Assembly: GCF_026210795.1 (NCBI RefSeq) | Contig: NC_089432.1 | Coordinates: 4,340,001-4,404,000 of the forward strand | Reading direction: 5' to 3' | Source of the DNA: Rhizophagus irregularis | Taxonomy: Eukaryota; Glomeromycota; Glomeromycetes; Glomerales; Glomeraceae | DNA: 64,000 nt | In this document: one piece after another, positions 1-64,000 of the stretch | Layout: each line of letters begins with the position of its first letter | How positions within the stretch are numbered: position 1 is the first letter of the stretch | Notes under the pieces: generated by a model | Told to the model about the DNA's origin: nothing | The model's input: the letters and a program-made list of their open reading frames with translations, nothing else | The model's database searches: none | Translations under genes and position numbers: made by a program

Positions 1-59
1 GGCATTATATTCATCTGAATTTTTATCATACTTGCTTATATTATCATCTAATCACTTGA

Positions 60-960
60 TTTATTTTATAGTTTATTATGGAAAAACATATAATTGATTA
101 TCTTAGAACAAGTGAATATCGAAGTTGGGGTGTCCTAAGTGTTTTACAATATTTGTCTGTTAATATTAAATACACGAATGACAATATCAAAGAAAATTTC
201 TCGGATATTACAACAACAATTAGATGTAACATTACAGGATCCCAATATCTTCAAGTTAGCGTGAGATAAAGCAAAAAAAATTTCAGAAAATTTAGCATTA
301 GATATAAATAAACCGGAAGTTCAAGATTTTCTAAGCGTAATGGTGGCTAGTTATAAGCTTACTTTTAATGTTTACTACTAAAATTTATTAAACTAACTAT
401 ACTAATAACTGCCAATAGGAACAAGAGGAAGAAGAAATACCAGCCCAAGACGTTCAACCTTCTCAAGACAAACCAGAACTTTCACAAGAACTTTCACCAC
501 TACCATATACGTTATATGAAAACGATATGCAGTTTGTATTATTTATTTCTGTTGTAAAGGATTTGCATTCAATTTTATATATATTTATGTATTTTTACTT
601 TATTTTACAGTTATACAATCATTATTTATACTCCTAGTATAATTTCAAAGAATTAATTAACAATCGGAGTAGAAAATAAATTACTAGTAATAGAAGGAAG
701 TTCTTACATAAATGATGAAAGTAGCAAATATGGGAAAATAATAAAAAATTCATGGCCCCTAGGACTCAACTTAAAGATACTACTTCCGACTAAGTAAGTT
801 GTGATAAAAATTGGAAGTATTTTATTAATATTTAATATATACTAATTTGCTTGTTTTTTGAGCAGAGTCGATCTAACAGATAAAGTTGTAGTTAACATTG
901 AACAAAAAGGGGTAACAAAACTGGTAATTAAAAAGTCGCGAGTAATGCTAACAATAGCAT
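60..960 (+). pseudogene. Decayed multi-exon gene, unknown family
   Basis: An ATG at 78 opens 63 codons (MEKHIIDYLRTSEYRSWG...). From about 195 the coding signal continues in another frame (RILQQQLDVTLQDPNIFKLA), passes an in-frame TGA, then reads KAKKISENLALDINKPEVQD to a good intron at 337-418 (branch-like CTAAC, acceptor AATAG). The next exon is acidic and Q/P-rich (EQEEEEIPAQDVQPSQD). Further exon-like pieces near 661-795 (GVENKLLVIEGSSYINDE) and 866-960 end in TAA. Sensible splice sites with at least one frame change and one stop suggest a once-real gene that is now broken. I do not recognise the family; a mobile origin is not excluded. Confidence 0.4.
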
Positions 961-1548
961 AATTTAAATTTTTTTTTGCGGTACCTCGAGCAACAAACCA
1001 GTAAAAAAGATTTGGGTTTGATATGATTAAACATTTAGCAAAAAGACATTATGAATATAATTATTAAAAAATGAATTAAGAATAATATTATGTTACAAAT
1101 CTACATTTCTTTTTGAAGCAAGAAGTTCTTTTCCTTATGTTTGACTAAGCTTATATAGAATATTTGGATTAGTTAATTGTAATTAAATATTATTTTGTGT
1201 GGAGATATTTTTACTATGTACAAGATATCTTATAGGTTACTTGGATATAGTTTTGTAACTTACATGCACAGTTCTTCATAGTATTATTATATTTTACATA
1301 ATATAGTGCTCAAATAATTAATAAATTGATATCACTTTTAATTTTTAATGAAATATGTTTAGATTGTATTTTATTTATTTATTTGTATGTTATTATTATT
1401 TATTTACAGCGCATAGCCGTAAACTATCATTTTCACAAATCATTTTTTGACTAAAAAATGTGTATTGATTTTTTAATAAGGATATAAAATATCGATTTTT
1501 GGAAACTGATCCGATCTTGTGGATACGATAAACACTTCTCTTTAATAA
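961..1548. other. AT-rich spacer, no gene seen
   Basis: Low-complexity AT-rich sequence. I see no ORF, splice pattern or repeat that I can support. Confidence 0.5.
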
Positions 1549-1760
1549 TAATTTTATTTTACCAAAACTCGTTCTTGCTGAGGGTAATTACTTGACAAAA
1601 TTCACAGCAGAAGAATTAAATGGATTCTGGGGAGGATATTTGGGTCAACCTCTCAAAGATCATACTCACATCATCATAGAATACCTTATTTGGTTTTGAA
1701 GCAAGAATTAACAGGAGTATTGGCACGTATAGAATTATGGGATCGAGGTAAAAGTTCGTC
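1549..1760 (+). pseudogene. Short decayed ORF fragment
   Basis: One frame reads PKLVLAEGNYLTKFTAEELN then GFWGGYLGQPLKDHTHIIIE. A second frame continues with RIPYLVLKQELTGVLARIEL. The residue mix is protein-like and clearly different from the AT-rich surroundings, but there is no start, no splice context and the frame changes. It is a relic of an unidentified, probably repeated, ORF. Confidence 0.35.
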
Positions 1761-2330
1761 TAGGGTCTAGAAGTGTCTAATAATTATATATATTCGTACT
1801 ATACTTTGTTTTACACTCTAAACTATAAATTATCCTGTTACTATCACAAGAATGCGACGAAAAGCGGTGGAGTTAATTGTCTATTATTGACATATTGTTA
1901 TTAAAAAAAAATCCTAGAAAATTTTTTTATACCAAACTATTACTAAAAAAAATCTAATTAAATTTTTTATAAATCTCACTAAACACAATCTATTGTTATA
2001 AAAAAATCTTTCATTAATTTATTAGTAGTATTAGTATAAAACTCACTCACTATATCCAAAAGTACACTAGTTTATTAATTAAATCTAACAGCCAATGTTT
2101 TATTATTTACGACAAACATCACTAAAACAAATGTATTGTATATTACTTTATTTGATATAATAAATTTTATTTAACAAATTATAAAATCTATATTTTAATC
2201 TTTACTAGAAAAAAATATAAATTTATTTGTCATACTCCCATAGACCGAACATAGCTTTTAGCCTACCCCCAAATTAAGATAATTTTAAAATTCATATATA
2301 AAAAGGCTTTTAGCTATAATAAAATGATTT
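1761..2330. other. AT-rich spacer, no gene seen
   Basis: Contains several short runs of A or T and no recognisable coding or RNA signal. Confidence 0.5.
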
Positions 2331-2339
2331 AACATTTAA

Positions 2340-2700
2340 ATTCCATAGAATGTTTCAATTTCAATAATATTAATAATTTCATTAATAGGCGAATTATCCC
2401 AACATTTTATCATTAAATCAAATAAGATTTTGGAGTTCCTTTAATATCGAAAATTCATTACGTAATAATAATATATCATATTATAGTATAACACTATAAT
2501 TTGAATCTTCCAAAAAGATTCTGAAAAATTCTTATAAAACGTTTCCCATATGAAAATCGCGATGTATGTATCCATGATCATGTTTAACTGCTATTTCTAA
2601 TAATATTTCTAATCAAGTTGAAAATATTAGAAAGGGAGAAGAATGAAATATAAGATCTTCGGTATGAAAGCCATCTGATCTACTTAATCTTCCATCAACT
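2340..2700 (-). pseudogene. Relic of a TKL-type protein kinase
   Basis: Read on the minus strand, 2534-2563 gives YIHRDFHMGNVL, the catalytic loop (HRDxHxGN) of the kinase family found repeatedly in this window, preceded by LEILLEIAVKHDHG. At 2430-2439 GTPKSY and at 2389-2418 LMIKCWDNSPINEI match the C-lobe signature seen intact elsewhere in the window (GTPxEYKNLMKxCWDADP). Stops and frame changes lie between these blocks and the segment between catalytic loop and C-lobe is too short, so this is a decayed gene. Flanks hold no intact exons. Confidence 0.7.
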
Positions 2701-3205
2701 TGTGTCCAAAGAACTTTCTAACATTATTTACAGTTATACTAAAAAATATTCGAATCTCCGTTTCATTACTATTGATTTCTTATCTATTACATTCCATACG
2801 GAAATGACAACAATTCACATCCTAAAAAAAATGGAAAAACTCCACTATATCATGACACGACAGAAATCTAATTACTACAAGCAATCTTCTTGTAAAAGCA
2901 AACAGTGTAATAATGATAGTAAGGTCACTTCCCGCAACATTACCTAGCAAGAACTACCGTTCCAACATCATCACCCAGAATGAACCTGAGTTCTCTTTGA
3001 TGTTTGACTCGTCATCAATACCATTTTGTACCTCTTAGGATGGTGAATGGTGTCTAAATCTGAATGGTAAAAATTCTGGTGGTATGCGTTTATTTTATTG
3101 TCAACAAATTATTTCTATTTTAAAAATAAATTTTTTTTTTAGCTCTATCAATAAAGAATTTGAAGTGATCAGCCAGATTGATGTGCTACGGTAAAATTGC
3201 TTAAT
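2701..3205. other. Spacer with one unsupported ORF
   Basis: An 81-codon open frame on the plus strand (2702-2947) is composed mainly of K, S, T, N and I and has no domain signature. I do not call it a gene. Confidence 0.4.
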
Positions 3206-3209
3206 ATTA

Positions 3210-3490
3210 TTAATTAGGCAATTTCTATTTGTACACGGGGTGTTTAAACACGGGTCATATTAGTAGATTAAAAACGGCATTCAAAACCTCCTTTAATGCC
3301 TTAAGTAAATTTGCAGAGCAGGTGAAAATACATATATTTATCTGTAATATAATAAGAATAAAAAGTAAAAGAGTATAATGTTGGTAGCATTCAATTTCAA
3401 ATTAAAAAACAAAAAATTAGTCTATTAAAAATTATATTTATATGACCCGTGTACAAACACCCCGTGTAAACTTAGAAATTTTCTATTAAT
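3210..3490. mobile_element. MITE with ~50-bp terminal inverted repeats
   Basis: The left end (3210-3260) carries ACACGGGGTGTTTAAACACG then GGTCATAT. The right end (3441-3490), reverse-complemented, carries ACACGGGGTGTTTGTACACG then GGTCATAT, with the matching tail AATTTCTA outside. The arms are imperfect, about 50 bp each, around a ~180-bp AT-rich core with no ORF. Size and structure fit a non-autonomous DNA transposon. No target-site duplication could be fixed. Confidence 0.7.
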
Positions 3491-3599
3491 TATTAAATTT
3501 CTACTATATTTTTTTATTATTATTAATAAAAAAATACATTAACAGTTAAATTAAAATTAGTGTATTTTGTAGTTATTATTAATTATTTGCAAATTATTT

Positions 3600-3950
3600 A
3601 TTAATAAAGTTCGAATCAAATGAATCAAATGGAGAATTTTGAAACGATCAGCAATACTCTCTATCGTGATTAAAATAGTTGGTCGCATTTTTTAAGGAAT
3701 TGATCACATAGCTAGCTGTACGTAACAAACAATATTAAGAATTACTTGGCGGCTGTTATTCGTACTCTGTAGTAAACCATGTGATTAGAATCACGTAAAT
3801 TGTCAGTTTATTGCGCCAGAAGAGATCTTTCTTGTTTTGAGTTGGTGGATCAAAGAGAAAATGCACTCTATGCCAACAGTCTGGACATAATTCTCACACT
3901 TGCCAATTAAAGATTGATTACAAGGAGGGTGTACCTCCTAAAATCTAACT
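3600..3950 (+). pseudogene. C-terminal relic of a MULE/FAR1-like transposase ORF
   Basis: The frame at 3853-3948 reads KRKCTLCQQSGHNSHTCQLK and ends in TAA. CX2CX4HX4C is a CCHC zinc knuckle; in this form (C-x-L-C-x-x-x-G-H-N-S-x-T-C) it is typical of the C-terminus of Mutator/FAR1-type transposases. Weak protein-like sequence upstream (MENFETISNTLYRD...) is broken by stops. Family assignment is inference from the knuckle alone. It may be linked to the MULE-like short elements elsewhere in the window. Confidence 0.45.
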
Positions 3951-4316
3951 TAGAACAAAAAACTATATATATATAATGAAAATATTATTTTTAAATTTTA
4001 TATAAAAACTTAATAAAATTTAAACTTGGTTTAATTATTATTCAGTCATGGAGTAATAGTTAGAATGGATTTACTTTATTTATTAGGATTAGTTGTTTTG
4101 AAAAATTAATGAAGGATCCCGTTGAAAAGCACATTATTTTTATATAAACTTCTGAAAATTCATAAGCAATATATACTAAAACAATATGTGGGTGAATCAA
4201 TTATTTAAAATATTAGAAATTTCATATTACTTGTAGTAGGACGTCCAAAAATTTAAAGAATAAAATTTAAGTTTATTTATAAAATTTACAAAATTTTCTA
4301 TGTTATACCACTAATA
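3951..4316. other. Spacer downstream of the F-box gene
   Basis: AT-rich, no ORF or repeat that I can support. It will contain the 3' end of the minus-strand F-box gene transcript. Confidence 0.45.
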
Positions 4317-5894
4317 TTAAAAATCTTCCAATTCTTCTACAAATTTTAATTTAGAATCAATAATTAAATCACGATATTTTTGAATTTTAATATTATATAA
4401 CTCAAATTCCTTCACTTCATCTTTCAATGAAAACAAATCAGTAGTGATATTAATAATAGCCAAATATTTGACTCTTTTCTTTTTCATAATATATTCTTTT
4501 ATATAGGATAATATAAGATCATTAGTATCATCACAACCTTCCTTATCTTTACTTCCCCTATTATTGATTAACAATTTTTTAATAAAAGTATTCTGAGAAT
4601 TTTTTAAGAACATTTCAAAATCATTCTTATATTTAATACTAAGAGTTAAACTTAAATATTCTAATTTAATAGGAAGTAATTGACCTAAATTTTGTAATAT
4701 AATTGAACTAAGTTCAATAGTACTTGAAAGACCATAACTGTCAAAGATATTAATAGAAAGATGATTAAGATTTTGTTTTAAATTTTCAATTAAATTGAAT
4801 AATGGGTAAATAATTCGACTATTAAATACAGTCAAATCAAGAAATTTGATACTTTTACAATATTTTATAATTAATTCAAGTAATTGTTTCTCCTTAGATA
4901 ACAAAGCAGAACCAAATCTAAATCCAAAATTTTCTAAATAATCACCATATTTTTGTAATAATGATTCAACAATTTGTAATTCATTATTACTATATAAGAA
5001 TATAGATTTTAACTTAAATGGTCTATTTAAGTTAATTATTTGTTGAATAAAATCAGTACCTAGAATACAATCAATGATATGAACAGATTCTAAAACATTT
5101 AACTGTTTAAATAGTTTGCCTAAATTGGTCATAACTTTGAAATTGAGGCTAGAAAATATGATTGTATTTAAAGTATTTGATGAATGATTATAATCTTTTG
5201 ATAGCAATGATGATTGATATATAGGAAAACTATTATAAGTCAATGAAATTTTTTTAAGATTTTGACATAAATTAATCATTTGAGATGTACGATTTTTTGT
5301 ATGGCTAAATGAGGCATCAGTACAACTGAGTTTTAAATTTCTAATATTATGAAAGAAACCTGGGTTATGTAACATTAATTCAATCATATCATCTATATAG
5401 GAATCATAACAGTGATAATAGGTGATGAAAATATCAAAAGTATGTATGTTTACTTCATTTTCAATAAATATTTTAAATAATGACATGTAAATTAATCTCT
5501 TAAATTCAAGTATTGAGCTATTTTCAAGTTTTAAAATTCTATCAACATCTTTAGACCATTCTTCAATAGAAGAAATAATTTTTTGTGTATACAAATATTT
5601 TAAAAAAATGGGATAATTAAAAAGTGTATTTGAAGGAAATAAATTATCATCAATTTTATATTCATTTAATTGTGCTTTTAAATCACCATTTAAATTATAT
5701 AAATAAATTCCAATAAAATTATAATTTTTGTTAGGAATTGAAAATGGATTTTCCCATAATAATGGAATCGCTAAACGACACCATAATCTGTTAACTAATA
5801 TACATGAATGTAAAGTTGAAAAATCATTCTTAAAATATTTTATAACATCATATGTTAATTCAGGTAAATCTGAAAATATTTTTGAATATGACAT
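4317..5894 (-). CDS. F-box / leucine-rich-repeat-like protein
   Basis: A single-exon 525-residue protein. Residues 5-50 (ILVNRLWCRLAIPLLWENPF and the preceding FSDLPELTYDVIKYF) form the F-box as it appears in the expanded family of Glomeromycotina: short helices ending in the L-W-ENPF block. The rest is a long, L/I/N-rich array of degenerate leucine-rich repeats (LKKISLTYNSFP, NLKSIFLYSNN-type segments, SIKFLDLTVFNS, LEYLSLTLSI). Such proteins normally recruit substrates to SCF (Skp1-cullin-F-box) ubiquitin ligases. No intron, signal peptide or membrane segment. The start at 5894 is supported by the F-box beginning only a few residues later. It looks intact, unlike other F-box sequences in this window. 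Confidence 0.85.
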   Translation of the reverse strand: MSYSKIFSDLPELTYDVIKYFKNDFSTLHSCILVNRLWCRLAIPLLWENPFSIPNKNYNFIGIYLYNLNGDLKAQLNEYKIDDNLFPSNTLFNYPIFLKYLYTQKIISSIEEWSKDVDRILKLENSSILEFKRLIYMSLFKIFIENEVNIHTFDIFITYYHCYDSYIDDMIELMLHNPGFFHNIRNLKLSCTDASFSHTKNRTSQMINLCQNLKKISLTYNSFPIYQSSLLSKDYNHSSNTLNTIIFSSLNFKVMTNLGKLFKQLNVLESVHIIDCILGTDFIQQIINLNRPFKLKSIFLYSNNELQIVESLLQKYGDYLENFGFRFGSALLSKEKQLLELIIKYCKSIKFLDLTVFNSRIIYPLFNLIENLKQNLNHLSINIFDSYGLSSTIELSSIILQNLGQLLPIKLEYLSLTLSIKYKNDFEMFLKNSQNTFIKKLLINNRGSKDKEGCDDTNDLILSYIKEYIMKKKRVKYLAIINITTDLFSLKDEVKEFELYNIKIQKYRDLIIDSKLKFVEELEDF

Positions 5895-7049
5895 ATTGTA
5901 AGCGGTGAGAAATAAAAGTGGTATTAGTGTATGGGAGTATCGCTTATATTAATTTCAGAATTATAATTTCCGAGTATTGTCGATCCATGTGGTGTAACAT
6001 ACTCAATAATAGGGTATTAAGTTGTATTATGTCAATCAAAGTTTACCGATGATGATCACGGAAATTATCATTTGACGCTTTAATACTCAAAAATTTTATT
6101 TATTAAACCATTTCATAAAATAAATAGTATGAAATGGAATACACATATTATTAATTTCTTATCAATTATAAATTATTTAAGTTGGTCTTTTTTTTAACGG
6201 AAATTTGCTAAACGTCACATACATATTACATAATTTCTTTATTTGATAAATACATAACGAATTTATTGTGAGAAATCCAAAGTCAAATTTTTGCTGGAAA
6301 ATTTTAATTTGATCATTTATTATTGAGAAATTATTTTTGGTTTATCTACTTTTAAATTTAGATAATTAAATGGGTCGGATACCATAGAAGTAATGTTTCT
6401 TGCTAAAAATTTTTTGATTTTTTTTGGCTGATTAGCTGGAATCACTTACGTATTACATTGATTTATTATGTCAATCTTAAGACTATTAGAGCGCTAAAAA
6501 AAGAAAGTTTTTCAATATTCAATACTTTACAATTTTTAATTTTAACTATAAATAAATTATTCCGAAATAAAATTGGTATTTCTACAATTTACCGTATATT
6601 TTTTTTCATCGGTAAAATGTTTATCATAAAAAATAAAAAAACGAGGAAAAAGAATTTGAGATCAAATCATTCCAAAATAAGTTTAGATAATTTTAACTAA
6701 ATAGTTTATTTTGAAACAAGGTATAATTGAAACTTGGAGGCTTAACTCCGAAGTCCACTAAAATGACGTGACGATGTACAATATAGATTATAAGTTACTC
6801 ATATCAGTCATATGAATAACAAGTGAGTCACAACACGTCATGAGTAATTGAGTATATAATTTAAAAAAATATAAATATCTTTTATCTTCTTTTTTTTCAT
6901 CTTCTTTATCTTCTTTTTTTTAGGTCTATTTTTTTCGTCCAGGTCTTCTCTTTATTAGGTCTCTTAGGCTCCTTTCTTTACGTCTTCCTTTAGGTATGTG
7001 GGTTGGGAGTGTGGGTTTGTGTTGTGTGTTGGTAGTGTGTGTATTTTTC
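5895..7049. other. Intergenic, AT-rich, leads into minisatellite
   Basis: Holds the likely promoter of the F-box gene near 5900-6000. The 80-codon frame at 6458-6700 is K/I/F-rich with no family signature and is not called. From about 6880 the strand becomes strongly T/C-rich, with repeated CTTCTTTTTTTT stretches, merging into the minisatellite. Confidence 0.45.
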
Positions 7050-7926
7050 GTATTCCCTCCTTCCCTTCGTCTCCCTTTCCCTTTCGTACTCCCCTTTCCT
7101 TTTCGCCCTTTTCGTACTCCACTTCCCCTTTCGTATTCCCCTTTCCCTTACGTTCTCCCCTTTCGTTCTCCCCTTTCCCTTTCGTATTCCCCGTTCCCTT
7201 TCGTATTCCCCATTCCCTTTCGTACTCCCCATTCCCTTTCGTATTCCCCATTCCCTTTCGTATTCCCCATTCCCTTTCGTATTCCCCTTTCCCTTTCGTA
7301 TTCCCCTTTCCCTTTCGTATTCCCCTTTCCCTTACGTTCTCCCCTTTCGTTCTCCCCTTTCCCTTTCGTATTCTCCGTTCCCTTTCGTATTCCCCTTTCC
7401 CTTTCGTATTCCCTTTTCCCTTTCGTATTCCCCTTTCCCTTTCGTATTCCCCTTTCCCTTTCGTATTCCCCTTTCCCTTTCGTATTCCCCTTTCCCTTTC
7501 GTATTCCCCTTTCCCTTTCGTATTCCCCTTTCCCTTTCGTATTCCGTATTTCCCTTTCCCTTTCGTATTCCGTATTCCCCTTTCCCTTTCGTATTCCCCT
7601 TTCCTTTCGTATTACCCCTTTCCCTTTCGTTCTCCTCTTTCGTATTCCCTTTCCCTTTCTTACTCCCCTTTCCCTTTCGTATTCCCTTACACTTTCGTAT
7701 TCCCCTTCCCTTTCGTATTCCCCTTTCCCTTTCGTATTTCCCTTTCCCTTACGTTCTCCCTTTCGTTCTCCCCTTTCCCTTTCGTATTCCCCCTTTCCTT
7801 TCGTTCTTCCCTTTCCCTTTCGTTCTCCCTTTCCCCTTCGTTCTCCCTTTCCCCTTCGTTCTCCCCTTTCCCTTTCGTATTCCCCTTTCCCTTTCGTACT
7901 CCCCTTTCCTTTCGTTTTCCCCTTCC
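7050..7926. repeat. 19-bp pyrimidine minisatellite (~45 copies)
   Basis: Tandem copies of TATTCCCCTTTCCCTTTCG with sparse variants (CGTTCT or CGTACT for CGTATT, and occasional 5-8 base deletions). The plus strand is almost pure pyrimidine. Because 19 is one more than a multiple of three, every reading frame cycles through the same 19-residue peptide, so all plus frames and some minus frames stay open for about 300 codons. These are artefacts of the repeat, not genes. A related but less regular C/T tract occurs at 20171-20450. Confidence 0.95.
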
Positions 7927-8160
7927 CCCCTGATCAATGTTGCTGCACCTCAACGTGGTGATCAGGTGACAACAAGTTTTTTAAAAGACTTGGCTAAGTC
8001 AGCAACAAATAATCATGAATGGATTTAATAGAACATGCCGCAAGTTTTAATTTTGAAAGAGCCGTTTATATTAACTTATTAACTCGTTTTCCGGAGATCC
8101 AAATACTATCGTAAATATTATCATTGAAGCCAGTTCAGAATTCGGATGAATATGGAAGTA
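7927..8160 (+). pseudogene. Decayed ORF tail next to minisatellite
   Basis: Non-repetitive sequence directly after the minisatellite reads PLINVAAPQRGDQVTTSFLK then DLAKSATNNHEWI before a stop; other frames give SFNFERAVYINLLTRFPEI. The stretch around GGTGATCAGG...AAGACTT partly resembles 31225-31265. Protein-like but unassigned; it may be the remnant of a repeat-family ORF. Confidence 0.25.
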
Positions 8161-8224
8161 TGTATATATATATAAATTTCAACAAGTTCTGTGATTAATA
8201 ACTATTTAATTAATATTTATTAGT

Positions 8225-8375
8225 TATAATAGGTATTATCAACTTTTGTGTGGTACTCTTCAGAGCTACTTCCAAAATACGCATTGAAATGTCCTTTCCC
8301 AACTTTGTTTTTTTATTATCCCATTTCCTGTCAGTCCATATTGCTTTATAAAAACACCTTGAAAAAACCCTGACC
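8225..8375 (-). pseudogene. Kinase N-lobe relic
   Basis: On the minus strand a frame reads FYKAIWTDRKWDNKKTKLGK then LEVALKS. This matches the block after the glycine loop in the type B kinases here (IYKAIWKDGYIEEWDFENNK) through the VALK strand with its lysine. Glycine loop and C-lobe are absent. It is a fragment of a dead kinase copy. Confidence 0.5.
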
Positions 8376-9397
8376 TTAATAAACCAAATATAATGATCTA
8401 CATATAATTCCGAATGATTTTTCTATTCCTAATTAATTTATTATTATTCTTGAAGAAATTAATTAAATATATAAACAAAATTAAAAATGCTTGTTTCAAT
8501 AATAATAAAAGATCCCTACAAAAGTTTCTAATAATAGTAAGTTCATAGAATAATTTTAACTTCTTATTAAAAAATTTAGTTGCCATTCTTCAAAGAATTT
8601 CAATAATTTTTTTACCTGAATAAACACATTGTTTATCAACGATTCTTTTCATTCATTAGCTGAATAGTAAATAGACATGAATATTCTTTAAGTTATTTCA
8701 AAATTCCTATAAGTAATACAATACATTCCTTGGAAGACCTTTTTTTCCTTTTTAATTGAAGGTAAAAAACTTAAAGACAGAAAAAAACGATTTATTCATG
8801 TTTATATGATATAATTTATAATGCGGATTATATACACTCTTTTTTTTTATTTTAATCGTTCTGCCATGATGATCTTGAGAATAATATGATTTCTTTATCT
8901 GTTATACAGTAATTGCTTTAGTTTGCACTCCAATTTTCTTAAACTTGATTTATCTCCCTTTAAAAATCAACTATATAAATGATAAATTTAGAAAATTTTA
9001 TAGGATTCTAATATTATATATAGAGAACTAAATTCTATAAAAGAAGAACTTTGAGTGATTAAATACGAATGTTACAATTAATTATTCAATTAAAATTCAA
9101 GCAATTATTCCATTTTTATAATTGTTAAGGTTAATAACTTTTATTTATTTTATTAATTTATTTATTTATTCTATTTTTTTTTGATGGGAAAAAGTTAGAA
9201 AAGCTAAAATCAAGTTTATCAAAAATCATTTTGTAAATGTTTTACGTTTTTACTTATTTATTATCTGAGTTTTTTCTTATAATTTATTTTTAAAAAATAG
9301 AAAAGAATGCAAGCATTAAATTTTTATCCTTTTAAATTTCAATATTTGAAAAATATTTTAAATTAAAAACGAAAGATATATTATTATTAATAATAAA
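8376..9397. other. AT-rich spacer
   Basis: The 62-codon minus frame at 8398-8586 (MATKFFNKKLKLFYEL...) has no domain signature. Nothing else is recognisable. The 3' end of the kinase-Sel1 gene transcript should fall near the upper end. Confidence 0.45.
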
Positions 9398-11652
9398 TTA
9401 TTGATCATCTTGAAATGTCTTTAATTTAATTTGTGCATCTAGATCACCTTGTTCGGCAGATTTTTCATACCAATAAATTGCTTTTCCTATATCTTTTGTA
9501 ATTCCATCTCCTTCTTCAAACATTAAAGCAAGATTATATTGTGCCGTATTACTTCCTAAATTTGCAGCATTTTGATATAATTCAAATGATTTTTGTTTAT
9601 CAATTGTAGTTCCAATACCTTTATAATAACAATATCCTAACATTGTTATTCCATCTGGATAACCTCCTTCAGCTGATTTCTTATATAATTCAAAAGCTTT
9701 ATTATAATCTTTTTCAACAAAAATTCCATCTTCATAAAATCTACTAAGACTATATATTGCTATTATATTACCATTATTTGCAGCTTTTTCATACCAATAA
9801 AAAGCTTTTTGATAATCTTTTTCAACACTTATTCCTTTTTTATAAAAATAACCAACTCCTAATTGACCACTTGAAAAATTTTCATTAGCCACTTTTTCAT
9901 AATAATCAAAAGATAATTTTTCATTTTTAACCGTTCCATATCCATGAAAATAACAATGACCAGTAAAATATTGTGATAATAAATGATTTTTTTCTGATGC
10001 ATTAATAAATAAATTAAATGCTTTCTCATTATTTTCACTTATTACAATACCATAATGATTAAAATATCCAAGTAAAAAAATAGAATTTAAACTATTTTGA
10101 TTACTTAATAACCAATTATAAATATCTTGTGAATTTATATTATGATTATTAAAATATTCTATAACTTTCTGTTTCACTGAATTTCTTTCAAATCCTTTAT
10201 TCATTAATCTAAAAATAAAATCATTTATTTCATCAACTATAATATTATAATCTTCAATTGCTTGTTTACTTAATATTACCATAGGATCAACTTCTTTTAT
10301 ATTAATTCTATCAAAATCTTGAATAAGTTGAGATAAATCTCCTTGTGATTCTGAATTATTATTACTTAAACAAGCTTCTTTATTTGATATTTGATGATTT
10401 TTTAATATTATATCTGTTTTTTTAATTATGCCGTTTAGCCAATCAACTACTTGATATATCGTTGGACGATTATCTGGTTCCCCATCCCAACATTCTGAAA
10501 CAAATATAATTTAAAATTAATAATGATTAAATTACAAAAAATTACAAATTTTAAAATTTAAAATACTACTTACTAGTATAGACTTTAACATATTCATTAG
10601 GAGTATCAGGAACAATAGTTTCTCTAAGACCTTGCGAAATTTCCAAAGCTAAATCAATATCATATTGTTCATCCTCAACATAAAAGGGAGGTCGCCCACT
10701 AGATATCTCCCATAATAATACACCAATACTGTAATTATCACTTGTTTCATTTAATGTGTACATCTGTATTGATTGGTTATTATTATTTCCTTGTCTACTA
10801 AAGCTTTTTGGATCGACATAAGGAACCATCCCAAACAATTTAGATTGAAAATTGGATGATGCTTCAATTCTTTTGGATAATCCAAAATCCGATAATTTAA
10901 TTGTATTATTATGGACTAATATACTACAGGAGTGCTATTAGAGAAACATACAGTATGTATATTCAAATGAGTAATATAAATAAATGTATCATTATTATTA
11001 ATCATATAATGTTAAATGAATTACCAAATCATAATGCACAATTTCTTTGTTATGTAAGTACGATACAGCACAAGATAACTGGTATGCCATATTATATTTG
11101 TCATTCCAAGTAAGCTTACTAAAATTTTCTTTCAAATAACTTCGAAGAGTACCACCGTTAGCATATTCCATCACTAACTGGTAATTATTATGATTTTCTA
11201 ATGAATAAAAAAAAAATAATTAATAAAATGAACTTTATGAAATTTTGCAATCAAAAGATATGCTTAATAATACCTGACTCAAGTTTCGTTATTCCATAAC
11301 AACGAATAATGTTATTATGAAAATCAACTTCACGCTGAATTTTTAACTAATGAAAATTTTTAAAAATAAGTATATTAAACAAAATCATTAAACATAAAAA
11401 AAAATGTATTTTATATTAAATTACCTCACGAATGATCTCTTTCATGGTGATGTTATCAAGATTAAAAAAAGATTTTAACGCAAATTGGGTTTCTGAATTT
11501 TTCCAATTTGCACGATATACGCTTCCAAATTTTCCAGTACCAATATGTTGAATATTATTAAATTGTTTATATTCATAAAGTTTTAAATATTCCTTATCAA
11601 CAGTTTCTTCAATCCAATTAATCCATTCATTTGTATACTCGGTATCTTGCAT
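9398..11652 (-). CDS. TKL-type kinase fused to Sel1 repeats (altered catalytic loop)
   Basis: Five exons on the minus strand: 11425-11652, 11274-11346, 11025-11197, 10574-10934, 9398-10494. Lengths 228+73+173+361+1097 keep frame and give 643 residues. ATG at 11652 (MQDTEYTNEW) is preferred because the paralogue starts at the same place. The kinase has glycine loop IGTGKFGSVYRANW, lysine in ALKSF, and DFG in LSDFGLSKR. The catalytic loop reads HYDL-HSCSIL: R of HRD is Y and the metal-binding N is S, so activity is doubtful. Instead of APE it has PYVDPKSF. WDGEPDNRP closes the domain. From about residue 400 come six or more Sel1 repeats (A..GNIIAIYSLSRFYEDG type), a scaffold for protein contacts. 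Confidence 0.85.
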
Positions 11653-11860
11653 TTTGATATTATCAAATGACATCGAACGTATTGAATAATAATAAGTTAA
11701 CAATAAAGTTGGAAAAAAATAAAAAGTAAAAATTATTGAGTATGCCTATTTTATGAATTTATTTAGTCGTACAAGTTGTACAGTGTTTCTGAATTACCTT
11801 TTACTAAACAAAGGTACAAAGGCGTCACCTGTTACTAAACAAAAGCGTCCAATCAATCAT

Positions 11861-11880
11861 GGTACCGCAGTACCGCAGTA
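11861..11880 (-). promoter_or_regulatory. Conserved upstream motif TACTGCGGTAC
   Basis: Reverse-complemented, the site reads TACTGCGGTACTGCGGTACC, about 210 bases upstream of the kinase-Sel1 start codon. The same motif lies at a similar distance upstream of both kinase-less Sel1 paralogues and, in part, upstream of the second fusion gene. Conservation could be simple common descent or a functional element. Confidence 0.45.
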
Positions 11881-11899
11881 TATAATGACATCATCATGA

Positions 11900-12555
11900 A
11901 ATTTTTAAATTTTTAAGAAATACTATTAGTAATATCAATGTCGTAGAATTTATTAAAAGTATTATTTCAAGCCACAATTATTTCTGGGTATTATTAAAAT
12001 ATATACAACTTCTTAGATAATCAGATTAAAGAAAATGAAAAAAAAAGCTTTAACTCCTACCGTAATCATTCTAAACAACGTATTGAAAATCAAGTTATCA
12101 AAAGTAATCATTATAAAGTTTACATTTATATTGTTTAGAAATTTTATCAAAAAAAAAAAATATCATGATTTTATTACATTTATATCAAAACAAATTATAT
12201 TTTTTAAATATTCTAAAGGTTTTTATCCAAAAATTAAAAAAAATATTTAGTTCTAAATTAGTAAATTTTATTACCATGTGGTAAATATTATTAATTACAA
12301 ATTTTTAAAATTTAACTTTATTTATAGTTAAAAGTCTAATATCTCGAATAAATTTAATAATTTATAATAAGATTAAAGAATCGTTCGATAATTTAAATTG
12401 TTTATTGATTTTTTATTTTTTTTTTGGAAAAAGAAAAAAAAATTTTATTGAATGTTCGAATCTAAACTTTATCTAATAAAGTGACTTTTAATTTATACTA
12501 TCGTAAAAATATTAATCTTTTTTCTTAATAATAATAAAAGAATCAAAATCAACAA
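11900..12555. other. Intergenic, AT-rich
   Basis: No supported gene. The 71-codon frame at 12035-12250 is K/I/F-rich and is rejected. Confidence 0.45.
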
Positions 12556-12558
12556 TTA

Positions 12559-12823
12559 CCCTGTAAAAAAAAAATGTCCGGAAATTGTAGCTAAAAACAT
12601 CCGGAAAATGTCCGTGTGTCCGGAAAACGTCCAGAAAATTGCAATATTCCGGACACTTTTCGGACGCCGGGTCTGAACCCTCCTAGACATTTTCTGGACA
12701 TTTTCCGGAAAATGGAAATTTTCCAACGTCCGGAATATTGCAATATTCCGGACATATTCCAGACAAATAAACATTTTCCGGACGTTTTCAGCTACAATTT
12801 CCGGACATTCTTTTTTTATAGGG
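12559..12823. mobile_element. PIF/Harbinger-like MITE, TSD TTA
   Basis: Begins CCCTGTAAAAAAAAAATGTC and ends, in reverse complement, CCCTATAAAAAAAGAATGTC; the arms continue through CGGAAATTGTAGCT for about 40 bp. TTA flanks both sides (12556-12558 and 12824-12826), fitting the 3-bp duplication of PIF/Harbinger elements. The interior is a nest of GTCCGGA/TCCGGAC words in both orientations, including ATATTGCAATAT-type palindromes, so the single strand can fold almost end to end. No transposase. Confidence 0.75.
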
Positions 12824-12826
12824 TTA

Positions 12827-13483
12827 AATAGTATACTAATTCATTAAGAAAAAGTTGGAAGCTATAATATATAATTACTAATATGATAACTTAAAATTTA
12901 TCAGATAACAAATAATAAGCTAAGAAATTTTATGCATGGAATCTTATTATTCTAATCTTAGTATCGAAAATATATCATTTATATCACCAAATATTAGGAT
13001 TATTGTAAAAAGAATGTTTCGTTACTTGTTATGTGAATTTTTCTGCATACCAAACTACTTTATAAGTTTCTTAATACTTTTAATGCAAAATCAATATTAG
13101 CAAGAGGTTATTGTAAACATAAACTATTTATTATAAAAAAAAATAAATTTGTTAATATAGAACGTGTGCACAATATCTTGTTATACTTTCATGAGGTTGA
13201 TAAGATTCTTACAACTTGTTTTAATAAATTCATATATAACGAATAGAATAATCTGTCATGATTCTATAATGACATAAATTTACGTTAAGATACTTAATTT
13301 TCGCCTAAATTAGTAAATACATTTAATAATTTGAATAAATTTATTAAAATTATTTAAATTACAAACTAAGAATTTTGTAAAACATTTACTACTCTAATCT
13401 TAGTGTTTAAATAATATAAGATAAATAAATAAATAAATAAATGATAATAATTTAAAATATAAAAAAAAAACATTGTTAAATGA
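12827..13483. other. Spacer with conserved 3' flank of type B kinases
   Basis: Around 13340-13410 the words AAATTACAAACTAAGAATT and CTTAGTGTTTAAAT recur downstream of the type B kinases at 46330-46400 and (on the other strand) at 53785-53860. The duplications therefore carried the 3' flank. A short TAAA run sits at 13424-13441. Nothing else seen. Confidence 0.5.
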
Positions 13484-15904
13484 TTATTCAAATCCATCTA
13501 AAGTTAAAAAAATAACAAATTATAAATTAATTATTTGCTTTAAAAAAAAAATCTTATTTAAGAACTTACCATCAGGAATTTCGAATTCATCTTGTTCTTT
13601 TGAATGAAGATTTGGATTATTATATACTTCGTCTTCATCTGTAAGAAATAAATAATTAAATTAAAAAATAACATAAAATTAAATTAAAAATTAGCATACC
13701 ATCAATATCATCAATATTTTGTCTTTTCATTTTTTGTTGAATTATTTCTTTTTCATCATCTAAATATTTAAATTAAAGCTAAATTAAATAAAAATATTAA
13801 CAAAATAATTTTTACTTTTTTTTGCTTACCATCAATATCAATTTCTTTCCTTTCCATTTGTTGTTGAATTATTTCTTTTTCGTCATATTATTTTTAAAAT
13901 AAAGTCACGTTATTTAATAAATGAAACTGATACAATGAATATTTTTTATTTTTACTTATTTACTCACCATTTGAATTTATTTGTAACTTTATAAATTCTT
14001 CAGGTAATTTTTCGCTATCACCTAAAATTAAGAATATAGAAATAGATTTTAATATTTTAATTTATTATTTCAAACAAATCACCTTTAAAATATTTATTAA
14101 TTATACTTGATAATTTCTTACTATTCTGTTTATTTGATTCATTAAAATCGTTAACTAAAATAAATATTAATTATTAAACATTATTATATAATATTTCAAC
14201 GCTATAACATTAATAAATACAGTACTTACTATTGTTAGGAATGTTAAAATCATATAATTTACTATGAAACACTATTAGTAGTAAAATAAAGTATTTTAAA
14301 AACTAAATTACTATAGTAACCAAAAAATGGTAGAAATTATTATTTATACGGTTAATACCTTCTTGTTCTTCTATTGCAATATAAATTCAGATAATATTAA
14401 TAATGTATTTTTAAAATAAATACATTCGTTAATAAAATATTATACAATTATACCTTCTGTTGCATTTTTTGGTTCAGGTAGATTTCCAAAGTTGTGAATT
14501 TTACTTGTAGATAATCTGCTGCTCGTATAATTTTCTTCTACTTTATTCATTTCTAAATTATTTATTTCTGATTTTAATAATTCATCTGACATATTTTGAT
14601 AATCTAAATTAATTCTTTCCATTCTTTCCCAGAGTGCATAAGCGACAGGTCTTTTTAATGGATCAGCATCCCAACATTCTTTCATTAAATTTTTATATTC
14701 TATTGGAGTTCCTGGCACAATTTTTGGTCTTATACCGTTAATAATATTCACTACAATATCATTTTCATGTTCATAATTTATAAATGGTGTTTGTCCAGAT
14801 GAAATTTCCCACATAAGAATTGCAATACTATAAATATCTGATGCAAAAGTATATTCTCTTCCAACAATAACTTCGGGTGCTATGTAAGGAAGATTTCCAT
14901 ATATACTTGTTGAAGATTTATCAGCAGGTCCACAAAATCCAAGATCACTAATATACCAACAATCATTAAATTGTGAATATAATATATTTCCAGAATGTAA
15001 ATCTCTATGAATTGCTTTCTCATCATGAATATAATAAAGTGCAAGAATTATTTCAAAAGTAATATTAATTCTCTTTTTCCATGTAAGTTGATTATGATTT
15101 TGTTGTAAATATTTTCTTAAATCTATATCCATTTTATGCATTACAAGCATATAATTTCCATTTGATGGATTTTGCGTTAAACCATAACATCGAATAACAT
15201 CCGCCCATTTATTACTTATAGTTAAATGTGATTTAGCCTAAATAACAACATGCTATTGTTAATATAAAACACTTAAATTTTACGAATAAATTTATAAATA
15301 CAATAATACAAACCTCTTCAAACCAACTTTTATTTGCACTTTCAACATTTTCTAATTTTTTTAATATTACTTCGAAATCTCCAATTCTTTTTAATTTTTT
15401 TTTTTCAGAATACCATTCATCATATCTTCCATTTATCCAATCTGCTGTATAAATTTCTGAGAATCCACCTTTTGTTAAATATTTAATATTTTCTAAATTA
15501 CTATATGGGATCCATTCAACTACCATATCTGGCGCCAATGTTTCCATTTGACATTCCTGTATTAAATTATCAATTTCATCATTCCCGGATGTCCAATTTG
15601 GAAAATTTTCTTGTAAATAATTTCGGACACAATATTCACAATATAATGTAGCTAAGCATTCTTGGTTACAATTTTCACAAATTCTTCTTGTACCATCATC
15701 TTCCATAACTTTATCTCGATCATAATTGTCAGTTAAAACTCTTATCGCTTCAGTTTTTTCATCATTTGTAAGAATTTTATCAGCAAGGATTGTTTGTTTA
15801 TGAAATTCAAATTGTTTGTGTATATCATTGTAAATATTAGTATCTGTTAATGTTGTTACTCTACTAATTGTTGCAGCAATTAACCCATTTCGAAGAGTGG
15901 ACAT
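13484..15904 (-). CDS. Type B protein kinase with CxxC N-terminus and multi-exon tail
   Basis: Nine exons, minus strand: 15314-15904, 14454-15237, 14359-14370, 14230-14271, 14083-14154, 13968-14021, 13700-13759, 13570-13638, 13484-13497; 1698 bases in frame, 565 residues. ATG 15904 is chosen because it aligns with paralogues, which have the same 591-base first exon. Residues ~75-100 hold paired cysteines (RRICENCNQECLATLYCEYC), zinc-finger-like. The kinase has glycine loop LTKGGFSEIYTADW, VILKK, HRDLHSGNIL, ISDLGFCGPAD (DLG for DFG), YGNLPYIAPEV and LMKECWDADPLKRP. After LPEPKNATEG the tail is spread over tiny exons, including a 12-base microexon, ending EFEIPDGFE. The first donor is GTTTGT in all paralogues. 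Catalytic residues look complete; likely a cytosolic TKL-like signalling kinase. Confidence 0.85.
13830..13886 (-). other. Duplicated, probably skipped exon
   Basis: This 57-base block reads DDEKEIIQQQMERKEIDID-like sequence and is homologous to the neighbouring exon at 13700-13759. It keeps a good donor (GTAAGC) but the base pair before it is AT where an AG acceptor is needed. At 57 bases it is frame-neutral. Probably an exon duplicate that has lost its acceptor and is skipped. Confidence 0.5.
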
Positions 15905-17590
15905 AATGCAATCAATAAGAAAAAAAGAAATAATTATTTTAAGTTCGTTACTCCGAGATAAATTAGTAAAATGCAAATTGTTGATCAAAACTTCATGTTG
16001 TGCACACATAAATTTTGTGATCTTGAGGGCGTAGTATTTTACGCCTTATAACCAAAAAAAGAAAAGTATTACTACCATTTATTATTGTACTTTCTATACT
16101 TAGTATAAAATTAAAAATTCTTTTTTTTATTTTTTTTTTCAACGAATACAATTTGTGCTTAACAAATTTGATTGTCATACTTAATGAATAGATATTTAGT
16201 ATCCCTGATTATTGATTAATATTCAAATAATTTGATAAACAATACTTATTAATTTATTATTATTTTTCAATCTTATTTAAAAAATCAATATAAACATGAT
16301 TGATGAAAAGTCAATTTAGTTATTTTCAATTGAATTTATTTGAAAATAAACAACATGGCGAATAATGAACATGAAAGATTATAAGAAACTATTCAATTTA
16401 TTATTTCTACTAAGAAAGTCAAATCTAAGAGAAGAATTCCTGTAAAATTATATTTATTATTTTTTTTTTTAGGATGTAGTGATGGATCGCAAATATAGGC
16501 TTAAATAAAAATATATGGTTTAATAAAAAAAACAAGTTTTAAAGAGAATTATTACGTAACGATTTAGTGTAATAATAAATAAGGAATAGATCAGGCGCAA
16601 ATATGTCACAGGGTTTTCATATTATGGCACGGGTTTTCATGTTACACAATTCAAATTATTTATATGGAGACTATTCTAAATGGCAGAAAAAATTTCTTTT
16701 AGTTTATATATAAATTAGAAAAATTTTCATTCGCCAATTAAATGAATATTAATTAAAAGGGATTACTGATTTTATGGCCAATAAATGTATATTAAATGAT
16801 TTATGGCATGAATAATAATTTTTTTAATTTTTGAATAAGAATTTCATTAAAATACAAAGAATTGGTCATAATTCTGGCCAAAAAATTGCACAGTAAAAAT
16901 TAAGGAATTATGAAAGAAATGGATTTTTAACCAATTTTCTGATTCTACCCTGAAAATGAAATTTTGATTAGGTATAGACCATTTTACATTCGAATATATA
17001 ATTATTTTTTGCAAATTTGGCATTTTAAAAAATCTCAAAAAGTACCTGATTACTATCTTAATACTTTCTATTTAAATTAAAATCAATTTTTTAGGCATTT
17101 TCTCATTAATTAACTTCCATTTAAAATTGAAATTTTATTAAGCAAATTAATTTTTGTGCACTTTATAATGGTAAAAAAGTCAGTAATTTTTTCATTGGAT
17201 TTTTCAGAATTAACCATCAAAATTTTTTTTAAATAGACGACCTTTATTTAAATTATCTAACCTCAATTTCAGTCAGGATTTTGGCTGTCAAGATTTTAGA
17301 TTATCGGGATCTGTTACTACCAGGTTTTTGATTCAATCGGGATTTGGGTTTGTCAGAATTTTGGTAAACTGTCGATATTATGGTTGTCAAGATTTTTTGG
17401 GGATCCACACACTCAAGGTAAAAAGTAATCCGAGAAATGGATTTTCGAAATAAAAAATGGGAAACCACATTATTTCTCTTTATCCATAGATATTAAAATG
17501 TGAAATCACATTATTTCTCTTTCTCTGTACTGCGTAGATCTCAGAAAGACCAATTATTAATAATTTTTTTCTTGGCAATCTGGTGAACTT
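15905..17590. other. Intergenic; degenerate short repeats
   Basis: 15905-16200 should contain the kinase promoter. At 17270-17400 a loose repeat (GTCAGGATTTTGGCTGTCAAGATTTT and variants, split words GTCAGGATT / GTCAAGATT / GTCAGAATT) recurs four or five times. At 17460-17520 two copies of ACATTATTTCTCTTT lie about 47 bases apart. No gene is supported; the 61- and 63-codon minus frames here are rejected. Confidence 0.4.
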
Positions 17591-17594
17591 TGAT

Positions 17595-17603
17595 TATATA
17601 AAG
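17595..17603 (+). promoter_or_regulatory. TATA box
   Basis: TATATAAAG about 170 bases upstream of the secreted-protein ATG, followed by a probable 5'-UTR intron (17665-17748, GTGAGT...AATATAG) with the ATG 18 bases after the acceptor. Confidence 0.45.
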
Positions 17604-17766
17604 AAGTCTCTAGGTCCCAATTTCAAGAGCAAGTAAACTGCTACAAAGTGAAAAAAAAACGAAAGTGAGTTATATGAGTGCATTTTAAATATTTTTTTCT
17701 GCTACTTTATACCGAAAACATAATAAATTTTTATTCTTGTTAATATAGCACTTTTTCGCGATTACA

Positions 17767-18076
17767 ATGCAATATTCTACTCTCACTCGTATTATTATCA
17801 TCTATCTCATGATTGTTCACATGTCTCAAGGTAAAAAGCCTAAATATGCATAGCAAATATAATAATGATGCTAATTTTTTGTTTATTTAATAACACATAG
17901 CGTACACACTTTCGGTTTGCCTTGATTTTTTCGCGGTCTGTCATGTATACATAACAGATTGTCATGGAACAATTTTAAGAGATGCTGGAAGGAAAAGTTG
18001 TAGTCAAAATAAATTTCACTGGCCTGATGCTCCCGACACATATTGCTTACATATATATCCTGTAACAGAAAGATAA
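17767..18076 (+). CDS. Small cysteine-rich secreted protein
   Basis: Exon 1 17767-17830, exon 2 17901-18076 (GTAAAA...CATAG intron), 79 residues. The N-terminus MQYSTLTRIIIIYLMIVHMS is a typical signal peptide with cleavage likely near SQA-YT. The mature part carries cysteines in VCLDFFAVCHVYITDC, KSCSQN and YCLHIY. Directly after the last codons the other frame stays open to 18266 and adds more cysteines (RWCQGWKDDCFE, YRCPCDN, FCGRRW), so either a one-base frameshift has shortened an older ~140-residue protein, or this is a shorter active form. Small secreted cysteine-rich proteins of mycorrhizal fungi include effectors; that role here is only inference. It stands alone, without family members in the window. 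Confidence 0.6.
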
Positions 18077-18323
18077 TAGATGGTGTCAAGGATGGAAAGA
18101 TGATTGCTTTGAAGTAACTGGTAACCTTGGCGAGTGGAACATATATAGATGTCCTTGCGATAATACTGAATTTTGTGGAAGAAGATGGATCCCCTTTATC
18201 TGGTCATATATGCACATAAATTTTAATATCTTGTCCCTGATTTATTATTCCTATGATTATATGTAATGTACATTACAAAAATTTATAGCTTTTCTTGAGA
18301 AAAGTAAGACAGTTAATACAATC

Positions 18324-18380
18324 ATGCCTCCAAAAAGACGTAAATCGAACATTAATTTAAAGCAGCTAATTTCAAAAAAA
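18324..18380 (+). pseudogene. Short ORF start, transposon-like
   Basis: ATG-initiated MPPKRRKSNINLKQLISKK then stop. Basic starts of this kind are common at the beginning of transposon-encoded proteins in this genus. Nothing follows in frame. Low certainty. Confidence 0.2.
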
Positions 18381-19055
18381 TAATTTGCATTTCTAGTGTA
18401 AAACAAAGATAGATCGTTTACTACGCCACATTACTGCGCAATTTTAATTTTGTGAAGATATAATTTGATTGACGAATGACGACAGTAATAAAGACTAACT
18501 TTAAATATTTCGTAATAACAATGTTGTACCAAATTATCATCATCATTAATGCCATCTTTATTATAGTATGAAAACATATTTTTAAATTTGAGGATGTTTG
18601 ATAATTTTCTTTTTGAAAAGATTCACCATCTGTCTGACACATGATTACAAGAGAATTTTTTATTTCTTGTCAAATCATTTAATTATCGTTCTTCCAGCAG
18701 TAATTGCAGTATAATACAACAAATCGTCATAACAATTTATTAACAGTTAATTAATATGTAAATATGAAAGTAATGATTCTTACTGAAAAATACTCAAAAG
18801 ATTTCGAATTTAAAATGGGAAAAAGTGAACAATTATTTATTTATACTATTTACTTTTTTATATTATTATTTTGTATTTTATAACAAGCCTAGTTGATAAG
18901 AGTCTATTTTATTATTAGTTGCCTTCAAAAAACTCTAAAAACTCTTTTAAACTTCTTTTTAATTTACTTCTTTCTTTAAATAAACCGTACTTCACATAAA
19001 TTCTAATAGTTGAAGTTCTAAAATGAAAAATCAATAAAATTAATTAATAAATAAC
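18381..19055. other. Spacer with F-box fragment on minus strand
   Basis: Around 18600-18645 the minus strand reads CAGACAGATGGTGAATCTTT, the same words as in the F-box relics at 54745 and 58585. A small piece of that gene is present in unrelated surroundings. The rest is AT-rich with nothing recognisable. Confidence 0.4.
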
Positions 19056-19095
19056 TACTAGCAGTAGCCCGTTGCTTCGCACCGGGTCCAATGAA
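19056..19095 (+). mobile_element. Possible Helentron/Helitron-type end
   Basis: ACTAGCAGTAGCCCGTTGCT followed by TCGCACCGGGT has the CTAGC...CCCG-TGCTTCGCAC-CGGG form of terminal hairpins described for some Helitron-like elements. No partner end or replicase is seen nearby, so this is only a hint. Confidence 0.25.
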
Positions 19096-19099
19096 TTTG

Positions 19100-19676
19100 T
19101 TTAAATAGAACAATTTAGTATTATAATGTAAATTAAAGATGGACTTTATTCATTGTCTTATGTTTTTCGTATTTGTCGGCACCTTCTGTCCTTCTTGCAT
19201 CATTCAATATCATCGGCTATTGTAGCCGTTATTTCTTCCTCTAAAACTGGCTTCTTCTATATCCATTGTAGTGCCATAAACCCAGAATTAACTTTAGTTT
19301 AAATAATAGAGTATTTCGGAATTATAAGGATTATCTATATTTTGTGTAACATTGATAGTCCGAAGTAATTTGGATCAGAAATGAAGATCATCCTATTAGT
19401 AATAATGATGTAATAAGTTACAATTAATTTACGTTGATCAAAGGATTAACATGTAAATTATTATAACTTTTTGACTTAGTATTAGTAGTTCCTTTTTCTT
19501 AGAAGTTTTTATTAGTTCCTTTTAACTCCTTTTATTAAAAACAAGTCTTTTTAATTATCATAATTATTCTATAATGTCCTGACGAAATTTTATGATTATA
19601 TTATTTTACATTTATAAATAACTGTGTTATGATGACATATATAATAAAGAATAAACCTTTTATTAAATTATAAATT
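19100..19676. other. AT-rich spacer
   Basis: No ORF or repeat I can support. Confidence 0.45.
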
Positions 19677-20123
19677 TTATGACTTTCATCAGCAAGTTTG
19701 AAAAGTGTTGATTCACACCAGTATACGCGTTGATCAACACCAGCTAGTTGTTCAACGCGTTTTACAATATTAATCAACACCCGTATACTAGAGTATATTA
19801 ACGCATAATGCTAATATACGCGTTGTTCAACTCTAATGTGTAGTTCAACACATTATGCATTGTTGTTCAACGCGCTGTATATTAACACTTAATTAAATTA
19901 AATTATATTTATTTTTACTCACCTTAGGAATTGAACCAACACCTCAACTTATACTATTAATTATCTCACGATCTAACCACTGTACTATTTAATTTAAGTA
20001 TATATTATATATATTAAAATTAATATTTAAAAAAAATTATTTCGGCATTGCGTAATGTACTCTATATCATGTGTATCACGTGATAATGGATTATTAATAA
20101 TTACCGCTGCGGACTGCGGTATG

Positions 20124-20170
20124 GCGAAAAAAAATTAAGCTTTTTTTAGCAAAGCTTAATTTTTTTTCGC
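20124..20170. repeat. Perfect 20-bp stem hairpin
   Basis: GCGAAAAAAAATTAAGCTTT, a 7-base loop (TTTTAGC), then the exact complement AAAGCTTAATTTTTTTTCGC. It sits directly before the C/T-rich tract, inside the 3.8-kb unit. Confidence 0.8.
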
Positions 20171-20450
20171 TTCTCTTTCACTTTCGTTCTATTTCTCCTT
20201 TCACTTTCGTCCCATTTTCCCCCTTTCACTTTCACTTTCACTTTCTTCCCATTTTCCCCTTTTACTTTCCCCTTTCACTTTCGTCCTGTTTCTCCTTCCA
20301 CTTCGTCCCATTTTCCCTTCATTTTCTTCCCGTTTTCTCCTTTCTCTCTCATTTCATTTAGTTCCCTTCACTTTTCTTTCCATTCTTCCTTCGTTTTCCC
20401 CTTTCCCTTTTCGTTCCTCCTTTTCTCTTTCGTTCTGCCCTTCCAACTCC
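20171..20450. repeat. Irregular pyrimidine tract
   Basis: Variants of CTTTCACTTTCGTCCCATTT and TTTCCCCTTTCACTTTCG, nearly pure C/T on the plus strand. It resembles the 7-kb minisatellite in composition but has no strict period. Confidence 0.8.
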
Positions 20451-20552
20451 CGTAAAATGAGCTCCATTCAACGGAAATGTAGATAATTTGATAAATTCCG
20501 TAATATAAGGTTATTAATTCCAGAGATATAAGCCTTTTACGGAAAAACTTTT

Positions 20553-21640
20553 GGTAAGTTTCGCAACGAAACGTTGCGAAACTATTTTTCATTTTCTAAC
20601 GAAACGTTGTTTAACGTTTTGAAATAATTTTTTTTAAATTTATTTAATCGGAACGTTATCTAACGTTCTGATTATTTATTTTCTTTTATTTTTTTAATCG
20701 GAACGTTGAAAAACGTTCCGAAATATAATTTTTTTTAATTTCTTTAATCGGAACGTTGGCTAACGTTCCGATTATTTTTTTATTTTATTTTTTTAACGAA
20801 ACGTTGAAAAACGTTTCATTTATTCTTTTTTTTTAACTTCTTTAATCAGAACATTGGTTAACGTTCCGATTTACATTTTTTTCTTGTTTTAATGAAACGT
20901 TTTTAACATTTCGTTATTAACTTTTTTTTCATTCCTTTTAATCGGAACATTGAAAAATGTTCCGATTTACATTTTTTTTCTTTTTTTAACGAAACGTTTT
21001 TAACGTTTCGTTAATAACTTTTTTTTCTTTTTTTTAATCGGAACGTTGGCTAACATTCCAATTTTTTTATTTTTTATTCTTTTTTTAACGAAACGTTTTT
21101 AACGCTTCGTTAATAACTTTTTTTTCATTTTTCTTTAATCGGAACATTGGCTAACGTTCCGATTATTTTTTTTTATTCATTTTTTTAATCAGAACATTGA
21201 AAAATGTTCCAAATTATTATTTTTTTTATTTTTTCTTTAATCGGAATGTTGGCTAACGTTCTGATTCTAGTTATTTTCTTTTATTTCATTTTTTTAATCG
21301 GAACGTTGAAAAATGTTCTGAAATATTAATTTTTTTTTCATTCTTTAATCGGAACGTTGGCTAACGTTCCGATTAATTTTTTTATTTCATTTTTTTAACG
21401 AAACGTTGAAAAACGTTTCAAATATTCTTTTTTTTAAATTTTTTTAATCGGAACGTTGGCTAACGTTCCAATTTTTTTTATTTCATTTTTTAACAAAACG
21501 TTTATTAACATTTCGTAATATAATTTTTTTTTTAATTTTTTTCAATCGGAACGTTGGCTAACGTTCCGATTTTTTTTTATTACATTTTTTAACGAAACGC
21601 TTATTAACGTTTTGTAATTTTTTTTTTCATTTTTTTTTCC
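20553..21640 (+). repeat. Array of about 21 hairpins in T-rich spacers
   Basis: Two palindrome types alternate about every 50 bases: type 1, AATCGGAACGTT-GGCTAACGTTCCGATT (short variable centre, e.g. at 20746, 21138, 21347, 21544), and type 2, AACGAAACGTT-(T)n-AACGTTTCGTT (e.g. 20597, 20988, 21086, 21397). Copies differ by point changes that are often compensated on the opposite arm (GGAACATT with AATGTTCC at 20939), so the stem is kept. The array starts at GTAAGTTTCGC (20553), itself within a perfect-stem palindrome, which looks like an intron donor. The type 1 centre GGCTAAC resembles a branch-point sequence. Spacers are almost pure T. Confidence 0.85.
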
Positions 21641-21651
21641 TTTCTTCTTTT

Positions 21652-22800
21652 AGGTCAGCGGGTGGGCTTTCAAGTTCTGAAGAACGGAAAACCAAGATTC
21701 GTAAGATAAGTACGAATCTTGGTTTAATTTTTTTTTCTTTTTTTTTTTAATATTATTAATGAACGGTTACTAATAACCGTTTTTTTCTTTTTTTAGGTTT
21801 CGGGTGGGCTTCCAAAGATCGGAAAACCCCAAAGATTCATAAGTAAGAATCTTCATATATATATTTTTTTTGTTTTTTTTATTAATGAACGGTTACTAAT
21901 AACCGATCTTCTTTTTATTTTTTTAGGTTCGGTGGGCTTTCAAAGAACGAAAACCCAAAGATTCGTAAGTACGAATCTATATTTTTTTTTGTTTTTTTAA
22001 TTTTATTAATGAACGGTTACTAATAACTATTCTTTTCATTTTTTTAGGTTCGGGTAGCTTATGGTCTTTGGAAAAAGTGGAACCAAGTTTCGTATTACGA
22101 ATCTTGGTTTTATTTATTTTTTTTTTAATATTATTATAAATGGTTACTAATAACCGTTCTTTTTTTTTGTTTAGGTTCGGGTAGTTTTCCAAAAATCAGA
22201 GGAACCAAGATTCGTAAGTATTCCGAATCTTGGTTTTAATCTTTTTCTTTTTTTAAAAAAAATACTATGGACGGTTACTAATAACCGTTTTTTTCTTTGA
22301 TTTTTATAGGTTCGGGTGATTTCCGACGAATGGATGAACCAAGATTCGTAAGGTATGAATACGAATCTTGGTTTTATTATTTATTTTTTATTATTATTTT
22401 GGAACGGTTTACTAACCGTTCTTGTATTTTTTTTTATAGGTTCGGGTGGGCTTCCGAAGAACGGAAAACCTAAAGATTTGTAAGAAATCTTTACTTTTTT
22501 TTTATTTTTTTAATTTTTTTATTATTACAAACGGTTTACTAACCGTTCTTGTATTTTTTTTTTAGAAGTTCAGGTGGGTTTCGGACAAACGAAGGAACCA
22601 AGATTCGTAAGTACGAGTACGAATCTTGGTTTTTGTTTTTTTATTATTATTTTGGAATGGTTTACTAACCGTTCTTTCTTTTTTTATAGGTTCGGGTGGG
22701 CTTCCGAGTTCCGAATAATGGAAAAAAAAACCAAAGATTCGTATTATGATACGAATCTTGGGTTTTTTTAATTTGTTTTTTTTATCTATTTTTTATAGGT
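21652..22800 (+). repeat. Tandem exon-like units (~9), each with two palindromes
   Basis: Nine units of about 110-135 bases. Each has TTTTTTAG or TTTATAG, then a ~38-48-base exon-like block starting GGTTCGGGTGGGCTTC and ending AACCAAGATTC, then GTAAGTACGAATCTTGGTTT. The donor GTAAG lies in the loop of the palindrome CCAAGATTC-GTAAGTAC-GAATCTTGG. A T-rich run leads to a second palindrome, GAACGGTTACTAATAACCGT or AACGGTTTACTAACCGTT, whose loop holds TACTAA(C), the branch-point consensus. Then poly-T and the next AG. Block lengths vary and are not multiples of three, and no long frame crosses the units, so a protein is unlikely. Palindromes are kept although arms vary. Confidence 0.8.
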
Positions 22801-23110
22801 ATCCGGTTCCTTCAGCGTTGGACTTTTAATTAGATTTCTCAACGTTAGACATGGCGTTGCTGTAGATTAGCATTTTGGAATGAATTGGTAAGTTTTGAAT
22901 AAAACTTACATTTTTTTATTTTATTTTTTTTATTTTTTTTTTAAATTTCTCTTTTCTTTTTGTAGTCCTCAGTCAGATTTTTAGAATAAGATTGTGTAAG
23001 TTTCGTTAACGAAACTTAATTTTTGTGTTTTTTTTATTTGAAACCTTATCTTGTTATGGTTGTGTTACCAGGGGCGCTTTGTCAATGGAAATTTAGTACG
23101 TTGATCGCTT
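22801..23110 (+). other. Exon-like blocks with palindromic donors after the array
   Basis: After a last TTTTATAG, block 22799-22889 ends at GTAAGTTTTGAATAAAACTT, where the donor starts a stem-loop. After TTTTTGTAG a second block (22967-22997) ends at GTAAGTTTCGTTAACGAAAC, part of a 22-base perfect palindrome. A third begins after CAG near 23073. The style is the same as in the array: every donor sits at a palindrome. Confidence 0.5.
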
Positions 23111-23559
23111 AAAAATCCGCGGCAATCCAATTATAACAAGAGGAATTGATTTTTCATTAGATAATTTGATAATTTAATGTAATTTGTATTGTAACTGTAT
23201 TTATAAATAAATTTACAATTAATGAAATGTTAATAATATACAATAATATATATATTAATAAATTAATACTATTAAATTAACTACATTGCTATACGCGTTT
23301 TTAATATCAATATACGCGTTTTTATACATTATATACACGTTATTAAACTAGTGTTATTTTACTGTATGTTGTTTTACACATAAAACACTGTTGCACTACG
23401 CGGTTTTCAACATTTTTAAGTGGTGTTGATTGACAAAGGGTTTGTATCTTTACACTTTTTGGTGTTGAGCAACACATGGCATTTTTCAACACTTTATACG
23501 CCTGTTTAAAACTTGCTGATGTTATGAAAGAGACGAAATTCTTGTGGTGACAGAGTGGC

Positions 23560-24480
23560 AGAAGCTGTCATTGCACCATTATATTCTTGTCATCATCCAT
23601 TGATTGGTATATGATTTGCTCCTGTTGCATGTTCATTTGTTGATTGTTGTCCATGATGACTGTTGTTCTCACATTCGTTTCCATTGTTATTATTCCTTGG
23701 TTTATATTTATCATTGTTGTAGTTTCCTCTATTTCCATTGAATCTTCTGTTTGTTTTATATTTTCCTTCGTTGCCACTGTATGACTGTATCTATTTCTTC
23801 CATTATAATATCTTTCTCTATATCTAGTCTTTTCATTATAAGTTTGATATTATCATCTTCTGTTATCAAATCTTCCTACTTTATTGTCGTAACCTCTTTG
23901 TCCTTTACTGTAAGAATTTGATCTTTGTCCATAACCACGAAAAAACTGCTGTTTATTATAATAATAATTTTCTTGCGTTAGCCATGTATATTTCTCTGAG
24001 TCACTTTTTGTATATCATAATAATGACTCTTAAAGTAAATTATTAAATCAAATCTGTTACTCCGTCCATATCTAGCAATAAACCATGCATTTCTTGGATA
24101 TTTATGTTTTCGTTGAATCCCATAATTGTTGCTCTAAATTGTGAACTCATTTCTTTTTGTCTTTGAGTTAATCTAGCTGGTGTAAAATTAACTCCTATGT
24201 TTAAATTCTTTATTTGTAATGACCATGTTTCGAAAAATATTCTGTCTGTGCACATGACTCGTAATTCAACTTGTGTTCTTCAGAATTAATATTTTCAAAT
24301 TATGCCCACGTGAGCGATTGATTCAGTTAAATTATTTTTGTCAATATTATTAGTCTTATAAATTTTCCTAGTTTCTCCTGAATTTCTTTGTGTTCGAGAT
24401 ATTTATTCCTCAATTATTTGCGCAGGTAAACATTTGTCCGATTTAAAAAAAAAATAAACATTTGTCTGATTCTCACACCC
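23560..24480 (-). pseudogene. Decayed repeat-family ORF
   Basis: The minus strand holds a 70-residue block with NIGVNFTPARLTQRQKEMSS and FRATIMGFNENINIQEMHG, which has the look of a well-conserved protein, preceded by a matching piece (EEHK-type segment near 24275). It is followed by a low-complexity tail rich in Q, N, M and T (23568-23777). Several breaks interrupt it. I do not recognise a domain; a mobile-element origin is likely because such ORFs are multi-copy in this genus, but this is inference. Confidence 0.4.
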
Positions 24481-25159
24481 ATATTAGTAATTAGTAATTG
24501 ATAAACATTCTTTTCTATCATCATCGTTATATTGTGTCTCATATTTTTGGAATTACAGTTTTTAGTAGTTATTAGTTCTGTGTATCAAATTATCTAAATT
24601 TAGTGGTTTATTTCTTGTATTCAAAACTATTTGAGCTTTCTGATGTATATGTCGATCATTCATCATTAATTGTTCTTTCCCTTTATTGTTATTATTCTTA
24701 TGGTCAGAAGTCATTTCCATCTCATTATCATAATCCACATGTCTTCCATCTAGACTTTCCCAATCAAGAACTTGTCTTCTTTGTAGAGAATATTTGAAAG
24801 GTTAAATGCGCCGTTTTTATTACTATCATATATTTGGCTAGCTTTAGATGCTTGTATTTGGTTATTGTAGTTCCCTTGTTCTGTTGCCAGTATGTTTCTT
24901 TGGATCTACATTTTTATAATAATTGTCAAGGTCACTTTCTAGCGCCACTACTCTATTTTGTAAAAATGTGTTCTCAGCATTATTGATATCTAGAAGGATC
25001 ATTGCTATTAAACTGAATATATGATAGTTTTAAAACATTCACATCTCCAGTATCAGAAACAAAATATATCAAGCTTAGATAGTCATATTATTCATCTAAA
25101 AGTGTAGTTGTCTGCTATCTTACGTGAAATAAACTTCCATTCTCTAGCTTGCCAGGAAT
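24481..25159. other. Spacer, no gene supported
   Basis: A 64-codon plus frame at 24603-24797 has no signature; the minus strand here may contain further worn pieces of the neighbouring repeat ORF (FYKNVDPKKHTGNRTREL-like), too weak to call. Confidence 0.4.
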
Positions 25160-26500
25160 TTATTTATATGGTAGATGTGGTAGATGAAAATTTACCTTTT
25201 TATTAGGCTCTTCAGGTGGAATATCATTAATTTTTGCCAAAAGTATTCCACGAATGGTCGCAAATAGTTTGGTTACTTCACTTTTAAGGTGTTCATCATT
25301 AACCTTAACTTTGTGAAGTCCGAGTATCAAAGGCTCTTTGGTTACTGCCACAAATTTATTTTTGAAAGTGACCATTGTGAAGTACCACTTATCTCCTGTC
25401 ATTACCATACCATATACATATTCAAAATCATTTTGATCTCTTTTTCTCTTGAGATCTTTAAGGTTGTGCTATGTGTGGAATTTTATAATTTTTAAATTCA
25501 CAATTCATACTTAATACAAATAAAGGAATATAATACTTACTTGACAGGCAGTTTGCACTTGAATAAAATTTTCACAAAATCCATACTCTAAATCCACAAC
25601 CTTAACTTCTGTCACACAGAATATTTTTTTAATGTATGTAATGGCAAAATCTGTATGACCTTTCCCGTAAGTACCAGATATATTAAATTCCCGATGCATC
25701 TTAATATTATAATTTTTGTCAAATGTTGAAACCACTCCACGTAAAATAGTTGCAACAAAATCTGTGCGTTCTGCCTCATTCTCACATTTGTCTAAGCTTC
25801 CAGATGTTTTTAAGATTAGCTTAAGAAAATCAGTATGAGTTAGTGAAATTAAACATTAACCATACAAACACAACTGCATGATATAAAAAGATTTTGAAGC
25901 AAACCTTTATGTAAGCTACAGCCAAATTGATATTGTCATCGTATAATGACATATCCGCACTAGGTGCTTAAGAAGAAAATAAAAGTCAGAATTACAATTA
26001 AAGCTACTAATTATCAGATTACTTACGAAGTTCTAACTGCAGCAATTCGTTCATTCTCTCTATTGATACCCCAAAGATAGACTCCAATTGTAAGAACTTC
26101 TTATAGGCAGAGTTCATTCTCTCTATTGATACCCCAAAGATAGACTCCAATTGTGAGAACTTCTTATAGGCAGAGAAATCTTGTTGTGCTATATAAAGTA
26201 ATTAAAAATATCAGAAATGATTGAGTTAATGCATGGAAATGTAGTTTTACAGGTGGAAAAATGATGTATTAATTAGAATAAAGTTAAATACTTACAACAT
26301 TCCACTTTGAAAGAAATTTGTTTTAATTTCTCATTATGATCAGGATGGGCTTCCAGGAACGCTATAAGCCCATCCTGATCATTAATTTTTGCAATTAAAT
26401 TAAGTGGAATTATCAAAATTGTTGATGCATCAATGTCTTGCAACAACTTACCATATTCATTTTTTATTTTTATGGTAAGTTGTTGCCAGACATTTTTCAT
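25160..26500 (-). CDS. PD-(D/E)XK nuclease-like protein (Crinkler-type domain)
   Basis: Five exons: 26296-26500, 26027-26188, 25905-25966, 25541-25819, 25160-25447; 996 bases in frame, 331 residues, ATG 26500 (MKNVWQQLTI). All introns are short with GT donors and AG acceptors; the last acceptor (CAAG) is the least certain. The C-terminal half reads CENEAERTDFVATILRGVV, GKGHTDFAITYI, FCVTEVKVVDLEYGF and FIQVQTACQ: E...D...ExK...Q, the active-site spacing of the PD-(D/E)XK superfamily as in restriction-like domains of Crinkler effectors. The N-terminal half has a 21-residue exact-type tandem duplication (SAYKKFLQLESIFGVSIERM). No signal peptide is visible. It may work in the nucleus on DNA; that is inference. 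Upstream exons at 27.2-27.5 kb could belong to it. Confidence 0.7.
26049..26174 (-). repeat. 63-bp in-frame tandem duplication in the nuclease-like gene
   Basis: Copies 26049-26111 and 26112-26174 differ at about one base. 63 bases equal 21 codons, so the frame is kept. Near-identity shows the duplication is recent. Confidence 0.95.
26338..26380. repeat. 15-bp perfect inverted repeat inside coding exon
   Basis: GATCAGGATGGGCTT (26338-26352) and AAGCCCATCCTGATC (26366-26380) with a 13-base loop, in the first exon of the nuclease-like gene, encoding DQDGL...AHPDH. Confidence 0.9.
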
Positions 26501-27090
26501 ATTGGAAACAAAAAGAAAATTTTTTTTATGTTTCCCACAAATCGGTTCGGATCATAGTTTTCTTAATGTATTTACACCTGGTGTGGCACAGAATGCTGGT
26601 CGGTGAGTACGAATTCACATGATTACGTGAATTTCTTTGTGTATGTGAAATTTTTGTTGGATTGTTGGGTACACTTCGCACATATTAAGAAATTTTCTAT
26701 ATAATTACCTTTTCCAAAAACTTACAATCTGGGCTCTGTTCCGTTCATTAGTAAATTTCTAAAGGTCAAAAAGTCATTAGAAAACTTCTATGACTCAGTT
26801 ACTGACTATACCAAAAACAATTTTTCCACCCAGGATAATACAATTCCTATGCTCCGCATTACGTTAGGAGTGGATCTCCATAATTGCATGCTGGCAGGGC
26901 CACCCAAATATGCGTGATAGCACGAACCATCATCACATACCCGAAGATAGTACTATAGTTTCATACCTTCCGCATTATCAGGCGATCCACTCCATGAAAA
27001 TGCTGGCATGACCCCCCAAATATGCTAGGTTATGTAAATATTATATATATGTATTGTATATATATATATATTCGTACTTTCTTTTGATTT
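26501..27090. other. Spacer with imperfect ~105-bp direct repeats
   Basis: GGAGTGGATCTCCA...TGCTGGCAGGG-CACCCAAATATGC (26870-26920) recurs in altered form at 26965-27025 (GATCCACTCC...TGCTGGCATGACCCCCCAAATATGC). The word CGAACCATCATCACATACC (26925) also recurs at 27157. Local duplications; no gene supported. Confidence 0.5.
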
Positions 27091-27243
27091 TTTGCAAAGT
27101 AAGATACATAACTGACCCTCCTCTGGAATCAGTAGATCTTTAATCAAAGAATGTACGCGAACCATCATTACATACCTGAGAATAGTACAAATACTATACT
27201 GGATTAGAATAACTGTTTGGTACTTGGGGAGATGGATACTTAC

Positions 27244-27493
27244 TTTTATTGCATTACTTGCTTGTATTTTCTTTTCTGGTACATTTTCTAATAATTTGAG
27301 AAATCGCAAGTAGTTACGATGTTCAATAGTTTGTGTTTCTAACACACCTTTCTCCTTGCAATTACACAAATATCCGAACAATGTCCAGTTTTCGGTATCA
27401 AAGTAGCTACACATAAAAGAGCTTTATAAGTATTTTAACTATTAAAACTTCTATATTGACCATTACGTACTCTGGGAAATTTTCTTTGTCCAT
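27244..27493 (-). CDS. 5' exons of an uncertain gene
   Basis: Exon 27471-27493 (MDKENFP) joins through a GTACGT...TGTAG intron to exon 27244-27406, giving DYFDTENWTLFGYLCNCKEK and HRNYLRFLKLLENVPEKKIQ; frame is kept (23+163 bases). A following exon near 27090-27190 is open in one frame (HSLIKDLLIPEEGQLC) but hits a stop in the frame expected from splicing. These may be the true N-terminus of the PD-(D/E)XK gene, or a separate truncated gene. Confidence that it is coding is moderate; its product is unknown. Confidence 0.45.
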
Positions 27494-27839
27494 GATGAGA
27501 ATAAAAATCGCGTTTACTGAAAAATTATTGAAAAAAGTTGTGATATTTTTATACTTTTTTATATCAACAAATTCATCAGTAAATAAATAGTATCGTTTAT
27601 CAAACTCAGATCACATCAAGCTCAATCAACGTGACACCGCGCAGTTTAATTGAATTATTGTATTTTTATATATACTGTATTTTATAATAGGCAGTTAATA
27701 GGCTTATGACGATAATAGAAATCATTTAAACATATTACCAAGCTCGTTAATAGTGCTAGTAACAATCTTATGAATAAATGTTTTAGGATTACAATATCAT
27801 AATTTCTGGCCCATTGTAATAAGTTTAATTTATACAAGA
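27494..27839. other. Spacer
   Basis: AT-rich; nothing recognised. Confidence 0.45.
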
Positions 27840-28210
27840 TGATGGGTGCAATATATAAATCTCGTCATTGCAGATGAAAAGCTAGCAGGAACTATTTGGG
27901 GAAAATGAAAAGTATGCTTTAATGGACGGAAGAAAAAAGTTTGGTACGAGATGGTGAATTATTCTTTGACGCAATGGACCAATTAGAAGTTGCAACATCA
28001 ATCTACGTCGATTGTTAACCATAATCACAAGTAAAGAAGTTGTGGAAGAATTTACGAACTAGAATAAAGATTTTAGTGAAAGATTACCGTTAAAACCGTT
28101 AGTTACAACGAAACCAAAAGAAGATAATCTAAGTTCGGATGATTACGACGAGACGAGGGATAGTAATAAGAAAAGCGTAAAAGAAAAAAGTGATAACGAG
28201 GGGTGATATT
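27840..28210 (+). pseudogene. Decayed ORF fragment, unknown
   Basis: Pieces in successive frames read LVRDGELFFDAMDQLEVATS, KEVVEEFTN and KDFSERLPLKPLVTTKPKED followed by an acidic, D/E/K/S-rich end. The composition differs from its surroundings and looks like protein, but several breaks separate the pieces and no domain is recognised. Confidence 0.3.
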
Positions 28211-29500
28211 CAGATTAATATAAATGATATACATGGAATATTGAAATTATTAGTTGATAGAGTTAATATATATTCATACAAATTGTAGTAAAAATTTATA
28301 AACTTTATTAACTTTCACAAATAATTTTAATTTTTAATATAGTTATTTTTAATTTTTCTTATTTTAGGTTACAATTAGTAAGTAGAGTATTTAGCATACC
28401 ATTCGGTAGACTGTTTAGTTATAAGGTTATTCAGTTTTTTTTTTAATTGTTTACCTCTATGTATTTTTTAAATAATGTAATGTATAATATTATAATTTAT
28501 AAATCAAGTAAACTTTAAAGGTATACGATTATGATTTAATAAAAGTTATTATGTGGTAAACAAACAATAATTATCAAATTGGTATTTTTTCAAAACCTCG
28601 TAAATTGATACAAGTTTCCTTTATGCTTCCAAAAAATATTTTGTGCTACGTTTCTTAATTTTGTTACACCATTAATCTTTAATTGACCGATTTATTTCGT
28701 TTGTTTACTGTTTGGATGGTGTTACACACCGTTTTTTTTTGTTTACTGTAGGACTTATTTCGGTAGCTTGTGGTGGTAAACGTCTTTATGACAGGCACAA
28801 GTTTTATTAAATTTAATAAAAATTACTATAATTCCCGAGTTTCATACTAAAATAAAAGTTAATAATAAACTGAAAATTTGAAGAAGGAAAATAAAATGAT
28901 AAAACTAATTTTAAGAAAATTTGAATATCTAATTTAAACGTTAAAGAACCAATTAAATTAATAAATCCCTATTTAAGATATCATATAAATTAATCATTCG
29001 AAACTACACCAATTAAAATAATAATTGCTTTTTCAAGATGTCATAAATTATTATTGGTTCGTTTCCTACTGCCTTCGTCACAATTATGTAAATCATTTCC
29101 AGGGTATTTTTTTTTTAATTGATAATCGTATTTTATTCATAGTAAATGTGAAAGAACATATTACATATATATCAAAAATACATTGAAATTTAGCTAACAT
29201 TAATGAAAACTAAATCTCTCCATATCAAAATTGCCGTATAATAAAACAGAGTAGAAGCTACACTAAAATTTGAATACTAGACTATATACGTTATCCTAAA
29301 ATTTTATCTAAAATATTAAATTTTTAACTATTATCTGATGTTAAATTATCTATCTAATTTCCTACCTCCTTTTGTTCAGGTTGTCACGATGCCTAAAAAT
29401 TGACGATGACTCACTTTGTTGCCAATCCATCGAACAACCATTATCTCTTGAGGTGGCATTCTTACCTAAATTTCTACGCTGATTTCTTTGTAATTTTCCA
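28211..29500. other. AT-rich spacer
   Basis: No gene supported. Near 28690-28750 GTTTACTGT recurs around a GGTGTTACACACCG near-palindrome. 29340-29500 on the minus strand may continue the neighbouring ORF family in decayed form. Confidence 0.4.
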
Positions 29501-29502
29501 TC

Positions 29503-30765
29503 TTAGTTTATAAAATCGTCTTGTTCTTTAACTTGCAATCCAATTCCATAGTCTTCACATCTCCACGAACCTCCTGTCGCGTTCCTTAAGGCGTTCTCGC
29601 CTTTGAAATACAAAATGATGTGGCGAGCCTTACAAACTCTAACTATTTTCCCAAAAAATGCCGTATATTTATTCACATATTCTTTGATAATTAAACTATC
29701 CACTTTCGAATTATCATCCGCTATTCTTTTACTTGCTTGCCAGCAAAATTTATTTCTCATTTGATGATACGTCAATCTTGAATCAAACATCCTAAAGAAA
29801 AATTTCCGATTATTCTTTGTGATCGACACGTTAACGCCACCATCTTTGTATATTTGTTCGTAAGCATTACTAAAATGAATGTGGCATCTAACCGTCTTAT
29901 ATTTATAGCATCGTTTGATTCGCATACTTTTAATTAGTCCTACATTATTTATCAAACGTTCGTAAATTTCCATATCGCTCCAATACTAAGGAATATCGTA
30001 AAACGTGATATCACGTGACATCTCGGCAAAATTGTACACGCTTCCTATTACGATTCGATCTTTTTTTTTGTTGTAGTCTCGTTATGACTTCCATAACAGT
30101 ATTTGCCACTGATTTCCCATTACTTCCTTGAGCTTTGAATTTTCCCCGTATCCTGTTATTTTCTTCCGTTTTTTCCAATATAATTCGTTCCTTTGCCGTT
30201 ACATCAGCTTCTAGATTTTTTGATGTCGTCATTTCCCTTAGCTATGATTTGTTCTTTCACTTGCACTTCGGCTTCTAAATCTCTAACTCTGGCGTTTAAA
30301 CTAACTATCCGATTTTCATAATCAATGATCATTTCTTCAAATACCTTGTGTTCTTTGGTCCAACTTTAGATCTCTTGCTGTTACGTCAGCTTCCAATTCA
30401 CTAATTTTATCTTGTAGATCTTTGCTTCCATGCGCAGTAAAATTCTCACGAAATATATTTTCTATTATTTTCTTGAGGACCTCTCCGCTCCATTTTGCCA
30501 TGAATAACACTATAAAATAATACACCGAAGAAACTTTCGTCTCTCGTTTGTTAAGCCGTATAGGTGTTTTACCCGGTTTACTAAAAGCGTTCAGTCCCAA
30601 AGTCTTCTTTTCGTACTCTATATATTCGTCTACTTTTTTAAGCTCTAATATATCACTATATATTTTGTCGTATATATCTTAAAACTGTTCATAAAACTCT
30701 TTCAAATAAAGTTTGGTATCAACTTCTATGAGCTCCTCACAAGTTTCTTCGTTTGTTTGCGTCAT
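29503..30765 (-). pseudogene. Interrupted coiled-coil ORF unit, probably repeat-derived
   Basis: Minus-strand pieces in order: MTQTNEETCEELIEVDTKLY (from 30765), a block with FSKPGKTPIRLNKRETKVSS and FMAKWSGEVLKKIIENIFRE, heptad-like K/E-rich segments (ISELEADVTARDLKLD, LEADVTAKERIILEKTEENN), and a 156-residue basic ORF (29503-29973) with SMRIKRCYKYKTVRCHIHFS and SWRCEDYGIGLQVKEQD. GC content is clearly above that of the surroundings. The unit is broken in a few places. The order basic head, coiled coil, basic tail and the distinct base composition suggest a mobile or recently arrived sequence; the family is not recognised. Confidence 0.4.
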
Positions 30766-31955
30766 ATTTTTATGTTTTGTTAAGCGTTTTATATATAAAA
30801 ATATGTTTTATTTTTCTCGTAAATTTTTGGTATTGAGGATCGTCAGCCATTTCCAGGGTATTCACTTCATCAAGTACCGATCCCCAAATATATGTAACAA
30901 ATAAAAGTTTAAAGTTATTACCCACCGTTTCCACGATAAAATATCTAAAAATGAAACACTAAAATTCCCAAATAAAAACAAAATGGTAGTTTAACGTCAT
31001 TCCGGACCTTAAATGATCCCTATCTATTACCACACTTGACCATCCTAATTCCCATATTAATGATAGTTTAAGGCAGCAAATTAAAAACACTTTACACTTA
31101 AACTAATACAATACTGCGCCCAAAATTAATATATTCACTAGACACATTACTTAAAATAGATAATTATAATCATGCTTTTTCGATTTCGGAAATTATAACT
31201 AGTTTATGATGGCGAACTTCAACATTGGTGATCAGGAGGTGGAAATGAGTTTTTTTTAAAGACTTTCATCAATAGATAGATTGTATTATATAAATAAAAA
31301 TATAAAAGTTATAATTTCTTATACATTTTTATTCATATTAATAATATATTTGTAAAAATTTAAAAATTTACAAGTTTTGATATAAAACAAAGTTTATTAA
31401 TGTGAAGCGCTTATAACAATTTTGATTTATTATCACAAACAAATTTAAAAAAGTATCAAATAAAAAAATTTAGCATATCAGATATCGTCAAAAATATTAA
31501 AAATAAAAAGATATTATCAATAATAAAATATTATATATCGATATTAATAAAAAAATATGACAATTAAATTTTTCAAGTGGTGTTAAATTGCATGATTTCC
31601 ATTAACCTTAATTATTATTTTCATTAATAAAAAGTATAAATAACTAATAAAAATTATTATGTATTAAATAAATAATATATTAATTTTCTAACAAGCTAAA
31701 TAGAAAAAAAAATAAGCAAGAGTAACTAGCAAATTATCCGATTTTTGATATGATAAAAAAAGTTGCATAATAAATCTTACGATTATAATTTTCTTTATAA
31801 TTTAAATTTATACATTAATTTATTTTCTAAAACGTGATAATACTGTCTTACTAGTTATTAGTATAAAGAAATGTTTATGTAAGTACAGAGCTGTGAGCTT
31901 AATAAATAATTATTCGTTTTCTTCAGTCAGGGATTTGCATATGATACAGAAAAGA
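30766..31955. other. Spacer, AT-rich
   Basis: 30766-31060 keeps the higher GC of the preceding unit and may be its 5' flank. 31225-31265 partly resembles 7955-7995. The remainder is AT-rich with nothing recognised. Confidence 0.4.
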
Positions 31956-31959
31956 AATT

Positions 31960-32235
31960 ATTTTTAAAGATTTTAAAGCAACCTTATAATAATTCACATT
32001 ATTATTATTATTCTTATTCCATTGAACAGTTTCATAATTCTTTTTTTCTTTCCAGATTGCTTTATATATTATTTCCAAAACCTCCTTTTGCAACATATTC
32101 AATATTTCATATTCAATCCATTCTAATTTTTCCAAACTATTTCTTGCATTAATCTGAGAATCTCGAATTAATTTATCAACATTAAAATTTCCACTTGTCC
32201 AATTTTTGAAATTTTCTTGAAAATGTTTAGCATTA
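31960..32235 (-). pseudogene. Type B kinase N-terminal relic
   Basis: Minus strand reads HFQENFKNWTSGNFNVDKLI, RDSQINARNSLEKLEWIEYE, then LQKEVLEIIYKAIWKEKKNY and YYKVALKSLKII. This lines up with the intact neighbour (NFKNWTSGNNEIDKLI...LEWIEYDRFENVEYLAKGGF...IYKAIWKDG), but the glycine loop GGFGT is replaced by EVLEI and nothing follows the VALK strand. A truncated dead copy next to the pseudokinase at 33-34.5 kb. Confidence 0.65.
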
Positions 32236-32239
32236 CATG

Positions 32240-33003
32240 ATATAAAAATAGAAAATTTAACGTATCAATATGTTAAAAATTTTTTTTAATAAAAATTATT
32301 TAAGCGAAAATGTGAAGTGGTTTAATAGTTTAGTCGACCAATGTTTTTTTTCAATAAATTTGTGTCATTCAATGTACTTCAAAATTGGTAATGATATGCG
32401 GTAATGCGCCACACACCAGGTATATTGGTCACAGAAATAATCACATGATATTAAGTTGTTTTACATTTTTACATCTTTTTGTATTAGATAATATGATATT
32501 ATTGTCTTTATAAATGTACAAGTTGTACTACGATAAAGCGATCAATATAAAAAAGATAAAAAATCATTTTTTAAGTTTGAATAAAAATAAAAAAAAAACT
32601 ATTTCAACAAATAGTAATAGTCACTATTTATTTTTCACTAAAATAATGAATCTATAGATTGTTTTATTTACCAATGCTTATAATTTATCATATAATATTG
32701 ATTAAAAACATTAGTCCCGATGCGAAACAACGGCATGATACTAGTATTCCAATAAAATACATATACTGTAGTAGTAATAAAGAAATTTATATTCCTTTTC
32801 TTTTCTTTAGCTATTTTTATCTATAAAATGAATCATTAAACAAATTGTTAATATTATTAGTAAAATTATACATGTAGGAAGCAAATTAATATAAATGAGT
32901 ACCTAGGTTGAGTTTAGTGAAATCTATTGCTTCTATGGATAAAGATAATTTTACATCAATAATTTCAAGAATTTTAAGAATTTTATAAAAATAAACTAAG
33001 ACA
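32240..33003. other. AT-rich spacer
   Basis: No gene or repeat supported. Confidence 0.45.
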
Positions 33004-34491
33004 TTAATTACCTGAATATTTAAATGAATTATCATCATCTTTGTCATCAACAGCATTTTTTGGTTCTGGTAGATCTTTAAAGATTAAAAGTCTACTTGTG
33101 TAAACTGCTTGAGGGTTCGTAGTATATGAAAGAGTAGTACCATTATATGGTAATGAAGAAGAAGTAAACTTTTCATTAATTTTATCTGCTTCTTCAATTT
33201 GTTTATTGATTTCCTGATCACTCTTATAATTTTTACTTGAATAATATAATTCAAATAATGAATTATGTAATTCTTTTGCTTTAGGTCGTTTTAAAGGATC
33301 AGCATCCCAACATTGTTTAATTATGTCCAAAATTAGTTGAGGAATTTTGTAATCAGATTTTGGTCTAAGCCCTTTACAAATGCTAATTGCTAAGATTTTA
33401 TCATGAGCAATATCATGATAAGGAGGAAGCCCTGTACAGACTTCATATGCAATAATTCCAAATCCATAAATATCGCTTTCTTGAGTATATTCTTTTACTC
33501 TTAAAACTTCAGGCGCTACATAAGGTAATACTCCATATACTTTTTTATACTCATCTTGAGAAGATTTTACATTTGCTGGCCGACATAATCCTAAACCAGT
33601 AATACGAATATAACCATCATGATTTAATATATTACCACAATGAATATTATGATGAATTAATCCTTGACTGTGAATATCCTCAAGTCCATTTGCAATCCTT
33701 TGTAAAGAGTTCAACTTTTCTCCCTATTTCATTGAATTAAAACTATTATTTAAACGTTGTCTTAAACTGCCATCTTTTGAATATGGCATTACCATCATAA
33801 AATTATTAGATTCTGGATCTTTAGTAATACCATAACAAAAAGTTACCTTATCCGAAGAAATCGTAGTATGTAATTCAATCTAAAATGATTCGTATATAAT
33901 AACAAATAATAATCAGTTTAGTACTTACAAAAGGAAAATATCTAAAAAATTATACATAAATAAGTAACTTACTTCTCTTAAAAAATCAACTGTGACATCT
34001 TGCGAATTATGTAAACATTTTAAGACAACTGGAAAATTTTCGTAATCCTCAGCCCAATATTTACTTCTTCTCCATTTATTATTTTCAAAATCCCATTCTT
34101 CTATATAACCATCTTTCCAAATTGCTTTATAAATAGTTCCAAATCCTCCCTTGGCCAAATACTCAACATTTTCAAATCTATCATATTCAATCCACTCCAA
34201 AATTTTCTCATATCTATTAGCTTTAAGTTGTGCTTTTTGAATAAGCTTATCAATTTCATTATTTCCACTAGTCCAATTTTTGAAATTTTGTTGAAATTTA
34301 CATTGACACCAAGCAAAAGTAATTTTAGGCTGCTTACAATCTTTGCATAAACCATTCCTTTTATAACGTTTTTTTAATTCTTCATTTAATATTAGCTTAT
34401 CAATTAACAAACTTTGTTTATTTGTTAAACGCCGATGCTTAAAATCTTTTATTTGCTTAATTACATCGCCACTGAGCATAAATTCTTTCAT
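33004..34491 (-). pseudogene. Type B pseudokinase with internal stop
   Basis: Exon 1 33973-34491 and exon 2 about 33004-33879. N-terminus has CKDCKQPKITFAWCQC, then NWTSGNNEIDKLI, glycine loop LAKGGFGTIYKAIW and VVLKCLHN. Exon 2 reads VTFCYGITKDPESNNFMMVM then NSMK, an in-frame TAG at 33724-33726 (paralogous logic predicts W there), then GEKLNSLQRIANGLEDIHSQ. The catalytic loop is LIHHNIHCGNIL, so D of HRD is N, and DFG is GLG (ITGLGLCRPA). YVAPEVL and CWDADPLKRP remain. The tail LPEPKNAVDDKDDDNSFK ends at TAA or splices onward at CAG/GTAATT. Even before the stop it would have been catalytically dead. Long open frames on both sides of the stop suggest it was lost recently. Confidence 0.75.
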
Positions 34492-34953
34492 ATTTTTGGA
34501 TAATAAAAGTGATATTAACTTTATGTTTAAACAGAGTAAAAGGACTTTTTATTTTTTAAAAAAAAACCCACGGCATTATAAAACGTATTACAGTCGCACA
34601 GCAGCGATCGACAAACCTTGAAAATCAGCTGACGAAAATAATTCCGTTAAGAAATTTCTTTTTATATTCTACGTAATACAAATTTCGCAAAAAATAATCG
34701 CCAAAATCACTATTTGTTATTTATTATTTGTGATCATTATGAGGTTACTGTACAGTACATAGATATCAATTAATTGGATAATATATTTTGTATAAAAATT
34801 TTAATTTAACAATTCTAATGTGATTTTTAAATTATTTTAATTTTTGATGCATGCTATTATTGATAATGATAATCCTTTTATATGTTTAAGTTTCAATAAA
34901 TATAAACCAAAAAAAAAAATTATTTAGTCATAATTAGAAAAAAATGAATTCAA
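34492..34953. other. Upstream region of the pseudokinase
   Basis: Probable old promoter and AT-rich spacer; nothing distinct. Confidence 0.4.
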
Positions 34954-35280
34954 TTATATATAATATATATGATCATTCATGTTCATGAAAGAAAAATTCA
35001 ACCGCTGGTAAATAAAAATAATTATTGCTACAGTATTATAAAAAAATAAATATATAAATAAATTAAAATTTCCATTTATCTTAACACCATTCTCTTTATT
35101 AACGTGAACTTTTTTTGTTAATTTATATTTCTTTAGTGCTTCCAAAGCGAAATAGTATTTAATAACTACATTTGCATAATCGTGTAAATGGTGCCAGGGG
35201 ATAATAGAACGACGACCATCATTTAAAATGCTATATATACAATTTATTGAATTTAATTTATATTTATATGAATTAAACAT
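34954..35280 (-). pseudogene. Possible kinase C-lobe relic
   Basis: The 108-codon frame contains ILNDGRRSIIPWHHLHDYAN and ALEALKKYKLTKKVHV. The pattern NGxR..IIP....DYxN........E..KR....KV recalls the kinase C-lobe (IxxGxRPxIVPGTPxEYxNLMKxCW), but the CWD core is missing. Weak; it could be unrelated. Confidence 0.2.
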
Positions 35281-35359
35281 AAATAAAACATAGTAATAAA
35301 TAATTCTTTACATAATATTATTAACAAGTATTAATATAAATCAGGTCATTTATAATTTT

Positions 35360-36045
35360 TTTCCTTTTAAAACCTCGGGTGCTACATGCAGTAATACTCT
35401 TATTCGCTGGTTTGCATAATCCCAAATTAGCAATATTGGCGTAACTGAGTAAACCTTTAATATGTTACCACTATGAAAATCTCAATTAGTTAATCCCACT
35501 TTATGAATATTATAAAGGCCATATGCAATATCACTCAAAATATCGAGCTTATTCTTCAAGCTTAAATAAATTGAAATAATTATCTAATTTCGTCTTAAAT
35601 TACCATAATCTGCATACTCCATTACTATCAGGAAATTATTTGATTTAGAATCTTTAGTAATACCATAAATTTTAATAATACGAGCTGAATTATTTACTTT
35701 CAAGTGTGAATTAATATATAATATTACTACCTCATTTAAAAATTCTAGCGTTATATCTTTTGAATTATATAAACATTTTAAATCAACAATTATTTTTCCA
35801 TATCTATTCCATTGATTTGTTTCATAATCTCATTATCTTCTTATTTAACCAATTATAATTAGTATTGGATTGTTTACATTCTTTACATAAACCATTCTCT
35901 TTAATATAATGTTCTTTTAATTTTAAATATTTGGATTTAACTGAAGAATAAAAATTGATAATTGATAAATTAATAATAAATGAAGAATCTTTTATTTGTT
36001 CAAATGTATCGATACTAATATATTTTTTTGTTCCATAATACTATA
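35360..36045 (-). pseudogene. Type B kinase relic
   Basis: Minus strand, in order: KENGLCKECKQSNTNYNW (CxxC region), then DYETNQWNRYGKIIVDLKCL, NSKDITLEFLNE, an intron, RIIKIYGITKDSKSNNFLIV, MEYADYGNLRR, LDILSDIAYGLYNIHKVGL, DFHSGNIL and VAPEVLKG. A stop replaces the start of the HRD motif and the stretch with the glycine loop is deleted. Same family and orientation as the pseudokinase just downstream, so probably a local tandem duplicate. Confidence 0.7.
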
Positions 36046-37057
36046 AAATTAAAATATTTAATAGGAAAAATACCACAATAATAAATTGTTTTGATATATT
36101 TAGTCCGTAGTTTGTAATCACTAAATGTCAAAAGTAATCACTGCATAATTTTATGAAGGATCAATATAAAGTTTATAAATGTTTCTTAACAGACTTATTT
36201 ATATGTAAGTTGCTTATAATGTAGGCGTTATAAGACAGTTTTTTTTAAAGTAATTAATTGAGTGGCAAAAGAAAAGAAATCATAACATCTAATAAGTTCT
36301 ATCGAATAAAAACAGAAATGATGGAAATGTTAAAATATACAACTACTTTCAATTTTCGTTTTGATTAATGAATGAATAAAGGAAATTTGTAATACAAATT
36401 TCACCATAAATTTCTCACGGACGTTGCAGTCACTGTTAGTGAATGATTTCTAATCACGTGTATATCCAATCAATTATATCACACGTGACTATTAAACGTG
36501 ATCAATTTTTTTTTTTTTGGATCAATCATTCATTAAATCCATTAATTTCAATATTCTTTTTTGGTACAATTTTCATATCACGAAATTTTAGAATGAAAAT
36601 AAATTAACAGTTTTCTCTTTTCTTTTTATTATCGGTCACCCACATTTTTTGAAAAGGAAGAAATTAATATCCTTTTATTGATGATATAATCGATATGTGA
36701 TTTGCATGATTTTTAAATACGATAAATAATTTATTAAGAGCCGAGAAAAAATATGTTCCATTAAGTTAATGAGTCATTTTTATTAGACATTAACATAAGC
36801 GGACTATAAACAATGAACTCTTGCGTATTTGACTAAATCGGATAAATTGGTCTATTTCTATCCGTTGTTCCTGAACTGCAAATTAAAAATATACGGTAAC
36901 TTGTTGACGTATTTTGATATTGATTTATTAATTTATCCTATCCTCAAATCTGTTAAAAGAAACTTTTTAATAATGATTCTTGGCGTGATAAAATAAAAAC
37001 ATATATATTAATAAAAATATTTATTTATTTATACTTTAATCGCATATAAATAAAGTA

Positions 37058-37102
<45 letters not shown>

Positions 37103-37325
37103 TTATTTAATAGCAAATATCAATAATCCAACTATAAATAATATTAGTCAATAAATATCCCTAAACCTTTTTGCGATATGACTGCAACGACCATAATTTA
37201 GTTTGACAACTTAAAATATACCGTATTCTATCTTAACGCCTTAAACAGCTAAATTTGGTTACAATATAAAAATCAATGGTATTTTCAAAATTTTCTCAAT
37301 TAGCAAATTATTCATTCTAACCCAA
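36046..37325. other. AT-rich spacer
   Basis: No gene supported. Contains a short AAATTTGTAATACAAATTT palindrome at about 36387 and the AAT microsatellite listed separately. Confidence 0.4.
37058..37102. repeat. (AAT)15 microsatellite
   Basis: About 15 uninterrupted AAT/TAA units. Confidence 0.95.
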
Positions 37326-37327
37326 TA

Positions 37328-37870
37328 CACAGTAAAATTCGATAAACCGGATCTTCGATAAACCGGATTTGGGCCTAAACCGGACTTTTTTGCTGGAACC
37401 AAATCACGTATATTAAAATAGGCTCGATATACCGGAGTTTACTAGTAAAAGCTCGATATTCGCTATAACGGATCAATTTTCTAACCAGCAATAGTAAAAA
37501 TGATTCGATAAACCGGATCACATGACTGGGAACCAATAAAATTTAAGTAACGTGATGCGGTAAATCTTAAATTTGGCCGGAATTATAAAAATCTTAATTC
37601 CGGCTGAAGTTAAGTATTACTTATATATCAATTAAAATATTTTATATTCATTTTCATGACCTCTATATTCATTTTCATGACCTCTATAACTTAAGTCTTG
37701 ATGAAAAAATCAAATTATAGTGTATATTAGTTTTATTAGCATGAAAATTTTTTAAAAATTCAATATAATAGATTTTCAATATATCGAAATTTTTTCGCTA
37801 AACCGGATATCCCGATAAACCGGATATTTTTAGTGGAACCGATAGATCCGGTTTATCGAATTTCACTGTG
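37328..37870. mobile_element. Pogo/Tigger-like MITE, TSD TA
   Basis: Left end CACAGTAAAATTCGATAAAC then CGGATC; right end in reverse complement CACAGTGAAATTCGATAAAC then CGGATC. TA flanks both (37326-37327, 37871-37872). The CAGT-containing termini and the internal reuse of CGATAAACCGGA fit pogo/Tigger-type Tc1-mariner derivatives. 543 bp, no transposase ORF. Its right end overlaps the 3' end of the Smr-Sel1 gene. Confidence 0.75.
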
Positions 37871-39236
37871 TACTTTCAACTTCCATCAATAATCTAAGCC
37901 CTTCATCTTTTTCATTCTCATCTTCTTTATTAAATAAAATATTTCCTAATTTTTTCTTGGCGAAAATATCATTATTATTACTAAATTCAATAGCCTTCCT
38001 AAAATAATATTCAGCCTGTTTTTCATCCTTTTTAATACCATCATCACTTTCATAAAGTAAACCAAGATTATAAGCGGATTGACTATCATATAAGTCAAAA
38101 GATTTTTTATACCACTTAAAAGCTCTTTTTAATTTAATTTTAGCTAAATTATTAAGTTTTAAATCACTTAGTTTTTTTACTTTGGTAAGATTATTCACTT
38201 CTAAAGGTCTTATTAAATGGCTATTATGATATATTGAAGCCATATTTCTCATGGCAATTCTAGATAATTCTTTTTCTTCATCATTCTTAGGGTATTCCAA
38301 TTTATTTATAACATCTTTAAATAAACCTTTTGCTCTCGTTGGATCAAAAAATAATTTACCAATAGAATGCATATAACCTAAACATAATTTTGCTTCAAGA
38401 GAACCTAATTTTTCAGCTTTTTTATACCAAGACATAGCTTCCTTACAATTTTCTTTTGGACCTTTCATATAATAACCTGCTAATGCCATCTTATATTTTA
38501 TATCATTGTTTTTTTTAGCATATTCTTCCCATTCTTTTAAAACTTTATCGTCAATTGTATAAAAATTATTACTTTTATCATTTTCACCATTATGAATCCT
38601 TTTTATAAATACTTCGTAAGTACCATCACCTTTTATAGGTTCACCATCAACTAAATTTTTAATTGATTCATCTTTTATCCATTCAGGAAAATTTTTATTT
38701 AAATTTCCACTACTATTCCAATGACTGTTACCTTTACCTGTAATAATAAAAAGTGAAGCATTTTCAATGTAAGGAACATTTTTAATTTTTGTAATAACTA
38801 TATTTTTCGCTTCATCAACAGATTCTCCTTCGTGAAAATCAATTCTAGCAGTAGATAAAGTAATCTTTGGATTTAATAATTCTGAAGTATTTAAACATTC
38901 GTAATAACCTAAAAAATCATTAACCTTATTTTTCTTTATCCTTTGCTTATCACTTGAAAACCAATCTTTTAAATCGTTTTTAACTTTACTACTAAAATCA
39001 TTAGGAATTGTTATCTTATCTATAAGAGATATGACAAATTTTTTCAAACTTTTATTACTAGAAGGTTTTTCTTCAGTAGATGCAAATGTGATATCCATTT
39101 TATCTATTTCTGAAATATATCTTGTACTAACAGTTTTAAATGATTGAGCATCTAAACTTAAAGTATCAAAAGATAAGATATCGGAAAGGCCAGTAGAAAT
39201 CTTATCATTTTCTGAATTTTCTAATGTATCAGTCAT
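37863..39236 (-). CDS. Smr-like domain plus Sel1-repeat protein
   Basis: Single exon, 457 residues. Residues ~1-80 are S/T/K-rich without a clear fold. Residues ~130-215 read ARIDFHEGESVDEAKNIVIT, ASLFIITGKGNSHWNSSGNL and GDGTYEVFIK. This is the layout of an Smr domain (LDLHG, then TGxG, then a final strand after GGG); here DLHG is DFHE while ITGKGN is kept, so nucleic-acid binding or nicking is possible but not assured. From ~235 onward are Sel1 repeats (KMALAGYYMKGP, AKLCLGYMHSIGKL, SAYNLGLLYESDDGIKKDEK). The combination is unusual. The last three codons (ACA CAG TGA) lie in the terminal repeat of the pogo-like element. Confidence 0.7.
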   Translation of the reverse strand: MTDTLENSENDKISTGLSDILSFDTLSLDAQSFKTVSTRYISEIDKMDITFASTEEKPSSNKSLKKFVISLIDKITIPNDFSSKVKNDLKDWFSSDKQRIKKNKVNDFLGYYECLNTSELLNPKITLSTARIDFHEGESVDEAKNIVITKIKNVPYIENASLFIITGKGNSHWNSSGNLNKNFPEWIKDESIKNLVDGEPIKGDGTYEVFIKRIHNGENDKSNNFYTIDDKVLKEWEEYAKKNNDIKYKMALAGYYMKGPKENCKEAMSWYKKAEKLGSLEAKLCLGYMHSIGKLFFDPTRAKGLFKDVINKLEYPKNDEEKELSRIAMRNMASIYHNSHLIRPLEVNNLTKVKKLSDLKLNNLAKIKLKRAFKWYKKSFDLYDSQSAYNLGLLYESDDGIKKDEKQAEYYFRKAIEFSNNNDIFAKKKLGNILFNKEDENEKDEGLRLLMEVESTQ

Positions 39237-41630
39237 GTTACAGAATGTATGTTACAAGAAAATTGGTTTAAAAAATTATAATAAGTAAATAAACCTAAAA
39301 CAACGATATTTTTTTTTTTTTTTTTTTTTGCCGGAAAAAAATGGGACAAGATTTTTTTGTACGCTTTGATTATCATTACTTTATAAGGAATTGATAAACA
39401 AAAAACTTGTTTTTGTCCTGTTTTAATAAAACTTTAAATTTTTTTTTCGGAATTCGCCGTATCAGTATCAGGTATGTCGATCAAAAAAAAAAAAAAAAAA
39501 AAATATAGTAAAATATTTTTTTTTACGAATATTCGAAATATTTTATAAAAAGATATATCGTTTAAAAGTTCCCTTGATTAAAATAATATTAAAGTTAAAA
39601 TGGAATGAAATAGTTTAATAATTCATAAAATAATTTTTTTTTATACGAACCCAATCATTTGAAAATTAATTGAATCAATGTTTAACTTCCTTTAAAAATA
39701 ATTCCAAAAACATTGCATTTTTATACCTATGTGCAATATATCGAAGTTGCACCATTTTATTGCACAGAATGCCAAATAATTTGATAAAAGCCCTAAATAT
39801 TTCAAAATTGATTTTAACGGGACCTTAGACTATGATTAATTAGTCAAAGCACAGATATGCTTCTCCACAAAGATAAAATTAAAAAAAAGCTTATCTATTT
39901 TCTTAATTTTTAAACACATGGGGAAAAGAAATGAAGAAAAATACCTTATAATATTTAAGAATCTAATCTGCGAATACAGAAGTACTATATGATATAGATT
40001 TATTACATTTCCAATAAATCAAGATCGTCTACAATCACTTGTAGTCTAGAAAGTTTATTATATGACATCATCTGAAATAATGGCGTTTTACTAATATTAA
40101 ACTGTAAAACACTAAAACAAACTCCTTTTACATTTAAGTGATACCTCATTCTAAAAGTTGATGTTTCTGCAGTGTTATAATAAAACTGCAGACACAGGTG
40201 GCGCAGTAATATGAGCCATTTAATGTTATAAAAAAAATATAATAGACATCTATATGGAAAATTTCTTAATGCGGAAATATTGATAATTTTCTGCGCCATG
40301 TTTGCATGATTCTATACTAAATTAAATATTTTTTAATCAAATGCATTTTTAATATAATATATTACTATAAATAACGGGAAGTCTCTAGTATATTTTGTAA
40401 ATCGTTGATTTTCGAGTTAGTATAAACTACGCTTTGTCCACCGGAAGAAAGAAATAAATCATTAATTTTAAGAGAATCTAGAAAATTGAAATAAATTTTT
40501 TTTATCGTCGTAACATTCTGCATCTAGTGCTGATCGAATACGATAAAGCATAAATTTTGTTTACGCAATTAAAGATAATTCGTAATAGTTATTTCACTGG
40601 GAACTGTGGATATTGTAATGCCGGAATTTATCTAATGAATTATTAAATGTGGGCGCAGTACTATATTTAGTTTAGATAGAAATTTTGAATTTTATTTACT
40701 GCGGTCCGCGATGACCTTAAACTATGATGAATATTTTCGTCCATACACATGATATTAAACTGTATCATAATTATAGTCCGATTTATTGGATTATAGTTCT
40801 TGTAATTATATTTTTATTTTATTTATTTATTGGTTCGTTTTGTTTATATAGTATAAGACATCATTGTGAATGTGATTTAATCTGGAATGTGATTGTGATA
40901 ATGGTAATGTAGATCAGATAATACAATGAACTTCGGAATTGCGTAGTGATGATCATAGTAATTGTAACATTACAATAAGAATATGAATATAATTTTGGAA
41001 AAATTTGAACTCATTACAAAAGACAAAATTTACAAAGGAATAAGAAAATGCGTAAACAAAAGAAATATTAATGCATAATATCCAAAAAGAGTAATATTGG
41101 ATACAGAACTACGTAGGAACTTGAAAATACATAAAAAGAGTGAATTTTGGAATTTAGAATAAGGCGTAGTATTTTAATAGCTTATGGGGAATCAATCGAT
41201 AAAATGTTAGTAAGGTGGAAATTTGAATAATTTAATAATAATTTTGTCGTTTTGATATTATTTTATTTCATGAAATGCAATACGAGAATAATGTTAAGTA
41301 GGGAGAATTATCGCAGTCTGAAAATGATAATCGGGATTTTGAAGTTTTATTAATGTATTAAGAAAGTTGTAATATGTTAAGTATGGGGAAACTATCAAAA
41401 GCAAATTAAGAAAGTATATTGAGTAATGAATTTTGGATGAGAAAGTTATTTTTTATTATTTTATTTTAGTTTTATTAATATTATTATTATATTTTATATT
41501 TAGAAATCAAGCATAGACCTCGGGATAATTTTAGTTGTTTTGTATTAATTATCTTTATGAATAAAAGAAACAATGTTCAATGACGTGGTGGCAAATGTAC
41601 AATAGTACAGGCACGTCATTACAATATCAA
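39237..41630. other. Long spacer without a supported gene
   Basis: Has a T20 run at 39310 and an A19 run at 39484. A 98-codon minus frame at 40003-40299 contains CTGCAGTGTTATAATAAAACTGCAG-type palindrome (split: CTGCAGTGTT / AAAACTGCAG) but no domain. At 41040-41160 a weak plus-strand protein-like piece (KRVILDTELRRNLKIHKKSE) is seen. None is strong enough to call. Confidence 0.4.
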
Positions 41631-41659
41631 TGATTTTCACGGCGCAGCCGTGAAAATCA
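41631..41659. repeat. Perfect 13-bp hairpin
   Basis: TGATTTTCACGGC, loop GCA, GCCGTGAAAATCA; followed at 41670-41700 by further CCGTGA/TCACGG words. Possibly the relic of a small inverted-repeat element. Confidence 0.8.
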
Positions 41660-42480
41660 GTGACTCCGTGAAATAACTGATTTATCTCACGGTATCCGTA
41701 CCATAAAGCCCTTTGATATACTTATTTTGACTAATAATGATAGACTTTTTGTTCCAGGCTTTTTATCCATCTTTTTAAATAAACCCACCCGCGAGAATAT
41801 CAAGAAAGAAAAATAACAAATTTTAACTAGGACCGTGGGATAAATAAGGTATACCGCTATAGGATTATACTAATATTATTTTCTTATTATCTAATTAAAT
41901 ACCAAACTGTGTTGTACTATAATGAAAATTTAATGATACGATTGTAAATTTTGATTTTAATGTTTTAAAACATTAGGTTGTAGAATTTAAGACCTTTTAA
42001 CACTGATTAATAAAAGTTATCAATTGTAAACTGATAAAATATTAATTATGTATCTCTGCTTTGTCAATAACATATTTGTTATTACTATACTTCAAATGAT
42101 GATAATTTCATTTCAGTCGGAATTATTGTAAATTCCGGTGAATAAACCAAAATTATATCGTTGTTATGGAATACTGATGGAATTCAATTTTATTAATTAT
42201 CATTGGAATGATAAGATTTGCAAATATAGTCAAAAAAAATTTAAAGATGAAAGAAATAAATTTTATATTTGATTTACAAAAAAATTGTTATGAAACTTGC
42301 TAAAAAATTAGTTCTTAACAAAGTTTATTTTGAATGTTCGTGAAATTTCGTGTAATTTTAAAAAAATAATTTATTATAAATTGATAGCGGTAAGTTTGAA
42401 ATGTACTAAATACATCTTTGAATTTACATTCTCAAATAATACCAATTTTATTAAAGATATCAATACTTTCAATTGAACAA
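41660..42480. other. AT-rich spacer
   Basis: No gene or repeat supported. Confidence 0.45.
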
Positions 42481-42491
42481 TTAGTGCAAAA

Positions 42492-42677
42492 TTGTTTCTA
42501 TATTTCAATAGATTGAACGTAGCTAGACGTGGTAATACTCGTTCTAGCCGTGAAAATAATATCTTTGTTCCTTTAATGAACGTTCATATCCAAGAACGTA
42601 GTTATGGTTGTTTTATTCGTAGAATCTCATTACCACCGAATGTAAAATCAAATGATGACACAGCTGAAACTTCCTAA
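42492..42677 (+). pseudogene. Small heat-shock protein (Hsp20) fragment
   Basis: The frame reads NVARRGNTRSSRENNIFVPL, NVHIQERSYGCFIRRISLPP and NVKSNDDTAET. ERxYGxFxRxxxLPxxV followed by a negatively charged stretch is the core of alpha-crystallin/Hsp20 proteins. No upstream or downstream remainder is seen, so it is a relic of about 60 residues. Confidence 0.45.
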
Positions 42678-42948
42678 GAGCTTTTCTAAATCACTATCTG
42701 ATATAGTAGGTATAAAGATGTAATGGGTAGATGAAATAGAAAAAGAAAAGAATAAAGGACGATAAAAGAAGATATAAAGCAATACAAGATAAAGAAGATG
42801 AAGTGACATTTAGGAAATAAAATGCAGAAAAAAAGAAAAAAAAATTTAAAATAGAAAAAAAATTTAATTAACAATAATTAATGTACCGACGTAAATAGAA
42901 AATATTACATAGTTTAATAGCGTAAAAATTTAGTTATTTAATGAAAAT

Positions 42949-42967
42949 TACTGCGTACTGCGGTACC
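42949..42967 (+). promoter_or_regulatory. Conserved upstream motif TACTGCGGTAC
   Basis: TACTGCGTACTGCGGTACC, followed by AAGGTGATCATCGACTGG, about 210 bases before the ATG of the Sel1 gene; shared with three paralogues. Confidence 0.45.
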
Positions 42968-43160
42968 AAGGTGATCATCGACTGGAATGTTTGGTGATAC
43001 GAAATAACGCTGTACGCTTGTACGACTATTATCGGAGAAAAAAAATATAAAATAGGCAGACACAATAAACTTTAATAATTATTACTTTTCATTTTTTTTC
43101 TTAACTTTATTGTTAACTTATCATTATTCAATACGTTTGATAACGCTCAATAATATCAAA

Positions 43161-44204
43161 ATGCAAGATACCGAGCATACAAATGAACGAGAATTTAATG
43201 ACACCTCTTTAAGTATTAATAATTCAGAATTTCAAGGAGATTTATCTCAACTTATTCAAAATTTTGATAAAATTAATATAAAAGAAATTGATCCTATAGC
43301 AATATCAAGTATACAAGAAAATCCTTCAACTGAAATAGATTTTAACATGATAGTTGATGAAATAAATAATTTGATTTTTAAATTATTAAATAAAGGATTT
43401 AAATTTAATTTAGTGAAACAGCAAGTTATTGAATATTTTAATGATCATAATATAAGTTCACAAGAATTTTATAATTGGTTATTAAATAATCAAAATAGTT
43501 TAAATTCTATTTTTTCACTTGGATTTTTTAATTATCATGGAATTGAAACAAATAAAAATGATGAGAAAGCATTTAATTTGTTTATTAAAACTTCAGAAAA
43601 AAATCATATATTAGCACAATATTTTGTTGGTGAATTTTATTTATATGGTTATGGAACTATAAAAAATGGTAAATTAGCTATTGAATATTATAAAAAAGTA
43701 GTTGATAAAAATTTTACACCTGGACAAGTAAGCATTGGTTATTGTTATTCAAATGGAATAGGTGTTGAAAAAGATTTAATAAAGGAAATTTATTGGTATA
43801 AAAAAGCTGCAAAGAATGGAAACTTAATGGCAATATATAATCTTGGTATCATATATGAAGATGGAATTGGTATCGAAAAAGATAATAATAAAGCTTTTAA
43901 ATTGTTTAAGCAATCAGCTGAAGGAGGATATTTAGATGGAATAATGATGCTAGGATATTGTTATGATAATGGTATTGGAACTAAAATTGATAAATATAAA
44001 GCATTTGAATTATATCAAAATGCTGCAAATTTGGGAAATGATATAGCACAAAATAATCTTGCTTTATTGTATGAAGAAGGAGATGGAATTGCAAAAGATA
44101 CAGAAAAAGCGATATATTGGTATGAAAAATCTGCCAAACAAGGATATGGGTTAGCAAAAAATAATTTAAGTAACCTTCTCGATAATTTATACTTTGATTA
44201 TTAA
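43161..44204 (+). CDS. Sel1-repeat protein, kinase-less derivative of a fusion gene
   Basis: Single exon, 347 residues from ATG 43161 (MQDTEHTNE). A longer frame upstream uses no ATG. The first nine residues equal exon 1 of the kinase-Sel1 genes (MQDTEYTNEW), and the sequence then jumps to NNSEFQGDLSQLIQNFDKIN, which in those genes lies in exon 5 after the kinase domain (NNSESQGDLSQLIQDFDRIN). The kinase domain and all introns are thus missing. A helical linker is followed by six or seven Sel1 repeats (AQYFVGEFYLYGYG, GQVSIGYCYSNGIGVEKD, AIYNLGIIYEDGIGIEKD, GIMMLGYCYDNGIGTKID). Such a protein could bind the same partners as the fusion without kinase activity. Promoter is the shared TACTGCGGTAC type. 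Confidence 0.85.
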   Translation: MQDTEHTNEREFNDTSLSINNSEFQGDLSQLIQNFDKINIKEIDPIAISSIQENPSTEIDFNMIVDEINNLIFKLLNKGFKFNLVKQQVIEYFNDHNISSQEFYNWLLNNQNSLNSIFSLGFFNYHGIETNKNDEKAFNLFIKTSEKNHILAQYFVGEFYLYGYGTIKNGKLAIEYYKKVVDKNFTPGQVSIGYCYSNGIGVEKDLIKEIYWYKKAAKNGNLMAIYNLGIIYEDGIGIEKDNNKAFKLFKQSAEGGYLDGIMMLGYCYDNGIGTKIDKYKAFELYQNAANLGNDIAQNNLALLYEEGDGIAKDTEKAIYWYEKSAKQGYGLAKNNLSNLLDNLYFDY

Positions 44205-44620
44205 ATTAAAACATTAAATTATTTTATTTACAGTGTTTATTTTTTCTAAAAATTTACAAAGATAGTAAATACACTGCTTTAAAAATAAAATAAATAAATT
44301 GTTATAATTTTATTATATATTTTATATAATCATTTTTATATACTTTTCTTTTATGTTTAAACATATTAGTGATTTTGTGTATGCCATAGTATCTTTCAAA
44401 TGTCTTTCAAATATGTTTGTATTTTTTTCTATTTTAAAAATAAATTATAGGAAAATAACTCAATTGTAAAATGATAATAAGTAAGTGAAACATAAATCTT
44501 AAAGCTAAAATAAAGGAAAGTTAATAGTTCAGTTTTCAATATTTTAGTTTTCTAACTTTTCCCAATAAAAAAAAGGATTCATTAATTAAAAGTTTTTAAA
44601 CTTAATTGCAACTATACTTA

Positions 44621-44790
44621 TCGCCGTTTTCAAAATAGTGTACGCAATTTATTTGTGGTTGTATATTCGAATACCAATATTGGCCGGTTTTCGTCCGTTT
44701 TTTGTCCATATTTCGTCCGGTTTTCGTCCGGTTTTCGGTTTTCTTTTTTTTTTATTCAATTTAACTGAGTACATCATTTTGAAAACGGCG
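44621..44790. mobile_element. TA-flanked MITE, empty site known
   Basis: Ends ATCGCCGTTTTCAAAATAGT / reverse complement of the other end ATCGCCGTTTTCAAAATGAT, flanked by TA. The duplicated segment at 57440-57480 runs ACTATACTTAT straight into TAAACTAACAATT, i.e. it lacks this insert. The core has repeated GTCCGTTTT/GTCCGGTTTTCG words. Fits a Tc1/mariner-type MITE of about 170 bp. Confidence 0.75.
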
Positions 44791-44874
44791 ATAATACTAA
44801 CAATTATAAATATACAACGAATATTACTGAATTTTAATTAGTATTTTAATTATTCAAAAGCTTTTCTTTTACAG

Positions 44875-45311
44875 AATTCAATTCTTTATAACTAGTAGTC
44901 CTTGAAAATGAAGATTATCTGCAGCGGCAAAGACTTTAAAAGAATCTGAAATGTCATGTACATTCAATGAAAGAATACCACCATAAATATACCTACAGTA
45001 TATAACAAAAATTTCATGAACGTGAGAAACAATTTTTATTATTCGGTAATATAGTGTATATTTATTAAATTCAATTAGAAGAAATTACTTACTCTAAAAT
45101 AATTTGAATTCTGGTGAAATTTTTGGTAATTTTATGTGAGCCAATAAATTCGTCGTAAATATGGAGAACGGTAACACAAAATATTCATGTGAGCACGAAA
45201 TAATTTTACGTTAGGATCTTCACAAACTTCAATTGTAATATCATAATATTCATCATCCTTTAATAATTCAATGTAATTTCGACTTAATTTTGAAAAAAAT
45301 TGAGCAGACAT
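44875..45311 (-). pseudogene. BTB-domain protein relic
   Basis: ATG 45311 opens MSAQFFSKLSRNYIELLKDD, EYYDITIEVCEDPNVKLFRA and HMNILCYRSPYLRRI, the start of a BTB/POZ domain (DITIEV...FRAHMNILCYRSPYLR). A stretch is then lost, with a frame change, before LAHIKLPKISPEFK. Across an intron the minus strand reads YIYGGILSLNVHDISDSFKV and AAADNLHFQGL, the end of the BTB fold. BTB proteins of this family act as adaptors for cullin-3 ligases. This copy is broken. A smaller trace of its 3' part (ELNSVKEKLLN) lies at 57545-57600. Confidence 0.65.
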
Positions 45312-46419
45312 TTTGTTAAAAAGAATAAAGTCTTAAATTGGAGGAAGACTATTTATATTTGTTTCATATTCGACCAAATTAGATATTTGTGTACAACTTT
45401 AAACTCGTTACGCCAATCTCCCATAACCTGTGACTTGTTTTCTCAAAAATTTGGCTGAACAAAAATTTACTTTATTTAAGAAAGTCTATTTTAATTAAGC
45501 AAATTATCGGTTCTTTCGATCTCTTGGAAAAAAAAAATGATTCAAGATCGACAAATTAAAATTAGCTGAAATCAACTATTGTGCAGGCTGAAATTATTAT
45601 TCAGATCACGAGATAGTTGACGTCATGTTTTATTTAGTGAGCATAATAAAAGAAGAAGCGAGAATAAAAAATGAATAAAATTTATATTCCATATTTATTA
45701 GTATATAGTCCAAAATATTATAAAACATTATTTAATTCATTAATAAGCAAAATTAATAAATATGAATCTTTTCCTTTACTAATTAATCTTATTTTGTTTT
45801 TTTAAAACAAACAAGTTGGTTGTGAAAAGAAAATATCATTACAAAGACAAAATAGAATCAGCGAGAAAATAGACGAATTTATAGATTCTAAGTATAATGT
45901 ATTACGAATCTATAAAACTTTGTTCGTATTATAGATTTAAAAAAGGAAGCTGTCTAATTATCTTCAAAGTATGACTATGATATTAAAATTATCAAAATTT
46001 TTTTTTTAGATATGATTATATCAATTTTATAATAAACTCTTCAATTACTAGTGGTAAATTTATCCATTCAAGAATTCACTGATTATTAAATTTACAAAAA
46101 TAAATAAAAAAAATACAAGCAATTGAAATAATTGCTAAAGTTTGACAATAATTTGTCATCGCTTGTAAATAATAATGTAAGGTGTAAACTATACAAACTT
46201 GAAATTTTATTGTGACAATTATCAAAAATAAATATTTCATTAATTTTCGTAACTTCTATAAATCAATAGTATATGATTTTAATAATTTTATAAAGTAATT
46301 TATTAATACAGTAAGTTATATGAAAGAAAAAAAAAATTATTTAAATTACAAACTAAGAATCTTTAATCTTACTACTCTAGACTTAGTGTTTAAATGTAAT
46401 AGTGTAATACTAATGTCAG
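45312..46419. other. Spacer
   Basis: 46330-46400 is the conserved 3' flank of type B kinase genes. Otherwise AT-rich with nothing recognised. Confidence 0.45.
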
Positions 46420-48713
46420 TTAGTTTTCATCCATATCTAAATACGTTAAATTATTTTAAATAAAAAATCGAATTTAGTAATTAAAGAAATTTTTGACTAA
46501 ACAAACTTAATCTTTTAAAATACTTACTCTCGGGAAGTTCAAATTCATGTTGTTCTTCAGAATGAAAATTTGGATTATTATATATTTCATCATCATCTAT
46601 AAATAAGAAATTCGGAAGTATAAAATTAATTAATTATCATTATTACAAAAAGATAATTATTTATGTACCATCAATATTAACGTGATATTTCTTTATTTGT
46701 TCTTGCATTATTTCTTGAACATCTAAAATTAAACAAAATTACATTTAATATTAAGTGATTAAGTTAATACGTTAATTTATTAATTTACTTACCATTTTTT
46801 GAATTTCTCTTGAATATTTTTAATAATTTTTTACTATTAACTAAAAAAATTTAGCCATATATTATTATTGATTTATTTGATTAATTCCAATAAAAAATAA
46901 TAAAATTACCTTTGAAAAAGCTACTTATTTTTGATGAACTGTTCTTCCGAATATTTAATTTATCAAAATCATCAACTAAAAAAAAGAAAACAATCAAAAA
47001 ATATTTTAGAATTATTAGATTTATAATATTAATGTTACAAAAAATCAAATACTTACTATTATTAGGGATATGAAAGTCATATGATTTGTTACTGTGAAAT
47101 GCTAATAAAAGGAGACAATCTATCATTAATTATTAATAAATAAAAATTGTAAAATAATTGCTTAATTTATACCCTGTTGCTCTTCTATATGTTAAAAAAT
47201 GAAAATATTATATTAGTTATTGAACTTTTTTATAATATTTAATACTAAAATAAATACCTTCTGTTGCATTTCTTGGTTCAGAAAGATTTTCAAATTGATG
47301 AACTTTACTTGTAAATAATCTGCTACTGCTAATATAATTTTCTAAGCTATTCATTTCCGATCTATTATCATTTTCTTCTAATTTAGTTGATTCATTTGAG
47401 TTAGAATTTTGGTAATATAAATTAAGTTCTCTTATTTTTTTCCAACTTGTAACAATGTCTGGTCTGTTTAATGGATTAGCATCCCAGCATTGTATCATTA
47501 AACTTTTATATTCTATAGGAGTTCCTGGTACAATTTTTGGTCTTATACCTTTAATTATATTCATTGCAAGATAATAATCATGTTCATAATTAATAAATGG
47601 TGGTTGGCCAGATGAAATCTCCCACATAAGCATTGCAATACTATAAATATCAGATTTAAAAGTAGTTTCTTTTCCTGCAATAACTTCTGGTGCAATGTAA
47701 GGAAGATTTCCATATATACTTTTTAATGGTTTATCTGCAGGTCCACAAAATCCAAGATCACTAATATCAAATTTTTGACTTCTTTGAGCAAAAAGTATAT
47801 TTCCAGAATGCAAATCTCTATGAATTGCATTTTCATAATGATGAATTTTATAAAGTGCATCAATTATATTAACAGCAATTTGAATTCTTTCTTTCCATGT
47901 AAATTGATTATGATTTTGTTGTAAATATTTTCTTAAATCTGTATCAAATTTATCCATTACAAGCATATAATCTCCATTTAATAGATCTTGTGTCAAACCA
48001 TAACATTGAACAATCGAATCTGACCATTTATTACTTATATTTAAATGTGAAGTAGCCTATAAAATAAAGAAATGTTATAAAAGCTTTTAAATAAATAATT
48101 GTAACATTATTAGATTACAAACCTCTTCAAACCAACGTTTATTTGCACTTTCAAAATTTTCTAATCTTTTAAGTACCACATCTTGTTCCCCAAATCTTTT
48201 TAATTGTTGTTCTTTAGAATCCCATTCATCATATCTTCCATGAATCCACTCGGCTGTATATATTTCAGAGCATCCACCTTTTGTTAAATAATTAATATTT
48301 TTTAAATTACTATATGGAATCCATTCAACTATACTATCTGGTTCAATTGCTTTCATTTGACATTCTTGTATTAAATTATCAATGTAATCATTTCCAGATG
48401 TCCAATTTGAAAATTTTGCTTTTAAATAATTTCGAACACAAAATTCACAATATAATGTAGCTAAACATTTTTGGTTACAATTTTCACAAACTCTTCTTAT
48501 TCCTTCATTAAAAACAATTTTATTACTGTCATAAATTTTAGTCAATTTTCTTATTGCTTCAGATTTTTCATCTTTTGTAAGTGATTCATCGGCAAGAATT
48601 ACTTGTTTTTGAAATTTATTTAATTCATGTAAATTATTGTAAATATTATAATCTATTAGTGCATATGCTCTATCAATTGCAGCATTAATTAAATTTTCTC
48701 TAATAACAGACAT
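46420..48713 (-). CDS. Type B protein kinase with CxxC N-terminus and multi-exon tail
   Basis: Nine exons, minus strand: 48123-48713, 47258-48056, 47173-47184, 47057-47101, 46910-46975, 46793-46840, 46669-46722, 46528-46596, 46420-46436; 1701 bases, frame kept, 566 residues. First exon is 591 bases as in the 13-kb paralogue, and the 12-base third exon (AAGAGCAACAGG) encodes EEQQ. Paired cysteines in RRVCENCNQKCLATLYCEFC; kinase motifs LTKGGCSEIYTAEW (second G of GGF-type loop followed by C), VVLKRLEN, HRDLHSGNIL, ISDLGFCGPAD, YGNLPYIAPEV, MIQCWDANPLNRP. The tail has IPNNS, FFKG, IYNNPNFHSEEQHEFELPE and ends NMDEN. It looks functional. Its promoter region (48714-48900) shows no motif shared with type A genes. 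Confidence 0.85.
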
Positions 48714-51024
48714 AATGAAATAAATATACTGTAAAATTTTTTAAAATAAGCTTGAAGCAAAAAAGCAGAAAAAAAAATATTTTTGGAATGGTCTCTGAAA
48801 TTCTATTTATAAAGTTATATTATAAACATTATGTAACCAAATAATTCATTAAGTAATCTATCTCTAGTACAAACTAATTATTGTAGAGTAAAAAACAGGC
48901 AATAACTTTTTTCTGTTTGGTAATCTGTTGTACTCTTTAAAATACTGTATTACAATTTTTTGTGTCAAAATGATGATCATATCCCGGAATGCATTAGATC
49001 ATTGACAATCATATCTTAAAATGAAAAATTGTGCGTTTTTATGGATTAGTTAGTGCATTTTTATGGATTAGATTTCTAACCATAACGATAAGTCCAAATA
49101 ATTTTATATATATGTTAGTATAGTAGAGCAATTAATTCTTATCCCCCCTTAGTTAGAGCTTTATTTTTGTAACTCGCGTTTTGTATCTTTATTTTAAAAA
49201 TAAATTTATGAGTTGAACCTTAAAAAAAAAAAAATAGCAAAGCTAACGTTTTTTAGATTTTTTTTGATTGAAAAAGGAAATAATTTTCTATTTTTGCTTT
49301 AATTTATTCTCTTTTCGTAAAAAACTTTTTTTTTTGTTGAAAAAAAAAATAAAAAAAATTTATATATTTTTTTTTCATGAAAAAAATTTATAAAAATGAA
49401 AAAAGGAAATGGGTTTCCTTTTTAATTTATTTTTTTTTCCTTTGTAAAAATTTTTTTTCGTAAAAATCAAATAAAAATTTATAAAATGAAAAAGGAAATG
49501 GGTTTCCTTTTTAATTTTTTTTTTCTCTTTTGTAAAAAATTTTTTTTGTTAAAAACTTTACGAACTCTTTCCGCTAAACGTCTGGACCATATTTTTTGAA
49601 AAAAAATAATTTTTTATTTTTTATTTTTTTATTTTTTCGCTTATTGTTTATACACTTTTATTTTATTTTTACATACTTCAAGCAAAGTCTTGACAGCAAT
49701 GAAACCCATAGCGGTTTTATTTTAGTATAGCCAAAAATTTTTATTTTATTTTTTGGACATTTCTTACGCGTTTTTTTCTCTCTTCTTTGTGGTGTTCCTG
49801 GACTCAAGACGGTCTGGAGAGGCGTATTGCCTAGAATAAGCAAGCTTTGAGATAACGACAAGATGTGGACACTCTTAAGCTACCTTTTTTAAGCGGAAAA
49901 TAATACCTTCGACATACTATTATTATAATCATTAATTAATGTGAAATAATTAAATTTAACACTACCAAAAATAAATTTCTTTTTTTTTTCCTGAAAAACT
50001 AGAATTGAGACGCACCGGACCTTCTAACTGTTTCATCGCTAGTTTATTACTTAATTATCATTTGTAGAATCATTTAATTTAATTCAAGAATTAAAATTCA
50101 AATTCAAAATAGTTTTTAATGCAATTATATAGTAAATAATTCATATATAGTAAAGGATTTTACTGGTATATTATATATTGCTTTTTCAACATTCATGGCT
50201 TATTGTAAGGAAATACTTCTAAGGAACAAAAGTTTAATTCAAATTAAAAAGTTGAAGTTTATAGAAAATCTGTCCATAATTCTTTATTTAATTTAGAGAA
50301 AAGAAGAACATATATGAAAATTTTCAATAAAATGGAGAATACGGTACATTATTTTTTAATCCCTTATTTTTCTTCATAATACGAAATTCTTATTGAGGAT
50401 TATTTTTTTTAATAAAACCAAATAAAAGCTTATGGTTTATCACTAAATGGCTATATTATAAGTTACCCGCTACGACGCTACGTTTAACTTCGAAAATAAT
50501 GACTAAAGTCACGTATGCAGAATAGACCAATAAGAAAGCAGAATAAGACTGGGATATAAATTAATAAAATGGCAAGTTGATTAGTATAACTAAAAAGTTT
50601 TTTTACGCTGCAATTAACAGTAATGTATATTTATTTATTGTATATATTTAATTAAGTTTTTATATTACAGCGTTAACAAATTTTTAAAATAATGACCAAT
50701 TATGTACCTTTAAAATCAGTTATAAATTGTAAATGAATTAAAATTAAAAATAAAAATGGTTGTTATATCGGTCATGAATTATTTTTTTTTTTATGATGGA
50801 TAACAAGACAAGATTTTCTCATTTAATAATGTTTAAGACGAAATATCTTTTATAATAATATTTGTTAATATTTCCTTAATTATTTTTATTTAGTTATTGT
50901 TATTTATGATGTGATTCGTTTCAATTAATTAATAAAGGCACCAAAATCTGATTTTAAAGTCTTTAAATGGACTAAGGATAGGTTGATAATATATACATAT
51001 ATATATATATAGTTTTTACTTCAA
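48714..51024. other. Long spacer with low-complexity and a repeat-family trace
   Basis: An A13 run at 49220 follows a TTTTAAAAATAAATTTATGAG stretch (split: AAAATAAATTTATG), possibly a retroposed 3' end. AAAAAGGAAATGGGTTTCCT occurs at about 49396 and 49487 and forms small hairpins in a T-rich tract. 49658-49880 has higher GC and a 67-codon minus frame (SLLILGNTPLQTVLSPGTPQ) whose words look like those of a multi-copy sequence; not called. An AT dinucleotide run lies at 50990-51012. Confidence 0.4.
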
Positions 51025-51141
51025 ATCACCGGGGGTGATCATCACCGTTGGCCAGAATTATCAATTTTTACCGGCACTATATTTTTTTAATGCTGGTCGA
51101 TTGTCATAATTTCAGTCACCGTTGATCATCACCCCGGTGAT
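51025..51141. mobile_element. Short MITE (117 bp)
   Basis: Left ATCACCGGGGGTGATCATCA; right in reverse complement ATCACCGGGGTGATGATCAA; arms of about 40 bp continue to AATTATCA/AATTATGAC. No clear target duplication. It sits about 325 bases upstream of the type B kinase start. Confidence 0.65.
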
Positions 51142-51465
51142 AGTTAGGAAAATTCATTTTTTTGCATTTTATCATAAAATTATATAATAGAACAACTGTT
51201 TACAGAACCTATAAATGAAATTTTTTTTTTTAACGTAAAAAAAATAATCTTTTTTTTTTCATGCATATCACATATCATAAATTGAGGTGGTACATTGTTG
51301 TTTTATGTAACATTTTTTGGGTTACGCTTGGTGAACTCAATAAATAGAATTTCGGAGTCATAATTCCAGCTCAGCCTTTCTATTCTTTTTTTTTTTTGTT
51401 TCAAAATCCATAACAGAAAAATTTATTTTAAAGAAATTAAACCTTTATACAGTATATATTTCATT

Positions 51466-53686
51466 ATGTCTTATGATGAAAATCAATCAGTTAACGCTGC
51501 AATTATTAGAGCAATTGCATTAATGGATTATAATATTTGTAATAATATACACAAACAATTTGAATTTGTGCGACAAACACTTCTTGATGATAATTCACTT
51601 ACAGAAAATGAAAAATATGAAGCAAAATTAATATACACTAAAGTTTATGATTCTTATAAAATTATGAATAATGATGGATCAAAAAGAATTTGTGATAATT
51701 GTAATCAAGAATGTTTAGCTACATTATACTGTGAACTTTGTATTCGAAATTATTTAAAAACAAAATTTTCAAATTGGACATCTGGAAATGTCAATATTGA
51801 TAATTTAATAAAAGAATGTCAAATGGAAACATTAAAACCAAATAAGATAATGGAATGGATTCCGTATAATAATTTAAAAAATATTAAATATTTAACAAAA
51901 GGTGGATTTTCAGAAATTTATACAGCAATCTGGATGGATGGGTATTTTATTGAATGGGATTCTAAAGAAAAGCAACTAAAAAGATTTGGAAATCGATGTG
52001 TAGTGCTCAAAAATTAGAAAATGTTAATAATGCAAGCCAAAGTTGGCTTGAAGAGGTTTGTAATTTAAACTATTATTTAACATTTTGACAATATTCTAAT
52101 AAGGTATTAATGAATTTTTTGATAGGCTAAATCCCATTTAACCCTGAGCACTAAATACCCAAATATTGTTCAATGTTATGGTTTAACACAAGATCCATCA
52201 AATGGAAATTATATGCTTGTAATGAATGAAATGGATACAAATTTAAGAAAATATTTACAACAAAATCATAGACAACTTACATGGAAAGAAAGAATTCAAA
52301 TTGCTGTTAATGTAATTAAATCAGTTAGAATAATTCATAAAGAAAATGCAATTCATAGAGATTTGCATTCTGGAAATATATTATTTAAAACTAGATTTTA
52401 TATTAGTGATCTTGGATTTTATGGACCTGCAGATAAACCATTAAAAAGTATATATGGAAATCTTCCTTATGTAGCACCTGAGGCTATTATTGGAAAAGAA
52501 CAGACTTTTAAATCTGATATTTATAGTATCGCAATGCTTATGTGGGAAATTTCATCTGGACAACCACCATTTATTAATTATGATAATGATTATGATCTTG
52601 CAATGAATATTGTTAATGGTATAAGACCAAAAATTGAACCGGGAACTCCTTCAGAATATAAAAATTTAATGAAACAATGTTGGGATGCTGATCCATCAAA
52701 CAGACCTGATATTAATACACTTCGGAAAAAAATAAATGAAATTAATTTATTTTATCAAAAAGAATTAGATGAACTATTAACTCAACCAGAAGAAAATAAT
52801 AGTTTCGAAATAGAACATCATACTAGCAGTAACATATTATCTACAAGTAGACTTCATCATTTTGAAAATCTTCCTGAACCAAGAAATGTAACAGAAGGTA
52901 TTATATTATGAACCTTGTATTAAATATTTTAAAAAAGTACTAATATCACGCTAAATATAATTAATGATATCTTTTTATTTATTAAATCGATAGGGGAATT
53001 AGAGGGTATGAATTATTTTTAAATTCATTTACCTTTTATAAATTATTAAATAATTAATAAAATTTATAGAATTTTATAGTAAATCATTTAACTTTTACAT
53101 TCCTGACAATAGTAAGTATTATTGGATTTGTATTATTTTATACTTTAAAATAAAAATATTTCATCAATATAAACTTTTTTTTTAGTTAATGATATTGGTA
53201 AATCGAATAATCAAGAAAATAGTACATCAAAAATAAGCACTATATTTAAAGGTGATTTGATATTTTTCATAAATAAATATTAATTTACGAATCATTTAGT
53301 TAATAGTAAAAAATTATTCAAAATATTTAAAAAGATTTTAAAAAATGGCAAGTAAAATGATTATTAATTATTTTAGTACGTTCACTAAATTTTTAGATGT
53401 TCAAAATGAAGATAAAAGAGAAATGATGCAACAACAAATAAATAAACATCATCATAATGTTAATTGTATGTAATTTATTTCATAATAATAGTAATTGATT
53501 TTATATTATTGTGTTAATTATAATATATTTTTACAGATGAAGATGATGTATATAATAATCCAAATTTTCATTCAGAAGAACAAGATACATTTGAACTTCC
53601 TGATGGTAAGAATTTTTTTTTGTAAATATTAAATTTTTTAAATAGTCCTTAAATTACTAAAATTATTTTTGCTCCTAGATATTTAA
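51466..53686 (+). CDS. Type B protein kinase, one-base frameshift in exon 1
   Basis: Nine exons: 51466-52055, 52126-52897, 52994-53005, 53070-53111, 53186-53251, 53300-53347, 53397-53465, 53537-53605, 53679-53686. Exon 1 has 590 bases where both paralogues have 591; the missing base is in an A-run at the VVLKN(K)LEN position (~52011), giving a stop right after the ATP-site lysine. Everything else is intact and in frame: KRICDNCNQECLATLYCELC, LTKGGFSEIYTAIW, HRDLHSGNIL, ISDLGFYGPAD, YGNLPYVAPEA, LMKQCWDADPSNRP, microexon GGGAATTAGAGG, tail IPDN and VYNNPNFHSEEQDTFELPDI. The donor after exon 6 is GC (GCAAGT) where paralogues have GT. Either a very recent pseudogene or a sequencing error in a homopolymer. 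Confidence 0.75.
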
Positions 53687-54630
53687 ATATAGCGGATGAT
53701 GAGATGAATTTATAAATATTATATATTATACTATTATCATACTTATTATTTATTATTATGATTTTTAAAGTTTATATTAAATATTATTTAAACACTAAGA
53801 CTAGAGTACGTAAGATTAGACATCTTTCAAAATTCTTAGTTTGTAATTTAAATAATATTAATAAATTACTGTATAAAATTATTTCATGAACATACGTCCG
53901 TATATTTAACAAGTGTAATTTGATAAAATTAATCAAATTGTTGATTTTTTCGAAATAATAAGTCCAAACCCGTGAAAATCTAATATTGCTAAAGTCCCAA
54001 ATGACTTGCAATACTTTTTCGTTCGAATCTGTTGCAATTTTCGTACTTTCAACATGAATTATTTGTCAAATCCAAACCTATATTTTATTTTCTTAGGATA
54101 ATGGCATAATTTTGCTACAAAAAAAAAAAAACTTTGAAAAATTCATTATCTTTTTACTTCAATAGTTTAGCCTCCATTTCTGATTACACTATAATGTTAC
54201 CATATTCAGTTTCAATTTTATCCGCCCTTTTATTGAGTTACCATATTTGTCATTCTGTCGCTTAATTTGATCAGTTAAATAGTTAAATCCTTCATCTTTC
54301 CCTTATTCGGACGAAAAGTCCTTTTTTAGGCAAGACTAATGAGTGAGGTAGATAACAAATATAGATTCGCTATAATTGTTATTATTATTATTATTTTACA
54401 AATTTTGATTTAAAATATGAGAAATCTTGATTTTACTCGTGCTATATGATATATCTGTTATCATATAATAACTGACGTCAGATATCGTGTCAGAAAATCC
54501 TGACAGTCAAATCTCGAAGATTTTTTTTTTAAAAAAAAGAATAATTTTTTAAATTAAGCGTATTAAAATGATGTATTATATTCGGTCATTTGAATCGCTA
54601 ATAAAATTACTATCACAAAATATACAAAAT
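53687..54630. other. Spacer
   Basis: 53785-53870 is the conserved 3' flank of type B kinases. Nothing else supported; a 75-codon minus frame at 53784-54011 overlaps it and is rejected. Confidence 0.45.
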
Positions 54631-54639
54631 AATTAAATC

Positions 54640-55595
54640 AACACAAAATTGTATTTTTTCAAAACAATATGTAATTTGCGAACTTGTTATAATGATAATA
54701 TAAGTATTTTAATCTTTCAAAAAATTCGAGAGAATAAAATTATATACATCAGACAGATGGTGAATCTTTTAAGAAGAAACTTTTATAATTTAGAAATTCT
54801 TGAACTTTGTAATCGCAATTACTTTAATTATTTGCCAATTCAAGCAATTTCAAATTTATTAATTTAACAAAATTGAAAGTTTGCTAATGATAATAATTTA
54901 AGAGGAATTTATTTGCCAATACTTGATATTTTCCTTTATATATTTTAGAGAAAATAATTTAATATTCATTGCTAAATAAATAGAAACCACAATGTAACAA
55001 TTGAAGTGGCAACAAATAATACAAAATATACAATTGATACAACATAGTTATTATGAAATATATCTCCATAATTTCCATAATCATCGTCAATCGTATTATA
55101 TTTTCACAATTAAAATAACATTTTCAAATATTGAAATTTTACCGGTGTGGTTAGGGTCGACATCTTTGAAATTTTAATAATTTTAATGAAAATCTTGTTC
55201 ATAACGCAAAAAAATTTATTATTCATGCCACATGATATTTTAACCAAAATAATTTTGTATTTGTTGGTTATAAAATCGTCATCCCCCTTTTGAATTAATT
55301 TTTATTTAATTTAGAACTAGAAAGTTTTTTTAATTTATGGAAAGAAATGAAAACTTCGGAATTTTTTTCAAAAAAATACTAACACTTATATTAAATCAAA
55401 TTATACTAATAAAACTCCAATATGTTATGGAAAGAATCATTTATTCAATTTTATTCAAATAACGTCAACACTATACCGAATAAAAAAATTTGATCTTTAT
55501 TAAGAAGAGAGTTATATATATCTTAATAACACTCTGTAAATAATTATGTGACTTAATATTTTTATTATATTCTTTTTACGGTACGACATTTAATA
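54640..55595 (+). pseudogene. F-box/LRR gene relic, copy 1
   Basis: ATG-led frame contains SILIFQKIRENKIIYIRQMV and NFYNLEILELCNRNYFNYLP, then pieces RGIYLPILDIF, NATKYT-like NTKYTIDTT and HMIF/RIIYSILFK in other frames. L-rich segments of this form belong to the LRR part of the F-box family. Many stops break it; no F-box remains. A second copy with the same relics is at 58500-59425, in the same orientation. Copy 1 lies directly upstream of the promoter of the Sel1 gene at 55852. Confidence 0.55.
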
Positions 55596-55636
55596 ATGTT
55601 ATATTTTTTTTTATGGCGTCATTATATAATAAAAAT

Positions 55637-55655
55637 TACTGCGTACTGCGGTACC
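55637..55655 (+). promoter_or_regulatory. Conserved upstream motif TACTGCGGTAC
   Basis: TACTGCGTACTGCGGTACC, 197 bases before the ATG of the Sel1 gene; identical to the site at 42949. Confidence 0.45.
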
Positions 55656-55851
55656 AAGGTGATCATCGACTGATTGTTTGGTGATACTAAATCACGCTGT
55701 ACGCTTGTACGACTATTGTCGGAGAAAAAAAAAATATAAAATAGGAATACACAATAAAACTTTAAATAAATTTTTACTTTTCATTTTTTTCTTAACTTTA
55801 TTATTAACTTATCATTATTCAATACGTTTGATAACGCTCAATAATATCAAA

Positions 55852-56880
55852 ATGCAAGATACCGAGTATACAAATAAACGAGAATTTAATGACACCTCTT
55901 TAAGTATTAATAATTCAGAATTTCAAGGAGATTTATCTCAACTTATTCAAAATTTTGATAAAATTAGTATAAAAGAAATTGATCCTATAGCAATATCAAG
56001 TATACAAGAAAATCCTTCAACTGAAATAGAGATAGTTGATGAAATAAATAATTTTATTTTTAAATTATTAAACGAAGGATCTAAATATTTAGTGAAACAG
56101 CAAGTTATTGAATATTTTAATGATCATAATATAAATTCACAAGAATTTTATAATTGGTTATTAAATAATCAAAATAGTTTAAATTCTATTTTTTTACTTG
56201 GATTTTTTAATTATCATGGAATTGAAACAAATAAAAATGATGAGAAAGCATTTAATTTGTTTATTAACTCTTCAGAAAAAAATCATATATTAGCACAATA
56301 TTTTGTTGGTGAATTTTATTTATATGGTTATGGAACTATAAAAAATGGTAAATTAGCTATTGAATATTATAAAAAAGTAGTTGATAAAAATTTTACGCCT
56401 GGACAAGTAAGCATTGGTTATTGTTATTCAAATGGAATAGGTGTTGAAAAAGATTTAATAAAGTCAATTTATTGGAATAAAAAAGCTGCAAAGAATGGAA
56501 ACTTAATGGCAATGTATAATCTTGGTATCATATATGAAGATGGAACTGATATGAAAAAAGATAATAATAAAGCTTTTAAATTGTTTAAGCAATCGGCTGA
56601 AGGAGGATATTTAAATGGAATAATGATGTTAGGATATTGTTATGATTTAGGTATTGGAACTAAAATTGATAAATATAAAGCATTTGAATTATATCAAAAT
56701 GCTGCAAATTTAGGACAAGATTTAGCACAAAATAATCTTGCTTTAATGTATGAAGAAGGAGATGGAATTGCTAAAGATATAGATAAAGCAATATATTGGT
56801 TTGAAAAATCTGCCAAACAAGGAAATGAGTTAGCCAAAAATAATTTAAGTAACCTTCAGGAAAAAATCAATAATTTATAG
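55852..56880 (+). CDS. Sel1-repeat protein, kinase-less derivative of a fusion gene
   Basis: Single exon, 342 residues from ATG 55852 (MQDTEYTNKR). A longer open frame extends to 55678 but has no ATG-led homologue and overlaps the promoter. Structure is as in its partner at 43161: exon-1 codons of the kinase fusion joined to the linker NNSEFQGDLSQLIQNFDKIS and the Sel1 repeats. It differs by a small in-frame loss after NPSTEIE and a few substitutions in repeats (DGTDMKKDNN for DGIGIEKDNN; DLGIGTKID for DNGIGTKID), and ends LQEKINNL. Both copies staying open, with mainly conservative changes, suggests that the shortened protein is still selected. Confidence 0.85.
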   Translation: MQDTEYTNKREFNDTSLSINNSEFQGDLSQLIQNFDKISIKEIDPIAISSIQENPSTEIEIVDEINNFIFKLLNEGSKYLVKQQVIEYFNDHNINSQEFYNWLLNNQNSLNSIFLLGFFNYHGIETNKNDEKAFNLFINSSEKNHILAQYFVGEFYLYGYGTIKNGKLAIEYYKKVVDKNFTPGQVSIGYCYSNGIGVEKDLIKSIYWNKKAAKNGNLMAMYNLGIIYEDGTDMKKDNNKAFKLFKQSAEGGYLNGIMMLGYCYDLGIGTKIDKYKAFELYQNAANLGQDLAQNNLALMYEEGDGIAKDIDKAIYWFEKSAKQGNELAKNNLSNLQEKINNL

Positions 56881-57018
56881 TAATTTTTTAATTATTAAAT
56901 TAAAACATTAAATTATTTTATTTACAGTGTTTATTTTTTCTAAAATTTACAAGTTAGTAAATACACTTTAAATATAAAATAAATAAATTGTTATAATTTT
57001 ATTATATATTCCATATAA

Positions 57019-57173
57019 CTAGGAAACGGAAGCCGTTGTAAGTCCGGAGCGAAAAAAAAAGATAAAACTCCAGATTTGCATTGGATGATGTCACGTGAAG
57101 GACAGAGAAACTCACGTGATCAATCATTTTTCATAATGCGTAGACATATATGGTCCTTCGCTTCGCTCCGGAC
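57019..57173. mobile_element. Short insert with inverted GTCCGGAGCGAA
   Basis: Absent from the paralogous site at 44329, where ATATAA runs into TCATTTTTATA. The insert has GTCCGGAGCGAA (57042-57053) and its exact complement TTCGCTCCGGAC (57162-57173), plus TCACGTGA words in the middle. The left inverted arm begins 23 bases inside the junction, so either the end was modified or the unit is not a classical MITE. Flanking AA may be the target duplication. Confidence 0.6.
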
Positions 57174-58480
57174 AATCATTTTTATATGCTTTTCTTTTAT
57201 GCTTAAACATAATTTGTGTATGCCATAATATCTAAAAATTCAAAAGTATAAAATTTTAATGCTTGTATTCTTTTCTAAAATTATAGGAAACTAATTCAAT
57301 TCTAAAATGATAATAAGTAAGTAAAACATAAATCTTAAAGTTAAAATAAAAGAAAGTTACTAATTTGGTTTCGATATTTTAGCTTTTCTAACTTTTTCCC
57401 AACAAAAAAAAACAAAAAAAAGAATTAATTAATTAAAAGTTTTTAAGCTATACTTATTAAACTAACAATTATAAAAATGCAACGATTATTACTGAATTTT
57501 AATTATGTAATATTTCATTCCTAATCTATTTATATTTTAGTATTTTAATCATTCAAAAGCTTTTCTTTTACAGAATTTAATTCTTCAAGTTTCATATCTA
57601 ATTTGAATAAGAATTTACACAAAATGACATAATATCTATATATTAATTTATAATATTCATTAAATAATTACTATCCATTTACTGATGGGCATTTTTTTTC
57701 TAATTTATCATTTATATAGGTGATTTTTAAAGGAAGATAAATTAAATTTTTGCGAAAATAGAATAAAAAGCAAAACAATTATAAAGAAGTCATATTATTC
57801 TTAAAGATTATCATGGCAGAGGAACTAGTAACTGAAAATAAAAGGAAAATATATAATTCATAATGTAAATTAAATCGCATAATATGAATAAGTCGCTTTT
57901 CTTTGTTTCTGTTTTTTCACCTTCAAATAAAAAAAGAAAACAATAGGTAACTTTCAAAGTATGTATTGTATTATTATTAAACAAATCATGGAATATTTTT
58001 CAGAAATAAACTGAAGAATCTTTATATTCATGTCTAGTATTTACTAATGGAAAGTAATCTGTGATAAATAATGTATTTATTCAGGAGAAAAATTATCGAA
58101 ATTCTTAACTAAAATGTTTTATTAAAAAAATCAAAATTTTCCTCATTATTTATTATTGAAAAAATAATAAAAAATGATTTTTTATTATTACAAAAACACC
58201 CACTTTTAAGGTTAGTTTACATATTCTTCAAGAATAATAAATTAGTATGAAAAGAACGTTAAAAATTAAATATTTTAATATGCCAAAATTTGTGTATTTT
58301 CGAATATTCTGCATTGAAATCTTTATCATACTTTTAATTTTAAAGATTTAATATTATATCCTGTCCTGAAGAAATGATTCATAAATTAAAACGTATCAAT
58401 TTTTGATTGCGATAATATTAAAAATATTAAATCTAAAAATTCAATTATCATAATAATATAAATGATCTCTCAAACTCAGA
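57174..58480. other. Spacer
   Basis: 57174-57500 is duplicated flank. 57545-57600 minus strand is a trace of the BTB gene's 3' part. The rest is AT-rich with nothing recognised. Confidence 0.45.
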
Positions 58481-58499
58481 CTCAGAAGAAATTATGTCT

Positions 58500-59425
58500 G
58501 AAGAAAGTTTAAATTATAATGATAATATAAGTATTTTAATTCTCTCAAAAAAAATTCGAGAGAAATAAAATTATATACATCAGACAGATGGTGAATCTTT
58601 TTAAAAGGGTAAACTATTCTAATTCTTTAGGAATTCTTGAACTTTGTAATTACAACTGTTTGAATTATTTGCCAATTCAAGCAATTTCAAATTTATTGAT
58701 CTAGCAGAATTGAAAGTTTGCATTTATAGTTTTGATTATACGATGATGATGATAGTGTTAACGATAATAATTTAAGAGGAATTTATTTGCCAAAACTTGA
58801 TATTTTCCTTATATATTTTTAGAGAAAAGGATTTAATATTCATTGCTAAATTAACAGAAACTACAAAAGGTACTTTAAGAATTCTAACTATTCATTCTCA
58901 TACAAGCAATGCAACAATTGAAATGGCAACAAATAATACGAAATATACAATTTATACAACATAATCATCGTCAATCGAACTATATCTTCACAATTAAAGT
59001 AACATTTTCAACTATTGAAATTATACTGGGGTGGTTAGGATCGACATCTTTGTGAAAATTTTGGATAAAATCTTCAAAAAATTTATTTGATGATATTTTA
59101 ACTGAAATAATTTTGCATTTGCTTGTTGGTCATAAAATAATCATCCCAATTTTATTTAATTTAGAACTAGAAAGTTTTTTTAATTAAAACTTCAGAATTT
59201 TTTTCAAAAAATAACATTTATATTAAATCAAATTATATACCAACAAAACTCCAATATGTTGTTGATATGATTATAGTAAATTCATTCAATTTTATTCAAA
59301 TAACATCAACATTATAGCGAATAAAAAAATTTGATTTTTACCAAAAAAGGAGTTATATCTCTCCTAATAGTACTCTGTAAATAATTATGTGGCTTATAAT
59401 ACTTTTAATAAATTCTTTTTACAGT
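58500..59425 (+). pseudogene. F-box/LRR gene relic, copy 2
   Basis: Same relics as 54640-55595 and better preserved in part: LRGIYLPKLDIF, AKLTETTKGTLRILTIHSHT and NATIEMATNNTKYTIYTT, which is typical LRR-region sequence of Glomeromycotina F-box proteins (ETTKGTLRxxxI). Many breaks. The two copies are direct repeats about 3.85 kb apart, bracketing the Sel1 gene at 55852. Confidence 0.55.
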
Positions 59426-59429
59426 ACGA

Positions 59430-59903
59430 CATTTTTTTTAAAAAATTTCTTAATGTCTACTTGTTTGCAATAAAAATAGTAGTTAAGATTAATTACTTTC
59501 CATTTATTTATTCATTTATTTTTATTTTTTTTTTGACTTTTTATAAAGAAAAAAAGAGTAAGAAACTGGAATGGTTTTTAACCAAAAATACTTATATACA
59601 ATATTAAAAATAGACTGGTTTCATTTTTTATCTCAGCTTTAAATTTTTATATTTTACTTTTTATTATCTGTTATCTGTTTATAATTGATTTTTTCCCAAA
59701 ATTATTTTCTGAAAATAAAAAAGAACGAATTTCCACGTTTTTAAATTTCTGTTGTTGATAGATAGTATGGCAGACACAAAACACGTTTTAGCATGAAATA
59801 AAATATATATAAAAAATAATTATAATAGTTTATTTATGTTTCTAAATTTTTAAGAAAAATAAATGCTGTAAATTAATGATCTACAATTTTAAGGAAAATT
59901 AAA
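59430..59903. other. AT-rich spacer
   Basis: No gene supported; a 72-codon F/K/I-rich frame at 59389-59607 is rejected. Confidence 0.45.
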
Positions 59904-62177
59904 TTATTGATTATTTTGAAGTATCTCTAGTTTATTTTGTGCATTCTGATATCCTTGTTCAGCAGCTTTTTTATACCAATGAATTGCTTTATCTATATCT
60001 TTTGCAATTCCATCTCCATTTTTATACATATTACCAAGATTATATTGTGCTACATCATGTCCTAAATTTGCCGCTATTTGATATAATTCAATTGCTTTTT
60101 GTATATCGATTTTAGTTCCAATACCATAATTATAACAATATCCCAACATCATTATTCCACGTGAATATCCTCCTTCAGCTGATTGCTTAAACAATTCAAA
60201 TGCTTTATTATAATCTTTTTCAACACCATTTCCATTTCTATAACAATTACCAAGGTTATTTAATGCTAATATGTTTCCATTATTTGCAGCTTTTTCATAC
60301 CAATAAAAAGCCTTTTTTAAATCTTTCATACCTATTCCACATTTATAGCAATAACCAAGAGTTAATTGACTATATGATAAATTTTGATTAGCCACTTTTT
60401 CAAAATATTTTAAACCTAATTTTTCATTTTTCATAGTTCCATTTCCATCTTGATAACAATAACCAATAAAATGTTGTGCTAATAAATGATTTTGTTCTGA
60501 TGCATTAATAAACAAATTAAATGCTTTCTCATAATTTAAACTTGTTACAATGCCATGATAATTAAAATATCCAAGTAAAAAAATAGGATTTGCATTATTA
60601 TTTTGATTAATTAATAACCAATTATAAATTTCTTGTAAATTTAAATTTTGATCATTAAAATATTCAGTAACTTTTTCATTTACTAATTTCCATTCAATAC
60701 CTTTACTTAGTATTTTAGAAATAAAATCATATATTTTATCAACTATTATGCTAAAACCTTTTTCAGTTGAAAGAGTTTTTTGTTCACTTGATATTGCCAT
60801 AGAATTAATTTCATTTGTATCCATTTTATCAAAATTTTGAATAAGTTGAGATAATTCTCCTTGTAATTCTGAATTGTTAGTACTTAAAGAGGCCTCATTA
60901 GGTTCTTTGTTTGATAATTGATAATTTTCTTCTATTGAGTCTGTTTTTGAAAATATGCCATTTAGCCAATCAATTACTTGATATATAGTTGGTCGATTAT
61001 CTGGTTCTCCATCCCAACATTCTAAAAGTCAAACATAATTAGAACTAATAATATATAAAATTCAAAACTAAAAATATTACTCACTGGTATAAATTTTAAC
61101 ATATTCATCAGGAGTATCAGGAACAATAGTTTCTCTAAGACCTTGTGTAATTTCCAAAGCTAAACCAATATCATAATGCTCACCTTCAGTATAAAAGGGA
61201 GGTCGTCCACTGGATAATTCCCATAATAATATGCCAACACTGTAAACGTCACTCTTTTCATTTAATGAATACATTTGTGTTGACTGGTCATTATTGTTTC
61301 TTTGTCTTCTAAAGCTCTTTGGATCAACATAAGGAATTATTCCAAATAATTTAGATTGAAAATTAGATGATGCTCCAATTCTTTTTGATAATCCAAAATC
61401 TGCTAATTTGATTATGTTATTACGGACTAGTATATTACAGGAGTGCTATTAAAGAAACATATATATATTCAAATAAGTAACACAACTACACTATTATTAA
61501 TGGTCAAATAATGTTAAATATATTACCAAATCACGATGCACTATTTTTTCATCATGTAAGCATGATACGGCACAAGATAACTGGTATGCCATATTATATT
61601 TGTCGTTCCAAGTAAGATTATTAAAATTTTCCTCCAAATAACTTCGAAGAGTACCACCATCAGCGTATTCCAATACTAACTGATAATTATTATGATATTC
61701 TAATGAATAAAAGAAATAATTATCAAAATGAACTTTGTGAATTTTGCGATAAAAAGTAAATTATATTTATTAAGGTGACTTTAATAATACCTGATTCAAG
61801 TTTTGTTATCCCATAGCAACGAATAATATTATCATGAAAATCAACTTCGCGTTGAATTTTTAACTGAATAAAAAATAAAATATTTGAAATAAATATATTA
61901 TATAAAATTTTATAGACGAAAAAAAAAAATATATTATATATTAAAATACCTCACGAACTATTTCTTTCATGGTGAAGCTATTAAGACTAAAAAAAGACTT
62001 TAACGCAAATTGTTTTTTTGAATTTTTCCAATTTGCACGATATACATTTCCAAAACCTCCGGTACCAATAGGTTGAATATTATCAAATTCTTTATATTCA
62101 TAAAATTTTAAATGTTCTTTATCGATAGCTTCCTCAATCCAATTAATCCACTCATTTGTATTTTCGGTACCTTGCAT
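59904..62177 (-). CDS. TKL-type kinase fused to Sel1 repeats
   Basis: Five exons: 61950-62177, 61791-61863, 61527-61699, 61085-61445, 59904-61021; 228+73+173+361+1118 bases, frame kept, 650 residues. The first four exons have exactly the lengths found in the 9.4-11.7 kb paralogue. Kinase motifs: IGTGGFGNVYRANW, FALKSFF, IIRCYGITKLES, HRDLHSCNIL, LADFGLSKR, PYVDPKSFRR, LWELSSGRPPF, KCWDGEPDNRP. The HRD, N and DFG residues are all present, so unlike its paralogue this copy should be active. From residue ~400 a linker and about seven Sel1 repeats follow (AQHFIGYCYQDGNG, QLTLGYCYKCGIGMKD, ALNNLGNCYRNGNGVEKD, AQYNLGNMYKNGDGIAKD). Probably a cytosolic signalling kinase with a repeat scaffold. Its promoter carries a MITE. 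Confidence 0.9.
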
Positions 62178-62325
62178 TTTAATATTATTGAACGTTATCG
62201 AATGTATTGAATAATGATAAGTTTAACAGTAAAGTTAAAAAAATAAATAAAAATTTTTAAAGTTTTATTGTGTGTGACCATTTATAATTTTTTTCGTAGC
62301 ACAACGTTATTTAGTATTACCATTT

Positions 62326-62478
62326 GGGCATCCTTAACGTACAGTAGGGGTGTACAATATTAACGTACAAACTGGCCCGCGTTTAGGAGTTATGCACTTG
62401 CACGTGATAGCGTTAACGTTAATTCTGGTCAGTTCGTACATTAATATCGTACACCCCCACTGTACATTAAGGAATCCC
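62326..62478. mobile_element. MULE-like MITE with 9-bp TSD in kinase promoter
   Basis: 153 bp, flanked on both sides by TTACCATTT (62317-62325 and 62479-62487). Left end GGGCATCCTTAACGTACAGT; right end in reverse complement GGGATTCCTTAATGTACAGT; arms of about 50 bp run on through GGGGTGTAC and ACTGG. A 9-bp duplication is the mark of Mutator-like elements. It lies between the conserved TACTGCGGTAC site and the kinase ATG, lengthening that spacing from about 210 to about 340 bases. Confidence 0.9.
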
Positions 62479-62510
62479 TTACCATTTACCAAACAAAAAG
62501 TCAAATCCTC

Positions 62511-62522
62511 AGTACCGCAGTA
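62511..62522 (-). promoter_or_regulatory. Conserved upstream motif TACTGCGGTAC
   Basis: Reverse complement reads TACTGCGGTACT; followed further upstream by ATGACGTCAT, also present in altered form (ATGACATCAT) at 11886 upstream of the paralogue. ATGACGTCAT is a perfect CRE/ATF-type palindrome. Confidence 0.4.
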
Positions 62523-62930
62523 ATTTCAAATAATGACGTCATCATGAAAATTTTTTTGAAAAAAATATATCAATGTCATTAAAGTATTTTTTTATTTTTA
62601 TCAGAAGTACTATAGGCGACATACAGCTCCTTTCTTGACAAAAATCTGATATTATTTGAATAAAATTGAACTACCACAATCATTTCAACATGATATTGGA
62701 GTTTTTTTTCAGAATGTATAAGATTAAAATAAGAACAAATAAATGAATTTTAATTGAAGTGAGAAGGTAATGATTTTATGGCCAATAAATTCATTACTTG
62801 AATAATTTATTTTAATCGTGAGAAGATTTATTTAATTCGATTAATGATGCCATGATGGTGATGGTAATTTATTTCGTAATAATAATTTTGTATACTGTAT
62901 TGTATTATTTATTATTATTTCAATTTACAT
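62523..62930. other. Spacer
   Basis: AT-rich; TTTTATGGCCAATAAAT at about 62775 also occurs at 16772. No gene. Confidence 0.4.
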
Positions 62931-62934
62931 TATT

Positions 62935-63255
62935 TGTATGAGGACGAATATTAATTCAGCAACAGATTTTAAATCTTTCTCTCTAAAATATTTAAAGAAA
63001 GAATTTCATGTTTTGGTAAATAAGCTCCCTTTAAATTAAATATTATCCAAACAAAATTAAATATGTATCTTTTCAGAACGAGATATAATATTAATACTCT
63101 GAAGAAATTATGTGAATATATATAATAATTTAATTTTCCAAAAAGTAAACGCTTATTTATAGATCTTATTCGAATTATGTGATGTGGCGTACAATATTGA
63201 AATGATAAATATTTACTCCAGATATTTACAATATTCATTGTAAATTTCCGTATAT
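62935..63255 (-). pseudogene. F-box/LRR relic, copy 3
   Basis: The minus strand has FNLKGAYLPKHEILSLNILE and, in another frame, FREKDLKSVAELI, which correspond to LRGIYLPKLDIF and the following block in the relics at 54.6 and 58.5 kb. Broken and short. Confidence 0.4.
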
Positions 63256-63715
63256 ATATCAAGTCAACTAATTAATAATAATAAAATATTATCTGATATT
63301 GTTGGATTTAATTTCTAGTAATAAGAATATAAAAGAAAGAAAAAGTTTATTGATAAATACAGCCACTTCGTGACGTTAACCGATATACAATAAATACAAT
63401 ATTCATAAAATATTTGATCATTCTACTGAATAATCTTAAATTAAGAATAATATGACTTTTATGAACTCTAATACTTTTGCTAAAATTTGACATACTATAT
63501 CTTCCCAAAATTAGATTATTTAAAGATTTATTAGTATGATATCAATTAGTTAATATTGTCGTTTTATGGAAACTTTTATTAAAATTAGATATGAACCTCT
63601 AATAATTATGAAGAAATCTTTCAATTGGAATCATGTTATTATTCAATTAAATTCATAATAAATAATTATTATTATTTTCTAAATGATGCGACTAAAAGAA
63701 TATTATATTTATTAT
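63256..63715. other. AT-rich spacer
   Basis: Nothing recognised. Confidence 0.4.
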
Positions 63716-63719
63716 GGTA

Positions 63720-64000
63720 ACTTTAATAATACCATAGCAACGAATAGTGTTATCATGAAAATCAACTTCATGCTTGAATTTTAACAAAATAAAATTCAAA
63801 TTTTTGAAATAAATATATGGACTAAAGATCATAGACAAAAAACATTATTATTAAGTTAAATTACCTCATGAACGATTTGATGTTGTCAAAGATTTTAATG
63901 CGAATTGTTTTCTGTTTTTTACTAATTTGCACGATAAACTTTTGTAAAACCTCCGGTACCATATTGTTAAATTGTAATTGTTTGTATTCATAAAATTTGA
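63720..64000 (-). pseudogene. Type A kinase relic, cut by window edge
   Basis: Minus strand from the edge: KFYEYKQLQFNN, then GTGGFTKVYRAN followed by a stop, then KQFALKSLTTS-like and EIVHE pieces to a donor GTAATT near 63862. The second exon piece (63735-63785) reads HEVDFHDNTIRCYGIIKV and lacks the donor that paralogues have. This is the start of a third type A kinase gene that has decayed; the rest lies beyond the window. Confidence 0.6.

What the first reader, a model, noticed from the sequence alone, without database searches (positions are those of the whole stretch)
20553..22800. Tandem mini-exon array with palindromes enclosing every donor and branch point
About nine units of 110-135 bases each contain an AG acceptor after poly-T, a 38-48-base exon-like block, a GTAAG donor in the loop of CCAAGATTC...GAATCTTGG, and TACTAA(C) in the loop of AACGGTT...AACCGTT. 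Upstream, about 21 more hairpins alternate in two types every ~50 bases. Arm changes are often compensated. Seen: the repeats and their stems. Known: GTAAG donors and TACTAAC branch points are fungal splice signals. Inferred: the transcript may be spliced in many combinations, may yield circular or repeated small RNAs, or the stems may gate splicing. No long ORF crosses the units, so a protein is unlikely. I know of no described system of this form.
Basis: partly seen in the sequence, partly recalled or inferred. Interest (0 to 1): 0.88.

Follow-up and report, generated by a model that had tools for sequence, protein, structure and literature searches.

The report
Transposon-borne tandem mini-exon array
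In the root-symbiont fungus Rhizophagus irregularis, jumping DNA elements carry long rows of tiny exon-and-intron units whose splice signals sit in hairpins; gene catalogues already list such rows as uncharacterized proteins, but they look more like a spreading splicing pattern than like a real protein family.

Summary
The repeats, splice words and donor stems are real and far from chance. The array is the inside of a 3.8-kb mobile element (window 19687-23521) with terminal inverted repeats and a 2-bp target duplication; six other copies share its ends. A 7.8-kb relative with these ends encodes a Plavaka transposase. A second element type, with CACTA ends and 3-bp duplications, carries the same units. 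The branch-point hairpin has 1291 genome matches (up to 2 mismatches). Published R. irregularis proteins can be rebuilt by splicing at these sites: six map letter for letter to relatives (80 introns), and one maps onto the window, 127 residues with 4 mismatches and 11 introns, the first being the 1100-nt stretch of 21 hairpins. These are gene models; reads were not available. A conserved protein is unlikely: exon lengths ignore frame, exons vary more than introns, and 10 tested proteins have no Pfam match above cut-off. Compensation is only partly right: donor stems covary between unit types, but single changes break pairs more often than they keep them. Best reading: a non-autonomous transposon family carrying an amplified, probably spliced, probably non-coding array. 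Ten paper searches found no description of it.

The parts
19685..19686 (.). 2-bp target-site duplication TT (left); right copy at 23522-23523
   Evidence: 7 of 7 family-1 copies have matching 2-bp flanks, four different words
19687..23521 (+). whole non-autonomous transposon (3835 bp)
   Evidence: shared ends and different flanks in the copies L031-L035 and L040
19687..19703 (+). left terminal inverted repeat CATCAGCAAGTTTGAAA
   Evidence: a 22-base left-end word occurs 80 times genome-wide at up to 3 mismatches, control 1
23505..23521 (-). right terminal inverted repeat
   Evidence: a 32-base right-end word occurs 61 times at up to 3 mismatches, control 0
20170..20445 (+). C/T-rich tract before the first exon, possible promoter
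   Evidence: read; a C/T tract also precedes the array in 11 of 14 family-2-type loci held at length; promoter role inferred
20446..20553 (+). first exon (start approximate)
   Evidence: the mapped part of public protein P0121 starts at 20525 and splices after 20553
20554..21653 (+). intron 1, 1100 nt, contains the 21 hairpins (20598 to about 21616)
21654..21700 (+). mini-exon 1 (P0121 uses a later donor at 21710)
21797..21842 (+). mini-exon 2
21927..21964 (+). mini-exon 3
22048..22091 (+). mini-exon 4 (GTATT donor; P0121 uses a GTTTC donor at 22087)
22175..22213 (+). mini-exon 5
22310..22347 (+). mini-exon 6 (P0121 uses a donor at 22353)
22440..22479 (+). mini-exon 7 (P0121 uses only its first 6 nt)
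22566..22606 (+). mini-exon 8
22690..22740 (+). mini-exon 9 (GTATT donor; P0121 uses only its first 6 nt)
22799..22887 (+). downstream exon (P0121 enters it at 22871)
   Evidence: parses it as an 89-nt exon in copies L031-L033; for the window
22888..22965 (+). intron with an unrelated donor hairpin GTAAGTTTT..AAAACTTAC
   Evidence: stem 9 bp; spliced in P0121
23060..23521 (+). 3' subterminal part, shared with the transposase-encoding relative L051
   Evidence: read by eye

Best explanation
The feature is the cargo of a non-autonomous Plavaka-type DNA transposon of Rhizophagus irregularis. Between its ends lies one + strand transcription unit: a C/T-rich leader, a first exon, a 1.1-kb first intron swollen by 21 tandem hairpins of branch-point type, and a tandem array of about nine mini-exons of roughly 45 nt parted by introns of roughly 85 nt. 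Shown: ends, target duplications, dispersed copies, a transposase-encoding relative, the same mini-exon units in CACTA-ended elements, and splice signals that public gene models use. Inferred: the unit is transcribed and spliced; copies spread by transposase acting in trans and lengthen by unequal exchange; the RNA has no conserved protein product; local self-complementary stems keep pairing inside each unit and cover exon end and donor, slowing splicing and giving variable isoforms; the copies then decay largely neutrally, in good part at CpG.
For: Shared ends with different flanks in 7 of 7 copies, 2-bp duplications 7 of 7. L051, with the same ends, encodes Plavaka transposase PF18759, E 5.3e-34. 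Of 14 family-2-type loci examined, 11 have both CACTA ends and 10 of these have an exact 3-bp duplication. Branch hairpin 1291 matches at up to 2 mismatches, donor hairpin 550 at up to 3, controls 0. Of 128 public proteins held, 6 are rebuilt letter for letter from held loci, with 80 introns, 64 with GTAAG donors and 72 of 75-99 nt; most of the others belong to strains or places not held. P0121 maps on the window, 127 residues, 4 mismatches, 11 introns; 0 of 40 shuffled decoys map under the same settings. The annotation of this assembly used short and long RNA reads (PMC10234402, passages). Exon length modulo 3 (0, 1, 2) is 72, 53, 80 of 205 distinct exons.
Against: No RNA reads were examined. 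P0121 uses odd donors and two 6-nt exons, which looks like a gene caller threading a frame; it maps to the window but not to copies L032-L035, and in L031 only by a spurious 40-residue fit. At the CpG of the exon-intron junction, donor-destroying G-to-A words are as common as harmless C-to-T words (19 against 13; 16 against 13 under the filter), so donors are not visibly protected; 7 of the 19 have another GTAAG a few bases on. Absence of AG in intron 1 counts little: one 99-base unit lacks AG by chance with P 0.024.
Confidence: 0.7

Rival explanations
1. Plain satellite inside a transposon: the splice words are fossils or accidents, and the published proteins come from gene callers threading open frames.
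For: Donors and exons show no constraint: mean pairwise difference of exons 5.5%, donors 4.6%, remaining intron 2.6% among six copies; donor-killing changes as common as safe ones; odd exon choices in P0121.
Against: Donor, TACTAA branch, pyrimidine stretch and AG recur in order with introns of 74-98 nt (214 parsed introns). Public models under three sets of names (OCT59, GLOIN_2v, RIR_jg) use these sites, and the OCT59 annotation used RNA reads.
Confidence: 0.17
2. A rapidly evolving repeat-protein gene family, with mini-exons open in all frames so that many exon combinations can be translated.
For: Spliced stop-free frames of 194, 266 and 199 codons against shuffle 95% points of 150, 168 and 105; 102 of 205 distinct exons lack stops in every frame, 7.1 expected by shuffling; annotated proteins exist.
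Against: Other TA words (ATA, GTA, TTA, CTA) are as depleted as stops, and exon lengths ignore frame; no Pfam family above cut-off in 10 tested proteins (two weak matches below it); exons vary more than introns; in the window 2 of 10 parsed exons are stop-free.
Confidence: 0.07
3. The array is functional for the transposon: hairpin-gated splicing makes its RNA look like a host message, or feeds small-RNA pathways, and so changes silencing.
For: Array present in two element types; an unrelated 9-bp stem at the donor 22888; 83 distinct donor arm pairs form standard pairs in 88.2% of cells against 82.5% in 500 shuffles (maximum 84.5%). The species shows methylation and small RNAs at transposons (PMC8647823, passages).
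Against: Single arm changes are wobble-safe 37 times and of the breaking transition type 47 times; 8 kept and 26 lost in the upstream hairpins: no sign of RNA-level selection now. Shuffles ignore relatedness. Donors 20554 and 22996 have stems of 6 and 3 bp. No expression data.
Confidence: 0.15
4. Introner: each intron unit is itself a mobile intron that inserts in genes.
For: More than a thousand branch-hairpin matches; DNA transposons are reported to become introners (PMC9860276, passages).
Against: Inverted repeats and target duplications bound the whole element, not the intron. Six places chosen because one exact branch-hairpin hit was listed there all held two or more units in the 600-900 bases fetched; 0 of 6 showed a lone intron.
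Confidence: 0.04

Closest known systems
Plavaka transposons (CACTA/CMC/EnSpm group), reported as prevalent in R. irregularis strains (PMC11075540, passages)
   Same: Terminal inverted repeats, short target duplication, a relative with a Plavaka transposase
   Different: The window copy has no transposase; its inside is a mini-exon array
CACTA (EnSpm) elements
   Same: Family-2 ends begin CACTA, with 3-bp duplications; the match to the superfamily's usual ends is recalled
   Different: Transposase of family 2 not looked for; the same array inside
Introners and introner-like elements (PMC9860276, passages)
   Same: Repetitive introns with ready splice sites and a link to DNA transposons
   Different: Here many introns sit in one element, which brings its own exons
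Internally symmetrical stwintrons of Hypoxylaceae (PMC8469720, abstract and outline)
   Same: Fungal introns with strong inverted symmetry that proliferate
   Different: There the repeats are 45-55 nt and terminal, single intervening sequences in genes; here short local hairpins around donor and branch point, in tandem
SP7-like effectors of R. irregularis (PMC11333574, passages)
   Same: Same fungus; repeat proteins with several paralogues
   Different: They are described with a signal peptide and one conserved intron before the repeats; here an intron parts nearly every repeat. Not compared by sequence
Pack-type elements that carry gene pieces (recalled)
   Same: Non-autonomous element with exon-intron cargo
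   Different: No host parent gene was identified; the cargo is a tandem array

Membership tests
Plavaka-type DNA transposon (non-autonomous) | terminal inverted repeats shared by dispersed copies | tested here: met
   17-base ends; 80 and 61 genome hits of the end words, controls 1 and 0
Plavaka-type DNA transposon (non-autonomous) | target-site duplication | tested here: met
   2 bp, 7 of 7 copies; L051 also TT, read by eye. The length typical of the family was not looked up
Plavaka-type DNA transposon (non-autonomous) | Plavaka transposase in an element with the same ends | tested here: met
   L051 ORF, PF18759, E 5.3e-34
Plavaka-type DNA transposon (autonomous) | the copy itself encodes the transposase | tested here: not met
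   no ATG-started ORF of 150 aa or more within 19687-23521
CACTA element (family 2, L036 and kin) | CACTA ends and 3-bp duplication | tested here: met
   14 loci examined, 11 with both ends, 10 with an exact 3-bp duplication; L037 fails
CACTA element (family 2, L036 and kin) | EnSpm-type transposase in a relative | not tested
   none was sought
Introner | the mobile ends coincide with the intron ends | tested here: not met
   ends bound the whole 3.8-kb element
Introner | lone copies inside host genes | tested here: inconclusive
   0 of 6 fetched places; not genome-wide
Protein-coding repeat gene | reading frame kept by exon lengths | tested here: not met
   205 distinct exons: 72, 53, 80 for length modulo 3 = 0, 1, 2
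Protein-coding repeat gene | exons more conserved than introns | tested here: not met
   5.5% against 2.6% mean pairwise difference in six copies
Spliced transcription unit | split RNA reads at the junctions | not testable with these tools
   only public gene models seen
SP7-like effector | signal peptide, sequence likeness | not tested
   compared with passages of the paper only

The most novel reading that the evidence does not exclude
A self-spreading splicing module: a tandem array of mini-exons with donor and branch point held in hairpins, passed between two transposon types, whose spliced, hairpin-gated RNA helps its carriers escape or exploit RNA-based silencing.
Probability: 0.12. Interest if true: 0.87.

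Novelty: new variant of a known kind. Interest (0 to 1): 0.6.

Why it matters
It shows a DNA transposon carrying not a recognisable gene but a long row of ready-made introns and tiny exons, with more than a thousand branch-hairpin matches in one genome, in a fungus that lives with most land plants. It would explain a set of uncharacterized proteins as transposon arrays: the 120 listed of 133 hits and the 30 hits are all named R. irregularis, so such models could inflate counts of young genes. It also offers a natural test bed for how hairpins around splice sites affect splicing, since many units with different stems exist in one genome.

Tried and rejected
Rejected or set aside: RNA family (no Rfam hit at gathering score in the window); tRNA genes (none in the window or L051); phage origin (only 22300-23150 was searched, no match). 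AG depletion in intron 1 (3 against 26.6 expected) first looked strong but rests on one repeated unit (P 0.024). Stop depletion in exons is not specific to stops. Long dsRNA between the C/T tract and the purine-rich exon of family-2 loci: in five loci the best hits are about 70% complementary over 55-115 bases, so not pursued. Public proteins count as gene models only. In one search the L031 row is a spurious 40-residue fit and is not counted; L032-L035 did not map. No structure prediction was run. Ten paper searches list no paper on such arrays, judged by titles, abstract starts and, for six papers, passages or outline; the library holds open-licence papers only.

Dropped rows and limits: one search scored 40 of 353 first-look candidates and gave 174 matches, not all listed; I grouped them by hand into about 40 places, of which the window and 20 others were read at length and three more (L024, L027, L028) as 3.6-kb matches. 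One search left out 3 of 144 hairpins and used 83 distinct arm pairs. One search kept 287 of 365 exon candidates by their end pattern, 205 distinct. One search lists at most 12 pieces per locus. L044 also carries a diverged (74%), inverted, partial family-1 copy that is not counted.

Full report
WHAT IS THERE. The window belongs to a 146.7-Mb genome in 32 contigs. Public proteins named Rhizophagus irregularis lie on contigs whose lengths equal those of this genome, for example 5829432, 5085394, 5728094 and 5223174 bases, so the genome is R. irregularis; a 32-chromosome assembly of strain DAOM197198 is described in PMC10234402 (passages). The nine array donors all have perfect stems of 7-15 bp; none of 84 GTAAG words elsewhere in the window reaches 7. 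Branch stems are less regular (4 of 8 reach 7 bp; controls 12 of 199), and the donors at 20554 and 22996 have 6 and 3 bp.

IT IS A TRANSPOSON. A genome search with the array scored 40 of 353 first-look candidates, so more places may exist. Five other places are 91-97% identical to the query. These five and L040 share the stretch between CATCAGCAAGTTT and its inverted copy while their flanks differ. With the window, 7 of 7 copies are flanked by a 2-bp direct repeat: TT, TT, GA, TT, TT, GT, TG. The left-end word occurs 80 times and the right-end word 61 times, controls 1 and 0. One pair of ends about 7.8 kb apart (L051) holds a C2H2 zinc finger and a Plavaka transposase, PF18759, E 5.3e-34; by eye L051 shares the 3' subterminal stretch and sits in a hAT-like gene (hAT dimerisation match E 0.0073, below cut-off). 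The window copy has no ORF of 150 aa or more. So it is a non-autonomous relative.

A SECOND CARRIER. In other loci (L036, L048 and kin) the same mini-exon units lie between CACTAGTCGAAAAAGG-type ends. Of 14 such loci examined, 11 show both ends and 10 of these an exact 3-bp duplication; L037 does not. In the pieces listed, homology between the families covers the array and the last part of intron 1. The branch hairpin has 1291 genome matches at up to 2 mismatches, the donor hairpin 550 at up to 3, controls 0.

SPLICING. Parsed introns run 74-98 nt, median 85, n = 214; exons have median 45 nt, n = 287. I spliced a family-2 locus in a script and searched its translation: 133 proteins, the 120 listed all named R. 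irregularis, best 98% identity over 99%. To check junctions, I asked which of the 128 public proteins held can be rebuilt exactly from held loci: 6 can, with 80 introns, 64 GTAAG and 8 GTACG donors. They carry OCT59, GLOIN_2v and RIR_jg names. For the window family, P0121 (RIR_jg38281.t1) maps onto the window over residues 7-133 with 4 mismatches and 11 introns, the first exactly 20554-21653, after two stricter settings had failed; 40 of 40 shuffled decoys fail under the settings that fitted. The same protein did not fit copies L032-L035. Gene RIR_jg29739 has three differing models in the list. These are gene models, not reads. The paper on this assembly says that Illumina and Nanopore RNA reads guided the models, but I saw no evidence for individual genes.

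PROTEIN OR NOT. Spliced stop-free frames are long (194, 266, 199 codons; shuffle 95% 150, 168, 105), and 102 of 205 distinct exons have no stop in any frame (7.1 by shuffling). But non-stop TA words are about as rare, and exon lengths modulo 3 are 72, 53, 80; 10 of 10 tested proteins have no Pfam match above cut-off; and in six copies exons differ 5.5%, the remaining intron 2.6%. A conserved protein is unlikely.

THE HAIRPINS. Among 83 distinct donor arm pairs, 88.2% of cells pair (500 shuffles: mean 82.5%, maximum 84.5%), with 62 two-sided changes (shuffles mean 20, maximum 43); 53 of the 62 fall on the three outer pairs and 6 are an inner A-T to T-A swap. Relatedness inflates this. Single transitions show no preference for G-U-safe changes: 37 safe, 47 breaking; in the 21 upstream hairpins 8 single changes keep the pair, 26 lose it, 2 double changes keep it. 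C-to-T and G-to-A make up 68 of 132 single changes and 21 of 34; by eye many are at CpG, and transposons of this fungus are CpG-methylated (PMC8647823, passages). At the CpG of the exon-intron junction, G-to-A words that destroy the donor (19) are as frequent as harmless C-to-T words (13); at the CpG of the right arm, which serves as a control, the two kinds number 8 and 9. The branch word CTAAY shows no difference at 40 sites in six copies, a weak hint of constraint. My reading is that the stems were shaped when the units arose and are now decaying.

HOW IT MOST LIKELY WORKS. The transposase of full-length relatives moves the element (shown: ends, duplications, relative; inferred: action in trans). 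Unequal exchange lengthens the array (inferred). The + strand is transcribed from the C/T-rich end and spliced (gene models; reads not seen). Stems make each unit fold on itself, cover the exon end and often the donor, and put the branch site in a small loop (folding); I infer slowed and variable splicing. A role in escaping silencing is possible but untested.

NOVELTY. Transposons with ends of this kind, and transposon-linked introns, are known. A tandem mini-exon array as transposon cargo, present in two element types and with hairpins at the splice sites, was not seen in the lists of ten paper searches. I rate it a new variant of a known kind.

Noticed in passing
window 19925-19995: tRNA-like stretch on the minus strand with A-box-like and B-box-like words (motifs recalled), near the left end and, by eye, also in L051; ARAGORN finds no tRNA in either.
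   Followed up: partly
window 7046-7928: 883-bp tandem C/T tract (49 copies of a 19-mer), resembling the tract before the array; a 321-aa ORF at 6996-7961 runs through it.
   Followed up: no
L051 (C4:4284400-4292600): Plavaka element inserted in a hAT-like gene with a TT duplication; by eye the flanks join in frame. A second gene on the opposite strand, with a repeated GKAAS-type stretch, has no Pfam hit above cut-off.
   Followed up: partly
L052 about 285 and L053 about 630: In two places a stretch reading CAGCCCGACGAC or its inverse abuts a donor hairpin of the array, as if another element inserted there.
   Followed up: no
L048 3125-3650, L050 3243-3790: These family-2 loci hold an exon of 511 and 518 nt by my parse made of purine repeats; it is about 70% complementary to the upstream C/T tract over about 100 bases.
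   Followed up: partly
window 26049-26175: 63-bp direct duplication at 98% match.
   Followed up: no
window 9401-10282, 37866-39236, 43161-44201, 55852-56877, 59907-60824 and 47220-47966, 52213-52908: Of 10 ORFs scanned, five have Sel1 repeats and two a protein kinase domain; both kinds are named as high-copy genes of this fungus in PMC8647823 (passage).
   Followed up: no
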